DNA from: Diplonema papillatum
Lineage: Eukaryota; Euglenozoa; Diplonemea; Diplonemida; Diplonemidae
Length of the DNA: 64,000 nt
Direction of reading: 5' to 3'
Assembly (NCBI GenBank): GCA_030068145.1
Contig: JAPJBO010000119.1
Coordinates: 186,001-250,000 of the forward strand
A program made the translations under genes and the position numbers. The notes beneath the pieces were generated by a model, which was not told where the DNA came from, did no database searches, and worked only from the letters and a program-made list of their open reading frames with translations. Numbering within the stretch: position 1 is the stretch's first letter; every line of letters starts with the position of its first letter. Shown in pieces: positions 1 through 64,000 of this stretch.

Positions 1-584
1 AGATTGCCCCCGCTACTTTTCTCGGATCTTTGGCTCCTCCTTGAACTCTTTCGGACGCTGATTGCAACAAGTGTAACAGTGCCACTCAGTGACAGCTGTT
101 ACAGGGAGTCAGTCACACTGTCAGTGTGCTCCTGCTGTACTATCATAGTAACTATGCCTGCTGCCGCCACCAGCGAGTTTGCAAGCAAGCAAGCAAACTC
201 GCTGGTGACGGGGTAGCTTGCACACCGAGTAGAAGAGCTGTCGTAATTGTGAAATGCTCCGTTTGCTGGGTCGTTGCTGTCTGTTGAACCTTGGGTATCT
301 TAGAATATCAGTGCAGTGTCGCCGTTACTAGTACGGCTGTCACCGGCGTGGTTTGGGTCCTTTAGCAGGAAAAGTTGGAGACTACGCACCCCGCAACTGA
401 AACGGGTTTGCGGACAAGCGACCCTTTGAACTAAATTGATTCCTTGCCTGCTCCAAAACTTGGCAACAGAAGCATTGGCAGCTTCGTACTGACTGCGGTC
501 TGAAATATCAACATCGCTTTCGACGGGTTCGTCTTCCTGCGGTGCACTCTCTGACTCAAAATGTACCAGAACTATGGCATTAGC

Positions 585-1090
585 ATTGGTGCTGCGACCA
601 GACCTTTTTCGACGAATTTTTGCTCGAGATCAGCTCCGATGAAGAGAACGGCGCAAAATAGACCTGGGGACCAATAACTACGGGCTTGGTTCGTGGGTAT
701 TTGCATGCTGCAGGACACCAGGCGGGGAAGCCACCAGGTTTTAGTGGGGAAGAAACTGCCTACTACAGGAATCGATCCCCTGGTTGGTAACATTTTCCCG
801 CTGGTCCACGTAGCAGACCTTTTTCGACGATTTTTTGCTCGCTTTCAGCTCCGATGAAGAGATCCGTGAAAAATAGGCTCGGGGGCCTGCGAGTAAGCGC
901 GTGGTTCGTGGTACCTTGCGAGATGCAGAGCACCGGGCGCGGAAAACCTGGGGGTAGGTTTTCATTGGGAACGGCGGGAATCGATTCCCTGGTTGGTGAA
1001 ATTTCTTCGCTGGTCCACGACACGGCACGTTTTCGACGAAATTTTGCTCGCTTTCAGCTCCGATGAAGAGATCCGTGAGAGATAGGCCCG
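585..1090. repeat. Tandem repeat, about 215-bp unit, about 2.5 copies
   Basis: The block GACGAATTTTTGCTCG..CAGCTCCGATGAAGAG starts near 608, 826 and 1036. Each copy is followed by a TAG(A/G)C(C/T)(T/C)GGGG stretch and, further on, GGGAATCGATTCCCTGGTTGG. Copies are about 85-90% alike. It lies in intron 3 of the IP3 receptor gene. Confidence 0.8.
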
Positions 1091-1417
1091 GGGACCAATA
1101 GTGTGGGCCTGAACAAGATGCAGAGCATCAGGCTATCTGTAGTCCATCCGTGATCACAAACCCAAGGAAAAGCGAACCAAAACTCTGCACCATAGACCCA
1201 AGCCAAAAACCGGCGCAATTATGTTCCCTCGTCGGATGTAAAAGGTGAAAAACAGGTCCTGCGGGCATTGACTCTGGAGAAAAACCAGAGAAAACCCCCA
1301 CCTGCGGGAATTGACTCTGGTGAAAATTTCGAATTTTATTTCCGTTTCCACGATTTACATTTCCACGTGTGTCCACATCCCGAACACTTCCACGTTCAAG
1401 TTATTTCGTCCTTGAGT

Positions 1418-1480
1418 CCATTTCTCGCAGATCTTTTCATCGGAGCTGATCTCGAGCAAAAACTCGTAAAAAAAGGTCTG
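1418..1480 (-). repeat. Inverted copy of the 215-bp repeat unit
   Basis: CTTTTCATCGGAGCTGATCT..CGAGCAAAAACTCG..GGTCTGG is the reverse complement of the unit at about 600-655, so the tandem block is closed by an inverted copy. This could be the edge of a foldback element. Confidence 0.65.
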
Positions 1481-1624
1481 GAACTGTGGACCGGCTTCCA
1501 GGAGCCGGAATCAGGCCCACAGGCGTAACCAGACTCCGTGGGGGAGCTGGGCCCGGCCTGGGGGGGGGTCCAACTCAAAAAAACTTTGCTCAAAAACCCG
1601 AGATCGGTGCCGAAAATACGGTTT

Positions 1625-1795
1625 CAACACTTTTTTTTCGTTTTTTTGAGGTTTTTGAGGGGTGAAATCTGAATTTTTTTTTTCCAGCCACTGGAGCCAC
1701 TGGGAGCCACTGGTGGCTCAGCCACTGGTGGCTCAGCCACTGGTGGCTCAGCCACTGGTGGCTGGTGGCAGCCACCAGCCACCACTGGCTACTGC
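1625..1795. repeat. Poly-T leader plus AGCCACTGGTGGCTC minisatellite
   Basis: A T-rich stretch (TTTTTTTCGTTTTTTTGAGG..CCAGCCACTGG) is followed by about four copies of the 15-bp palindromic unit AGCCACTGGTGGCTC. The same T-rich leader plus a related AGCCA/TGGCT palindrome recurs at 2945-3095, so these are two members of one repeat family. Confidence 0.75.
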
Positions 1796-1797
1796 TA

Positions 1798-2055
1798 AGG
1801 TTTGTTGAAACTTGTGTGAGAATGGTAAAATTTTGTTTTTTTTTGTGTGAGAATGGTATTTGCCCCGGCAAAAACTTAGATTTGTCTACCGTTATGGGCA
1901 TCAGCCCTTTGTTGCGACTGTGTGAGATTGGTAACATTGTTGGAGCTTGTGTGAGAATGGTAACATTTGTTGCGACCGTGTGAGAATGGTAAGGTTGAAA
2001 TTTGTGTGAGAATGGTAAAAATTTGTTCTTTTGTGTGAGAATGGTATTTGCCCCC
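1798..2055. repeat. Degenerate tandem array of TGTGTGAGAATGGTAA
   Basis: TTGTGTGAGAATGGTAA(A/C) occurs at least seven times between 1800 and 2050 at irregular spacing (about 25-45 bp), joined by A/T-rich linkers. The long minus-strand ORFs here (1590-2219 and 1901-2467) merely read through the array. Confidence 0.75.
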
Positions 2056-2407
2056 TGCCTCGGAGAAAAAAAAAACGGAAGACAAAGAGTCCGGCCGCGG
2101 TACCGCAACGAGAAGGGAACCCCACAGGGTAGAGTAACAGCGGAACATGGGTGATAGAAAAAGGTAGACTCGACATCATCAAAACGATGGTGGAAAGGGG
2201 GTTTAGGAGGAGAGCACACGGGGCTTGGAACTTCGCCTGGGACACCCCCAAGCTTGCGACACGGGCTAGCCGGCTGGTGCTGCGACTGGGACTACGTGGT
2301 AGGCTGCTACCTCCGTAACTAGGTGGTATGGATACCCGCTGCTGCATGGCATCCTGGGATCTGAGGACCACGATCGGTCGTGGTATCACATACCGTGGTG
2401 GAACTAT

Positions 2408-2455
2408 GACGTGGCATCTACACACATGTAACCTACGATGTGTGTAGATGCATAC
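2408..2455. repeat. Short hairpin around TGTGTAGATGC
   Basis: GCATCTACACACATG and its near reverse complement TGTGTGTAGATGC flank an 8-10 bp loop. Function is unknown; the rest of 2100-2940 shows nothing else recognisable. Confidence 0.5.
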
Positions 2456-2939
2456 GTACGGGGACAAACCAGAAACGGCTTAATGTAAGCAGGTCCGCGC
2501 ATCCTCTCCCATCCAGTCTATTCGCTCCATAGATAGACGGTATACCCTCAGAACCCCGTATTCTGAGGCTGAGTGGGGGCCCTTATCCCTTCTTCTGAGC
2601 ATAGAACCCGGTTTCGCCTCAGAGGCACACCCCACATGCACAGCATCGTACTTGCCAGAATATTTCTGCCCAAACCCCTCCCCCCTGGCATCGTCTCATA
2701 TTCCTCTCTTTTTGTACAATCGGAGGTCCTGAAGTCCCACCTTTTTGCCTTGGGCCCGGGGAGAGGGGAGCAAATACTGCGCAGGATACAAGCCACCCTG
2801 GGATGCTTCTCAAAACCCGGAGTAGTTCTGAGCGTTCCTGCAGGAAAGGTAAAAATAAAAAATGTACCCCACCCTGAGTTCTGCCGGGTTTCTGCCGGGT
2901 TCTTGGCGACTTCTTACCGAGGGTCTGGAGCACACCATC

Positions 2940-3100
2940 ACACTTTTTTTTCACTTTTTTGAGCTTTTTTGGGTGCTAGTTGAATTTTGTTTCCAGCCAT
3001 TCTGAGCCATCGAGTGGCTCAGAATGGCAGCCACCGGTGGCTATACCCCACACTGCACTGGGTGGCTCCCAGTGGCTGGTGGCTATCCCCCACACTGCTC
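2940..3100. repeat. Second member of the T-rich/AGCCA palindrome family
   Basis: The leader TTTTTTTTCACTTTTTTGAG..TTTCCAGCCATTCTGAGCC parallels 1630-1695, and TGGCTCAGAATGG/CCATTCTGAGCCA form a hairpin. It lies just downstream of the exon 3 donor of the IP3 receptor gene. Confidence 0.65.
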
Positions 3101-3149
3101 CAAGCGGCACAGACTGACAGAAGGAAACAGACTTAAACGTCCTGCGTAC

Positions 3150-3531
3150 CTGGCTCGTGTGCTTCCTTATGAATTTCAAGCCTGCCCGTTTGAGTGAACT
3201 GGTAAGGGCATCGCCTGGCTTGCTGGGATTTTCAGCATCCTTCGTCCCGATGTTGTGCCAGGCGACGACGAGGCGGGATGCCTGCGGAGGCGGCTCCGGG
3301 TACTGAGGGATCATGTAGGCGTGAATGGCCAGACCGACGGCAGCTGCTTGTATCGACTCGAGAATGTCGGTCTTCGCCATGTTCATCGACGAGCTGTCGT
3401 CCCAGTAGATCGATTCGTCCCCGATGAGCGCGAGGATCATGTCCCGGGGGATCCATCGCCGCACGTCAATCAAAGCCAAGGAGTTGCCTTTGCACAAGTT
3501 GGCGAGCACACCGTACATCGCTAGATAGTAC
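3150..3531 (-). CDS. Inositol 1,4,5-trisphosphate receptor homologue, exon 3
   Basis: A 382-nt exon that continues the IP3 receptor. The acceptor is CAAACCCAG at 3532. The split codon CG+G joins exon 2 (..KLI) to RYYLAMYGVLANLCKGN without frame break. The residues resemble the stretch of animal receptors beginning LFARMCLDRQYLAI (YLAMYGVLANLCKGNSLALI, RDMILALIGDESIYWDD, LAIHAYMIP, AWHNI), where the RIH domain leads into the central armadillo region. The exon ends SQ at 3150 before GTACGCAGG, phase 0. Intron 3 then runs past the left edge, so the Ca2+-channel part of the protein lies outside the window. An ORF starting further upstream (3683) looks like a signal peptide but is intron sequence read through the acceptor. 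The intron before this exon is 8.1 kb. Confidence 0.75.
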
Positions 3532-3664
3532 CTGGGTTTGGAGGTAGGCAAACTTCTTGTTGTGATCGAACGACGTTGTGAATCAAAAATGTTGCGAGTT
3601 AGCAGAGCACTGTGGAAACGGGCGGCAGTGTGGAGCCTGAGCAGGTAAGCGGCAAGTGTTGTTG

Positions 3665-3715
3665 CTAGGATGGTGTGATGCATAGTACGGTGGAACTATG
3701 GTAGAACTACGGAAG
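3665..3715 (+). repeat. GGTGTGAT..ACTATGG..ACTACGGAAG motif
   Basis: A 50-bp segment (ATGGTGTGATGCATAGTACG then GAACTATGGTAGAACTACGG) resembling segments at 22365-22435 (minus) and 59180-59235 (plus). The other two lie immediately upstream of the two copies of the unrecognised transposase-like gene. This copy sits in IP3 receptor intron 2 without such a gene beside it. Confidence 0.5.
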
Positions 3716-3919
3716 TACTAGTAAGCACTCGGAGTTCTTTTTTTCTGGTCCTACGCAGCAGGGATTTATATAACCAACTCAAGCCCAGCTCAGCCCAGCT
3801 TAAGCCCGGAATCAGTCTGGAACAGCAATCCACCGAGTTTTTGCTCATATTGTGGGCCGCTACCTGGGTTACTTGCCATCATAGCCGGGTCCCCCCCCAC
3901 CCCCGGGTCCGCTTCGTTT

Positions 3920-4390
3920 ACTTTTGGAATCGGTTCGCTTCTTGGTTCGTTTCTAGTTTTGGAGAGTTCGTTTCTAGTTTTGGAAGGTTCGAAACTAGTT
4001 TTGGAATCGGTTCGTTTCTGGGCTCTTTTTTTAGGCTGATTTAGCTTGGGGAGTGCTTCGTTTACTTTTGGAAGGTTCGAAACTAGTTTTGGAAGGTTCG
4101 TTTCTAGTTTTGGGTGGCTCGTTTACTTTTAGAACCGGTTCGTTTACTTTTGGAACGGTTCGTTTCCAGTTTTGGAAGTGCTTCGTTTACTTTTGGAAGG
4201 TTCGTTTCTAGTTTTGGAATCGGTTCGTTTACTTTTGGAAGGTTCGTTTCTAGTTTTGGAATCGGTTCGTTTACTTTTGGAAGGTTCGAAACTAGTTTTG
4301 GAATCGGTTCGTTTACTTTTGGAAGGTTCGAAACTAGTTTTGGAATCGCTTCGTTTACTTTTGGAAGGTTCGAAACTATTTTCGTTCACT
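3920..4390. repeat. Tandem array of GGTTCGTTTCTAGTTTTGGAA
   Basis: About twenty units of 20-21 bp alternating two variants, GGTTCGTTTACTTTTGGAA and GGTTCG(TTT/AAA)CTAGTTTTGGAA. The spacing is regular but there are no unique spacers, so it is not CRISPR-like. The array abuts the left end of the Mutator-like element at about 4455, and a second array of the same unit lies at 6720-7045 in the same orientation. Confidence 0.85.
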
Positions 4391-4454
4391 TTTAGCTGTT
4401 TTTGCAGGAGTTACCACAGTTTTCCACAATTTCCATACTTTTCAGATTTGGGAA

Positions 4455-6200
4455 AATTACAAACATGCCCCCATAGTTTGGCCGACTTTTCAAGTTTGCC
4501 CCTGGAAGTTCTTACTTTTTACAAGGTATATTTACTACTTTTTACAAGGTTGCCCCCTATATTTACTAATTCTTACAAACATGCCCCTTGATAGTTCTTA
4601 CTTTTTACAAACATGCCCATGAAGTTTCCCCTTTTTACAAACATGCCCAAAAAGTTTCCATTTCTTACAAACATGTCCATGAAGTTTCTACTTCATACAA
4701 GGTTGCCCAATATAGTTTACAGATCTTACAAACTTGCCCCGGGTACCCAGGTTCTCACCCGAGAACCAGCTAAACATGCCCAAGAAGATGAAAATGCAAC
4801 GAATGCCTTCCTCCGAGTTGGAAACCGAAAGGTTGTCATCCTCTGGGCTGCCATAGTCCCATGCGAAAACACCCTTTGGTGGACCTACGCCTTGAACCGG
4901 AAGCTTTTGAAAGGTCACTCTCTGGCGAAACAATATTCATCAGCGACCAGGACAAAGGGATCAGCTTTGGAGGATGTATTCCCTGACTTCCCGCAAGTAT
5001 CCTGCGCGCACCACCTCAAGTCAAAGCTGCACAGTGGAAAGGTACGGGAATCCCTTCTCATGGAGGCTGCACAGGCCGGCTCAACGTCAGAATACAAAAG
5101 CCAATGCAGAAAATACAAAAGGAAAACAAGCACGATTTCGACTATACTTCCTCCCGTGTACTGCTGAGGGGGAAAAAAAGCGAAGGATGAAAAGCAATGG
5201 CGAGGTCCGTCCCCTTCGATTGCAAATCTACAGGGCACAACAAACGAACATGCTCCGATGTAATCAACAAACCACAAAAGGGCTCAAAGCGCGGCACGTC
5301 AAGTGACCCAGCGCCAGCAGCAAAGAAACGAAAGTGCACCGGATGTGGTGATTCGGGTCACAACGTTTTGACATGCAAAAAACAGGATGACAAATAGCAG
5401 ATCTGTGAATGTCCTCCCCTTTTCAAACCCCAACCCTCCGTCCTAATCTCTCTTTTTTCTCGATGGTTCATTTTCGCAAACGAATCTCCGGTTCGAATCG
5501 TCGGCTGCACTTAAGCATCACCTGGGATGCAAGCCACTACGACCATCGCACACACGTATCAGGTATCACATGACGCATAATTTAGCGTAGCTTGCGGTCA
5601 GCTGATATCCGCTGTCCTGCAATGGGCCCTTCTATCGGGTCTGAAGGGGGTTACCCCGCGTTCCTCTCGCTGCTTCCTCCGGGCCGGGACGCACCTGCTC
5701 TATTTTGCTCTCCACATGTCCGAATATTTCAAACCTTTCGGCGCTGTGCCTTTCTTTTGTTTTTGGACAGGCTTACAAGTCCTGGGTGTGTTTTATCTTG
5801 GAGACCAGTCTTTCTTCCGCCCTTCTCGTTCTCCGATGGTGAATACCTGCGCACAACAGAGTCACAACACAATGAAGAGGTTACAGTACAGATCATCCCG
5901 GGTGCACAACAGCAATTCCATCGAGCAAGAACCTGGGTACCCGGGGCAAGTTTGTAAGATCAGTAAACTATATTGGGCAACCTTGTAAGAAGTAGAAACT
6001 TCATGGGCATGTTTGTAAGAAATGGAAACTTTTTGGGCATGTTTGTAAAAAGGGAAACTTCATGGGCATGTTTGTAAAAAGTAAGAACTATCAAGGGGCA
6101 TGTTTGTAAGAATTAGTAAATATAGGGGGCAACCTTGTAAAAAGTAGTAAATATATGGGGCAACCTTGTAAAAAGTAAGAACGGTAGATTTTGGCCATTT
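4455..6200 (+). mobile_element. Decayed Mutator-like element (MULE) with tandem-repeat terminal inverted repeats
   Basis: The left end (about 4455-4760) carries tandem units of the type CTTACAAACATGCCC(C/ATGAAGTTTC) that end in GGGTACCCAGGTTC. The right end (about 5930-6190) is the inverted counterpart, beginning GAACCTGGGTACCCGGGGCAAG and running through units of GGGCATGTTTGTAAG. The arms are therefore roughly 250-300 bp long. Between them lie a transposase fragment (4760-5167) and a CCHC zinc knuckle (5197-5397), both typical of Mutator-like transposases. Long terminal inverted repeats are typical of MULEs. The element sits inside IP3 receptor intron 2. Confidence 0.75.
4760..5397 (+). pseudogene. 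MULE transposase fragment with C-terminal CCHC knuckles
   Basis: The frame through 4790-5060 reads VVILWAAIVPCENTLWWTYA and later ALEDVFPDFPQVSCAHHLKS. It matches the MULE transposase (RNase H-fold) pattern in which an A..VP.EN...W helix is followed by ..FP...H..C..HL, close to the catalytic core. The expected D-R before the GSALEDVFP helix is not seen (SATRTKG), so the core is probably damaged. After a frame change, 5197-5397 encodes two knuckles, CKSTGHNKRTC and CTGCGDSGHNVLTC, the CxxCGxxGHNxxTC type usual at the C terminus of MULE transposases. The N-terminal half is missing. This is a broken, probably non-autonomous copy. Confidence 0.7.
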
Positions 6201-6226
6201 TTGTTCCTTCTATCCTAGCGGCTATT

Positions 6227-6685
6227 AACATACACGAGAACCGGATGACATAAAATTGTCCGCAAATACACACAGCAGATCAAAGAAAGGGGGGCAAGGT
6301 GGAAAATGCAGATCAAACGGGAGTAGAATGTGCACACGCTTATCCGACTCTTGACTTACTATGCCGTGTTCTGAAAGCTGTCGAGGGGCCCCTCCATAGG
6401 TTCTCGCATGATTCGTTCGCCTTTGTAACACCATCCGTTTGTAGTACGCTTCGCAATTGTTTTCTTGCAATATCTAGCCGAATGGCGGGTGGCGGATTTC
6501 CGCGCTCGTGCGCAAGACACAATTATGCTGCTTTGCAGTGCAAGCCGAACCCTGTTCGCGACTTCGGCTGCGGTAAAGTGTTACAAAGTCTTCGGCTTTC
6601 AGATCCGGATACGCGTATGCAACAGATAGTTAGAGGTCACTTGAGGATACCCGTGTGCAGCGTTCGAAAGAGTTTGCGTATCTGG
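6227..6685. repeat. 460-bp dispersed core, copy 1
   Basis: It begins AACATACACGAGAACCGGAT and ends GAGTTTGCGTATCTGG. It is about 97% identical to 10604-11066. Its left neighbour is the MULE right arm and its right neighbour is the GGTTCGTTTCTAGTTTTGGAA array, whereas copy 2 has quite different arrays on both sides. No convincing ORF. Confidence 0.85.
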
Positions 6686-6719
6686 CGTCTTTTTTTGGGG
6701 GGAACTCGTTTGACCCTCT

Positions 6720-7045
6720 TCGCAGGTTCGTTTCTAGTCTTGGAAGGTTCGCTTCTAGTTTTGGAAGGTTCGTTTCTAGTTTTGGAAGGTTCGCTTCTGG
6801 TGGTCGGAAACCGATTTCTGGACACGATTGCCTTTGGAACTTCGGTCCGATCTCGTTCTTAGTTTTGGAAGGTTCGTTTCTAGTTTTGGAAGGTTCGTTT
6901 CTAGTTTTGGAAAGGTTCGTTTCTGGTGGTCGAGGTCGATTTTTGACACGATTCCCTTGAAATTTCGGCCGATCTCGTTTTAGTTTTGGAATCGGTTCGT
7001 TTTCTAGTTTTGGAATCGGTTCGTTTCTAGTTTTGGAAGTGGTTG
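6720..7045. repeat. Second GGTTCGTTTCTAGTTTTGGAA array
   Basis: About a dozen units in two or three clusters separated by a 50-bp spacer containing TGGTGGTCGG..CCGATTTCTGGACACGATT that itself is repeated at 6918-6960. Same unit and orientation as 3920-4390. Confidence 0.8.
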
Positions 7046-7935
7046 CAGGTTCACGCCCATAAGGAAGTTTAGAATCCGGGAATACGATAGGATATGATAC
7101 ATGTGGTGTCTACAGTCAAGGGCGCGCCCAAGTCCGTTTACAGCGCCCTACAACTTGGAGAAGGTACTACTTTAGCCAGACTCAAGGTGGCGAGTCGCTG
7201 AGCGTAGTCGGCACGCGGCATCGCTGGGCCTTAAGGAGCAGGGCCACCGGCATGCCGCGGAAGGACTCGACCTTCCTGGCCGCCGAGTGGCGGACACGCG
7301 CGTTTTTGACGCGGTGGATGCCGACGACAGCGGGCTGCTGACGTTCAAGGAGTTGATCAAGTATAGCCGGTCCCGGACGTCGTGTTCCGGCACGTGGTCG
7401 GCGACGGGGGCAATCTCATGAGTCGCCCCCGCCATGCTCACCCGAGCTGCTTGTCTACGCGACCCAGGCTATGCCCATAGTCATGATCGTGCACCACGGG
7501 TTTTAGAACAAACAGAAACTAAAGGTAACCTGAACCAATTTGGACGCGTTTCGGCCCGGAATTCGGGAAGCTTTGAAATGTTCGTACATTCTGCCGGAAA
7601 CACGAAACGAGTGCAAAAGCTGCTTGGGTCAGACTTCAAAATACCGCCAAAAAGTGAAAACCCCAGGGAAAAGTCCAAAACTTTCAGAACCTCCAAAAAG
7701 TCCAAAAAGAAATTCCGGTCCAAAGAAATTCTGATTTTCCGAACGCAGTTCCCAACGCGATTCCTTACTGTGCGATAGACGAAAGCTGGGGGTCAGTTGT
7801 CTGCCACGAGCGTCATTCAACAAAGCCAGTTCTGCAGGAATAAGTCACGATTACTCGTCGGTTTGTGTTTTGCGGCTGAACATGCAGAACTGTGGTCGCT
7901 TTTTTGGACCCCCACTCTTCCCCCACAGGAATCGG
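7046..7935. other. Intronic stretch without recognised features
   Basis: Within IP3 receptor intron 2. Short ORFs on both strands look random; nothing resembling a domain or a repeat was seen. Confidence 0.4.
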
Positions 7936-7990
7936 GCTGAGTATTGAGTTCTGTAAAGTGCAAGTGCCATGAAGGCAGGCGAGCACCACG
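7935..7990 (-). repeat. Diverged copy of the 54-bp retroelement-flanking sequence
   Basis: TGAGTATTGAGTTCTGTAAAG and the following CAAGTGCCATGAAGGCAGGC parallel the 54-bp sequence at 40545-40598 and 49980-50033 and match more closely a copy at 26791-26841. It may be the 3' end of a truncated retroelement copy read on the minus strand. Confidence 0.5.
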
Positions 7991-9035
7991 GCTGAGTACG
8001 GGGAGTTTCTGGGAATGTGTTGCCTACTAGGAGTGTTATACAGCTTGCCTGCCTCATGCTCTTCCGCACTTACTACTAGTAGCTCCCAATGCCCGATAGA
8101 CAGTGCGATGTGAGTTCAAGCTACTTCGAGGCGATGATTTCAATCGTCGTATGTGAACAACCGAAGATGCGAAAGAACTGTTTCCACAAAAAGTACACCG
8201 GCTACGCGATTCACCGTGCGGTAGACCCGACGAGTAGAAACCAGAACCTGCTGGTGTCCCACCCGACGAAAGCTTTGAGCAATCGGTGGGCTCAATGGTC
8301 GTCTGCACGTCCCGAAAAGACAAAGAAACGTGACTTCCAGGCATTCGAAATGCCCGGACAAAGCACCACGACGTGTTGACTGGCACACAACGCGCGCGCC
8401 ACAGGCTACAAGAATGGTTTTCCGCGGCGGCGTGAAAGAGGAAGTCTCCAAGCACGCAATGAGAGAGTGCCTCCAACACTAGAAAGCGGAGCACGTAGCA
8501 GTGAGCAACTATTTGTGGAATGTGCACAACACAAAGCCTTGCATGCAAACAGTTCGGCGGACAAAGCCAGCACCTGTTGCACATTCATGTTGGGAAGCTC
8601 GGCAAGAAGACCTGCCGACCATCTCTCATTTCTTCGTGGGTTTTAGGGAACCCACTACTGTAAATGCACTGTGTCCGGTGCGATGCCAAGGCGATAGGAG
8701 CGCCATGAGCGACAAGCCGAATCTACGGACCAGAGTTTGAATGTGGTCGGAACCCCGCATTATGTCCAGTGTCTGAGACCTGTCACGACATGTCTCTGAC
8801 CTCACCGTAGGGATAGCACTGTCGTTTGCACTATGTTTGCTAAGCCATACAAGCTCAGGAACTTTCCCAAGAAACCAACCAAAAACCTCGCAACTCGGCC
8901 TGTCTCTCGCGAAAACTGGGGTTGCCCAGGTGGTTTGTGGTGTCTCGGCACCGGTGGTCACGGTAGTGCCGTGAAACCCCTCGAAAACTCTCGAAACACC
9001 AAGGATTTGGGTCCAGGTTGGGTGGATTTTGTCTA
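7991..9035. other. Intronic stretch without recognised features
   Basis: No conserved ORF seen on either strand; still within IP3 receptor intron 2. Confidence 0.4.
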
Positions 9036-9190
9036 AATCACTAGTCATTTTTACTAGTGCACTAGTCATTTTTACTAGTGCACTAGTCATTTTTACTAGT
9101 GGCACTAGTCATTTTACTAGTCAAAATTTTGACTAGTAAAACCACTAGTCAAAGTCAAAAAAGTCCTTGACTAGTGCACCGTGTAGAAAC
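9036..9190. repeat. CACTAGTCATTTTTACTAGTG palindromic array ending in CACCGTGTAG
   Basis: Four units of about 21 bp, each itself palindromic around ACTAGT, then variants, ending GACTAGTGCACCGTGTAG. A related array at 24515-24625 ends with the same ACTAGTGCACCGTGTA. The end sequence suggests this is the right end of a short TIR element of the CACGGTG family described in findings. Confidence 0.75.
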
Positions 9191-9234
9191 GAACCCCCCC
9201 CCCCTGTGGATTACTTTTTACCCCCGACACGTAC

Positions 9235-9380
9235 TTTCCACCCCGAAAAACGGGGGGTAAAGAGTATAAATCGGGGGGTATAGAGTATAATTCGGGGGGT
9301 GGAAATTGTTGTCGGGGGGTGGAAAGTATTTTTCGGGGGGTGGAAAGTACTTACTTGTCGGGGGGTGGAATAGCTATTTT
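9235..9380. repeat. Array of TCGGGGGGTGGAAAGTACTT
   Basis: Six or seven G-rich units of 18-25 bp. The same unit appears at 10105-10190 and 11068-11165, all in the same orientation. G-runs could form quadruplexes, which is an inference only. Confidence 0.8.
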
Positions 9381-9510
9381 TTGCCCAAGAGAAAAGTTGT
9401 TTTCTTGCACGAGAGTTTTCCGGATTGCCACGAGGGCCCCCCGGGGTGGGGGGGGCCCGAGTGGCAATCCGGAAAACTCGAGTGCAAGAAAACAACTTCT
9501 CGAGGCAAGA
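9381..9510. repeat. Long near-perfect hairpin with GC-rich loop
   Basis: Left arm GTTGTTTTCTTGCACGAGAG followed by TTTTCCGGATTGCCAC (from 9396), right arm its complement through 9496, loop of about 29 bp containing GGGCCCCCCGGGG. The arms extend imperfectly to 9381 and 9510. One of four hairpins of this kind. Confidence 0.85.
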
Positions 9511-10104
9511 AGATGGCTTTTCCACCTGCCAGACGACTTTGACACACTGCGAGAGGCTACTTTTAGGGACAAGAACGATGCGACAGATGCCGTATTTGCG
9601 TACGCCTGATCTGTGATGAAAGAAGAAACAAGGGTTTGGAGTGCACACTGATCTACTCGAAGAAGAGCACGAGTCAGTGTTAAATGAACGCTGCACCTGG
9701 ATGCGTCTTGAGTGCTGAAGTTCAGTACGGCACCGCTGCCTACTGTAATGTTGTGCACGACCGTGGGCACGGCTTGTGGCACAGGACCTTTGGGTCCTTT
9801 GCCCAGATCCGTCGCAAGGTTCTCGTGCACGAGATCAGGCCAGTGTAGCGCTGTTCGTACTTTGCCTGGCTCGCCGTGCCCAGCAACTCGTTTTCCCGAG
9901 CTTTGGCGGCGAGTTTCGCAACATCTTTCTTTGTCTTTGGCATCCTCACCCCTGAGATCGTGTTGGAAGTGCCGGAATTGTGTCGGAATTGTGACGGAAA
10001 ACCAAAAGTGTCTACAGTGAAGAAAAGTCGCCCACAGTGAAGAAAAGTCCGCCCACAGTGAAGAAAAGTAGCCTACAAGCAGTGTAGAAAAGTCGGCGGG
10101 CAGG

Positions 10105-10190
10105 TGGAAAAGTACTTTTCGGGGGGTGGAAAGTACTTTCGGGATTTTCGGGGTGGAAAGCACTTGCCGGGGGGTGGATTGTTTTCTGGA
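10105..10190. repeat. Short TCGGGGGGTGGAAAGTACTT array
   Basis: Three to four units of the same G-rich repeat as 9235-9380; it directly precedes the AACCCGCAAACCC array. Confidence 0.7.
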
Positions 10191-10239
10191 GCGCGGCGGG
10201 ACACTGTACTTGCACACACGAGAATCGAGTTTAAAAACA

Positions 10240-10597
10240 GAAACCAATTTAACCCGCAAACCCGCAAACCCCCACAAACCCGGAAAAACTCGCAACCCCG
10301 CATATCCGAACGTGCAAACCCGCAAACCCAAACCCAAACCCGTATACCCGCGTACCCAAACCCGCAAAACCGCATACTCGAAACTGCATACCCGTTCCCG
10401 CAAACCCGCATACCCGAACCTGCAAACCCAAACCCGCATACCCGCGTACCCAAACCCGCGTACCCGATCCCGCAAACCCGTTCCCGCAAACCCGCAAAAC
10501 CGTTCCCGCAAACCCGCATACCTGAACCTGCAAACCCAAACCCGCGTACCCAAACCCGCAAACCCGCATACCCGAACCCGCATACCCGCAACAAGTA
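10240..10597. repeat. Telomere-like C-rich array of AACCCGCAAACCC / CATACCCG
   Basis: About 350 bp of degenerate 6-7 bp units AACCCGC, AACCCG and ATACCCG. It resembles a degenerate telomeric repeat in composition but is interstitial. It directly borders copy 2 of the 460-bp core. The 498-residue minus ORF across it is an array artefact. Confidence 0.8.
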
Positions 10598-10603
10598 TGA
10601 ATG

Positions 10604-11066
10604 AACATACACGAGAACCGGATGACATAAAATTGTCCGCAAGTACACACGGCAGATCAAAGAAAGGGGGGCAAGGTGGAAAATGCAGATCAAACGGGAG
10701 TAGAATGTGAACACGCTTATCCGACTCTTGACTTACTATGCCGTGTTCTGAAAGCTGTCGAGGGGCCCCTCCATAGGTTCTCGCATGATTCGTTCGCCTT
10801 TGTAACACTATCCGTTTGTAGTACGCTTCGCAATTGTGTTCTTGCAATATCTAGCCGAATGGCGGGTGGCGGATTTCCGCGCTCGTGCGCAAGACACAAT
10901 TATGCTGCTTTTGCAGTGCAAGCCGAACCCGGTTCGCGACTTCGGTTGCGGTAAAGTGTTACAAAGTCTTCGGCTTTCAGATCCGGATACGCCTTATGCA
11001 ACATGATAGTTAGAGGTCACTTGAAGGATACCCGTGTGCAGCGTTCGAAAGAGTTTGCGCATCTGG
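10604..11066. repeat. 460-bp dispersed core, copy 2
   Basis: Near-identical to 6227-6685 with a few substitutions and one-base indels. It is flanked by the C-rich array on the left and by the TCGGGGGGTGGAAAGTACTT array on the right. Confidence 0.85.
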
Positions 11067-11067
11067 T

Positions 11068-11165
11068 CGGGGGGTATCGGGGGGTGGAAAGTACTTTCCG
11101 GGGGGTGGAAAAAGTTTTTCGGGGGGTGGAAATTTTCGTCGGGGGGTGGAAAGTACTTTTCGGGG
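11068..11165. repeat. TCGGGGGGTGGAAAGTACTT array next to core copy 2
   Basis: Five units, same orientation as the arrays at 9235 and 10105. Confidence 0.8.
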
Positions 11166-11298
11166 ACGTGTCGGGGGCGCTCCTGTGCTGTGGCGGCTTG
11201 TGGCAACTCTTGACCAAGCCAACAAGTTTCTGCTATTTCCAGCTTCTTGTCGCTCGTCCGTTTTGATGTACTTCTTCATGATTCCTGGGGGGGGGGGA

Positions 11299-11502
11299 TT
11301 GCAAGAACGTGCTTGGAATGGGTATGTGCTCAACACCGCACTGGTCCCGTCCGCGCCGTGTTTCGGTCCTTTAAGCCACGGACACATAAGGCGGACCATC
11401 ATCAGCGTGGAACCTGAGTGTCTGCAGACAGGACTGCGGTGTGAGTCTGGTTTGTCAGGCGGCTGTTCGTAGCTCGTCACAGCCAGGACCACCCGTGCTA
11501 CT
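11299..11502 (+). repeat. 200-bp dispersed repeat, copy 1
   Basis: From TTGCAAGAACGTGCTTGGAA to CACCCGTGCTAC. It is about 95% identical to 17419-17619 and 17911-18110. It lies immediately past the IP3 receptor exon 2 donor, while the other two copies are in intron 1. Confidence 0.85.
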
Positions 11503-11526
11503 AGACTGGGGGGGGGGGGGGTCGAA

Positions 11527-11592
11527 TACAACCATGGTTAAGTGCGCAATTGGCGTCAGTTGAAGCTGGTGAAGTTTCGACCCCGCCCACGA
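11527..11592. repeat. ACCATGGTTAAGTGCGCAA repeat
   Basis: About 60 bp shared with 40478-40540 (ACCATGGTTAAGTGCGCAA then GTCAG(T/C)(T/C)GAAGCTGGT). The second copy lies just outside the 54-bp repeat that ends the non-LTR element. Confidence 0.6.
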
Positions 11593-11656
11593 ACAAGTCC
11601 CCACGAACAAGCCAGGGCTGGAAAATGATACCCTCAAAAGGGACGTGCTTACATAC

Positions 11657-13685
11657 CGTATGAGCTTGCCGGGTGACGAGGTGGGGGCCGCTGAGGTAGC
11701 ACACAGGGTCTGCAGGGAGACCCACGTGCGGTACGCTAGACCGGCCGACCCCTTCTGGCTCGCATTTCTGCTCGAACGAAACTTCTTCCCCTTGACAACG
11801 GACTCCGACGGGATCTTAACCCATATCTCGCCAGAGGCGGTGACGATGGAATCGACAATCATATTCGTATTTTCCCGCAACGCCTTCAACACGGCAGCCT
11901 GCGCCTTGGGCACTGCACGGCCGTCGCACACACACAACGCACCGAGAAGCTCCATCGTGGAGGCTTGCATGCCGTTTTGCTTAATATAACTGAACAATTG
12001 CGAGATGAATGTCTCATCCGTGTCATCTAACGTGCGGGTATTGTCGCGGTAGAGCTCGAGCAGCAGGTCACACACGCCGAGAGCGGGGTTGAACAGCTGA
12101 GATCGGAATATGCTGACGTACCTCAGAAGGTGCTCCGCCTTCTCCGCACTGCCTTTGACCATAGCGCGGAGTAAGCGGTAACAGAGCTGGCCGACAGCTA
12201 CCGCTGAGTCTTTGGACTTGACTTGCAGCATTCGGATGACGGCTTTGTGAATGTCTTGGGAGAAGAGAAGCTCTTGGTTGTTTGGCACTGCGAGTCCGTC
12301 CCGAAGGAGAGGCTCGGTGACTTCGGAATCGGTGCAGAAGATAATGAGTTGCTCGAGTTTGACGCGGGTTTGGTGCACCAACGCTGAGCTCGGAGGGACG
12401 GGAGAGGCAATGTGATTACTTTCGGAGATTTCGTCTGTGAAGTGGTGGATGTATTGTTCGAGTTTCGCTTTGCACTCGATGACAGTATTAAGACCGAGGA
12501 GCTTTTCTTGTGGGACGCGAGCGATGCACCAAACATCATCGTGCGTCCTCTTCTCCGTCGGGATGATTTGGAAAGCTTTATTCAAAGCCATCGGAGGAGG
12601 CGGAATGCACATTGTCATTGACGGATACGACAAGTCTTCAAGACAGTCCTCTTGACCCAACGGATCCGTATTCTTCGAAATCGGCGAAATCAACGGAGTC
12701 TGCGGCGGCAGAGTGCCCATGGCCGTCCGGGCCTTCACCTGCGCCAAGCTGGGGGACCGCTTCGTCAAATAAAAAGAGTTTCGGGCCGAGGCCGGCTGCT
12801 TCCGGGCGTTGGTCACGCCGTTGCCGGTAACTTGCACCCACCGTTTCGTCTGCACGTGCTGTATGCGCGTGTACGTCGTCGCCGATTGGAGCTTCGTTTG
12901 GCCTTCGTCGAGGGGGTGGATGTAAAATAGGGTCTCCGGCGGTGGGTTGGTACGTCCTTTCATTTGATCGAGCGGGCGCCTGTGCTTCCTTCGCCGGACG
13001 GAGGAGTCGGAGCCGTTGAGATGCCGCGTGGCGAGAGGAGGGGGAGGGGGGATGGCGAACGAGATTTCACGGTGGCAAGAGATCGAGCTGCCGCGACGGT
13101 GCTTGACGGAAGGGGAGAGGGGAGGCGACGTGTCGCCGCCGAGATGGGTCGAATTCCTGCTGTCGGGGCATTTGAACCTGTCGGCTATGCTATCGTGCCC
13201 TCTCATGGCTCGCTCTGCGAACTCCGACGACGCCGCAGAACTACGGGTGCGGGGGAAGGGTACGGGCGATTCAGGCTTGACGTGCTCTGTCGGGACATCG
13301 TCTTCTTTCGTCGTGTCATCGCAGCTTGACGTCTCGTCAGGGTGTTCGGCAGGCTTATAGCTGTCGAACTCATCCGCAGAAAGCAGCGTTGTTTTATACG
13401 CCTCGCCGGCCTCTTCGGTCGACTCGATGACAGCCAGGTAGCGGTGGCTTGCCAGATGCTTTATGCGGTACGTGGGCCGCCGGGGGGGGCCTGGCACCAG
13501 CAATACGGGGCCTCCGACGGTCGTGTTCGACCCTTCGATCATCCAGACCCCGTTGACGCTAAAGGTGAGCGTCTCGATGTTGTATGTTCGTTGGTTGGCG
13601 CGTATCGGCGTGTGGAGGTACACTGGCGTGTGGTCAGATTGATCCGCAAGACCTTGCGACGAGTTGTGAGCTGCCGTTGCGAATC
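11657..13685 (-). CDS. Inositol 1,4,5-trisphosphate receptor homologue, exon 2 (MIR and RIH domains)
   Basis: A 2029-nt exon that opens after TATGAGCAG at 13686 in the phase needed by exon 1. It encodes the second beta-trefoil/MIR domain (PVYLHTPIRANQ, NGVWMIEG, TYRIKHLASHRYLAVIE, ETLFYIHPLDEGQTKL, YTRIQHVQTKRWVQVT, AFQIIP) followed by the helical armadillo RIH domain (QLCYRLLRAMVKGSAEKAEH, FISQLFSYIKQNG, ELLGALCVCDGRAVPKAQ). Two long disordered Ser/Pro-rich inserts (about 150 and 70 residues) interrupt the MIR domain, as is common in protist proteins. The exon ends at 11657 before an ideal GTATGTAAG donor, phase 2. Several basic residues that coordinate IP3 in animal receptors do not seem to be present (see findings). 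The track of conserved motifs makes the gene call solid; exact insert boundaries are not certain. Confidence 0.88.
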
Positions 13686-14189
13686 CTGCTCATATTATTG
13701 GGGTACATACATTTTGGTTTGTGACAGAATATTGGGTACTACCAAAGTGACGTATTATTGGAGTACTTGCAATGGTTTGCAGTGGATGCTGGTGATGACA
13801 AGGAGTTCTATTCTTGCAGCACGAAGTCAAGAGGTGCAGATAGCTATCCCCCTGCAGGATTTGCATGCTTTCGAGCAATGTGCGTAGGCTGGTGTAAACC
13901 AAGTCTGCCGGGTTTCTGAGTGCACAGCAGGAATCTTGGTTTTCGGGGAAACTGACTTTGCTCAAATGTTGCGAAGTACATTTCCCTGCCAAAAAAGTGC
14001 AGGAAAACATTTTGGTGGGGGTTGACCTTTTTTTCCGCAAAAGTGGGGTTCGATTTCGAAAACGAGGAGAACGGATTCATCTGGAGGAAACGGGGTACCC
14101 ACTCGGCACCGGGGGGTCTGGGAAACACCCCAAAAACAGCCCCCAAAACGACCCTCCCCAGGCATCTTGTTAAGAACCATCCATCCATC

Positions 14190-14365
14190 CATCACACGGT
14201 GGACCGGTCATGGTCATGACCGCATGTTTGACCGGTCAGTTTTTGACCGGTCAGCTGAGAAAGTTATGCGGTCATTGACCGCATACCTTGCGGCCAATGA
14301 CCGCACCCTTGCGGTCAATGACCGCAACGTTGCGGTCATTGACCGCAATGCCTGTGGTAAAGCCA
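14190..14365. repeat. CACGGTGGACCGGTCA end plus GCGGTCAATGACCGC array
   Basis: It starts CACACGGTGGACCGGTCATG and continues with several units of the palindromic GCGGTCAATGACCGCA. A related element starts at 25521 with CACGGTGGACCGGTCAAGG and the same internal palindromes. Confidence 0.75.
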
Positions 14366-15575
14366 CAAGGATTCCTGCCTTTTTGGGTTGAAAATCACCC
14401 GGTCTCGGTCTCTCTCTTTTCTGGTAAACGTGCTCCTGCGTTTTGGGGGTCAGAAACGCTGGTTGGAGAAAAGGTATGTTTGGGTGTCATATACAGGGCT
14501 ATTTTGTGGGATTTCTGAGGTCACAATCACACGGTGTGCTCCAGCACCGGGTGAACTGTGCAGTCCATTTTGCGGGTGTCACGCCTGCACCTCGATCGTG
14601 TAAAGTTTAGATGGCTTCGAAGTTGTAGCCGTTGGAGTGCATCGCGGTCTTGACCAGGAGCCTCGCCTGGCCGCTCGCGCTCCGATCTGTGCCAAGCAGT
14701 CGGGGCGCGAGCGGAGGCACCAAATTTATGGCCTCATACGTCAAGAACCTTGTGCGCCCTGGACGCCCGCATACTCGAGGTTCTAAGCAGCGCCAGAAAC
14801 TCGCCCAGAATCTGCGGAGCAGCGCCGTGGTCATGGACGGCATCGAAGATCGTCCTGAACTCCTTCACGCCCGGCGGCTTCGCCCGCCGTGGGTCCGGCG
14901 ACTCCTCCTGAGGACAGCCATCATCCTACTCACGCTCTTTCATTGAGCGGGTCGTCGAGAACACACGCCGCCGCTTTGTTCTCCGCCACCCTAGGGCCTG
15001 ACGCGCCCGACGCCCATGCCTCGACACTTGGGCCTGTGGTCGGTGGCTCTCGGAGCTGGGAGCCCCGGGGCCGGTCGGTGTACGGGCTCAGCCCCGGAGC
15101 GCTCCAGGAGCCCGACGGGGATGGGCATAGAACACACTTTCCACTGTTTTTCAGGTAGATCCGTTCCCAGCCGCGAGCGAGGCGGCTCCTCGACTCGTCT
15201 GTGGGAGAGCGGTAGAAGAGGGTAAAGGCCTCCCAGAGCTTTGTATTTCCCAGCACCTTTCTTTCTTGTCCTGCTCGTCCGCACCCAGCTCACTTTGGTC
15301 GTCAACGAACTCGTCCTCCAAGTCTTCATCGACAGGTGGAGATCGGAGTCAAAGGGGCCAACTTTATCGGTCTACGACGACCCCCCTGCAGATGGCGCAG
15401 TACTTGGCGCAGCTTGGGTCCCAGACGGTGTTAACGAGTTTTCAGATTTTCCTGGACTCGGTGCCGTCGCCGCCGAAGAACCTGGAGAGCTTGGCTCATC
15501 ATCGCTCAACAGGTATCCGGGCTTGACGGTCTGCAGGTACGCTGGGCTACTGCAAACCCCCTCGAGTCGAAAGGG

Positions 15576-16313
15576 GTGCCCGTACAGCAACGTCGCCTGC
15601 CGTGGTTGCAACGGCTGGTGACGGGCGCCCGGAGAATGGCACTGAAGCAAGGGGTGTCAGGCAGTCAGGCGTGCGGTAGCCGGAGCGGCACAGAGGGTCC
15701 CCCGACGGCCGCCGCCCAGGCTTTTGCTGTGGGCAAGGGGCGGTACGGAATCGTTGCCGCTCCTCTGTCCGCATCGTGCTGCGGCACTTCGATGGGATAT
15801 CGGGCCCGAACCCCCGCTTTTCCCGGGCCTCGAGTACCAATAACTGCTCGGGACCTGAAGTCCTATTTCTTCCAATTCCCAGTAGGACGGCCGACGTCGG
15901 CTTTCTTCGGGCTTCGGACCAGGAGACCCGACGGAGGCGTGGCTCTGTATTGGTGGTGCCTGGGCAGGTCCTTTTCCATGATTGCGCAGGACTCTGATTT
16001 TTTCATCACGGAGCTTGCCGGGGACGACAGGATAGTCTGGTACGACGACTGGGCCCTCGTCGGTGCCTGTCCGGACGCGCTTCGCGCTGTGCGCAACCGA
16101 GTCCTGCACCGTGCCCGTATGGTGCGCATGATGGTCAAGGACGAGAAGTCTGTCCTCGAGCCCAGCTTGACGCCGGTTGTCCTGAGAGTCGAGGTTGACT
16201 TCGCAGCGAAGAGGTACCGGCTGAAGCAAGGGTGGGTGCAGAGTGGGGCAAAAAAGAAGCATCCTACCGCATCCCCTTCCTCCGAGCCAGGGTCGCAGGG
16301 CATGTCTTTCTGA
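15576..16313 (+). pseudogene. Reverse transcriptase fragment, DIRS/Ngaro-like
   Basis: A 245-codon open frame. It contains DLKSYFFQFPV (motif A region), FFGLR, CLGRSFSMIAQ (motif B), WYDDWALVGACPDAL (motif C, a DD after Y) and KDEKSVLEPSLTPVVLRVEV, which fits the conserved K-S-x-L-x-P..LG pattern of DIRS-type and gypsy-like RTs. The G-x-x-D/V spacing after YDD (DDWALVG) is typical of DIRS elements. Flanking frames (14632-15621, 16232-16834) show no integrase, RNase H or tyrosine recombinase that I can recognise, so this is a fragment. It lies on the strand opposite to the host IP3 receptor gene, within its intron 1. Confidence 0.6.
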
Positions 16314-16849
16314 TGTTAATGGAAAAGACAAAGCCCAATGCATACTGCCACAGTCTGGAGCATTGGAGGGACCCACTGGATGCGCTGCCTTTCGGCCTCT
16401 CGGATGAGCCCAGTGAAGCTGAAAACGGGAGGAGGAAGAGGACTGCCGCTGTGACGAGTCCCCAGACGTACGAAGTGGACCAAGCGATGTGTGAGCAGCA
16501 GAATTGGTCCCTCCCTACCGAGCGTATTCCTGTGGAGTCTCAAAGCGGATTGCGGGAGTACCAGAGCATTTTGTTTGCGACTGCGTGCAGGACAAGTCTG
16601 CTGCGAAGCTCGCACTACACACTCTCTGCTGCCAGCTTCACATCGTTGCGCGACATGCGTTTGTTTTTTGAGGTTCGGGATGTACGATGTTCCAATTCCC
16701 GGAGGGAAATGGATAGGTCCGAGTCTGCGCCTGCGGCAAGCAATTCCGCTCTCAAGGGCTTAAGCTGTTTGTTGACACACCTTTTGGCCGTATGTCTCCT
16801 CAGAAATTGGAAAGTGAGGCGCGTGTGGTGCTGACGGAGACTGAAGACG

Positions 16850-16920
16850 ACGGTTCTGAAGATGAAGAAGAGGAAGAGGAGGAGGAAAAAGAAGAGGAAG
16901 AGAAAGAGATGGAAGAGGTT
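16850..16920. repeat. GAAGAGGAGGAA purine-rich simple repeat
   Basis: Low-complexity GA/GAGGAA run, read in one frame as Glu/Lys. No gene evidence. Confidence 0.7.
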
Positions 16921-17418
16921 AGCAGTTCTGAAGACCAAGAGTGCCACCATCAGTGCCAACGGTCTATCTCAGCACTCTTTCGGATTCAAACATATCCGCT
17001 TCGTTCTTGCTTGTGCTGCCCATCCCAACCTCTAGCTTTTGTGCCCCAGGTGCCACCATTAGGCGCCACGATGAATGTGTGGCAAAAAACCCGAAGATCG
17101 TTTGTAGGAGGTTCCCGTTTCTGCAGAAAGGTGAAGCCTGTAGCAGGCCAAACGCAAAACAGTGACAGGGACCTGGCTTAGCAAGGTGGATGCAGCAGGT
17201 CGTGCCAGACCGCAGACAAAGTCTTGGAACTTTTCTGGGGTGTGCTCAAGCTGCTGTAATAAACAAAAGTGAAGCGGCAACTCCCCAGGTGCCCATTTGT
17301 TGAGCTCACTACTGGTTGGCTTACAGAGCACGGCATATGATGCGGAAGTGCCTCACTTTCCTTGTATTTTACCTATAAATGCGGGAGTGGGACTCCCGCA
17401 TTGCGGGAGTGGCAAGGT

Positions 17419-18258
17419 TTGCAAGAACGTGCTTGGAATGGGTATGTGCTCAACACCGCACGGGTCCCGTCTGCGCCGTGTTTCGGTCCTTTAAGCCATG
17501 GACACAGAAGGCGGACCATCATCATCGCGGAACCTGAGTGTCTGCAGACAGGACTGCGGTGTGAGTCTGGTTTGTCAGGCGGCTGCTCGTAGCTCGCCAG
17601 CCAGGACCACCCGTGCTACGAGAGCACAGGCGAATCCGTCACGGGGAGAAGGCCCCTACAACCATGTCTGAGCAATCAGTTGAAAAACTCAGGGCACTCG
17701 CCCTGATTGTGACTGCGACTCGCTAGGCAGCACTGACTTGTCTTCTTTTTACGGTGGCAATCTGCGAAGTAAACTCCGCAGAGCACAGTGGACATGGGGT
17801 TGTTGTGTGCAGCACCAATGGTTGAGGTACCAAAAGGAAAAAGAGTGCGAGGAAGTAATCCTGCGTGCTGAGGAAAGCAAGTCGCGCTACGCGAAGTACC
17901 CTACTGGAATGGGGACGTGCTTGGAATGGGTATGTGCTCAACACCGCACTGGTCCCGTCTGCGCCGTGCTTCGGTCCTTTAAGCCACGGACACATAAGGC
18001 GGACCATCATCAGCGCGGAACCTGAGTGTCTGCAGACAGGACAGCGGTGTGAGTCTGGTTTGTCAGGCGGCTGTTCGTAGCTCGTCACAGCCAGAACCAT
18101 CCGTGCTACGAGAGCACAGGCGAATCCGTCACGCCCCGACAACCGTGTCTGAGCAATCAGTTAAAAAACTCAGGGCACTCGCCCTGATTGTGACTGCGAC
18201 TCGCTAGGCAGCACTGACTTGTCTTCTTTTTACGGTGGCAATCTGCGAAGTAAAGTAA
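17419..18258 (+). repeat. Tandem duplication with a 484-bp period
   Basis: The segment from about 17419 to 17770 is repeated from about 17911 to 18256. Each unit contains the 200-bp dispersed repeat, then CGAGAGCACAGGCGAATCCG, then GAGCAATCAGTT..CAGGGCACTCGCCC, and ends ACGGTGGCAATCTGCGAAGT. The copies differ by a few percent and by a 12-bp indel near 17645. It lies in IP3 receptor intron 1, and the second copy ends about 210 bp from the exon 1 donor. Confidence 0.85.
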
Positions 18259-18469
18259 GTGCTTCCTTTATGGTTAAGTCCGTAGTTTTTTCCCCCGACG
18301 ACGGCAGTAGTTTTGGTTTGTTCTTCTTTGCTTTTGGTTGTCGACACTACTTTCAGCGTCCCTTCATGCCTTTTGGTGACGGTATTTTGAGTTTCCTTCT
18401 TCACCATGGATTTTCTGGACTTGATGGTGCCACAGAGTTGTTTTACTCTCTCTCAGAAGAAAATGGTAC

Positions 18470-19220
18470 CTTCCCGTTCCTTGTGGAACAAGGCGATCGG
18501 CGTTCCTGCGCGGATGGTGGCGTCGTCAGTCGAGTCATCCTCCGTCCTAGTGTCGTAGACGTGGATGGTCCACTCCGTCGGCGCGTTGCTGATGTTGGCC
18601 TCGTACCGCCAGTGAGTGTTCGCTTCGATCGAGTCGGGCTCTTCAGTGACGTGCAGGTACCGCTCGTCGCCCTCGGGCTTCAACAGGATCTGATCCGACC
18701 GCCGCACACGGTCGCCTTCGGACCGCACTTTGTACCGCGGCAGAATCTTGAAGTAATTGCTCCTGTCCGGCGGTGAGCCTTTCCTCAGCGCCGTCCTGTT
18801 GCAGCCGACAGCGGTGGGCAGGGAGCTCTGGTTCCGCTTGTTGACGCAAAGAGCCGTATCGGTGTAGTCGTGCTTGAGGGTGATCACCTGTCCGTACAAG
18901 AGAGGCTCCCCCTGGATGACCCCGAGGCCCTGCGCATCCCACATGTCGATGCGGGACAGAGTGAAGACGCACCGTTCGAAGTGATTCGGGTAGTACGACA
19001 AGTTTCCCGGCTCCCTTTCCGCCCCGACTTCGTCCGTCTCCAGTCGCTCCACGACCAGGTTCGTCGACGTGATGCCGTCGGCCGCGAGGAACCCGCAGCA
19101 TTGCTCCGCGTACAGGGCTACCCGGTCCCCGTTTCGGATGAACTCCTCGCCCGCGTCCGCCGGGCGCCGAAACCCCGCGTACTCCGCATTGGACCTTGAC
19201 CTGCCCACCGGCCCAGCCAT
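18470..19220 (-). CDS. Inositol 1,4,5-trisphosphate receptor homologue, exon 1
   Basis: First exon of a large ligand-gated Ca2+-release channel homologue of the endoplasmic reticulum. The 250 residues match the N-terminal suppressor beta-trefoil (Ins145_P3_rec type): RVALYAEQCCGFLAA, then VITLKHDYTDTALCVNKR, YFKILPRYKVRSEGDRV and DQILLKPEGDERYLHV, in the order known for IP3 receptors. The ATG at 19220 sits in a strong Kozak context (GCCGCCATGG). The exon ends after HKERE at a GTACCA donor (intron from 18469), phase 1. It joins in frame to exon 2 at 13685. The join restores the family motif LFH..E.GF.T (known metazoan form LFHAEQEKFLT). The 4.8-kb intron between them is filled with repeats and a retroelement remnant. 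Recognition of the family is by remembered motifs, not by a search. Confidence 0.88.
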
Positions 19221-19311
19221 GGCGGCCGCCGCGGGGGGCCGGCTCTCGTACTGCCGGTGAACGCCGTCGTGCTCAATCAGTTCGCGGACAGGTTCATACT
19301 TTTTAGCCTTC

Positions 19312-19354
<43 letters not shown>

Positions 19355-19368
19355 TGTGTCTGTGTGTT
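19312..19368. repeat. (GT)n microsatellite
   Basis: About 24 GT dinucleotides with two GTCTGT interruptions, about 100 bp upstream of the IP3 receptor start codon. A shorter GTGTGTGCGTGTG tract is at 22838-22920. Confidence 0.95.
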
Positions 19369-20080
19369 TAAGTTCACGGCTTTGAGTGGGTAACGTCTGA
19401 ATCGAAGTATAGCCCACTTGTCACTTTCACCAGTCGGCTTTGAGTTTCCGACACGCTGCTTTGGGCCCTGTGACTCCTCTCCGAAGGGTGGGTGGGGTGG
19501 GGACCCTTCGGGGGGACAGATAGAGCGTGGGAGGCTGTCAGCTTCTCCATCCGGCACTCGGCGCAAGACTTCTGTTTTCATCTTGCGGTGTTACCTGCAC
19601 GGGGTTTTTGGCCCCGTGCAACAGCTGAGTGTCTTTCACAGGCGGCACATCTCACCCGAGGATGTGGCAAGCTCTCTCTGTGCAATGCGCTTGGCCTGAC
19701 TAGCTGTTCCAAACTCCTGATGCAAGCACCCGTAATGGTCGGCAGTCGCCACCTGGGTCACAGTTTTGAGTCCTGTTCCGAGACTCGCTCGCACGGGGTG
19801 GTTGTGTCGCCCAGCATTCTGCAACGCTGACGACTGCTACCCCTAGAGGCTGCCACAGCTGCTGCCGCTCGTGGAGAGCATCCGGGAACGACACAGGGCA
19901 TAGCTGTCAGCCACCTTGTCAACCTTGTGGCTACTTTGTGGCTAAATGGGGCCACAATATGGCAACCTATGCAAAATTTTGTATCACGGAAAACCGCGTG
20001 TGGCTTTGACAGGTTTCTGGGCCAGAATCGACCGCTAGATTCTACTGGTTATGTCACAGAATATCTGTATCTGCATCATG

Positions 20081-22180
20081 TCATGTTTGACGTCTTCGTT
20101 TAGGGTGGTCGCTGTTGTCGCTGTCTCCACCGCTCTCAAAGTGTCCGTCTTCAATATCATCTTCCGACACAGACTCGTTGCCATCATCGACAGCTAACGT
20201 GGGCGGCAACTTGTCGTCATACTCTTGCAGTTTTTTGAGCAGGGTGGGTGTTGTGCTCGAAGGACCAACTCTACTGATGCCGCGCTTCTTTGCCAAAGCA
20301 AGAAGCGCCGCGTTCGTACTTCCTGCATCGCACCCTTGGATGCGGAGACCAAGTCCTTCTTGTTCAACTTCTGTGACGCGGTGAAGCGACGAGCGTCAGC
20401 TTGCTTCATGAGGAGCTCCTTCGGCCAGTTGGTGTCATAATCGAACCGCAGTTCCACGTTCTGGCGGTACGCCTCCCGCCGTTGCTTTCTCCTGCGAGCT
20501 TTACCGGCTATCTTCTCTTTCTTGGCGAGGTAGTCCAACTTCAAGCGCTCCAGGCGTACTTTGCGATCATGGATGCTTTCGATTGCTGACGCCACCGTAT
20601 TTTCGAGGCATCTTTGCACCCGAAGTGGCGGCGTACCGTGGACGGGGAGGTGCCGCGGTGCACAACTTGGCGCGACAGCAAATGTCGAATCCGCCGGGTA
20701 CCCTGATCCGCTATTTCTCGCTTGAGCTTTCCGACCGTGCCTTCGACCAGGGATGGGCCAAGCGTTACAGGACGCGGAACAGAGGGGTCTTCCTGAGTGC
20801 AAAACCTTTGTACTTCCAAGATGAACCCGCAGGCTGCGTGGTGCAGCAGGCCTTTCAGAAAAGCCGCGTCACTTGTGTTTCGGCCGAAAAGTGGGGTGAT
20901 CGCCCGAGACGAAGTGCCTTTGCTCCATAGTACTTTCCAATTCCGTGACGTACAACGCCGTCGGGAAGGTTGGCGTTCACTTGTGTCACTGCTTCGGGAT
21001 CGGGGTATGGTTGTCTTCCAAGACAGGGACTCAGGTGTGACCCGATATTCCTGAGGAACACCCAGCTCCCTACGTCGCACCATTCTCGCAATGTCTGCTT
21101 TCATTGCAACGATGGAAAAACTTGAAAACAGCGATTTCACGATGCCAACGTGCATATGAGGTTTGTGTGATTACCATCAGCAAACCCCCACAGAGCTCTG
21201 AAGAAAGGGTACACAACAAGAGCGAAGCCTAGACCCAGCCTGCGATCTGTAGTCTGAGCATCTTGCTTCCCTAAGCGGTGCACGTTCGTCTTTGCATATG
21301 ACTGCGATACCATCTCAGGGACCTTACGGAAGAACACGAGTAGCAACTCAAGTACCGACTTTCCCGAGTTTCCAACATGGGCACTCATGCAGAACGCAGC
21401 AGCCCATGCAGGGCCAAACCTGCCGAGTGTGGCGCACTGCCACAAGAACCCCTTGACCTCTTGAATGCTGTATTCGGCGGCAAGCCATTCTTGAAACTCT
21501 GGACCGACTGACGTAATTTGCGGCCTGGCATACAGCCTTTGTCTCCTTCTCAAAGTGAAGCGACGAGATCGCTGATGTGGCAACCCGGTGCATGCGGTGG
21601 ACAACTTCAAAGACCCGCGTGCACGCGAATCCACCTAGCGTCCCCTATCGACATACACGACACAAAAACGGTCTTGCCCAAATGAGGCTTCCTCGTCCAG
21701 TACATTCAACGCAATCAGTTCGTCTGTCAACTTCGCGAAGTACTGGATCATCTTCTGGATGACCATTGACGGCATGTGATGAACGTCGAGGTGGTGCCAC
21801 AGGATTCTCCCTTCATCGTTTTTCCATGTCGCTGTAAAGTGGCCACCGGCCCGTTGCGAAGCCGGGTCTAGTGCCCAGTATCGAACTGCAGGGCGACATT
21901 GCAGTGTTGGGTTTCCTTCAGGAACTCCATATCTCGCGAGACTAGGTTCAAGGCCCAGATCTCTTCGACGCGCCGACGAGACACCTTTGCTTACCCGCTC
22001 ATGCATGAGAATATCTACGAGGGTGCGCAACCGTGTGTCGTCTGCTTCCTGGCTGCCAGCGACATAACGTTTTTCGCACTCAACCAGAACAGTTACGTCT
22101 AGGATGCGTGGGATGCCAAAGGAAAACGAAAGTGACAATGCACTCGAGTCTGGTCGAACAACATCGTCAGCCTCCATCAC
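20081..22180 (-). pseudogene. Decayed copy of the unrecognised transposase-like protein (see 61098-63458)
   Basis: The frame is broken into at least five pieces on the minus strand, but in the same order as the intact protein at 61098. Matching blocks are GGHFTATWKNDEG with IHLTATWMQG, SFGQDRFCVVYVDRG with FEQDRFCCMFTDRG, GFLWQCATLGRFGPAWAAAF with GVLWQRATTGRFGTSWAAAW, RPVTLGPSLVEGTVGKLKR with RPVKLGPSLIEGTVGSMKR, and KQADARRFTASQKLNKKDL with QQAERRGIKSCQNWSKDKL. Overall identity by eye is about 35-40% in the good blocks, so the copies are old relatives rather than recent duplicates. An acidic C-terminal tail with SEDDIEDGHF and a KRRR end also parallels the intact copy. Frameshifts make it a pseudogene. 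Confidence 0.8.
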
Positions 22181-22364
22181 TTCTCCTTTTCTCTTGGCAA
22201 ACCCCCATTTTCACATTTCTTTCGCTCCCAGTGCTCAAATGTCATTCAAAAGGCTGCATGAAAGGAAAAAACCCGTCTGAAATGCATTACCCCCTAGCCG
22301 AAACCCGGGTTCCTGGAAAAATCCCGAGCGCCGGAAAAAATAATTTTTGGACACCCCGTTCGAG

Positions 22365-22435
22365 TTTTCCGTAGTTCTTCCGTAGTTCTATCATGGTTTC
22401 ACCATATATGGATCACACCATATTTTGGAGCCTTC
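22365..22435 (-). repeat. ACTACGGAAGAACTACGGAA motif upstream of the decayed transposase-like gene
   Basis: Read on the minus strand: ATATGGTGTGATCC, then AACCATGATAGAACTACGG, AAGAACTACGGAAAACT and GGGGTGTCC. It matches 59180-59255 on the plus strand, which stands in the same position relative to the intact copy. It may be a terminal or subterminal repeat of that element. Confidence 0.55.
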
Positions 22436-23024
22436 GCTGGAACTCAAATGTGTGTGTTGTAGACCTGTTTTCACGTGGTGCCTTCCTGTGCGGGAGGCGT
22501 CCACGACTCCTTCATGGTGGTGTTGTTTATACCGCAACACGTCTCCGCTGGTGAGCGCATTTTCGCACATTCCTTGCATCGGGGCTTCATGTGTAGCGTG
22601 CATATCTCGCCGGGGCGTGATGTGTTCACCGCGTCCTCCGCGTCCTCCTTGGGCCTTCTTCGGTTGCGACTCTCTGCACGCTTCTGCGCCTGAAATTGTT
22701 TACCATCTCCGCCCTCCCCTTCTAGTCGGCCTCCTTGTGCCCATCCTGCGGGGTAGGCTTCCTCCGGGACAAAGGTTGCCGCCCATTCCAGGTGTTGGGG
22801 ACCCGTTTTAACGTGGTGCCTCCCTTCACGGAAGTACGACCACGTGTGTGCGTGTGTTGGAATTCAATCTCGGGTAACCCCTGAAGCGGAGTATAGCCCA
22901 ACGTGTGTGCGTGTGTGTGTTTCAATAGGTCGCTTACATTCGCTGCTGACCTGCTGCGATACTCTCTAGTGCAGATGCGGGCTGAGACGGCTGTTCATTC
23001 CTTCATTCGGTTGCAGATCCTACT

Positions 23025-23120
23025 ACACGGTGGAATTTAGCCTCAGAAGCTGGAGTCAAAAGCTGGGGGCTTTCACACCCGCTTTTCGGGGTGTGGGATG
23101 GACTTCACCGTGTAGGGGGT
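23025..23120. mobile_element. Tiny CACGGTG-ended TIR element, about 90 bp
   Basis: CTACACGGTGGAA at the left and TTCACCGTGTAGG at the right are inverted repeats, with an internal hairpin (GCTTTCACACCCGC / GGGGTGTGGGATGG). No coding capacity. Confidence 0.6.
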
Positions 23121-23302
23121 ACGAGCGCTACGAGTTATGGGCATTCATGATGCGACTGGCTGACGCGACTCTAATCCATCGATCTTGCCTGTGAAGCCTC
23201 TAATCCATCTATTTCAAAGAGCAGATTGACAGTGCGGCGAGTGTGCGTTGATCGTTCAGCGAAAACAGAACGCGGGTAAAAAGCAGAAGCACAGCCGACT
23301 AT

Positions 23303-23460
23303 CTATCTCAAAGTACAGGAGGTCGAGACGTACAGAAGGTGCAAACAGTGCAGCTGCATGTTTCGCGAAACTGCTGCTCTGTCGACATCTTCAACAGCGG
23401 AGGCTGCTGCAGCCACAGGCGACAAGCCACGGGACTCTTCTTTTGCTTTTTCGAAAGACG
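23303..23460 (-). CDS. Coiled-coil protein, probable terminal exon 3
   Basis: The acceptor ACATAGTGCAG at 23461 opens in the phase required by exon 2 (SASFEKAKEESRGLSPVAAA, then SAVEDVDRAAVSRNMQ) and reaches a TAG at 23303. With it the three exons sum to 783 nt, exactly 261 codons including stop. A GTACGT inside the exon at 23333 could be a donor to a further exon. Support is splice phase and composition only. Confidence 0.45.
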
Positions 23461-24091
23461 CTGCACTATGTACAAGCCGCGAGCGACTCTCAGGAACACT
23501 CGCTCTTCCGCACCTGTGTGGCGGAACTTTTCGGTTCAACCGCGGACGGTAGGGGCCCACTTTTCCCTGTCGCCACTGTTGATGCTCCCAGTTGGGCAGT
23601 GACCGAGGGAGCGCACACTACTTGTAGTGTGTACACATCGACCACTGGGCTAGGCTGGCCCTGGTCCACGCCGGATGCCGCAACCCCTTAACCCGGGCGG
23701 CGGCGCTTTGGCATGAGCCAGGAACCTCAAGGGGTGCAGCGCGAGAGGCATCATCCACGCTTCAAAGGCCAACACACTAGTTGTAGGTGTGTACACATCG
23801 TACGCTACGTATCACCTCACGAAATGAGCTTTTGTGAGCACACAGGCGGTGTGGCTCGTTCGAGGTGGGCCATCTGAAGATGCGGATTATTTTCCTCACC
23901 AGGGGTCCCGCTCGCGTAGCACATGTTGGCAGGTGGAAGCCACCTGCTGCAGCGGTAACGTTTTGAGGTGCGGGGGCAGGTCCGGTCGCATCAAATCTCG
24001 TCGTGGGTGGAGTAGGCATCCGGCCTGCGAGGCGCACCGACGACGCCTGTCGAGCAGCGGTCGCTGCTTTGACAAAGAGCGATCGAAACAC

Positions 24092-24385
24092 CGCTGCGGA
24101 GGCTGTCGAAATACGTACGCTCCGCCTCGTGCGCCGCGACAAGGCCTTCGAGCTCGCGGTGCTGCTTGGCAAGGGCTTCCTTCAGTTCCGCAGCCTTGCG
24201 CCTCGTATCCGCCAGGGCTGCTTCCTCAGCCGCAACGCGCTGCTTCAGCGCTTCGATCTCCCTCCGGTCTTCGGCTTCCTTCTGCTCCTGCTCGCTTGCT
24301 TGCAGGCGAAGGCGGTCGCCGTTCGCGATCTCCGTCTTCAGCTGCTTACTCTGTGCCACGCCGCTTTGGTGCAGTTCCGAGACAG
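24092..24385 (-). CDS. Coiled-coil protein, exon 2
   Basis: The acceptor AACATCCACCAG at 24386 opens a 294-nt exon coding KTEIANGDRLRLQASEQEQK and REIEALKQRVAAEEAALADT, then RRKAAELKEALAKQHRELEG, a continuous charged coiled coil. The end is uncertain: a donor GTGTTTCG at 24091 gives the best protein join to exon 3, while a stronger-looking GTACGTAT donor at 24118 is in the same phase. Intron 1 before it is 5.4 kb and full of repeats. Confidence 0.65.
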
Positions 24386-24454
24386 CTGGTGGATGTTTGA
24401 AAAAGTTGGCGTTCTAAAGTCTCCGGTCGGCTGAATAATGAAGAAAAAAAAAAG

Positions 24455-24625
24455 AGACTGCACGGTGCCTTGGTCATCGAAAAAACAGTGCCATGGCCAG
24501 TCATCGTTATCTTACTAGTGAAAATGGCTTGCTAGTGCCACTAAGAAGAATGGCTACGAGTCATGTGGCTAGTACGATCACTTGAACATGACTAGTGACT
24601 GGCAGCACTAGTGCACCGTGTAAGA
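24455..24625. mobile_element. CACGGTG-ended short TIR element
   Basis: It runs from CTGCACGGTGCC at the left to CTAGTGCACCGTGTAAG at the right. The interior has CACTAGT/ACTAGTG palindromes like those at 9036-9190. No coding capacity. Confidence 0.6.
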
Positions 24626-25261
24626 TCCCCCCACTAGTTAGGGAAAGGCGACGCGACTCTGGGGGTGAGGGGTGGGCCACACGACGGGCGAACCTGTCCG
24701 TGCGGTGTGACAGCCGCCTCGCTTCTCCAGGCCACGGGATACGCAGAGGAAGGGAGAGAGAGAGAGACGAGTTAGAGTGCAGGGACCATCTCTGCGGGGA
24801 GTATCCGGTCTGTCCCGTACTACTACGGCGGGCGTAAGTCGTTACGTCGTAGGCGCGGTGCGAGCCGCGGCCTGCCATAGATGATGATTGCACCGGTGGT
24901 GGCGCAGCCGGGGGCGTTCTGACTGACGGGCGAGACCGCCTGGCAGGCGTGTGTTGACACGCGGGCTCTTCTCCTTTTGGCAATAGCCCGCCCTATGGCG
25001 GCGGCTAGCATCTTGACGGAGAATCTCAACTCCCACTGGAACCCAGTTCGGGAAAAGGGGTCCTCCCCTCCTGGAAGCTCTAGAGCTCCAGGAGGACCGA
25101 AGGATCACTACCTACGGGGGGGGTTTTTTTCATCCGGGACAAAATTCAACACAGCCACCGGAGGTGGTCCAGAAGCCGGAAGTTCCCATCTTTTGATACT
25201 TTCTGTAGTTGTGTGCTCAGTACGGGACCCCGAGGCATAGTGGCCAAACGATTCGCGTGCG

Positions 25262-25300
25262 ATAATAGCTATCGCAGCATTATCGCATTATCGCACAAAA
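25262..25300. repeat. AGCTATCGCAGCATTATCGCATTATCGC short repeats
   Basis: GCGATAATAGC and its complement, with ATTATCGC three times. A small palindromic cluster. Confidence 0.4.
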
Positions 25301-25519
25301 TCGTCTTCTTGTTGCGTTAGTGGTTGGTCCGGTTTTGAGGTGTGAGAGTGCCTACCTTGGTCCCCCATGAGTAGGAAGCCGACATGCATCCCGTAAACGG
25401 CACACATGCCGGGCTCCTCTCAAAGCGGGTCACAGGCCCACCTGCCCTACGCGAGGCACGTGCCCAAGTCTCGTGCAGGACTACTGTAGCAGTCTCCAAG
25501 TTTGCACCTTCCTCAACTG

Positions 25520-25760
25520 CACGGTGGACCGGTCAAGGGCTGGTGCGGTCAATGACCGCACCACCGCAATAATGTTGACCGGTACCTTGCGGTCATTGAC
25601 CGGTAGGGTACTGGTCATTGACCGCAACATTGCGGTCAATAACCGGTACTTATGACAGTTTGCAAGGTAAAAATAGGCAGCAAAGTGTACCCATGCAAGG
25701 CCTAATTCTCGAAGTACGCACTTTCAACTATACGTACCCCCCCCCGTGTAAGTGGCTCAC
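25520..25760. mobile_element. CACGGTGGACCGG element with GCGGTCAATGACCGC units
   Basis: The left end TGCACGGTGGACCGGTCAAG is shared with 14194. The interior has several GGTCAATGACCG and TTGACCGGTA palindromes. The right end is probably CCCCCGTGTAAG near 25751, an imperfect version of CACCGTGTA. Confidence 0.55.
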
Positions 25761-26790
25761 CCTTTTTACCCGTGAAAGCGTCTCAAACCGACCTCGCAGA
25801 GGGGTGAGACACTTTCACGGGCAGCTGACAGTTTTTTGATTGGCAACGAGCCTGGTGGTGTAGTTCTCTCAAACGATGCGACGGTGAGCCCGTGCGAAGA
25901 AAGACACGGGACGCCACGCACCTTTCCATCGTAACAGACGATGTAAAACCCAAGGTTGACTGTCGACCTTTGCAAACTCTTCGATGCAACGAGTGCCTCC
26001 AGTCTCGCAAAGAGTTGTGTCCGGCGTACACAAAAATTAGTGTGGCGTCCACTATTATGAGAACAGATGATTTCAACAGGAAGGCAGCCTTTGCAAATAG
26101 CACAATATCTCTTCAACGAGAGAAAGTGCGAACAAAGGCTGCGAGTGCACAAACAAAGGCAAGTTGGCGACAAAGATTCTACTTGTCGACAGCGGAGTCG
26201 CAAACTTTGCCTCTCCTGTTGATAATATGATGGTCAACCACGCATGAAATGAAAATCAAAGACTGGCAAATGAAAGAGATTGGTATTCTTTAATAATTAT
26301 AATTTAGTTAAGGCAAGACCGCTAATCACTAGAGTGAGTCAATCACATTCTGAATCGGAGCAGCACTCCGCTTTAGTGACATAGCTAACTAATCTGGCAT
26401 GACCTCGCCTCGATAATCTCAAATGGCAAGGGATCGTTAGCGCTTCAAGAAGAGGGATGTCAATTAGAAGGTACGCCCTCGGGGAAGGCAAGGAGGATCA
26501 CGAAGTGGACCCGCCAGCGCCAGCACCACCAGACCACTAGTGCCTGTGAGCCCGCAAATCCCCTTATTTCCAGCGTTATTTAGAGTTAAAGTCGCTTGAA
26601 ATTCCGGGGGTTTAGGGTCTCCGTGTGACCGTTCATGAATGGGTTCTCTTAGAGCAAGAAAGGGCTATGTGGTTACGGGTTGTATATTTAGTGCACGCTT
26701 TCGTTATGGGTTATGGCTACGGACTGTTTGTGACCGACACCAAGTACATTCCTTCGTGGAGTGTAGTCTTGGGCCCCCCACGTTCTACAA

Positions 26791-26875
26791 GTTGAGCATT
26801 GAGTTCTTTAAGGTGCAAGTGCCATCAAGGCAGGCGAGCACTGTTCACGGGCTAGTGTTACTTTATGACGTCGTC
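26791..26875 (-). repeat. 3'-tail-like sequence of the non-LTR element family
   Basis: GTTGAGCATTGAGTTCTTTA and the following GCAGGCGAGCACTG, then ATGACGTCGTC, align in order with 40545-40635, which spans the 54-bp repeat and the last codons of the non-LTR ORF (DDVI then stop). The minus ORF here also ends DDVI-K-stop. Probably the 3' remnant of a 5'-truncated related copy. Confidence 0.5.
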
Positions 26876-26945
26876 CGTCGGGAGAGTCAAGCCTCTACGG
26901 CCAACCGGAGACTTTAAAATACCGACCTTCTTACCCACAAATAGA

Positions 26946-27429
26946 CACATATAAACGCGGACAACAGATCGGTACGGGCTACAAGGCAACCCCTGCTCAA
27001 CTACCCCGCGACCGACCACCCACCGGGGGCCGAAGCGCCCGGCCAAGAAAGCAGCGGCGCGGCAACGCACGCGAACGGCGCGGTACCTCACCAGCTCACC
27101 AACCTCCCCGCCTTCATCACCGTCATCATCACCGTCGCCCAAGACGTCATCAACGGGGAACATCATCCCCATACAAACAACCCTTCCGCGCACGCCAACC
27201 GGCGAGCCCAAAGACGCGCCTCCCAGAAGGAGGCGGAAGCGACCCCTGCAGGAGTCCTCGAAGCTCGCATCCCCGACAGGGAAGCCACGAAGATCGAAGC
27301 GATCGCGGCAGGCCGTGAACAACTCTACGCTCGATCACGAAATGGAATGCCTGACTTCTTCCCCATCGTCGACCCGGAAACAGCCAAACCGGCCCGGAAA
27401 GTCCGCACCGCGAAAGCGAGCGGGAATTG
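26946..27429 (+). CDS. Unrecognised open frame, possibly a broken or terminal exon
   Basis: A 160-codon frame without early ATG. The 3' half looks protein-like (AGVLEARIPDREATKIEAI, AAGREQLYARSRNGMPDFF, PIVDPETAKPARKVRTAK, then stop at 27429). The other plus frame across the same stretch reads as Ser/Pro/Arg-rich low-complexity sequence with a GTAAGG donor at 27477. The region is in intron 1 of the coiled-coil gene on the opposite strand. It could be a retroelement remnant or a nested gene. Confidence 0.3.
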
Positions 27430-27757
27430 AACTTGACTTGGAAATGACTAGTTTGACCACATCCTCATCATCGTTGGGTAAGGAGGGGGTTGAGAGGGTT
27501 GAGAAAAGTGGAGGGTGCTGCTCGTTTCGGGTGATGTGTCACTCCGTTGTGAAACCTTGTGAAGTCCCCTAACGCGTTTAGGGGGTCTTTGGTAGAAACA
27601 CGAAAATGACAGGTGCTTCGTTTTGTTTGTGCATGTCGGTTGATCGTTTACCCACTTGTGCTTATAGAAATTCTGATCAACCACCACCCAAACACGCTGC
27701 CTACGTTTTCTTCAGCCTGCACACTCCGTTGAAGGGCAACCCCGCAAGATTATTAGT

Positions 27758-28550
27758 AGGTGAATTTCCCTTATATCCCACCACTTCAAATTTTGTTCCC
27801 TTATATCCCAATGGGACAACAAATTTTGTTCCCTTATATCCCAATGGGATTACCTTGGGCAAGGCAATCCCATTGGGATATAAGGGAACAAAATTTGTTG
27901 GTTGGGATATAAGGGAACAAAATTTGTTGTCCCATTGGGATATGAGGGAACAAAATTTGTGGTCATGACGATTTTTGGGGGACCCCTTTAAAAAATTTTC
28001 CCGGGGGTCAAAGTGACTATTCGGGGACGTTTGGTGCCGTTGAAACAAAAAATTCCAATTCTGAGGCTGCGTTTACCTCCAAAATGAGGTTTCAATTTCT
28101 CAAATTTTACTGCCACTTCGGCCCTTGTGGTCATGCGGCCAGAGGAAGAGGAAGCAACCGTCGTAACAAGATTGGCAGCAGGACCAGCACCAGCAATTTC
28201 AATCCTGGAAGCAGTCAGCACATGTTTAGCACTGCCCTACTTCGCATCCGGTTGCGCTGCAGCTTCTTGCATGTTGCGTGTTTTACGTTACGGATAAATT
28301 GGCCGATTTTTTCCATCTGCATGAGCCCCGCGTGCTCGTGCACCCGTATCCTTTTTTACACTCTGCTCAACGACGCCTTTTCTTTTCGGGAGGGCAAAGA
28401 GGGAAGGGAGGGGTAATATTGCATCGTCCTGCGTAAAGTCATCTGCACCATGATCGACGGAATTCGCTCTCTAAGTACGGAGTCAAGTCTCGTCTGTATA
28501 CGCGATGCGGTTTACCGAAGCCATCGAGCGCCACGGCCAGGGATGGATAC
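27758..28550 (+). mobile_element. Palindromic MITE plus downstream unit, copy 1
   Basis: 27758-27965 is a large palindrome of units TTTTGTTCCCTTATATCCC(A) arranged around CCTTGGGCAAGG. It continues into a non-palindromic block (GTCATGACGA, GGGGGACCCCTTT, GGGGACGTTTGGTGCCGTTG and so on) to about 28550. The whole unit recurs at 45566-46060 with two internal deletions. Confidence 0.8.
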
Positions 28551-28587
28551 GTTTACTCGCTGATCGATGCTACGGCAGTTCCGCAAA

Positions 28588-28987
28588 CCCACTATGCAGC
28601 CTGAGTTCAGCCCCGCGCATCTACGCTCACAAGGCAACCCATGATCACTTCGGTGTGAGGGATCAGTCCTGACCGAGCCTAATGCCTGCCGGGCGCCTGC
28701 TCCGTTGCGGTGTTTGCTTTTCTGACCAATGCGTTCCACGTCTGAAGGGTCCTTGCGTTAAGTTCGCGCCTTCTGTGGGTATACAGACTTGATCACGACT
28801 TTTGGAAACGAAGCTTACTCTTGAGATCCGGTGTGGAGGGCCATTGTTACCTGACAAAACCCACTCATGCAGCCTGAGTTCAGCCCCGCGCATCTACGCT
28901 CACAAGGCAACCCGTGATCACTTCGGTGTGAGGGATCAGTCCTGACCGAGCCTATTGCCTGCCGGGCGCCTGCTCCGTTGCGGTGTT
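28588..28987 (+). repeat. Direct duplication of about 130 bp, 271 bp apart
   Basis: 28590-28720 and 28861-28987 both read GCAGCCTGAGTTCAGCCCCG, GCGCATCTACGCTCACAAGG, then GGATCAGTCCTGACCGAGCC and GCCGGGCGCCTGCTCCGTTG, with one or two differences. Between them is a spacer unrelated to either copy. Further right a 25-bp (C/T)CCTGTGATTCGT(A/G)  motif is also doubled (29030, 29080). Confidence 0.8.
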
Positions 28988-29244
28988 TTGAAAACTTGGT
29001 AACTTTGTGCTCAGCGGTCCTACGAATCATGTTCCACGTCCTGTGATTCGTACTTTCAAACTTAATCCATGAATCATGTCCTACCTCCTGTGATTCGTGT
29101 GGACTTTTAACAACCTTGTACCTTCCTACAGCAGGACAGGTTCTGCATCTGTTCATTGGGTAACTAATTTTGTTCCCGTTCTTCCCATTGAAAGAAACCA
29201 AGAACCTAGAAGACCCACCCTTCCTGTTGATCTTGCAGCACCAA

Positions 29245-29560
29245 CCGCCAGGGCTTGGTCTGGTCAGGCAGTCCAGGCTGGTCGGACTCTGGGTCAGCCG
29301 GACTAGACTGGTCAGGCTCCAGCCTCCAGCCTGCCAAGCTTGTCGGACTGTCTGGTCTGTCCAGGCTGTCTGGTCAGTCCGGGCTGGTCGGACTGACTGG
29401 TGGTCAGGCTGTCCAGGCTGTCTGGTTTGTCCAGGCTGGTCGGACTGTCTGGTCAGTCCGGGCTGGTTGGACTGACCGGTCTGGTCAGGCTGTCCAGGCT
29501 GTCCAGGCTGTCTGGTCTGTCCAGGCTGGTCGGACTGACTGGTGGCCAGGTTCTGTGGTC
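29245..29560. repeat. GCTGGTCGGACTG / CAGGCTGTCTGGT minisatellite
   Basis: About 300 bp of variants of CTGTCCAGGCTG, GGTCAGTCCGGGCTGGTCGG and ACTGACTGGTGGTCAGG, with an apparent higher-order period of about 115 bp. It borders the MITE at 29561. Confidence 0.85.
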
Positions 29561-29735
29561 AACAAATTTTGTTCCCTTATATCCCAATGGGACAACAAAT
29601 TTTGTTCCCTTATATCCCAACCAACAAATTTTGTTCCCTTATATCCCAATGGGATTGCCTTGCCCAAGGCAATCCCATTGGGATATAAGGGAACAAAATT
29701 TCAAGTGTTGGGATATAAGGGAATTACACCTTATT
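29561..29735. mobile_element. Palindromic GGGATATAAGGGAACAAAAT MITE, copy 2
   Basis: A near-perfect palindrome around CCTTGCCCAAGG, with arms of TTTTGTTCCCTTATATCCCA units. It lacks the downstream unit present in copies 1 and 3. It lies directly outside the 3' end of exon 1 of the coiled-coil gene (in its intron 1). Confidence 0.8.
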
Positions 29736-29778
29736 AGTACTGAAAGCCTCTAGGTATCGACATAAAACCGTAACATAC

Positions 29779-30109
29779 CGTTGTTGAGCTGTTTGGCGTG
29801 CGCGGAGAAGAGCTCGTACTCCAGCTTTGCATGGATGAGGCGCATTCTGAGCTCGAGGTGCACCTGTTCTTCCAGCGCCACTTGCTTGCTGGTGCGGCCT
29901 TCCGCCTTTTCAATGTGCTTGAGGGCGACGACCAGCTTCCTGTGCCGCTCCTTCAGCGCCTTCATCGTTTTCATGTGCTTCTGCACCTTGGTCGCCTCAG
30001 TCGACACCAGCGTCCGCGAGACCGAGCATTTGGCGAGGCCCTTCCGCAGCTCGCTCAGAACGTCGTCGGGCCCAGATCCATCAGAAAGCAACGCCGGGAT
30101 GTCGCTCAT
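29779..30109 (-). CDS. Coiled-coil protein, exon 1
   Basis: ATG at 30109 opens a 110-codon exon rich in Glu, Lys, Leu and Ala (VQKHMKTMKALKERHRKL, VALKHIEKAEGRTSKQ, LELRMRLIHAKLEYEL) that ends QLNN before a GTATGTTA donor at 29778, phase 1. It joins in phase to exon 2 at 24385, giving QLNNAVSELHQSGVAQSKQL, which continues the heptad pattern. No domain beyond coiled coil is recognised. The deduced protein of three exons has 260 residues. It could be a cytoskeletal or basal-body component, but that is only a guess. Confidence 0.7.
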
Positions 30110-30494
30110 GCAACGGGGCCGCGCCTCCTCTCTAGCCGCGCGATTCCTCGACGCCCGCTCCCCCGCAATTGTCGTGGATTGTCGTGGTGGTGGTGGTGGT
30201 GGTGGTCCTGTGCACCCCGTCGGCCCGCCCCGTATATTGGGATTCCTTTTTTTGGGTGCAAGTTCACATAGAGATCCGGGGTTTTATAGTCGCCGGGTGC
30301 GAAGGTTCCTTTAAGGTATCGTATGTTAGTGTGCGTATCGTATCGGCGGTAGTGGCCGTACGTGTGCTTGTGCGTGTGTCATGTTGCCTATTGCCGCCTA
30401 TTCGACTTTTTGTGTTGTCGGCGATGAAGGCTTGTCGGTTGTCCGGGTGGGTTCCTTTCGTGCTACCGTCGATCCCGAGGGACGATCAGTTTGG

Positions 30495-30665
30495 TGTCCA
30501 CCTTTTCCTAAAAGGCGACACTAACACGGGAAGCCGTTGGTGATGAGACATTCTCCATGCGAATACAGAGAACCCTATTGAGAACCGTCTTCCCGTGTTC
30601 GTGTCGCCTCGCGTTTTCAGGCAAAAGGCGACACTGACAAGGGCTAAACGGAGGCGACACTAACA
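30495..30665. repeat. Inverted AGGCGACACTAACACGGGAAG repeat
   Basis: AAAGGCGACACTAACACGGG at 30510 and the inverted CCCGTGTTCGTGTCGCCT at 30593, followed by two more direct copies (GGCGACACTGACAAGG, GAGGCGACACTAACACGG). Probably a small foldback element. Confidence 0.6.
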
Positions 30666-30724
30666 CGGAGGGGGGGTAGGTACACAGTTTCATGCCGGGA
30701 TTCCGAAACACGTGCCTTAGGTAC

Positions 30725-30990
30725 ACCACGTACTTGTCATACGTATGCCAAGTACATAATATTATGACAAGTACATGTACTTGTCATATGACAAGTACAT
30801 ACTTGTCTGGCTGAGAAAAGTATGGTATACAACCCAATACTCGCAAACAGTATTAATTCGAGCGACAACTGACGGATCAAGCTCTGTGACAGAAGAAACA
30901 AAGACGGAAAGCTCTCCCAGTCCCTGCACCTAGGTCCCAACAAACAACGTACTTGTCATACGCATGACAAGTACGTTGTCATGTAGTAGG
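30725..30990. repeat. ACGTACTTGTCAT palindrome element
   Basis: Three clusters of ACTTGTCATACG(T/C)ATGACAAGT-like palindromes (30730-30810 and 30948-30985) flank about 130 bp of other sequence. ACGTACTTGTCAT also occurs once at 38753. Likely a short foldback element. Confidence 0.6.
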
Positions 30991-33650
30991 TACGAAGTTG
31001 AGCCGGGCGCACACGCTTCGTGCACTGGCCAGGATGGGCTGCCTTGGGCTGATTGCTGCTAGGGGCAGCAGGACACCTTGTCCAGGTGGGTAGCGTCACC
31101 TCCAATGCGAGCGATGATTGTGGGTTGGATGCGGGCAACTGCACCTTCGTACCACCGACACCCTCTGGGTGCTTCCAGGTTACGCGCAATCGGGGGTTTG
31201 AAGCACGATGATTAATATCAAAAGCCCGCACCCACGCGGCGTCGACTGTGGCAGCTCTTTGTAAGGGCTGCCTCAATGTTACTTTGATCAATCCTACACT
31301 AAGCTGAAACTATTGCTAGGACTAAAACAGCGAAGTCTCTCACGTGTTGCCAACTGCAGATACCTCCCCTAATGTATCGGATCTGTTCTGGGTTCGGCCA
31401 TTTTCCACGGACTCTCCATACCGTTGGCCAACAGACACGTCGTCGTCGTTGTACTATTATAGAGTTGGTCTTGGTTTGCGTACGATTTAAGCGTGTGCTA
31501 GTCGAGGCCTCACGGACTTTCGCCTATCGCCCCAACCCAACCCTGACCCAAAATAAGAAGTTCCTTCGACGATCTGGACTCTGTTGCATAACTGAGGCAA
31601 GCCACTGAGAAGCGCACTGGTCTAATAAGCAGAGATATGCCTTCGCTCTTTCGCTATCCGTATCAAAAAACTGTTGCGTTGACGCATCCACACTTTTTGA
31701 GCAGGCGGAGTTTGGGCCCTCTCTTCAGGTCGTTTTTTGTGTTACCGTCGTTTTTTTTTCCTTTCTCACCTGGTGTCTTGAAGGGATCTCCATGTGAAGC
31801 ACGGACACGTAAACTGTGACATGGTCTTCAGTATAGTGTTGATTCGCTCGTTGCGAAGGCTTACATTTTGGGAACACATAGTAATGTCTCGAAAAAAGAA
31901 AAGGAAAGGATGCTCAAGACATTCGAAACGAACGAGCGCGCAAGCTGAACAAGCTTCCAGCCGGTGAACAGGCCAAAGGGAAACGCGGGTGAAAAAGAAG
32001 GAAAAAACACAGGACTGCAAGGAGGAAACGTAGAAAGACAAACAACACCCACAGAAGAAGGCCAACAGCGAAGCAAGCAGCTTTTGGAAAGCTGGCAGAG
32101 AGAGGCCGCAAAGACTCGTCTCGCGCAACTGTATGAAGGCGGTAGATGTGAAGGCGCGCTGAAGAACTGCGAAGCTTGTTTTGTGTGGCGTTCGGTTATA
32201 CGAAAAATGAAAGAGAATAAAACAGCAGGACTGGGCAGCGAGACGGTGGAACAACGATGTTGAAGAGCGTGACCACCGGCCGTCAGATGAATGCCTGCTC
32301 CTGGCTGGGAAGGATGGAAACGCGGACGTGCCAATGATCCGCTTCCGTTTTCGTTTTTGCTGCCGAAGGCAGCCCTGCACATCGTGCAGACTGAGAGGCG
32401 CGGCTTCAGGTTCCGAAAGGAAAACGCGAATGATTCGTCGCCCTTTCTTTGGCGCTAAGACATCCTGAGAGGAAGGCGCAGGCACCGACACTCATCGAAA
32501 CATCGCCGAAGGGGGGTTTGCTTCGTCCGTGCTTCGTTGAGCTGCACTGAAAAAGCATACGCGTCCCTGGAATGCGTGGACTGTTTTGGCTTTGTTAGCC
32601 AATGCAGAAGCAGCCAGACTCATCCGTCAGTCACCGCCTGGTTGTTTGCGAAGCCTACGAATACCTGCTGATAAACAGCAGCAGGCAATTCGATGCATTT
32701 CCAGGAGACAGGGCTTCGGTGCGGGAGCAACCACGCGGCCGAGTAGCCAATGAAATTTGAGCCTTGTTTGCACAGCAGAGCCCTTCGGTCCCGAATCCGC
32801 TGCTTGGAATCAGCGTCTCCATCCATCTCAGCCATAGGGGGGCGCGGGGCGGGGTGGGGGACTGACAGACATCATGCTCGTTCGAGCAACAGAGAAGAGA
32901 TACACAGAACACGTACGAAGAAAAGGAGGCGGGGCAACAAGGAAACTTCCCCCCCCCCCCCGTCACAGGGCAGAAAGTGGGGAAAAGGCAAAAGCCGAAG
33001 CAGGCAGTTACAGAAACAAAAAGCAGGGGGGAAAATGGACGGATACGCAACGTGGCCTGCGTGCCCTTGGCTCCGAAGATCGCCGCCGCGGAAAAGGGCA
33101 GTTTGATGGAAACATTCGGTCGATTTGCGTAATTTAGTACACCTTCTACCGACTACCGAAGCGAGTGTGCTAACTCGGATCCGCAGGATGAATAGTCGGT
33201 CTTGATTGTTGCGTTTTCATTTGCATTCCCTTCCATGTTTTTTCGAGATACCAAGGGTCCACTGTGCGCCCGTTCGCGAGCGTTTGCGGCTGTACCGTAA
33301 ACACGATTTGCACCCACATTGCGTAGGTGGCAACCACGCGTAGGTGGCACCCAACAACAATGCATCTGCATCATTTGCCGCTAAGAATGCGCCATGTGCC
33401 AAGTTTTCTTTGAGATACAACACCGACAGACAATCGTGAACGACGGCGGAGGCTGTTGGCTGGAGATCATTGCAGGCCTGCTCTTTTTGCGCGCCGCGCA
33501 ATAGCTTCTGGTTTTCGCTGAATACGAGCCGGAGCGTCGGAGACGGCGAACCAGAGAGCACTGTGCCTAACTCCTACAAGGCTTTGCAAACGGCGAACCA
33601 GAGAGCAATGTGACTCACTCCTACCCAGGCTTTGCATGCTGCGGCTACAG
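30991..33650. other. Gene-free stretch
   Basis: ORFs on both strands here are short and of biased composition (minus ORFs at 31766-32491 are Phe/Cys/Ser-rich reads of non-coding DNA). I see a C-run at 32950 and a two-copy GGCGAACCAGAGAGCA repeat at 33546-33640 and nothing else. Confidence 0.45.
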
Positions 33651-33708
33651 CCCAGGATCGGCCCCTCCTCTTCTTTAGGCGGGAGAGATGGGCGGATGGC
33701 TGCGGCGA

Positions 33709-34071
33709 TCATTCCTTCGCGCGTCGCGACCGGGGGTCGACGGCTGCCACGTGCTTCGTCACGGCGTTGGTGAACTCTTTGTAGTTGAGCTGGTCGTCTC
33801 CGTCGTGGTCTGCCCATTTGAGGATGTCGCGGATGTAGTCAAGGGACGCTTCCTCGCCGGTCGCAATCTTCGACGCCCGCGCGAGGTCGTTGAGGCCGAC
33901 TCTGCCATTCCTGTCGAAGTCGAAGATGTTGAACATGTACTGGATCTCCTTGTCGCTGCCGGCTTCGATCATCTTGCCTTGAATCAACGCCGAAAACTGT
34001 TCGAGGTCCATCTTCCCTTTCACGCCGCCGTCCACACCCTTCATGCACTCCTTCACATCCGCGTCGGTCAC
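33709..34071 (-). CDS. Centrin/calmodulin-like EF-hand protein, exon 2
   Basis: It opens after TTTTTTTGGCAG at 34072. It encodes a degenerate second loop (VDGGVKGKMDLEQFSALI), a third loop MFNIFDFDRNGRVGLNDLAR (D-x-D-x-N-G-x-V-x-x-x-D) and a canonical fourth loop KWADHDGDDQLNYKEFTNAV, then stop at 33709. The total protein is 162 residues, close to the usual 160-175 of centrins. EF-hands 1, 3 and 4 look competent for Ca2+, and 2 does not. The intron is 415 nt. The tail TKHVAAVDPRSRRAKE is basic. Confidence 0.88.
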   Translation of the reverse strand: MTDADVKECMKGVDGGVKGKMDLEQFSALIQGKMIEAGSDKEIQYMFNIFDFDRNGRVGLNDLARASKIATGEEASLDYIRDILKWADHDGDDQLNYKEFTNAVTKHVAAVDPRSRRAKE

Positions 34072-34486
34072 CTGCCAAAAAAAAAATTATTCAGCAACCC
34101 AAGGGTGCGACTATCCCACCGCGTTGAACAAAACTGAGCAGCTCTGCTGTTCACTTGCAGCTGTATCAAAAAGCTCAAGATACTGAAGACTGTTTCGTGT
34201 GTCCGGTGGACCGTTGAGGCGGAATGGAGGCTGATCCAAAGTGCAACCGCAACCATGCAACGGGAGACGTTTTCCACCCATCCTTACTGCCCGTGGCCAC
34301 TCGCGGAAACACACGTGGCTCCCATCCCAAAAAGCGGGGACATGCCCTCGGACGTCTGGTGTAACTTCGCCATGGCATTTTCTTGGCAAGTATGCCGCTC
34401 GGCCATCTCTGCCCCGAATGACATGCAGCTTAAACAAGTACTCGAAGGTGTGATCACAAGATTGCCAGGACAAAGGAAAGCAATAC

Positions 34487-34612
34487 CGTTTGGTACCCCA
34501 GAGACTTCAAAGCAAAGCGGAGCTCCTGGGCTGTGATGACGCCTGACTCGTCTGCATCGAAGAGCCTGAACGCGGTCTCGATGTCTTCGTCCGTAAGCCT
34601 CAGCGCCACCAT
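34487..34612 (-). CDS. Centrin/calmodulin-like EF-hand protein, exon 1
   Basis: ATG at 34612 begins a 42-codon exon with a canonical first EF-hand: FRLFDADESGVITAQELRFA (D-x-D-x-S-G-x-I-x-x-x-E), followed by LKSLGYQT as in centrins (ALK.LG). It ends at 34487 before GTATTG, phase 0, and joins exon 2 as LGYQTVTDADVKE. The lead-in LTDEDIETAF resembles the LT.EQ...I..AF of the family. Ca2+-binding protein, probably of the microtubule-organising centre or a related structure; calmodulin-like or calcium-sensor roles are equally possible. Confidence 0.85.
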
Positions 34613-35893
34613 CTTTCTTTTGGCTTGTCGGTTCTTTCACTAATTATTGTGTTCGAACCGTGGAATCAGGACATTGAGACCCCCCTCGGGTAGTGATTGC
34701 ACAACGATCCTCGAGGTATTCGGCTCTCGCCACGCACAGGAATTTTCAACACCGCATGTGTTCTGGTTAAACCGCTCCTCCAGTTTCCGTGCCTCGTAGG
34801 ACAGCTGGCTGACCGGCAACCTTTCCCCCCACGGTTAGCTTGAGACGCACAAGTGGACCAACTGCCGGGTGCATTACACTATGTACAACGGCCGACCGCA
34901 GCCTGCCCGACTATTTTTGATGCTCCCGTCCTCACAGCACATGCTGAATCAGTACGTGTACACGTGCTGAAATCAGTACGTTATCAGCACGTACTATCTT
35001 TTCTGCAGATTCATCTGGGGAATCAACCGCAGTACCGAGGATTCCGGTCGACAGATCCTGCTGTTGCTTACCACCGCGATACTGGAGGGTTGAGGCCGGA
35101 GAGGAGGCAGAGGCAAAGACATGCACACTGGCAGGTGAGCCCCCTATGCTCTATTTCTTTTTTGCCTGACCCTACGTACTGATTTTCAGTAGGTATTTAG
35201 CTCCAAGACCAAAGAGCTGCGTAAGCCCTGTCGGGAACACAAAGGATGAAACAGCCACTGGGCCGACGAAAACCCGCCGCAGGAAAGAAGTCAACGTAGA
35301 CGAATATGCCGGAACGGTTTGCGAGAACAAGTGTGGCCGGAACGCATGCGAGATGAACGGATTGAAAATGAAAATAAAGCGACCGACAGAAAAAATCACT
35401 CGTTGCTTTCAGCACAGCGAAATCCCTTTTAGTACCGGGTGGGTGGTACAAACCAGCATGAGAATCGAAACAACAGAAACAGCAGAGGATGCGATCTGCG
35501 ACGACAGTAATATCACTCATTCCACGAAAAAGTGTCATAGATTTCGGCTTTCTTCGGACTTCTGCCGAAAATTTCCATCTGCAGGTCCGAAAATGGTCGG
35601 TTTCGAGATTTTGAGGACACGTTTGAATCCGTTGAGGACAGGGCTTTCCGAATAATTGGTCGGATAAAATTTTGACCGACCCCCGGCACCCGAAAAATGG
35701 GGTCCTGGAGATCGGTTTTTTTCTCTCTGCATCCAGGAGGGGGTCAGATTTTGATCGCTGGGCTAGCTGGCAGCTTGCGCCCATAATCGCGCATCCCAGA
35801 ACTACTCGAAAACCAAAAAACTTCCCAAAAAGACCTCGAAAATAATTTACAGACGGCTGCTTTTCACACCGAAAAATCGCAAAAAAAAAAAAG

Positions 35894-35968
35894 TCGGACC
35901 GGGGGAATCGAACCATGGCCTACAGGGGCCCAGGAGGTGCGGTAACCGTTAGGCTATGTTGCCAAACC
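35894..35968 (-). tRNA. tRNA-like sequence, probably pseudogene or SINE head
   Basis: Read on the minus strand, GTTTGGC, then CATAGCCTAACGGTTACC (A-box-like D arm) and GGTTCGATTCC (B box) are spaced as in a tRNA, followed at once by a T-run that would end Pol III transcription. The 5' and 3' acceptor halves pair only in part (GTTTGGC with GTCCGAC) and the anticodon and T stems are poor, so I do not assign an amino acid. More likely a decayed tRNA or tRNA-derived SINE than a working gene. Confidence 0.4.
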
Positions 35969-36279
35969 TCGGGCCGTTTTTTTTTTCTCGTTTTCATACA
36001 ACGGCCAAAATTCGCTTTTAGCGCCCGCTCAGGTGGAATTCTTATCGGAAGGTGCGAGATCGCCATTTACTACGGGTGAGGACACGTCGGATTCAGACAT
36101 GGGCGCTACGGGCGATTGGTGTATTTCGACCTTTTGCTCTTTTATTATCGGGGTCAACTCCACACGTTGGCGAGTGAGCTGATCTGGACCGCTCAACTGC
36201 GATGGGTGGATCCTTTTTGTACGTGAGTACAAGTCTTCTTTCGAAGGAGTTCCTGAGCGGTCGTAGAGGTCGACTAATC

Positions 36280-36430
36280 GATAATAAATAGCTATTTATT
36301 ACCTGTTAATAATGGCGAAAAATTTCACTCGAGAATCCAATTTTTTTGCATCGAACCCCGGAGGGTCGAGATCCAAAAAATTGGAGAGAGAGTGAATTTC
36401 TTCGCCATTAATAGGTGAAAAACTGATTTA
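36280..36430. repeat. Long hairpin, A/T-rich arms
   Basis: Left arm TAATAATGGCGAAAAATTTC and ACTCGAGAATCCAATTTTTT, right arm CAAAAAATTGGAGAGAGAGT and GAATTTCTTCGCCATTAAT, loop GCATCGAACCCCGGAGGGTC. Same architecture as the hairpins at 9381, 36943 and 50808. Confidence 0.8.
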
Positions 36431-36942
36431 TAGACTTGTTAGAACGCTTTGGTGCTGCCTTTGCTGCCATCTTTGGCGCTGCCATCGGTGCAGACGGAAC
36501 GCCAATGGTGATATTTGCACGTTCACAAATGTACGAGAACGAATTGTTGCAGGAATTCACAGCAGACGGGGGTTTCCTGAAGGGAACTGCACCAAACGGG
36601 GCAAGGAATTCTCTGCAGAAGGCAAAGCCTGAGGGACCTCAGGCACAGAGGTTCATCTCTCGACTCTGAGGCACTCCAGCCAGCTCTGTTTCTGCGCTTT
36701 GCTGGCGTCTAGGACTCCGGATGAGCTCAAAGTCGACTCGAACTGCTCAAAAATTCTGCGCGCTCCCTTATCGGCATAGTGGTCTGTCACCTTAGATGCT
36801 CGTGGTGTCAGGGTTTTTGTAACGGACGATTCGGGGCAAAAAGGTTTTCTCACGGCTTTTTTTGCATGAGGCCATATTTCAGCGCGTAAGAAATGGCTGG
36901 GGAGTGACTCAATTTTGTGACCGATGCAAAAAAATTATGTTT

Positions 36943-37062
36943 TCCACTGAATAGAGGAAAAAGGCACTCTCGTTTTTTATTTTTTGGCCACTCGTGCCTC
37001 CCGGCACTCGTGGCCAAAAAATAAAGAAACTCGAGTGCCTTTTTCCTCTATTAATCACAGTG
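36943..37062. repeat. Long hairpin with GGCACTCGTGGCC arms
   Basis: Arms AGGAAAAAGGCACTCTCG with TTTTTATTTTTTGGCCACTC and their complements through 37046, with a tiny loop CCTCCC. It is flanked on both sides by AATAAATAGCTATT-like A/T sequence that also occurs beside the hairpin at 36280. Confidence 0.85.
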
Positions 37063-37269
37063 AATAAATAGCTATTATTGCCATTCCACACGTGGTCTCA
37101 ATTGAGTCACTCAAAAGGGTCCGAAAATGGCCGGAGCGACGAAAAGTGGAGTGAAAATGTGTTTTCAGGGAGTGAAGAAATGGCGTAGCTTAAAAACACA
37201 CACTTCCAACCCGAAAAAACATACACAAACATCGCCTGGAGGGTAACAAAGGGTGAAGAACGACCAGAA

Positions 37270-37524
37270 ATGCCAGTGCAAAAGAGAAAGAGGACGCCGA
37301 CTCCTTCGGAGGACTCAGATGATTCTTCTTCGTTGTCGCAGGGAAGGAAGGATCTGGCGCAGAAGATCACACAGAAGCACCTGCAGCCAATGAAGAGCAA
37401 GCTCCTCTACGACAAAGCATTATGCGAGATTGTGCGAGCACGTTTTTCACAGCACCGCAAAACTTCATTTACATCACAAATGTGGCTGAAGGCGCCAGCA
37501 TTCGAATTGGCGCGGATGCCCTAA
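37270..37524 (+). CDS. Small hypothetical protein, 84 residues
   Basis: It starts MPVQKRKRTPTPSEDSDDSS (basic then acidic-Ser segment). The rest (KDLAQKITQKHLQPMKSKLL, YDKALCEIVRARFS) could form helices. No family recognised. It sits between two related segments (CCGAAAATGG..CGACGAAAAGTGGAGTG at 37120 and AGTGACGAAAAGTAGG at 37740), so it may belong to a small transposon or be spurious. Confidence 0.25.
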   Translation: MPVQKRKRTPTPSEDSDDSSSLSQGRKDLAQKITQKHLQPMKSKLLYDKALCEIVRARFSQHRKTSFTSQMWLKAPAFELARMP

Positions 37525-40500
37525 CACCGCCGCCGCAGGCCAAGCGCCAGAACAAGAGCACTAAGAAGTGATGCTTGGCAACTGTTTGCTCCCTTCCATT
37601 TTCCTTTGAACACCAACCTTCTTTCGTAGCTGCCTGTTTGCACATAAAGTAAGCTATGTTTCTGCACCGTTCCTGTTGTCTTCACCGCTATTCCACACAC
37701 TCCGGACCTGTTTTTTTCACCGGGTAGAAAAAAAATATGGAGTGACGAAAAGTAGGTCCGGTGTGAACTTTTGGAGTGAAGAAATTGAGGCCGCAATGCA
37801 ATAAAGAATCTTCATTTTTCTTTTCACTTGCTGTAACAGTTAGGTTTGCTGCTGTGTCAGAAAACCTTTCGAGTACACAGTTTCCGATTCCGGAGTTTTC
37901 GACTGCTTGTTGTACTCGCTACGCGCGCGATCGTCCTTTTGCACGAAATCATGAGTCTCCCTGCAGCACTTACCTTTCATCCACGAGTCCCTCAAACTCT
38001 AACGAAGAAAAAAGCGAATTTCGCTCTGGAAATACAATGATTCTATTCTCCTCCTTGCGCAGTTGCTGCGATTGAATCCGGTCTCTCTCAGTGCCACTGC
38101 GGAAAAGTATAAGTAGAAGCGGGCCAACTGACAATGATCTTCGTGCGTTTGCCACATTGCCCTAGCGTCGGAAACGACAAAAACAACATCGTTTGTGGGG
38201 TTGCGGCTAGCACTGACACGTAACAATGGACGATCAACAGCAACTGACCAATGTGGTCAAAATGACAAAGCTGAAATATTCTTGTTCTTCGCGTGTACAG
38301 GGTTAACACCTCTCTTTTGTAGGCTCGTTCGGCATCTGCACTCAGTTCGCACGAAGGTCACTTGATACTTAGGGAACGTCGCCGGGTAACCTTCGTCAAA
38401 TGGCGTTGTGTTGGCATCATATAATGTTCATGCGCAACCGTAATGTTCCGGAAATGTTCCCTTCAGTACGACTGTACTACCGACATACTTAAAAAAGTTG
38501 AAGTATGGTTAGAGCTAAGTGGTGTCACCTGAAGGGGGAATCTAAAAAAGACGGAAAAGGCAAAAGAAGGGTCTTCGCTGAAAAACGAGGGGAAAATCAC
38601 TGCTTTTCCTTCTTTTTTTCGTTGTGATTGTTTGCGCTACGTTTTGTAGTCGAGTGCTACTTGCCTTCAGACTGGCTCGTGTGCTTGAAGAACACTTGTG
38701 TCCAGTCTGCGCATGTACTGGATTGGGGGTGCTTTGGTGTTTCTGCACACCACGTACTTGTCATGCGGGATACACCCTGGACGAGAGTCTGTACGAGTTG
38801 TTGTATTGCGACCAATGTGCACGTCGCATGGCAAGAGTTTTCACGTGTATCAAGGTGCCATAACAAGTAAGTACAAGGCCAAACCTCTCCTTGGATTGAC
38901 CCCCTCGCCACCCTTCCGGACATCGTGCCGCCACTGTGTAGGGGCAGAAACCCTGCCACAACAATCCGAGGAGTGAGGTGAGCGTATTCTGAGAATGTAC
39001 GAACGTACTTGAACATCAGGTGTGGTCCTTTTTAAGATGGATTGTGTCTGCGCTCTCTCTCCCGTAAGGTTGCCGCCTGAGGGAACGGCTGTGAGCCGAA
39101 ACTCGACGCCGGTCTCTCCGGACTGCACCAGGAGAGAACTTCGCAGCGGATCACAAAGCACCCGCCCTGCACAAGGCACGCGCCCAAGACCCGTGCACGG
39201 CTACCGTAGCACCCTCCATGTTTTCTGGGATGCTGCGGTCGGGAAGGGGCTTCAATGTAGTTGGGAAAACACGTTCCCCTTCCCCGCGTTCTGCGTGTGG
39301 GGTTACCACCGGGCAACTGCCGCAGCAGCCGCAGATACGCCCTTCGCCCTTGGCTCACTTTCGGGAGGTGTCGCTGCTCACCCACCAGTGTGCTCCTGGT
39401 TGTTGCCCTATACTTGAACATCAGGTGTGCGCATCATGTCCCATCGGCTCCGTGTTCTGGTGGGTAGAAGTTACAGCGGAACACTGGCCGCAAAAAATCG
39501 AGTGCGGAAATTGAAGGAACGGAGCGTACCCACCAAAAGAAACACCCAGCCGTCGTGAGCAAAGGAATAGTGGAGTCGCCGCTCTTTTCGTTCTCCGCAT
39601 TTTCGAAAAGGGCCCTGCTATTGTAGTTGCCATGCCTTCTCGACTCCCGCAATCGCCAGCAGCACAAACACAAGAGGTTTGGTCAACTATACGGATACTT
39701 TCAACAAGCGTATCCGTAGTCGCACTTGCTTTTACGAGCGCGCAAGAGGCCGAACCACTATAAGCATAGTCAAGCGGAGTGAAAGTGAGAAAGGTATTGT
39801 ATGATTTGACAATACTTACTTTCTGTTCAGCGTCCTTGGCTTGTCTCTAAAAGGGGATCGTTGCAGTGGATCGGTTTCTGGGAAACATGGTGTAGTGATC
39901 TTCCATCGTCATTTTCAGAGCGGAAATCTTTTTGCTACCTCTATTCTTCGTCACTTTGCGTATGGCACGGACACTTTCTTTCCAACTGCGGCTCGGCCAG
40001 GCACTTTTGTTCGCTTTCCAAAGGCCCCACAAATTTGCCTGCTGAGGATTGAGAACCCTTATCTCTCCCACCATTCCGCTTACGTACGGATCTGACTGAT
40101 GTGGAAACCTTGTTTTGCCGAGTACCGGTCCTCGGTGATGGCCTGGCAATCCTTTGGCCTCACTTCATGTTCGCAATCCATTGTAGGGCAACCCACATTT
40201 TTGTTGGTAACTAATAATACTCTCCTCTCTGGCGCCGGTTCGCTTCTCCGTCTTCGCGCATGATGCAAAACTGATGGTGCGTAACCAATGTAGACCATGC
40301 AAAGATACGAACGACGATTCTTCGCGAGGTGTGAAGATACGGTGGTAATCTTCTGAATTCTTCGATCGTGCACGACTAATAAGAAATGTGAAAACGGGTT
40401 TTTGCCTAGAGGCCTTTCGTGTTTTCTGCAGATGCTTTGAGCTATCTTTGTGTCTATGCTTTCAGTCGTCTTCTTAACCATGGTTAAGTGCGCAAATGGT

Positions 40501-40540
40501 GTCAGCCGAAGCTGGTAAAGCTTCGGCGCCGCCCACGTTG
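37525..40540. other. Gene-free stretch
   Basis: Only short random-looking ORFs and a single ACGTACTTGTCAT motif (38753) are seen. TACTTGAACATCAGGTGTG occurs twice (39007 and 39414). No gene is claimed. Confidence 0.45.
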
Positions 40541-40544
40541 TGTT

Positions 40545-40598
40545 TGTTTAGCATTGAGTTCTTTTAAGTACATGAACCACATGGATTAGCATGCACTG
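40545..40598 (+). repeat. 54-bp direct repeat, copy at the 3' end of the non-LTR element
   Basis: TGTTTAGCATTGAGTTCTTT, then AAGTACATGAACCACATGGA, then TTAGCATGCACTG. It is identical to 49980-50033. The two copies bracket 9.4 kb of retroelement sequence. It is either a very long target-site duplication or a terminal repeat. Confidence 0.9.
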
Positions 40599-40612
40599 CC
40601 TCGATAGCCAGG

Positions 40613-42970
40613 TTATCGGATGACGTCGTCACCTGCCATTGCGTCGTCAAGGTCGAGCATTTGTGGCGCTAGCGGGATTTGGCTTTCTTGCGATTCCAAA
40701 GTCTGAGTCGGCGAGTACAAGGGCGGGCAGGAGTGCCTGTTTTCCACTTTCGAGGGCATTGGTGTGCCCGTGGTTCCCGGTCGTTTCGGAGAGCTGCTTG
40801 CCCTCGGTACCTTCTTCTTCCTTCGATGCACCCCTGAGTCGGGTGTGGTCGCCTTCGTCTTCTTCCGTTTGCGGCCGGCGATCGGGCCTTCCTTCGGGGT
40901 GCCGAGCACCCTCTTCTTCAGCGCTGGTCGTTCGCTGGTTCCTGGCGTTGGTGGCGGCCTCTTGGTCGCCCGTCCGGTCGTCGCCGTCTCCTTTTTCGTT
41001 GCCGCGAGCGGCGCTCGCGCCGCTCGCTTTCCTACTGGCGTTTCCCGCTGTACACCCACCTGGGTGGGTGAGGAGGGCCTCTTCTTCTTGTTGCGTCCGG
41101 GGGTTGACTGGACGTTCGGCTTGTTGGACTGGTGGTGGCCGCGGCTGCAACATGCCGCCGGTCGCCTCTGCGTCAGCGTAGGGAGCCTTTTGCACTCTTG
41201 GCAGGTCCCTCTGCCATGCGTGCGGCAGGCATGATGCCCGCTGCGGCAACACGCCGCCGCCGTCTTGCACTCGCCGCACTTCGTCGTGCTGTGCTCTGTG
41301 CACACCGCGATCGGCTGCCCATCGTTCGCGTGGTGATGGTGCCGGCAGCACATCTCTACCGTGGGAACGTCCCTTCGGACGAGTGCTCTGCACGCCTCAC
41401 ACTTCCCTTTGTGATGGGTCGCGCATGTGACGAGTGCCTTCTCTATACCGACACCCGGCATATGCACGGGGTCTGGGTGCAGTTGTGGTGGGGCAGGCAG
41501 GGCCCACCTCGCCGCTCTCCCGATCGTCCAGTCAGGGTACGTCGGGCACTGCGTCCCTACATCGCTTCCTTTCACTTGTTCCTCAAGTATCGTCCCCGTG
41601 TGTGCCTCGCGAAAGCGTGGCCTGGGCCGTATACCCGATATCCCCGTGATGCCCATGAACGACAGCGACGTCGTCGGGCACACCCTCTCTCCTCTCATGC
41701 AGCTTCCCAGCCCTTGCTGTGCCGCCAGCTTGTCCAACGCGCTCATCATGCAGCGCAGGACGTTTCCCCGTTCTCTCACCCCCTTCGGCGCATTCCCGTG
41801 CAGCGGCATGCTGAGGCCCGAGAAGAGTTCAAAGTCGATCGCAAGCTCCAGCATTGACGCCTGCCCGTTCTCGGTCCATTGCATGTCCGACAGCCACGCT
41901 ACCAACGCATAAAACGTCGGTAGTCCCCAGGTCTTGTTCCGCTCCCACGTCCATGCCGGGGCAATCCGCGCGAAGGGGTGGTCAAATTTCTCGGCAGGCA
42001 TCGCATTCGCTCTCGACCAGGGGGTCGTGGGGTTCCTGGCCACCCAGCCACGTGCTTCGAGCCCAGCCCGTTCCGCAAGGATTTCAGCCATCATCTCCTG
42101 GAGCCGCCTCGAGAATTGGGCATTCTCGGGTACTACCACTCCGTGTTCCAGCGTGCATCTGGGCCAGTCGGCCCGGTTGGCTGCCATCAGCTCGGCATGT
42201 GCCTCTCGTCGCCGTATGTGCGAGTACGCTCCGCAGTCCCAGAATACGTGTTTCTCGTCCTCGGTGTCGCCGCTTCCACAGTGCTTGCAGCTGGGCGCCT
42301 GCGGCTCAGCTCCGGCCTGCCTCATCCGCGACGTGTACTCAGCCGTGTTCACCCCCCCCGCCAACGCTACACGTATAAGCCTCGCGGTGTGCGCGGGACA
42401 TTCACGCATCCTCCAGAAGGTGTTCGTCCGCTCCAGGTCGGCTCTCTGTATGCCCTCAAATCCCGGCCGCCTCGCCACCAGTCGGGACCACGTCTTCGCC
42501 CTCAAGTCCGCCCTAACTTCATGTCCCCTCTTCGAAGGTGCCGAGGCTAACGGGTCATATGTTGCACCATTCCTCAGCGTGCGAGACAGGGGCCCGGGTC
42601 CCCATACGTGTCCACACTCCATGCTCCTCATCGCCAGTCCAACTGGCCCCAGGGGTAGGTCCCCCTCGGCGTATCTTCCCCGGATGCTCTGCATCAGAGG
42701 CAGCAGTCGTGGTAACCTCTCGCACGCCGCGTAAAACGCTGTCGTCACCCTATATGCTAGGCATGTACCGGGATCCGTCAGGTGGCCCTTCTCCTGAAAG
42801 TTTAGGACCATCTCCCTCGCGCGCTTCGGATTGGATCCACCCCAGATCAGTCCCATCACCGACGTCGTCAGCCGTTTCATCGCCACCTTCGATACCGGCG
42901 CGAAAGAGCAGCCTGACAGCGCCGCCGGTAGCACATTCGACTGCACAATCCGGACCCGCTATTCGTACCG
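40613..42970 (-). pseudogene. Non-LTR retrotransposon, C-terminal part (RT thumb, zinc motif, Cys/His-rich tail)
   Basis: The 777-codon open frame opens with VQSNVLPAALSGCSFAPVSK and MKRLTTSVMGLIWGGSNPKR, the thumb region of APE-clade non-LTR reverse transcriptases. At about 210-240 codons it has CKHCGSGDTEDEKHVFWDCG (C-x2-C..H..C, usual after the RT in these elements). Around codons 470-580 there are three Cys/His modules: VTCATHHKGKCEACRAL, VCTEHSTTKCGECK and CRTHGRGTCQECKRLP, each followed by a CC..HH cluster. The tail is strongly basic (GRKRKKTKATT, HRRKKKVPRAS) and ends DDAMAGDDVIR. The N-terminal half is separated from it by an insertion. No RNase H motif is recognised. Confidence 0.7.
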
Positions 42971-43912
42971 GAACGGCGCATGGCGGAGGCCTTCCGCCAG
43001 GGCAGCCGCCTTCTGTGCAGCCGGTTGCTGTTCACGCGGGTGAACCGGTTCCTCTGGGAGTGTCGAGGAGACGGAGGGGCTGTCGCGGGATTCTGCTCGA
43101 GGGTTGAGGAACCTTTTGAGCTGTAAGTTGGTGAGCGTGCCTAGGACTGGGATGTAGTGCACCTGGGCAATATAGCCAAGCATTACGAGAGGGCCTGCTT
43201 CCCCTACCGTTTGTGTGTGGAACTTGCTTTTCTCATCGATTGAAAAAAGGCGTATTTGCACCTTCCTGAGCTTTGTGAAGGCTACAAGAGAGAGGTAATC
43301 ACCCCAACTGTAGTTCTCGCGCAGCTTTTCGATGTATTGGGAAGTGTCGAGTTCGGGTAAGAAGACTTTCAAGTCGTCTCTGTGAGTATCCCAATAGTCA
43401 GCCAATTCGTTGCGGAGAGCCATCTGGTCTCCTTGTTCGTAGGTTAAGCTGAGGAACAAGCAATTCCCGTCGCCAGCTACTGTTCGTGGCTGCAGCCCTA
43501 TCTGTCTCAGTCTAGCTGTCAGTTTTAACTCACGTTTCAGTAGTCTGTCACGTGGGTCTTCTTCTCGTGGTCTGGCGGATGGGGAAATGATTGGTATGCA
43601 GCTTTCTCTCGAAAGGGAGGATACTACTTCACTTACTTTCTTTGTTCTTCTTCGACCTACTCTTTTTTCTTCTTCTATCAGTGGAAACCCTGCGTAGTAC
43701 GACACAGTGCATTTCTGAAACCATTGTTTCAAAGCTCGCTGCGACGCGCCGAGGTTGGGCAAACGTTCTTGCACACCATGGTGAAAGACTGTTTTCAGCT
43801 TTTGGATCCGATGCCCTCTATTCAGCAGCAGGTAGAGTACTAGCTGAATTTCTCTCAGCGCGTCGTGCCAGTTGTTGCAAAGGTTGAGGCAGCGGATGAG
43901 CAAGTTTTTCAA
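42959..43912 (-). pseudogene. OTU-like cysteine protease domain of the Penelope-like element
   Basis: The first 45 codons continue the RT (LVLYLLLNRGHRIQKLKTVF). Then LQPRTVAGDGNCLFLSLTYE carries the OTU D-G-N-C motif with the catalytic Cys. It is followed by MALRNELADYWDTHRDDLKV, ENYSWGDYLSLVAFTKLRKV and, near the end, AQVHYIPVL with the expected catalytic His (HY). The triad thus appears complete. The distance between the Cys and His regions (about 120 residues) fits OTU proteases. The end beyond about codon 270 (EEPVHPREQQPAAQKAAALA) may already be non-LTR sequence at the insertion joint. Confidence 0.75.
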
Positions 43913-45282
43913 AATGGCTGACCCCTGTCAGGAATTGTCGACCATTGATGAACGAACCTCACTGGCTTGAAATGCCAGTTTCTTGTTTTGTCGTTGACTG
44001 AAAGCCTGACAAAGCTAAGGTGTTCACTAGTGCTTTGCTCGAGCCGTATTCGTATCCCCAGGTATTCCACATCGCCTTCAGCTAGGGTGGTTTCTTTATA
44101 TATCATTTTGTACAGTGATGCTGGGGGTGGTTCGACTCCCCATGTAAGGAAGTCATCCATGTATCGTTTCGAGTCTCGATGTGCTTTTGCTTTCGCCTCG
44201 TCTTCCTTCATGAGCTCGTCTACATATCTGGACTCGACATCGTAGCAATACAAGTTTGCTAAATCGGGTGATGCGTTGGCTCCAAGCGGAAGTCCGAATA
44301 TCTGTCTCATGCAGACACCGCCTTGCTCTACGTAGCAGTTATCAACGCAGAGGGCGATAAGAGATTCGATATCTTGCAGTGTATAGGACTTCTCCTTTTT
44401 GGTGCCTCCAAAAAGTGTGAACTCGCTTGTTTTGGAAAATTCGAAGGCTTCTTTCACCGCATTAGAGACACCTTTTTTGAGGTCTTCTTGTGGGAGCTCG
44501 TTGAACATCGTTTTGAAATCAAACGTTCGGGGAAGTTTTCTCCGAAGGTACCTGTATCGTTGCTTGATTTCTGCGGCGACTTCATCAGCACTTTCGATGA
44601 TCCAGTATCTGGAAATCCCTTTCTCTGCTTTCGGTTTTCCTTTCGTAGGCTTCGACTGGGGAGGCGGAGGTGCGGGAGGAGGTTCGTCGTCAAAGTCAAG
44701 GCCGTTAAGTTCTTTTCCGCAGACGGGGGGGCTGCGGGAGGATACTCCTGCTATCCAGCGCATTCCTTTCTTTTCCTTGTGTAGTTTTGGGAGGCCATAA
44801 AGGTATGGTAGCTTACCTACAGGGCTGAATCCCAGCGACACGTTTCTTGCTGCTAGAGTAGTTCGCAACTCGTCGATGTCATGTACATCTGCGTAGCAGT
44901 TTGAACGAAGTTGGTTTTGCAGCATCCGATGGTAGTGTTTTTTACACACAAACCCTACGTCGTGTCTGCTTTTGTCAACTTTCGTCAGGACGAAGTGTGA
45001 CTTTAACACTTTCAGAGAGTCTAGGACTTTCTTTGGAAGGGTGTCTGGTGTGAGGTGTGGGTGTTTGGCGAACCTCGTTTTCATTTCGGATACAATTGCA
45101 TCTGTTAATTTTTCTTGTACCGAGTGGGAGCTAGCTTTGAACGTGGATGTTACGTAGGAAGAAATGTCGCTTTCCATGTTCTCGAACACTTGGTCTATAT
45201 GTGAAGGTAGTCTGTATTTGAGGCCCATGTCGAAGAGGTGCAGTAGCTCCTCGTCCATTTTAATGTCGTGGGCCGTGCACAT
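43909..45282 (-). pseudogene. Penelope-like reverse transcriptase
   Basis: The 457-codon frame shows LLHLFDMGLKYRLPS (the L..G..F..P lead-in), LPYLYGLPKLHKEKKGMRWI (Penelope-type GLPK.HK), FDFKTMFNELP (motif A region), QIFGLPLGANASPDLANLYC (motif B, G.PLG...P.LANLY), RYMDDFLTWG (motif C, YMDD) and VEYLGIRI (motif E). A 60-residue Pro/Lys-rich insert (DDEPPPAPPPPQSKPTKGKP) lies between the GLPK and motif A blocks. No GIY-YIG nuclease is seen. The frame ends GQPF-stop at 43909 and continues in another frame at 43912, where the alpha-helical end of the domain (RCLNLCNNWHDALREIQLV) reads on, so one frameshift separates RT and OTU parts. Start upstream of 45282 is uncertain. Confidence 0.7.
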
Positions 45283-45565
45283 GACATGCCCTTCATGAGT
45301 AACGTCGGCTGTGTTTTCTTTGAGGAACTGTGAACAGGGGTGAAGAGGCGGGTTCCGGGTTTGCGGTACTTTTTTCTTTTTTTTTCCCCGTTGACAACTT
45401 GTGTCAGACTAGCCCACCCGGGGGTGGTTGATTCCTTCAGGCAGGGTCTCCCCCGTCCAGTGTTTGCTTGGGTCCTAGATGATGGGCGCCCTTTCGGCTA
45501 TTTATTTTCTTTTTCGCTCTCTCTCTCTTTTTTTTTTTTTTTTTTTTTATTTATGCTTTCATTTT

Positions 45566-46060
45566 AGGTGAATTTCCTTTATATCCCACCACTTCAAATT
45601 TTGTTCCCTTATATCCAAATGGGACAACAAATTTTGTTCCCTTATATCCCAATGGGATTACCTTGGGCAAGGCAATCTCATTGGGATATAAGGGAACAAA
45701 ATTTGTTGGTTGGGATATAAGGGAACAAAATTTGTTGTCCCATTGGGATATAAGGGAACAAAATTTGTGGTCATGACGAATTTTGGGGGACCCCTTTAAA
45801 AAATTTTCCCGGGAGTCAAAGTGACTATTCGGGGACGTTTGGTGCCGTTGAAACAAAACAATTCCAAATCTGAGGCTGCGTTTACCTCCAAAATGAGGTT
45901 TCAATTTCTATTCTGGAGCAGTCAGCACATGTTTAGCACTGCCCTACTTTGCATCCGGTTGCGCTCGACGGAATTCGCTCTCGAAGTACGGAGTCAAGTC
46001 TCGTCTGTATACGCGATGCGGTTTACCGAAGCCATCGAGCGCCACGGCCAGGGATGGATA
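45566..46060 (+). mobile_element. Palindromic GGGATATAAGGGAACAAAAT MITE, copy 3, with deleted downstream unit
   Basis: It matches 27758-28550 over the palindrome and over the following unit. The sequence matching 28100-28200 and 28262-28450 is missing. The deletion joints do not show GT-AG ends, so these are deletions and not a spliced copy. It lies within the block that interrupts the non-LTR element. Confidence 0.75.
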
Positions 46061-46456
46061 CTTAAATTCCGCTCCTTCGAGGGGGTCGCTCGGGGCCGTT
46101 GCTCCCTCTCGTCCCGCTCATTTAACGTACATTTAATGCCGCTTCGCCCAAACAGATTCTGTGGTTACGGTCCTTAGCTGGCCTGCTAAAGCTGTGGGAC
46201 AGAGCCGACGGCGCAGCCGCTGCTAGCAGGGGCGGCCTGTGCGGGACTGACTAAGCGACGGGGGCGGGAGGTGCGCAACCGTGGCTGTTAGTCCAACAGA
46301 CGGAGCTCAGCTGGCGGCGAGCAAGCGTTTGCTGGCCGACCGCGCCATTCCGCTCACGTGTCTATTGAATTGTCCCAATGGCTCTTATCCCAATGGACCT
46401 TGGCGCAGCGCCCGTACACTGGAGGGCGGGGAGGAAGCACTGAACGGGAGCTAGCC

Positions 46457-49127
46457 TCACCAACTGCGTCTCCTTCTCGACCTTTCCGTCCTATTCTTCG
46501 CCGTCGAGACTAGGACCCCGAGGCACTTGACGGATTTGCTAAACCGCAGCAGCGCGTCCACGCTGCGGAGTTTGAGAGTCGACTGATGCCTACGTCTCGT
46601 CGAGAACGCGACCGTCTTCTGGAGGTTTAGCTCCATCCCGGTGAGTGTGCAGAACTCGTCTACTACGTCACGTCCTCGATCCGGTGACCCGGTCGAAAGC
46701 CTTTCTGTCCTTCTTCGATCCATTCCTCTTGCCACAGAACTATGTCCGCCAGCCTGCGGCAGGCCCATAAGCGGTACACGGCGGATGTGACGGTTATCGG
46801 TCTTGTGTGCAGCGGGTCTTGACTCTCATCCTTCGGTACCATCGACACCAGCGCAGTTGTCATGCTTGCCGGCCAGTCTCCAGTTGCTTCGACCAGGTTC
46901 ATGACGTCTGCAAGTGCATTCAGCAGGGGGAGCGGCAACTCCCGCAGTTCAGCCATACGCCAGCCATCCACCCCTGACGCGCTTTTCTTCGGCTTCTTCC
47001 TCAGCAGAATTCGCAGCTCCTCCCCCGTGATTGTTCCGGCTTCCATCATATGTGGGCCGATGTGATCCCGGAACCGATCCCGAAACGGCTCGTACTCCGG
47101 CTCTGGCCCGTCCTTGTACTTACGCAGGATAGGGTCCCACGCAGTGTTCAGCACCTCGTCCATCTCGTCAACATTTGCAGTCACTCCCGCCCCCTTTCGC
47201 AACACCCCCGACGGCTCAGCGCGTCCGGCGCAGATGGTTGTCAGACATCGTCTGCTCGCATCGGCCCTCTCGTTCAGCTTGTCTCGGTATTTCGTAAACC
47301 TGGCCGCCGATCCTTCCTTTCCGAGCCTGCTCGTCTCTTCCCGCAATGCCGTGAGAAGCTGCTTCGCCTCCTCATGATCCGGGAATCCTTCTGTCCTTTG
47401 GCCATCTTTCATGCACGCCTGTGCCAGCCGCCTGCTGTTCTGCCAGCAACGGGATACCTCATGCGGAACTGCCTCCGGCCCGCGCCGTTGCGCAAGGTAG
47501 CTGCAGATGCGTTCCATCCTGTGGATGGCCTTCCGGAGCCGTAGCTGTCTGCTGTTCGCCGCCCCCGACCCGTCGCTCGCAGTGCTTGCCGTGATGCAGA
47601 CTCTTTTAGGTGACGTCTTTATCCCCCGTCCTGTACTTCTTCCCCTTTCTTCCGCAGGGATTCCGAAGGCATCCTGCAAGTACTGCTCACTGACTCGTGA
47701 CCACTCGAGCCAGGCCTCTTCCACTCGCTGTGCTGCCAGCCGTTCTGCGAAATCGGAGTTGGCCAGTCTCTGTACGGCTTCCCTGTAAGCTTCTGTGTCC
47801 GAGAGGCCCCACTTGGGTCCCCCCTCCGTAGAGATTTCCCGCGGTACTTTAAATCGCCACACGATTTGGCGCAGCGCCGCAATGTCCAGGGTCATTGTCA
47901 CGAGCCGGTGTCCCGGCACGTTCACCGCGGTGGTGACGCATTGGCGGAAAGCTCCTCCCGTCGTTATTCGGTTGAGGAGTATGCGGTCGATCCTCGTGCC
48001 CGATGTCCGGGCGCTGGTAAAGGTCGGTGGTGGTGGTGTGTCACCGGTACGCGCATGGTGCAGTTCCGCTGCGTCGGACCATCCATTCCTTAGTGCCTTC
48101 CGCAGTACAGGGGACCGGTCTTCTTCTGTGTTCAGGTCACCCATCACCATTATGGGGACGTCACCGAGGCTATCCGCCGCTGCGAAGAGGATCTTCTCCA
48201 GCATGTCCTCACGCTCCTCGCTCTCCGCCCTCCCGTTTCCGGAAGGGCAGTAGACATTGAACACGTGCACGAACGTGTTGCCGGCCCCTGTTGCTACTAC
48301 CGTATGGCTCACTCGGTCCGGGGACCGTATTGCTGCGTGCGAGAGCGCCGTCATCGTATCGTACGCCGGTATCGGTCTCAGTACTAGAGTGGAGAGCCCT
48401 CCGTTCGCGGCGTTCATCGTCGAGCGACTTCCGGAGTTCCTACAGAGTCTTCCGGGTGGTGGCAGACCCCAGTGGCAGCACCATTTCCGCAGGTATTCCT
48501 CCGCCTGCGCCCGTTTGCACGGAAGGAGTGTCACCTCCTGGCAGCAGAGAAGATCCGCTTCCACCGCGTCGGCCGCTGGGAGATACTGTAGTAGGTTGGT
48601 TACGTTTAACGTCGCGAACCTCATCTCCGCGCGGCCGCCCACCGTGCCTGTACGTCGCGCCAGGTCTGCCATTGCGCTGCCCGGGAGTAGGAGTCGGTCG
48701 TAGTGTTCCGGTACATACGTGACTACCGCCTGCTCCCCTGTGGCGCCCGCGCGAGGTGCATATCGTCGCAGGATGTGCGGTCTCCTGCTGTCCAGTACCC
48801 AGATTGTCGTCCCGTGACCGTTGCGGCTGCCGTCAGCGTCATCTCGTCCCCGTACTCGTACGGTCCCCGCATCGCCTCCACGTAGAACTCCCAGCTGCCG
48901 TACCTTTCGGACGGCGCGAAGTGAGCCTCGAACGTCGGGTCCTCCAACATCGCGTCCACAACACGCGCACGAAGCCCCCCTGCCGACCATCCCGGCAGCC
49001 CGGCCACGACCGCTGCGAACTGGCAGGCACCGTCCCCAGGAATCTCTTGCACACTAGCTCCCATCGCGTCCGCCGCTTCCTTCAACCTAGACCCCAGCGT
49101 TTCGAGCGTCTTCCCTCCGCCACGCAT
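46457..49127 (-). pseudogene. Non-LTR retrotransposon ORF2: OTU, AP endonuclease and first half of RT
   Basis: Reading leftwards: 49127-48723 starts MRGGGKTLETLGSRLKEAAD and carries an OTU N-terminal part (QEIPGDGACQFAAVVAGLPG, catalytic C). After a frameshift the 48990 frame (to 46663) gives the OTU His (VVTYVPEHYDRLL). It then shows an APE-type endonuclease with RFATLNVTNLLQ, LLCCQEVTLLP, NVYCPSGNG, IMVMGDLNTEEDRSP, SGTRIDRILLN and GHRLVTMTL, so all catalytic positions appear present. RT fingers follow (KKSASGVDGWRMAELRELPL, ALVSMVPKDES, RPITVTSAVYRLW, GQKGFRPGHRIEDV). The frame then jumps to 46768-46457, where VVDEFCTLTGMELNLQKT and KCLGVLV lie after the catalytic motif, so the palm with the YADD box has been deleted. 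Defective. Confidence 0.8.
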
Positions 49128-49248
49128 CTCGTCGTTCGTCAGTCACGAACGCTTCGCCGACGCCGGTTGGTGCGCCTTCTTCGTCTTCGCTAACGGTGAC
49201 TTCCCCGGCGTTCCCAGCGGACGCTTCGGTTGCGTCATGTGGACGTCT

Positions 49249-49989
49249 TCAGACGGAGCCTCGGCCCGTCCCGTCTTCTGCTTCGTCGGTGTGGCGACGG
49301 GCGTCTTCCTTGACCGGGGTTCGGTCTACGGGCATCGCCGGGGGTGTCTTCGGCCTCATCGTCGCGACCATCTCGGTCAGCTTGGCCATCTGAGCGCCGA
49401 GTGCTGCGATGTCTCCACGCAGCGCGTCGTTCTTCGCGCGTAGCTCCGCGTTCTCCGCCCGGAGCTGTTGCACCGCGCCATTATTGTCGCCCGCGCCCTT
49501 CGGTTGCTCGGGTGTACTCGTCTTCTCCTGTCCCTGCCGTCGCATCGCCTCGAGGTACGACGAGACCTTCGGCGTCCTCTCCGCCCTTGCATCCCACACC
49601 TGCGACTTCGGCCGCCGTCCGGACCTGTCTTCCTCGGTCTCGTCGTCGACCTTCATCAGCGCTCCTCCCGCGCTTATCAGTCGATGCGGGGGCGGCTCCT
49701 CGCTGGCAACGACGCGCGTGTCCCCATGCGTCTTGCTCCGGTAGGACGCGACTTGGCGACACGTCCATCCCGCCGCCTTCATGGTCGCCTCAAGATCCGA
49801 AGCGGCATCGTGCGCCTGCGCTCCCCTCACCAAGTAATGCATCGCGGGCGGCCCCTGCTTCGCCGCCGCTTCGCCCAGCAATTCCCGCACCCGCTCGGAC
49901 ATGCCGTCTTCGACCCTCACCCCCAGCCGCGCGCGACTACGAGCAAGGCCCAGGCAGCCTTTCCCTTGCGCGAGCACGATGTTTAGCAT
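49249..49989 (-). CDS. Non-LTR retrotransposon ORF1 (coiled-coil, gag-like)
   Basis: 246 codons from ATG at 49989, whose first three codons (MLN) lie inside the 54-bp repeat. It begins MLNIVLAQGKGCLGLARSRA, with a later SYRSKTHGDTRVVAS. Near codons 165-200 it has the zipper-like coil VQQLRAENAELRAKNDALRG, then DIAALGAQMAKLTEMVATM. No RRM or CCHC knuckle is seen. Probable nucleic-acid chaperone of the element, inferred from position only. It is intact as read. Confidence 0.55.
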   Translation of the reverse strand: MLNIVLAQGKGCLGLARSRARLGVRVEDGMSERVRELLGEAAAKQGPPAMHYLVRGAQAHDAASDLEATMKAAGWTCRQVASYRSKTHGDTRVVASEEPPPHRLISAGGALMKVDDETEEDRSGRRPKSQVWDARAERTPKVSSYLEAMRRQGQEKTSTPEQPKGAGDNNGAVQQLRAENAELRAKNDALRGDIAALGAQMAKLTEMVATMRPKTPPAMPVDRTPVKEDARRHTDEAEDGTGRGSV

Positions 49990-50033
49990 TGAGTTCTTTT
50001 AAGTACATGAACCACATGGATTAGCATGCACTG
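49980..50033 (+). repeat. 54-bp direct repeat, copy at the 5' end of the non-LTR element
   Basis: Identical to 40545-40598. Read on the minus strand it is immediately followed by the ORF1 start region. Diverged relatives are at 7935 and 26791. Confidence 0.9.
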
Positions 50034-50145
50034 TGCGGCTGCCAAACATCCCGTGACACCGCGCAAGGTGGTAAAACGCTCTTTTGTTTTCTTTTCGATT
50101 GCTTTTGATGGGGCATGCAGGCCTGATATGCAAGATGGAAAACAG

Positions 50146-50165
50146 ACGGGGGGGGGGGGGGGGGA
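50146..50165. repeat. Poly-G run of about 16-18 G
   Basis: Homopolymer directly visible. Length may be unreliable in assembly. Confidence 0.9.
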
Positions 50166-52499
50166 GAAGAAAGAATTTCCACACAGATCGTTTGGGGGCA
50201 GTGGGCCAAGGGGCGGCCAGTCCGGATCTGGTGGCCCGTGGGTCAGAGATCGGGGCGCAAGGGGGCTGGAACAGTCAGCGAGTCGGAGAGGCAGGGTGCG
50301 CGGCAACCCAAGGATGCCACAAGAACGGAGCTAATGAGGGTGTTCCCCTATTTCGGGTGAAAACGCTCTGTTCACGCGCTGCTTCAGCGAAGACGGCAGC
50401 GTGAATCTTTTTATTGGGAAAAATATATTCCCTCTGGTGGAAATGGCTTGCGGAGCGTGAGGATAAATTTCGTTTATTTTTGGCAGGATTCCGTTGTGTT
50501 TAAAAATAAACAAAATTATTTTGTATCGCGAAAAAAATAAACGTTTATTTTTGCGTGGGGGTTATACAGAGAAATCTGTAGGGGAGAACCTCGCAAATTT
50601 TTTTTGCTCCCTGTGGTAGTGAAATCGCGTGTTTTGAGCTCGTTTTGAGCCGATTTCATTGATGTGCTGATCACCTGCTGTGCATGTGCAAGCGGCACTC
50701 GCGTTGCAAACTAACATACATCAACTCCCCGCGACTTATCAAAATTTCACGCCGTCCAGCAGCAACGATGTTTTCGTTTCCACCCTCGGGAATTTAGTTT
50801 TCCCAATAAAATCATTTATTCGGCAATAATTTCCGTTTATTTTGCCTCGGTGTCGGTTTTAGTCCCTCGGGAGGCCCTCAGGGGGGTTTGCAACCCCTCG
50901 GGACTAAAACCGACACCTCGACAAAATGAACGGAAATTATCTTGCCGAATAAATGCTTATTATTGAACAGCCACACCTCGCACTCGTCACACGGGTGACA
51001 AGTATGCGCTTGTCACGTGTACTTGTTAACAGACTATCGTCCGACGTGTAGCGAGGTGTGAAGAACAGCGTCGATATGTACGACTGGCAAAGGAAACATG
51101 CTAGGGCGCGACCGACTGCTGTAGTAGTAGTAAGTGTCAAACGCCCGAAACAGCCGGAGACAGCAGGCGCAGGGGGCAGGTCACTTGCGTTGCCTTTTCT
51201 CTTTATACTTTTATGAATGGACCCGCCCCCGCAGTCCCGACTGTCGAATCGCGGTTGCGAAAGGGTTGTGCCCTACAGTGATGAGGTGGTTGCCCAGGGC
51301 CTTATGCACACACGGCTACAACACGAGGATGCAGCCCTGCTTAGGTGTGCACTCAGCCATCACAGACCCAGAGCCCGCCACTTGATCTGACACAGCTGCC
51401 AAGCTTGCAGCCGCAGCAACCTCCGCAATGAAGGCGCGCGCAGCTGGAGTGTATGTAGGCATTTTCGTACAACAGCTGCATCAGACGCAGCTTGATCCGA
51501 GCAGCTCGGCTAGGGGAGGGCGCTCACCTGCCAGTCTCACAACTGACTGCTGCTCCTCGCGCGACCGACAAAAATACTCGAGGGGCTGCCTACTTCGAAG
51601 GAGGGAGCAACAATACTGCAATGTGGGTCCTTTTCGGTGAACGCTTACGCCCGCCTCTAAACCCGGATTTACCTGTGTTTCGTGTGGGCTGCAGCACGTT
51701 TACCTCCTTTGATATTGGAATACTTCTGCGATAGCGGGGAGTCATCGGCATGTGATGAGTACCACACTATGCTTTGATATATACTTCGCAGCTGGCAGCC
51801 TCCTCAAGTATTGCCTACAAAACAGGTGCCTATATAAAAAAAACGAACTGACGACCACGCGTTGGCGCGCTTCTCCTGCTGGGCTAGCTGCAGTAAAGGT
51901 GAGCCGAGGACCAAGTGCGTGAAACTGGTGCTGTCGGGTCGGTCCTGACCGAAAAACGGAGACCGCTTTCCGCACACGAAAATTTCGCATGGACCCCGTG
52001 CGGTGCTGCGTTGCGCGAGGCGTCGCCCCAAGTAAGAACTCCAACTAGATTCGGTGCCGAGATGCATTTGTGGGTCCCGAAGGTACGGATCTAGTTTGCC
52101 GACTTACCTACATTGTTCTGTCGGCCAGAGGCTTTAGCTTAGGAGACGTATTGCGGTTGACGGTACGGCCCGATGCAAGAAAATGACTCCCCTGTTTTTT
52201 CCATGCACATCCACAAGACACCCTATTACACGAAGAAACTGCAGTTTTCCAGGATAGTTAACTCTGTCCCCGCGTGAAGCGTTTCGAGGGTCAACCCTTC
52301 CTTCAAAAAGAGACGACTGCATCATCCGGAGCCTGTGGACATGGTCAACAGGTCACGTCAATGTGCCACCACTTCAGATCTCTGCATCCGGGTTGCGGAA
52401 TGTTCACGCATTCCCTTTCGGCAATCCTCCACGTCCGAGCACTACCTGTCCTGGGCAGCCACTGGCGACGGGGCACAGTCCGCGGGGTGCGTAGGAGAA
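50166..52499. other. Gene-free stretch between the retrotransposon and the F-box gene
   Basis: It contains the hairpin at 50808-50957 and A/T-rich sequence (50400-50620), otherwise only short ORFs without likeness to known domains. Confidence 0.45.
50808..50957. repeat. Long hairpin, loop with CCCTCGGGAGG
   Basis: Arms ATTTATTCGGCAATAATTTC, CGTTTATTTTG and CCTCGGTGTCGGTTTTAGTC, with complements through 50955 (GACTAAAACCGACACCTCGA, AATGAACGGAAATTAT), loop about 35 bp. The AATAAA-rich ends resemble those of the hairpins at 36280 and 36943. Confidence 0.85.
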
Positions 52500-55193
52500 T
52501 CAGCTCAAGCCGTCGTCAGCGGGAATGTCAAGCTCGTCCCCGTTTTCGTCCAGAACCGGCTCAGCTTCGGCAACGCTCTCGAAGTCGTCGTTGGCAGCGG
52601 AAATGGTGAGGTCCCACAGCAGTCTGAACTTGGGCACTGACTCGTGCTTGAACAGGGAGATGATCAAGTCAACGGGGCAGTCCGTGGGAGAGGCGGGCAG
52701 CGCGTGGCCGAGGTCTCGCACCTGGGCGACCAGTTGGTCCCAGTACTTTATGTCGGTGACGCAGTTCATCCACTGGTCGATTTTGGTGGCGAAGTTGACC
52801 TCTTCCAGCAGCTTTTTGACGCAGTCGTTGTTGAACTGGTTGAGCCGGCAGCCGTTCTTCGCCCGCAGCTTCTCGTACACTTCGTGCAGCGACTGTTGCG
52901 CGGTGCAAAGCCTGGACAGCGTGTCGTGCAGCTCGTCGACGTCGCACATCTTCAACTTCTTGATCAACCGCCAGCACACCTGCGCCTCGACTACGGTGGC
53001 GACGATATCCCCCGCCATCTGCTCTTTGATCCCTTGCACGCCCACCGGGAACCATTTTTCGATCTGGCTCCGCCACCGGGTCACCCCGGCTGTGCTGTAT
53101 ACCACGAACCGCTTCCTCCACTCCTCCTTCGACGCGCCGCCGTACAGCAGCGGCAGGTTCCGCCCGTTCTCCGGCCGGGCCTCGGGCGGGTGGTGGGGGT
53201 GGTGGTGGTGGTGCGGGGGAGACGGCTTCGGCTCGTGCTTGCCGCCGTGCTGCTGCTTTCGGTCGGCGAGCAGCCAGCTCTCCGCCTGCTCGCTGCGCAC
53301 GGCGCCGAGCCCGCTGGAGTCGAAGCTCGTGCGGAGGACCTTCAGCTCGGGGACGGCGGTGCTGATCAACTTGTACCACCGGCTCTCGACGGAGGCGACC
53401 TTGAACTCCGCCGGAACCTTCAGCGTGCGCACCGTCGTGAGCCACGCCACCCAGTGCTGCCACAGCCCGCCGTCTTCGCCGATCGTATTCATCACCTTGC
53501 ACGCTTTCCGCGCCGAAGCGGCGTCCTCGGGGTAGAGGTACTGGAAGACCATGAACAGCACGTCGTTTGAGAACGGCGGGCCCCGTTTCCGCCGCACCCC
53601 GTTGGAGAACGTCGGGTACCAGTCGCCGTCGTAGGTAGTGGCGGGCGACACGATGGACGGGTCCAACGCCGACGACGGGAGGGGGACGTCGAGGATGACG
53701 CTGGTGTCGGTGCTGAGCGTGTCTTGCGCGGACGCCGCCTCGCAAAGCTGGTGCGAGTCGTCGATAGGTTCGGTTCCAGGGGACGAGTTGCTGTACAGGG
53801 CGTGGCTGTGGACGTGGTTCAGGTGGTGGTGTTGGTGCTGATGGTGGTGGTTGTGGTTGTGGTGCCTCTCCTCCGGCGAGTGGTGCGCGTTGTGCTTCCG
53901 CGAGCGCGACGAAAACGACGACCGCAGATCCGGACTCACCAGCAGACTCCCCGACACCGACACGGCCAAAGGCTTTCCCTCGCCCGGATGGCTGCCGGCC
54001 TTCTGCAGCGGTTTGACCGACGACGACGCCTTTTCCCCTTTGCCGTGCCGCTTCGCCTTCGGGTACGAACACGGCGACCGTATCAACTGCAGCCCGGGCA
54101 TGCTCTGCGCCCTGCTCTTCGACGACGAAGGACCGGCGACGAGGGGCTGCTGCGACGGGGCCGGCAGCGCGTGGAAGTTGAACGCGTCGAACCGGTACGC
54201 CACGGCGTCCGATCCTTTGTACTTGTGGTGCTTCCGCGGCCGCGACGGCGTCGACGCCGGGAAGAACCCGCCGTGGTTGTACGGGGGCATCGGGTTCGTC
54301 GCGGCGAGGGCGCCGCCGGGCTTCGACAGCTCCTGAAACGCGGGATCGTCGGCTTCACCCCCTCGAGGCGCCGCGGGTTGATCGTTCGCGGGGAGCGATG
54401 GGGCGCGAACCGGCGACGATGACGTCGAGGCCGTGCCGCAGCCGCCGCGCCGAACGCCGGTCGGCCGGTGCGAGCTGGTGGAGCTCGCGGAGGAGTGGTT
54501 GAGGGGCGCGCCGTAGGCGCTTCGGCGGGTCGTGAACGCCGAGTCGTAAGACACGAACCGGGCCGGGCCGCCGCCGCTCTTTGACGCGGCGCGGCGGGCG
54601 CTGGACGCGCGGCGGGACGAGCCGCCGTCGGCGTCGCGGAGGAGGCTCCGCTTCCACTTGAGCGGGTGCTCCTCCTCGAACGGGTGGCCGTTGGTCCGCA
54701 AGAACCGAGCCACGTCCGCGAAGCAAGGGTCGCTCTGCTGCCACTTGTGCAGCCACGGCGCCGCGCCGCTCGGGCCGGGCGGCGGCTGCCCTCCGTTGGT
54801 GCTGTACGCGGGCGGCGGGCTCGTGAACGAGAGGCCGTTGCCATGCCCAAGGCCCGGCGACGTCTTCTTGTCCGATGACCCCTGCGAGTTGTGGAAGCTC
54901 CCAGCCTGCGCTGCGACGAGCGCTGGGTCGTTCACCCAAGACGGCGTGGATGAAGACGACGACGACGAAGTGGAGCAAGACGAAGACCGAATCGAGCAGT
55001 CCATCCCGACGACTGCAGGGACCCCGTTGTGCGGCTTTTGCGTCGCGACCTGGCACTCGACCTTGTGCGGGAGGCCGGTCATCCCGCAGAACGGCTGCTC
55101 CGCCAGGTTCAAGCACACTTTGCACCGCTTCCCGTTCCTCTCCGCGATCGACTTCGCCAGCGCGGCGAGCATCGCCTCATCGTCGGTGAGCAT
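52500..55193 (-). CDS. F-box protein with long low-complexity N-terminal half
   Basis: A single 897-codon exon. The start is set at the ATG 55193, because the frame upstream has no ATG. Near the N terminus CKVCLNLAEQPFCGMTGLPH and VEC form a possible C-x2-C..C..C zinc site. Residues about 40-530 are disordered, with Ser, His (HNHNHHHQHQHHHLNHVHSH) and Pro runs and Arg/Lys patches. At about 540-585 the frame NDVLFMVFQYLYPEDAASAR, then CKVMNTIGEDGGLWQHWVAW is a canonical F-box-like motif. After a linker the C-terminal 210 residues are predicted helical (WRSQIEKWFPVGVQGIKEQM, VEAQVCWRLIKKLKMCDVDE, VKKLLEEVNFATKIDQWMN, VDLIISLFKHESVPKFRLL) with no WD or LRR repeats, so the substrate-binding type is unknown. 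Probable SCF ubiquitin-ligase adaptor, by family knowledge. Confidence 0.8.
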   Translation of the reverse strand: MLTDDEAMLAALAKSIAERNGKRCKVCLNLAEQPFCGMTGLPHKVECQVATQKPHNGVPAVVGMDCSIRSSSCSTSSSSSSSTPSWVNDPALVAAQAGSFHNSQGSSDKKTSPGLGHGNGLSFTSPPPAYSTNGGQPPPGPSGAAPWLHKWQQSDPCFADVARFLRTNGHPFEEEHPLKWKRSLLRDADGGSSRRASSARRAASKSGGGPARFVSYDSAFTTRRSAYGAPLNHSSASSTSSHRPTGVRRGGCGTASTSSSPVRAPSLPANDQPAAPRGGEADDPAFQELSKPGGALAATNPMPPYNHGGFFPASTPSRPRKHHKYKGSDAVAYRFDAFNFHALPAPSQQPLVAGPSSSKSRAQSMPGLQLIRSPCSYPKAKRHGKGEKASSSVKPLQKAGSHPGEGKPLAVSVSGSLLVSPDLRSSFSSRSRKHNAHHSPEERHHNHNHHHQHQHHHLNHVHSHALYSNSSPGTEPIDDSHQLCEAASAQDTLSTDTSVILDVPLPSSALDPSIVSPATTYDGDWYPTFSNGVRRKRGPPFSNDVLFMVFQYLYPEDAASARKACKVMNTIGEDGGLWQHWVAWLTTVRTLKVPAEFKVASVESRWYKLISTAVPELKVLRTSFDSSGLGAVRSEQAESWLLADRKQQHGGKHEPKPSPPHHHHHPHHPPEARPENGRNLPLLYGGASKEEWRKRFVVYSTAGVTRWRSQIEKWFPVGVQGIKEQMAGDIVATVVEAQVCWRLIKKLKMCDVDELHDTLSRLCTAQQSLHEVYEKLRAKNGCRLNQFNNDCVKKLLEEVNFATKIDQWMNCVTDIKYWDQLVAQVRDLGHALPASPTDCPVDLIISLFKHESVPKFRLLWDLTISAANDDFESVAEAEPVLDENGDELDIPADDGLS

Positions 55194-55205
55194 GCGGGGG
55201 GACAC

Positions 55206-56240
55206 CGGGGCTCCTCCGCACCCGCGGATCCCGCCCGCAAAGAAAATACTGCCAGCTTGGTCACGACGAAACCTCCTCTTTCTTTTTTTTTTGTGTTTTT
55301 TTTTCTGTTTTTTTTTTTCTTGGAGGTGTATGCTTCTGTTCGGGTTTGGTTGGGTTTGTTATAGTAGCGTTATAGCAGGTCACACGTGTGGCCCTATTTA
55401 CGCTCTTTTTGGGCAAAATCCAAGATCCTATTTACGTTATTTTGCACTTTTTCCGCCTGTTTTTGCACCCGTTTTGGATCGTAGCTACACTGAGAGGGTG
55501 AAATATTTCGGACGGAGGAATGTCGGACTCTTCGCGCTTTCGCTTTCTTTCTGTCGTCTGTGCTAAGGAGGTTGTACCAGCACTGCCGCTAAGATCACCA
55601 TCATCACAATCGGAAGTTTGTCAGGCGCAAGTTCCAACAGGAACTCGAATGGTGTGTCAAGGCTTACAATATAAAGCTAAGACCAGAGGCTCCTAGCTTG
55701 GTCACAAAACATTTCTGAATAGTTCTTCATCGAACGAAAAAATCGAGCCGAGCCACACGGCATGCTATGTCTGTTTTGCTTTCCGGACTGTGGTAACTTG
55801 TCTCTTGCACTCTGATGAATGATCATATCATATGCGGCCCTGGCGGTCATCGAAGTAATGGAGTATTTATCATCCCCTTCTTCGGCTCGCGTAGCGAGCC
55901 GAAAAAACGGTATGACACAACCAATTCCCCCACTCGCGTAAGCCCGAAGAAACGGGTATGCCTGTCATGTGCAGACATCCAAGCCAGCTTGCTCCCTCCT
56001 CCACCAGTTCTTCGAAAGACCTGCATGGGCCTGCTTGGGTGGCCTTTGGGTGGCATCTTGGACACAAGATATGTGCTGATAACGTACTGATTCAGCATGT
56101 GTACAACGAGAAACTAAAAGAATTAACGTGCTGAAATCAGTACGTTTAGCATGCTGAACGTAAGGCCTGGCTGGTGCAAAAAAACAGGGTTTAAGTTAGG
56201 GCCGGTTTTCCGGTTTCCAAAACCGGCTTTCGGCTAAACC
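55206..56240. other. Gene-free stretch upstream of the F-box gene
   Basis: Poly-T and pyrimidine runs (55283-55320) just upstream of the F-box start may be part of the promoter/5' UTR. A GCTGATAACGTACTGATTCAGCA / GTGCTGAAATCAGTACGT palindromic pair lies at 56078-56155 and recurs at 34940-35000. No gene seen. Confidence 0.4.
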
Positions 56241-56260
56241 CGGTTTTGGAAAAAAAAAAA
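56160..56260. repeat. GCCGGTTTTCCGGTTTCC inverted repeat, possible left end of the hAT element
   Basis: GGGTTTAAGTTAGGGCCGGT then TTTCCAAAACCGGCTTTCGG and CTAAACCCGGTTTTGG form a GGTTT/AACC hairpin, followed by an A-run. Many hAT elements begin with short CAGGG/TAGGG ends, so this may be its terminus. I cannot find the matching right end. Confidence 0.35.
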
Positions 56261-56428
56261 AAAAAGTGGAATTCGCCCCAGCCCGGAACCGGCTTGTTCA
56301 CTACTACACTGCACTGCTGCAGTGCACTACTATTCTGCACTGCACTGCACTACATACCAGGGTGGGGGATTCACAAAGTCATGGCAAAGCGAACAGCGAT
56401 CCAGGCGCATCTGGGCAGCTTCGGTTTC

Positions 56429-57259
56429 TCACGAAGGAAGATCAGGGGGACCGCCTCCCCGCGAGGTTAAGCGGCATGCGACCTCCCTCCAAGGGAGAGC
56501 ACGCCCTGAAAACGGACCCCTTGCGCTTTCCGCAAAACACGCACGACACACAAGCCCCTCGGAAGTCGGTTTCGCCCACGCATGACTCTCTCGAAGCATG
56601 GTCATCAGCCGTGTGTCATTTGCAATTGTGGGAGGAATGAGCGGGATTTCATCCTGGAGCGGAAAGGACAGTGCGCCTGACGCAGGGGCAGCGTAGCGTT
56701 GCGGAACGAGGACGTCTTCGACGAAAGCATAGAGTTCGTGTTTGTGCAGAGTCAGATGTGCACAGGGGTTCGTCGTCCGCTCAGCACGAGTGGTGTACCC
56801 CGACTTGCGACTGCGACTCTTGACAGCCTCAATAACCGCCGCATCCGGTTCTTCATCAGCTTCCCTGTTCATTTCAGCTTGAACAATGGCAATTCCTGGA
56901 AGGGCAGGTTCCGCAGCTGGTGCTTCTTGCGTGGCGATGGGAATGACCTGCTCAACTTGCGCCGCCGCCGCCCGCTCCGCGCGCCTTCGCTGCTCGTCTG
57001 ATCGCGATTCCGCCACAAGCGCAGTCCATGGCTTGCGGCTGTGCTCAGGCTTCGCGTCATCCTCGGCAGCGAGCTTGTCGAACTCTTGCATCCACTCCAC
57101 AAGCACGTTGTTGTTCAGTGGCTGATGGTGCGCGAAACGACGAACCCTTCCTTGGTGGCAAAGAAAGGCGTGCAGGTTGCTGAACCTATCCTTACACGGA
57201 TACCCAGCAGCTGTCCATGTTGCATACTCAACGTTGTAGTCAACGCGCAAGGAACACAC
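56429..57259 (-). CDS. Unrecognised ORF divergent from the hAT transposase
   Basis: A 276-codon open frame. No ATG at its upstream limit (the frame is open there from GTG), so the true 5' end may be spliced. Features are VDYNVEYATWTAAGYPCKDR, a charged Ala/Glu/Arg stretch (SRSDEQRRRAERAAAAQV), VPQRYAAPASGALSFPL, and SEGLVCRACFAESARGPFSG with a C-x2-C near the C terminus. Codon use looks protein-like. It stands head-to-head with the transposase frame at 57240, leaving almost no promoter space. It could be an accessory protein of the element or a host gene; nothing I recognise. Confidence 0.4.
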   Translation of the reverse strand: MCSLRVDYNVEYATWTAAGYPCKDRFSNLHAFLCHQGRVRRFAHHQPLNNNVLVEWMQEFDKLAAEDDAKPEHSRKPWTALVAESRSDEQRRRAERAAAAQVEQVIPIATQEAPAAEPALPGIAIVQAEMNREADEEPDAAVIEAVKSRSRKSGYTTRAERTTNPCAHLTLHKHELYAFVEDVLVPQRYAAPASGALSFPLQDEIPLIPPTIANDTRLMTMLRESHAWAKPTSEGLVCRACFAESARGPFSGRALPWREVACRLTSRGGGPPDLPS

Positions 57260-59189
57260 GAGCGGAACGCGCTCAAAGCACAGCGAAAAGTGGCGTGACT
57301 GGCTCTCGAAGGAGCGATCCCTGCTTCAGTACGGCAACGCTGGTCGAATTCGTTCAACGGCCTATGAGCAGAAGTGGATTAACAGTCAAGTGAAGATGCT
57401 GATCAACACCCAGGTGCTCTGCCGTGTGTTCCATGACATCCAGTATTGCTGTTCTTGGAACCGGGCACTGTACACGACCATGTCGCAGCTTCGGGAGCGT
57501 GACGGCTACACGGACCCGGAGTTGAAGGAGTTCACAGCAACTTACAACAACCTGACGTCATCCGACATTGTCGCTGAGACGCTCAAGATCATGTGCCAGA
57601 AAACCGAAGCATCAACGCGTCAAAAAGTCCGTCAGTCCCCGTTCTGCAGCATCATAACGGACGAAACGCAAGACGTGACTCGCCTTTCGCAGCATGCCAT
57701 CCTTGTTCGAGTTGTTAACCCCACGACGTTCGAAACCGAGGAGGTCTTCTGGAGGATTACTCCCTTGCGGGACGGCCAGTCAGCTGAGAACATCGCCAAC
57801 TTACTTCAGCGGGAAACACAAGATCTTGGACCCGACTTCTGGCACAAGGTTGTTGCACTTGCTACTGACGGATGCAACACCATGTCTGGTGGAAAAAAGG
57901 GTGTGCAACTGCGAATGAAGATAAGCAAGGCCCCATTTCTCCTCTGGGCTGGCTGTCGGGGGCATGCTTTGAACCTTGTCGCTGCTCATGTTGTCAAAGC
58001 CAACCCCACCATGGCAGAGTGCTACGAGATGGTCGCAAACACATACAACACCCTCTACCGCGGGCGAGGCGACAACACCGGCAAACTGCGCACTTTTCAC
58101 GAATGCCAAACTGCTGTGACGGCTCTCGATGCATATGGCTTCTGGCGGGAGCGTGAACTCTGTGCAGTTGGAGATACCCGTTGGTGTTCGCATGAGCGGT
58201 GTGCTCAAGCCATCACATCGTGTCTCAAGGGCGTAATTCTCTGCTTCGAGAAACTCGAAAGCGAAAAGGCCGTCGAGATGCGGCAGAAATACCGCAACAT
58301 AAGCAACCTCGTAGGGCTGTTCTTGATGGAGGAGGTAATGAACGTCATGGGAGCGTTCTCCCGCTGCCTGCAGTACCCCAAACTTTGTTTCTGCGACATA
58401 ACAACAATTGCCAGGCACTACACCAACAAGATCGCGCGGCTGGCTGATTCTCCGCAGTCATTTCCACGGTACTCCGGTTGTTGGGTTGTTATTAACGATG
58501 CTCAAAGCCAACAACAAGCCACCGCACAAACTGTTGAACACTACCATTCGGAAACTGGGGCACCGTTCCTGCGCGACCTGAAGACGGAGCTCTTGTCTCG
58601 CATGAATGAGTTCGAAACACTTGCTGCCTTCGGCATCTACGACCCTCGGAACCCCAACTACGACGACCTTGTGCTGGCAAGATCCAAACTCGATGTCTTG
58701 ACGGCGCACTATTGCGAAGGAAAGAGTTTTCAGCTCATGCAGGATGATGGAAGGGTCGTCAACACAGCCGTTTCGCCACCATACTTCTCGTCTGAAGTGA
58801 AGGCCGGGCTTGAGGAAGAGCTGTGTCACGTGCTTCCTGCCATCAAGGAAACGGTACATTCCGTCGATCTGGCTGTGTGCTCGTTCTCAGAAATCATCCG
58901 TGCGTTCCTCCGGGAAACTGCAAATCGCTTGGCGTATCCGCATACCGCACGCCTCCTCACAATACCACTCGCAATACCTCTCACAACTGCTGGTGCTGAG
59001 CGTCTTTTCTCCAAGCTTCGCCTTGTGAAGGACCGACTCAGCAGCAGGCTGAATGATACGAGCCTTCAGGGGTACATGACCGTATCCACCGAAGGAAGCA
59101 TCACCGCGGATGGCATTCCAAATGACGTTCTTTCCTCGTACGTAGAGACATTTACTTCTGGGGAAAGAAAGCTTGCATATATGGTGTGA
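57240..59189 (+). CDS. hAT-superfamily transposase (DUF4371 / dimerisation type)
   Basis: Open frame to TGA at 59189. Family landmarks are YNNLTSSDIVAETLKIMCQ, FCSIITDETQDVTRLSQHAI (catalytic D of the RNase H fold), VVALATDGCNTMSGGKKGVQ (second D) and LWAGCRGHALNLVAAHVVKA (CxxH-A-L-N-L, typical). Near the C terminus is YPHTARLLTIPLAIPLTTAG, then AERLFSKLRLVKDRLSSRLN (hAT dimerisation domain, A-E-R-x-F-S). The group also includes ZMYM- and THAP0-like domesticated proteins. The region upstream (from 57240) reads KHSEKWRDWLSKERSLLQYG and lacks an ATG before 57396, so a 5' exon or zinc-finger domain is probably missing or out of frame. The rest has no internal stop, so this copy is recent or domesticated. 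Confidence 0.85.
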   Translation, partial: STRKEHTSGTRSKHSEKWRDWLSKERSLLQYGNAGRIRSTAYEQKWINSQVKMLINTQVLCRVFHDIQYCCSWNRALYTTMSQLRERDGYTDPELKEFTATYNNLTSSDIVAETLKIMCQKTEASTRQKVRQSPFCSIITDETQDVTRLSQHAILVRVVNPTTFETEEVFWRITPLRDGQSAENIANLLQRETQDLGPDFWHKVVALATDGCNTMSGGKKGVQLRMKISKAPFLLWAGCRGHALNLVAAHVVKANPTMAECYEMVANTYNTLYRGRGDNTGKLRTFHECQTAVTALDAYGFWRERELCAVGDTRWCSHERCAQAITSCLKGVILCFEKLESEKAVEMRQKYRNISNLVGLFLMEEVMNVMGAFSRCLQYPKLCFCDITTIARHYTNKIARLADSPQSFPRYSGCWVVINDAQSQQQATAQTVEHYHSETGAPFLRDLKTELLSRMNEFETLAAFGIYDPRNPNYDDLVLARSKLDVLTAHYCEGKSFQLMQDDGRVVNTAVSPPYFSSEVKAGLEEELCHVLPAIKETVHSVDLAVCSFSEIIRAFLRETANRLAYPHTARLLTIPLAIPLTTAGAERLFSKLRLVKDRLSSRLNDTSLQGYMTVSTEGSITADGIPNDVLSSYVETFTSGERKLAYMV

Positions 59190-59260
59190 TCGGTATAACC
59201 ATGGGGTACTACGGGGGAACTACGGGGAACTGGCCTTGGGGTGTCCTTTTTTTTTTTGGT
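59180..59260 (+). repeat. GGTGTGAT..ACTACGGGGGAACTACGGGG motif upstream of the intact transposase-like gene
   Basis: TATGGTGTGATCGGTATAAC, CATGGGGTACTACGGGGGAA, CTACGGGGAACTGG, GGGGTGTCC. It matches 22365-22435 in the corresponding place before the decayed copy. The stretch GAACTACGGGGGAACTACGG GG also occurs at 63797-63820 after the gene in direct orientation. Confidence 0.55.
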
Positions 59261-59385
59261 GGTTCTTGAGGGGCATAGGTCTCATGTTTCCCTCAGACTG
59301 TGGGGGCTTTGGAGTTAGTTAAAGGGTTTGGGGCTTTTTGGGGGTGTTGGTGGACAGGGGCGCCAGGGGTCTTCAAACCGGCGCG

Positions 59386-59744
59386 TTTAAATTTAGGGAA
59401 AACGACAAAGTGGATTCTATATAACTGGATTACGACAAAGTGGATTATAATCCACTTTGTCGCCAATCCACTTTGTCGCCTAATCCACTTTGTCGCCCCG
59501 TATGACGGACCTAAGCTCACTTTTGATGGTTTCAATGAACTCAAACAGCTCAAAATAGTCACTTTCCCTGTGGGAACTTTTTGTGAAAGGGTCCCCCTAT
59601 ATAATTCATGCCGGTTGTCAGAAGCGACAAAGTGGATTATCAAAAGCGACAAAGTGGATTATTACTGGATTATAATCCACTAATAATCCACTTTGTCGTA
59701 ATCCAGTTATATAGAATCCGTTTTGTCGTTGACCCTAAATTTAA
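59386..59744. mobile_element. MITE with about 58-bp terminal inverted repeats, TTTAAATTTAGGG ends
   Basis: The left end TTTAAATTTAGGG then ACGACAAAGTGGATTCTATA is mirrored by the right end ATATAGAATCCGTTTTGTCG then CCCTAAATTTAA, with a few mismatches. The interior repeats the CGACAAAGTGGATTATAATC unit in both orientations. Sequence flanks suggest a short TTAA- or TA-type target site. It lies directly upstream of the 317-codon ORF at 59932. Confidence 0.8.
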
Positions 59745-59931
59745 CAGAGAAGCATTGCATAATAAAGCTAGACAGCTTTATGAAATGCTTCTCTGTGTTC
59801 TAACATCTGCTGCTGTAGCCTAAACGAAATGTGACCCCAATACGATGCAATCGCCTTACAGGTGACTTTTGCATCCGGAATCTCAAGCGAGCTCGAACTC
59901 TAAATAAAGCGCAAATCATCTCTCTCGTAAA

Positions 59932-60885
59932 ATGATCGTTTCCATTGAACTGGCTACAAAAGAAAGTACCCAAATAAAGGCACGAAACAAAATTCAAAAG
60001 CGTAAAATGCAATTCTGTATCGGCGTTACGTTTCACTGCTTTACGAAATATCTCCAAGTCCGCACGACGGAAGAGCGTGAGGAGAACGACAACAGCGAGA
60101 CCGAAGAAAGCGACACCATCGACCTGAAGGAAGAAGACATGAAGTACAACGCCGACTTTATGACTAACGGCTCGCTGCAAACGTTCCACGAGTCCACAAT
60201 ACGGCCGCACCTGCTGGAATGCGGAAACCAGCTTGCAGAAAAGAAAGACGCTCCTTTCCTTAGGGGGGCTACCGGTGTCGCACGTCGCTGGTTTTATAAG
60301 GAGCGCGACGACGAGACGGAAGTGCTCAACGACGCGGGACTACAAAAGGTCGTCGAAAAGAAGTTGAACCTCCATATAGTGGTCCGTTTGGAGCTGAAAA
60401 AGCACTCGGCAAAGCACGTCCGAAAGCACCTGCTAACACACGACGCGGAAGTGCACGACAACTCATACACATCGCGGGCGGACAGTAGCTCGATGATTAC
60501 GAACAAGTTGGAGGAGGCGCTGTGTGACAGGTTCGGCAAGGTGGGGCTGAAGTTCGGACCCTCTTGGGTGCTTTGTATTTGTGGCACAAAGGTCAGCAAC
60601 CCGCCGGACAGGCTTTCTGACGGGACGTCGTTTGTACGACACGGTTGTCGATGCCCGAAGTTCGCCAAGAAGCTGTCAAAGAACGCGAAAGCAGACCTAA
60701 AAGCTTTCAGAGAAAAAGAAGCTGCTAAAAATAAGAAGAAGGTGGCGGCCAGGAAGGATCTCACAAGGGGCATGTCCGAACAAGAAAAGGCCAACGCCAA
60801 AAAGATGTTTGAAATGGTTGGCTTCAAACGAAAGGCAGACGAGGAAGCAGAGGTCGAGAACCCACGCAAAGAGGCAAAAATCTAG
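59932..60885 (+). CDS. Unrecognised ORF, 317 residues, possible partner of the transposase-like gene
   Basis: ATG at 59932 to TAG at 60885. The N terminus MIVSIELATKESTQIKARNK is basic and is followed by an acidic stretch (TEEREENDNSETEESDTIDL). The centre contains LQTFHESTIRPHLLECGNQL and VVEKKLNLHIVVRLELKKHS, then EALCDRFGKVGLKFGPSWVL with CICGTKVSNPPDRLSDG, RHGCRCPKFAKKL and a Lys-rich C terminus (AAKNKKKVAARKDLTRGM, KRKADEEAEVENPRKEAKI). The CIC..GCRC cluster could bind zinc. It lies 213 bp before the 786-codon frame, same strand. No family is recognised. A TTGCAG acceptor at 61106 allows the two frames to be one spliced gene, but I see no convincing donor in this frame. Confidence 0.5.
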   Translation: MIVSIELATKESTQIKARNKIQKRKMQFCIGVTFHCFTKYLQVRTTEEREENDNSETEESDTIDLKEEDMKYNADFMTNGSLQTFHESTIRPHLLECGNQLAEKKDAPFLRGATGVARRWFYKERDDETEVLNDAGLQKVVEKKLNLHIVVRLELKKHSAKHVRKHLLTHDAEVHDNSYTSRADSSSMITNKLEEALCDRFGKVGLKFGPSWVLCICGTKVSNPPDRLSDGTSFVRHGCRCPKFAKKLSKNAKADLKAFREKEAAKNKKKVAARKDLTRGMSEQEKANAKKMFEMVGFKRKADEEAEVENPRKEAKI

Positions 60886-61097
60886 CTTTCTGGTGATAGC
60901 CTCCATCGTAAAGGCATTTCTTTTTTTGTGTGTTCCCGACGATCAATTATAGTTTTTTGTTGTCTCAATTCTCTTTTGTTCTGGATGTCCATTGGAAGCG
61001 ACGGCCTGTCTATCCGGCGGCAACTCGGGTATTCGACTAGCTGACGAAGAGAAATTAACGTTTGTAATGTCGGTGTGTTCAAAACCAATGCAGGGGT

Positions 61098-63458
61098 TTG
61101 TTGCAGGAAAAGGAACGAGAGCGAGTCAGGAAAGCCTGGAACAACGGGGAGATGAAGATTGACGTTACTTTCGTGAAGCCGTGTGGAATGCGCCATGAAG
61201 GTTTTCTCGTCGAGAATGCTGACTGGAACGCTATCGTAGGACTTGCGAAGTCGGTTGGCTACGCGCTTGCTGGGACATATGTGCGCCTCGCTACCGGCCC
61301 CCCTTCAACAGTTTGTCTGGCCGACTGTCCTGTTGTTCTCAGAGAGGACTTGTGGAAGCTCAGTTGCGGCCATTGCGTGCTTGTACCAGTCCTCGACAAG
61401 AATCGCGCTGTGGTGACGGACGGCGGAGGCCTGGCCGACGGAGAACTGCGAGGTATCGTAGACAGCCTGATGGCGGAAGATGTCAAGATCCGACGCATAC
61501 CCCGGGTACTCCTCATTATCCAGCGAGTAAAAGTGAGTCGTTTCAGGGTTGAGCGAGCATGGCAGAGCAACCTGGTTGCGCGTGATATCTCGTTTTTGTG
61601 TGCCATCGAAGACAAGGATGTCGCCTTGCAGCACGATAGCACACCTGTTAACGAGAATTGGCATGCAATCCACTTGACAGCAACTTGGATGCAAGGAACA
61701 TCACAAAGGCACCATTTCCTGAAGGCGTGCCTTTCAACCGTGCACGATGGCAGCATGGTGGAAGACGCAGTGACAGAAATCTGTTGCTACTTCTCGTCTC
61801 TCACGCAAGAACTTCGAGGGCTTGGCGTTCTCGGCCCTGATGCCTTTTTCGAGCAAGACCGCTTCTGCTGTATGTTTACGGACCGCGGAGCAGGTGTGGG
61901 GGGCCTCAAACAACCCCGGGTATACGAACCAGTGCACAGGTTGCATCGGACGATGAGCAGGGTTGTGACCGAGCTCAAGATTGGGAAGGAGATGACGTTC
62001 CTGTGTGCAGCAGCGAACGACGTGGCATCTTCACCTGCATTTGCTGTATGGCTGCGGGAACAGGGCGGCCCGGAGTTGAAAGGTGTGTTGTGGCAGAGGG
62101 CGACGACAGGGAGATTCGGAACGTCCTGGGCAGCCGCGTGGTCTCTATCATGCACCGTTGGTCAGAAGACCCTATTGGGATGGTACTTGGACTTCCTCGG
62201 CAGCTTTGATGAAACGACAGAGTATTCGAAAAAAAAGAAGAATATCGTCATGTACCTGACTCCTCGTGGTACCCAGGAGCGCTTCCGTCGAATAGGTTTA
62301 GCATTTGAGATCATTGCATATCCGGCGTTGAGGCGAATCTGGCAGTACGCTGGGGAAGAAGTACTCGACGACGACTTTACTGCCGGCTTTGCCAGCGATT
62401 TGATGGCTACCCTGGGTCTCTATTTCACAAAAATTCGAACTGGAAAGGACATTTTCGGGAATCCGCTGTGGATGGAAAAAGCGAGACGAGGTGTGACATT
62501 TCCTACGAAGGCCCCGGAAGTAAAGTTTGTGTGCCAGCGGAACTCCGTTCAGCAGTTCATTCGGCGTATGAAAGCCCACTTAGACGCGGCTGGCTCTATT
62601 GCGAGCTATTACGGAGGTCCCGGCGTGCAGATGCCAACCATTAAACCCATAGACGAGGCAACAGATTCAGCTTTCCTGTCTTCTGTTGCCCACAGGTTTG
62701 CCTGCGGCATTGTTGCAGAGCTGACCATGTACAGCAAGGCAACAGCGGATACCCCAAGACCCGTAAAGCTAGGACCGAGTCTCATAGAGGGCACCGTTGG
62801 ATCCATGAAACGTCACCTGCAACAGCAGACAAACACGCGCATCCGCGATGAATGCATCAGGGCAAAGCTATCGAGCACCAACGCTCACCTGAGCATTCAC
62901 CAGCCCTACCCAAAGACAATTCAGCAATATGCTGCGCAAAGGATAGAAACTATCCAGGCGAGGAAAGACCGATGCGGTTTGCTGAAGTTGACCCACTACA
63001 AGGCGAAGCAAGTTTCTCATGACGACAGGAAAAAGTGGCAGGCAGAACGCAATGACTTCATCAAAAGGATTCCTTGGCGATTCGATGCAGACAGTCATTG
63101 GCGAAAGGATGCGCTTGTGCAGCAAGCTGAACGGCGAGGTATCAAGTCCTGCCAAAACTGGAGCAAAGACAAGCTTGTGTCTGCATGTCAGGAAGCTGAT
63201 GAGAAGTTGCTTCTTGACGAGCTAAAACAGCACGCCCTTGCCCGAAGCATGCGATTCCGGGCTAATGTTGTTGCTGGCAAGTTGCTCCATGACCTGGAAC
63301 AGAAGGATGCAAAAACCGAAGAACCCGAGGCTTTGCCGCGTCCGAGGTCTCCCTCCCGGCAGCGAAAGAAGCAACCCCAAGAAGACGAGCCCCCCCTGAA
63401 AAAGGTGCGCTTCGAGACAGCTAATAGCGAGGATAGTGAAAGCAGCGAGGAGATGTAG
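61098..63458 (+). CDS. Unrecognised large protein, candidate novel transposase, intact copy
   Basis: Open for 786 codons to TAG at 63458. The first ATG is codon 19 (EMKIDVTFVKPCGM), and a TTGCAG acceptor at 61106 suggests a spliced start. Residue landmarks are D180 in LQHDSTPVNENWHAIHLTAT, D262 in EQDRFCCMFTDRGAGVGGL, a GVLWQRATTGRFGTSWAAAW block at 329-348, and E564 in RPVKLGPSLIEGTVGSMKR. It ends in an Arg/Pro/Ser-rich region and an acidic tail (FETANSEDSESSEEM). D180, D262 and E564 fall in blocks that are also kept in the decayed copy at 20081-22180, the spacing of an RNase H-fold DDE enzyme. The family is unknown to me, and a spectrum of DNA-handling roles is possible. Confidence is for the gene being real, not for the function. 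Confidence 0.75.
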   Translation: MLQEKERERVRKAWNNGEMKIDVTFVKPCGMRHEGFLVENADWNAIVGLAKSVGYALAGTYVRLATGPPSTVCLADCPVVLREDLWKLSCGHCVLVPVLDKNRAVVTDGGGLADGELRGIVDSLMAEDVKIRRIPRVLLIIQRVKVSRFRVERAWQSNLVARDISFLCAIEDKDVALQHDSTPVNENWHAIHLTATWMQGTSQRHHFLKACLSTVHDGSMVEDAVTEICCYFSSLTQELRGLGVLGPDAFFEQDRFCCMFTDRGAGVGGLKQPRVYEPVHRLHRTMSRVVTELKIGKEMTFLCAAANDVASSPAFAVWLREQGGPELKGVLWQRATTGRFGTSWAAAWSLSCTVGQKTLLGWYLDFLGSFDETTEYSKKKKNIVMYLTPRGTQERFRRIGLAFEIIAYPALRRIWQYAGEEVLDDDFTAGFASDLMATLGLYFTKIRTGKDIFGNPLWMEKARRGVTFPTKAPEVKFVCQRNSVQQFIRRMKAHLDAAGSIASYYGGPGVQMPTIKPIDEATDSAFLSSVAHRFACGIVAELTMYSKATADTPRPVKLGPSLIEGTVGSMKRHLQQQTNTRIRDECIRAKLSSTNAHLSIHQPYPKTIQQYAAQRIETIQARKDRCGLLKLTHYKAKQVSHDDRKKWQAERNDFIKRIPWRFDADSHWRKDALVQQAERRGIKSCQNWSKDKLVSACQEADEKLLLDELKQHALARSMRFRANVVAGKLLHDLEQKDAKTEEPEALPRPRSPSRQRKKQPQEDEPPLKKVRFETANSEDSESSEEM

Positions 63459-63459
63459 C

Positions 63460-64000
63460 GCAGAAACGTCACAGGTTTGCAGACTGGGTTATTTCATCAA
63501 GATGTTGGAACCGTTTGACCGTCGAGATCCCACAAATTTCGCTTTCCAATTTCCGGAGGACGTGTGCCGTCTTGTTTTTTGGTCGTTTTATTTTGTTTTT
63601 ACGCAGTGTCTTCTTCTTCATCCTCTTGGCTTTCCGACCTTCGTGGGCCAAATATCATCAGAATTGTCCACATTGTGTGACAGAAAGGTGCAAAGTCGCT
63701 AGGAAGTGCTCGCCAAGATCAAGAATCACAGCCCTGAAGTACTCAGCAAAAACTGAAAAAGCAAAAAAAAAAAAACGACACCCCCCCCCCTGGTTGAACT
63801 ACGGGGGAACTACGGGGAACTGGCCCACCGACCACACCAATATACGTCTCTCGAAGACCTCTAAGCTGCCCAAGAACACGCCATGACCCTGAGAAAGAGT
63901 TGTGAAAAGAGCTGCTGGATCTGATGACCAGCGGTATTGCTACACGTAAACAAAGATTCCGAAGCCATCGTCTACCTCCCTGTTTGGGTCTCTGCTGTTT
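63460..64000. other. 3' flank of the transposase-like gene; no gene seen
   Basis: Short ORFs only, a poly-A and a C-run (63761-63790), then the ACTACGGGGGAACTACGGGG motif (63797) and non-repetitive sequence to the window end. Confidence 0.4.

Follow-up and report, generated by a model that had tools for sequence, protein, structure and literature searches.

A recently active two-gene DNA transposon of Diplonema papillatum encoding a putative DDE transposase that could not be placed in a known superfamily

What does a large open frame of Diplonema papillatum encode, and does its product move DNA? The frame in question occupies positions 61098–63458 (+) of a 64,000-nucleotide stretch (contig JAPJBO010000119.1, positions 186,001 to 250,000; this whole stretch, the DNA analysed here, is referred to as the window). 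An earlier note, made from the letters of the window, had described the frame as an unrecognised protein family, present twice and carrying a putative DDE triad (D180, D262 and E564). Our analysis reveals that the frame, ORF2, is the second gene of a complete DNA transposon of 4,658 bp (59182–63839). We are nearly certain that this is a genuine class II transposon with recent activity; to the fuller reading, that of an autonomous, recently active 4.66-kb class II transposon with two genes, of which ORF2 encodes a DDE transposase, we assign a probability of about 0.8.

Ends, target sites and copies of the element

The element ends in TGGTGTGRTCGG inverted repeats. In particular, the left terminal inverted repeat, TGGTGTGATCGG, lies at 59182–59193 (+) and marks the left boundary of the 18 copies in which both ends are present, while the right terminal inverted repeat, CCGACCACACCA, lies at 63828–63839 (−), at the common right boundary of the copies; the two pair at 11 of 12 positions. 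They are bordered by target-site duplications of sequence ATATA, at 59177–59181 on the left and 63840–63844 on the right, which is single in paralogous empty sites. Inside the inverted repeats, a 28-nt subterminal repeat made of GAACTACGGGG-type units (59208–59235, +) is 100% identical to, and in the same orientation as, its counterpart near the right end (63798–63825, +). An inner motif comprising GGGGTGTC and a T-run (59238–59257, +) is inverted, being 95% complementary to 63765–63784 (−), and a cluster of palindromic CGACAAAGTGGATT units lies inside the element at 59387–59744. Two other boundary assignments were considered and rejected: the 28-nt direct repeats starting at 59208 and 63798 as a very long target-site duplication, since fetched copies extend further out, and the GGGGTGTC pair as the terminal inverted repeat, since fetched copies put the true ends further out.

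The copy set comprises 21 copies (20 fetched plus that of the window), of which 18 have both ends; L038 is without a right end, L042 and L050 are without a left end in the fetched stretch, and L047 is without a right flank. A 5-bp target-site duplication is present in 17 of the 17 copies with both flanks readable, as compared with a match in 1 of 272 mispaired-flank control pairs, and the duplicated sequences vary between copies. The duplication lies directly at the element in 14 of the 17; in L032 and L035 an additional base separates the duplication from the left end, and the duplication of L048 is readable either as 6 bp or as 5 bp plus one base. The extra left base of these three copies (ambiguous in L048) looks like a donor-flank base that travelled with the element. 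Two copies differ in length, L034 being 22–24 bp shorter and L039 about 50 bp longer, with the change located between 59272 and ORF2.

To search for empty sites, the window flanks were joined over one ATATA, giving a query of 356 nt. Among the best 40 of 77 candidates, all 40 cross the junction, and nine matches span the full 356 nt at 99% identity and at the length of the query, as expected of unoccupied paralogous sites. The element sits in a hAT gene (57390–59189, +), the frame of which terminates 8 bases into the left end of the element, so that its listed stop is inside the element and its last codons are lost. By our reading of the joined flanks, the hAT frame would continue for a few more codons, and at least 40 uninterrupted relatives of the 3′ end of this gene are present in the genome. 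Inverted ends, fixed 5-bp duplications and empty sites together bear out the assignment of ORF2 to a real DNA transposon.

Copy number was assessed in a genome of 271 Mb in 2910 contigs. The left 44 nt of the element occur 108 times (≤3 mismatches; reversed control, 0), and ORF2 is stop-free and 100% identical at 57 of 57 places (the best 57 of 1561 candidates). With P0002, a relative from metagenomes described below, as query, 97 of the best 105 of 379 places belong to the window family, at 39% identity to P0002; in a few of these the open frame is shorter. Copies with common ends, which the earlier note had named as prospective support, number about 100, and "present twice" proved an understatement on two counts: the window version alone is present at no fewer than 97 places in the genome, and there are at least three further lineages with ORF2 open through the E564 block (L051, L053 and L054).

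The 18 complete copies, which had been chosen by ORF2 protein identity and so understate the full spread of the family, have 123 variable columns over 4.66 kb, comprising 17 single-base columns and 106 gap columns. Each of the 17 single-base columns is confined to one copy, none lies within ORF2, and no synonymous change in ORF2 was seen across the 18 copies; translations are identical in 18 of 18 copies for ORF2 and in 16 of 18 for ORF1. Because complete copies differ by so few columns, the transposition burst is recent.

The two genes and their relatives

The ORF2 frame is real, with all 786 codons open. The TTG at 61098 is merely the first possible start listed; since the initial methionine of intact relatives is aligned with window codon 19, the ORF2 start is most likely the ATG at 61152, which would give a putative DDE transposase of 768 aa (61152–63458, +).

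The shattered minus-strand frame that the earlier note had counted as the second copy, at about 22180–20080, is also a genuine relative (tblastn E = 4e-30 and 2e-21). By tblastn it consists of four pieces in three frames, 30–54% identical to window ORF2, and with the pieces joined it reaches 33% identity to the window protein. It is nearer the intact lineage L051, with 86% identity over two stretches and 53% over a longer stretch that contains frame breaks, and the joined pieces and this comparison identify it as a decayed ORF2 (20080–22180, −) from a second lineage, to which the intact L051 and L056 belong. The left end of the decayed element, consisting of TGGTGTGATCC followed by two GAACTACGG units, lies at 22363–22420 (−) and is adjoined, like that of the complete element, by GGGGTGTC; an isolated remnant resembling the left end of the same group lies at 3671–3735 (+), with 86% blastn identity over 51 nt to 22421–22372. 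No ORF1 match was found beside the decayed 22-kb copy, the only ORF1 match in the window being that of the complete element itself.

Lineages other than that of the window account for 8 of the 105 places found with P0002, of which six were read (C169 and C295 were left out). Specifically, identity to the window protein is 35.5% for L051, 37.1% for L053 and 37.9% for L054, and these three are 43.5–57.5% identical to one another; L056 groups with L051 (97%), and L055 and L052 group with L054 (100% and 89%). With P0002 counted, the family as a whole forms five groups. Two lineages, 36–37% identical to that of the window, were traced end to end and have the terminal motif and the ORF1–ORF2 order in common with it. 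The C1400 element (4,886 bp; TGGTGTGATCC ends; duplication CTAAA) contains an ORF1-like frame with one stop (26% identity), followed by ORF2. The C14 element (4,395 bp; TGGTGTGRTCC ends) contains an ORF1-like gene in a 370-codon frame (25%), followed by ORF2 in an 801-codon frame; an exact 5-bp duplication was not found in its flanks (ATAAA and TAATA). In C169, an ORF1-like frame (29% identity, E 1e-12) is again located upstream of ORF2, so that ORF1 homologues of 25–29% identity precede ORF2 in C14, C1400 and C169.

In all three lineages examined end to end, the inverted repeat is merely 11–13 bp, and short direct repeats lie within the inverted ends, in the same orientation at both ends of the element: GAACTACGGnn in two lineages and ACAAACCCGGC in C14. 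The C1400 and C14 elements do not contain the exact CGACAAAGTGGATT 14-mer on either strand. In the genome, 145 occurrences were counted for the C1400 end motif and 400 for that of C14, ACAAACCCGGCACAAACCCGGAAAAACT (control, 0 for each). By hand count, the C1400 motif forms at least 15 left–right same-strand pairs, 12 of them spaced 2.1–2.7 kb, and the C14 motif forms at least 24 same-strand pairs no more than 2.1 kb apart, of which 20 are spaced 1.49–1.58 kb. We take these pairs to be shortened or non-autonomous derivatives, and the C14 lineage seems to drive a large family of short elements.

ORF1 (59932–60885, +) encodes a protein of 317 aa and, as query, returned 126 matching stretches in the genome. 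The protein has a Cys/His pattern at residues 215–241. In particular, three aligned ORF1 proteins have in common a Cys, a His and a Cys (C217, H237 and C241 in the window), and an extra Cys two residues ahead (C215 in the window) occurs in the proteins of the window and C14 but not in that of C1400. We read the pattern, which has no database match, as zinc-finger-like; the best E was 2.5 for ORF1 against PDB sequences and 0.04 against Pfam (MPM1, below its cut-off). A dynein-light-chain-like motif, considered for ORF1, found no support in Pfam or PDB sequences and was discarded.

Database searches and a putative catalytic core

The failure of the earlier note to place ORF2 stands after searches of Pfam, NCBIfam, PHROGs and PDB sequences, which gave chance-level matches. 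The window protein has zero Pfam matches at E up to 10, and six members scanned one by one gave chance-level matches, none to a transposase, the best having E of 0.11 (SAP), 0.18 and 0.19 in one member each; an earlier two-row Pfam scan gave an ISL3-type transposase zinc ribbon in one row (E 0.76, chance level). NCBIfam gave no match to ORF2. PHROGs gave none to the window protein or ORF1 and one weak match to P0002 (E 0.045, unknown function). A six-row profile matched no PDB sequence at E up to 10, and earlier PDB-sequence searches gave E of 1 or worse, apart from a ribosomal protein matched at 0.26. The neighbouring hAT gene (57390–59189) served as a positive control and was recognised by PF05699 with E = 3.7e-6.

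In a protein database of 5.8 billion sequences, the window protein alone retrieved nothing among the best 8000 candidates, while a two-row profile found P0002 alone among its best 8000 (E 3e-97). P0002, with 38% identity over 46% of the query, comes from JGI metagenomes (5 members on 4 contigs), and a profile including it retrieved, among the best 8000 candidates, P0002 and nothing further. Pattern scans of viral contigs and prokaryote genome contigs found no relative, nor did tblastn of the L053 protein against plasmids; against phages, L053 gave six weak records, which we take as chance (best E 0.2, covering 8–10% of the query among the matches listed). Among the open-licence papers listed by our searches, neither titles nor abstract openings describe an element of this kind.

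The three sequence blocks named in the earlier note are present, and the acids within them are invariant across lineages: D180 (codon 61635–61637, +) and D262 (61881–61883, +) in 8 of 8 alignment rows, and E564 (62787–62789, +) in 7 of the 7 rows that reach it. The homology of P0002 stops at window residue 419, and its unrelated tail gives S at 564. The eight rows fall into five groups and are therefore not independent. Eight other acids are equally invariant (the eleven being D122, E127, E152, D163, D180, D254, D262, E277, E541, E564 and D701), so conservation alone does not single out the proposed triad, and E541 may be an alternative third acid. A crude estimate of strand propensity, taken over the six residues before each acid on a Chou–Fasman scale, places D262 at the 99.9th percentile, D163 at the 90.5th and D180 at the 85th, D163 thus standing above D180.

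The order of motifs fits an RNase H-type core, and it is on this order that the RNase H reading of ORF2 is based: a strand-like segment leading to D180, more strand-like segments, a strong strand-like segment leading to D262, a long insertion, and E564, with 302 residues between D262 and E564 and K/R at +7 and +8 after E564. A helix-turn-helix-like stretch (IRRIP...VE..W...LV.RD) precedes D180, and the tail of ORF2 resembles a SAP motif, both being readings rather than matches. Downstream of D262 is an invariant ExxHRxHR, its ExxH located 15 residues after D262 in 8 of 8 rows, as well as an invariant W332, 70 residues past D262. H(2)H is present between D262 and E564 in all rows; CxxC, HxxxH and HxxxxH are present in 0 of 8 rows in that interval, which P0002 covers in part. 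No conserved [CD]xxH was found, stray words occurring in three rows at no conserved place.

Relation to known superfamilies and proposed mechanism

ORF2 could be a highly diverged member of a known superfamily, having an RNase H domain with a large insertion and belonging most plausibly to the hAT/MULE/P/Kolobok/Dada group. We regard this as possible but rather unlikely. In the hAT transposase Hermes, the corresponding residues are D180, D248, R318, W319 and E572 (PMC6027215, in excerpt), and the spacing of D, D, W and E resembles that of D180, D262, W332 and E564 here, with 71 residues from D248 to W319 and 70 from D262 to W332. This parallel may be a lead to a hAT-like way of working, rather than a membership test. 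The group has C/DxxH between the second D and E (PMC10045372, in excerpt), where ORF2 has its invariant ExxH after D262, and families with 5-bp duplications have been named within hAT as hAT5 (PMC12730594, in excerpt); hAT elements, whose duplications are usually 8 bp, resemble the present one also as DNA transposons with subterminal repeats. Against such membership, the six members gave only chance-level Pfam matches, while the hAT protein of the window was recognised; hhalign of ORF2 against that single hAT protein gave a probability of 0.3%; the Pfam scan of family members found no hAT C-terminal dimerisation domain (PF05699) in ORF2; the motif after the second D has E in place of C or D, that is, ExxH instead of the CxxH of hAT; and the element has TG..CA termini and two genes.

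Transib and ProtoRAG likewise make 5-bp duplications, ProtoRAG has two genes, and Transib termini are 5′-CAC. CMCT and Transib transposases have C(2)C and H(3–4)H between the second D and E (PMC12730594, in excerpt). The element thus resembles Transib/RAG/CMCT in its 5-bp duplications, its long insertion between the second D and E and, as in ProtoRAG, its two genes, but ORF2 is without C(2)C or H(3–4)H and without a Pfam or PDB sequence match, and the termini are TGG (TGGTGTG here), not CAC, in 3 of 3 lineages traced end to end. MuDR/MULE, En/Spm and Harbinger encode a transposase together with a second, DNA-binding-type protein, a two-gene layout like that of the element, from which they differ in duplication length and termini; ORF2 has neither the C/DxxH signature nor a profile match to MuDR/MULE. 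Integrase-like enzymes (Ginger, IS3EU, IS481EU, LTR integrases) are similar in TG..CA ends and, in some, a duplication of about 5 bp, but an integrase-type second D and E are about 35 residues apart, as compared with 302 in ORF2, which has no Pfam rve match. KDZ transposases (Kyakuja, Dileera, Zisupton) are similar in being large, unusual eukaryotic enzymes, but Zisupton, a Dileera family and Kyakuja have 7–8-bp duplications (PMC12730594, in excerpt), as compared with 5 bp here.

It is improbable that ORF2 works by non-DDE chemistry, as a recombinase or nuclease of the tyrosine-recombinase, HUH or homing-type kind: its lack of a match to any known domain leaves room for other chemistry by sequence, but fixed-length duplications and short inverted ends are the expected product of a DDE enzyme, and cryptons and helitrons are not known to make fixed-length target-site duplications. 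It is more improbable still that another enzyme, such as that of the neighbouring hAT gene, whose frame ends just inside the left end, moves the element while ORF1 and ORF2 ride along, since the element is inserted into this hAT gene, of which uninterrupted relatives exist, ORF1 and ORF2 are kept together and in order in the window, C14, C1400 and C169, and the duplications are 5 bp instead of the 8 bp usual for hAT.

For the preferred reading, an autonomous element moved by its own DDE transposase, we infer the DDE chemistry, the domain names, the binding partners and cut-and-paste as opposed to copy-out movement. ORF1, with its zinc-finger-like Cys/His pattern, would be a partner protein that probably binds the ends; the short TGGTGTG ends, together with the subterminal repeats, would be recognised by the proteins; and the element would be cut out and joined to target DNA with a 5-bp stagger between the joining points, which would give rise to the 5-bp duplications. 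The one extra left-end base in 2–3 of 17 insertions suggests that cleavage is hAT-like, one base beyond the end.

The element belongs to a superfamily that we could not place and that may be new. The chances are about even that the element represents a new eukaryotic cut-and-paste superfamily, characterised by a Cys/His finger-like protein and an unplaced DDE enzyme, TGGTGTG..CACACCA ends, 5-bp duplications, same-direction subterminal repeats, hAT-like cleavage one base outside the end, a recent burst, and sister lineages that seemingly drive many short non-autonomous derivatives; the odds are no better because remote kinship to the hAT/MULE group is possible and because Repbase was not among the databases compared. 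New DDE superfamilies are rare, Repbase having 23 superfamilies of eukaryotic DNA transposons, 21 of them DDD/E (PMC10045372, in excerpt). The element offers about 100 near-identical copies with defined ends, together with empty sites and related lineages, so that both placement and activity are directly testable, and the spacing parallel with Hermes, if real, could illuminate the divergence of hAT-like and other insertion-bearing transposases.

The window contains several further features. Two abutting frames lie at 42959–45282 (−), one encoding an OTU-like protease (PF02338, E 3e-10) and the other, which has no Pfam match, containing what we take to be reverse-transcriptase-like motifs. A frame at 46663–48990 (−) matches an endonuclease domain (PF03372, E 2e-9) of the sort seen in non-LTR retrotransposons, and pieces of IP3/ryanodine-receptor-type genes lie at 11455–13623 and 18453–19220 (−) (PF01365 and PF02815; PF08709); these, along with F-box-like genes, fit a eukaryotic genome. 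Short tandem arrays of a 29–33-bp unit, CAAATTTTGTTCCCTTATATCCCAATGGGA or its complement, are located at 27766–27964, 29560–29654 and 45574–45772, the unit being the same or very similar in each.
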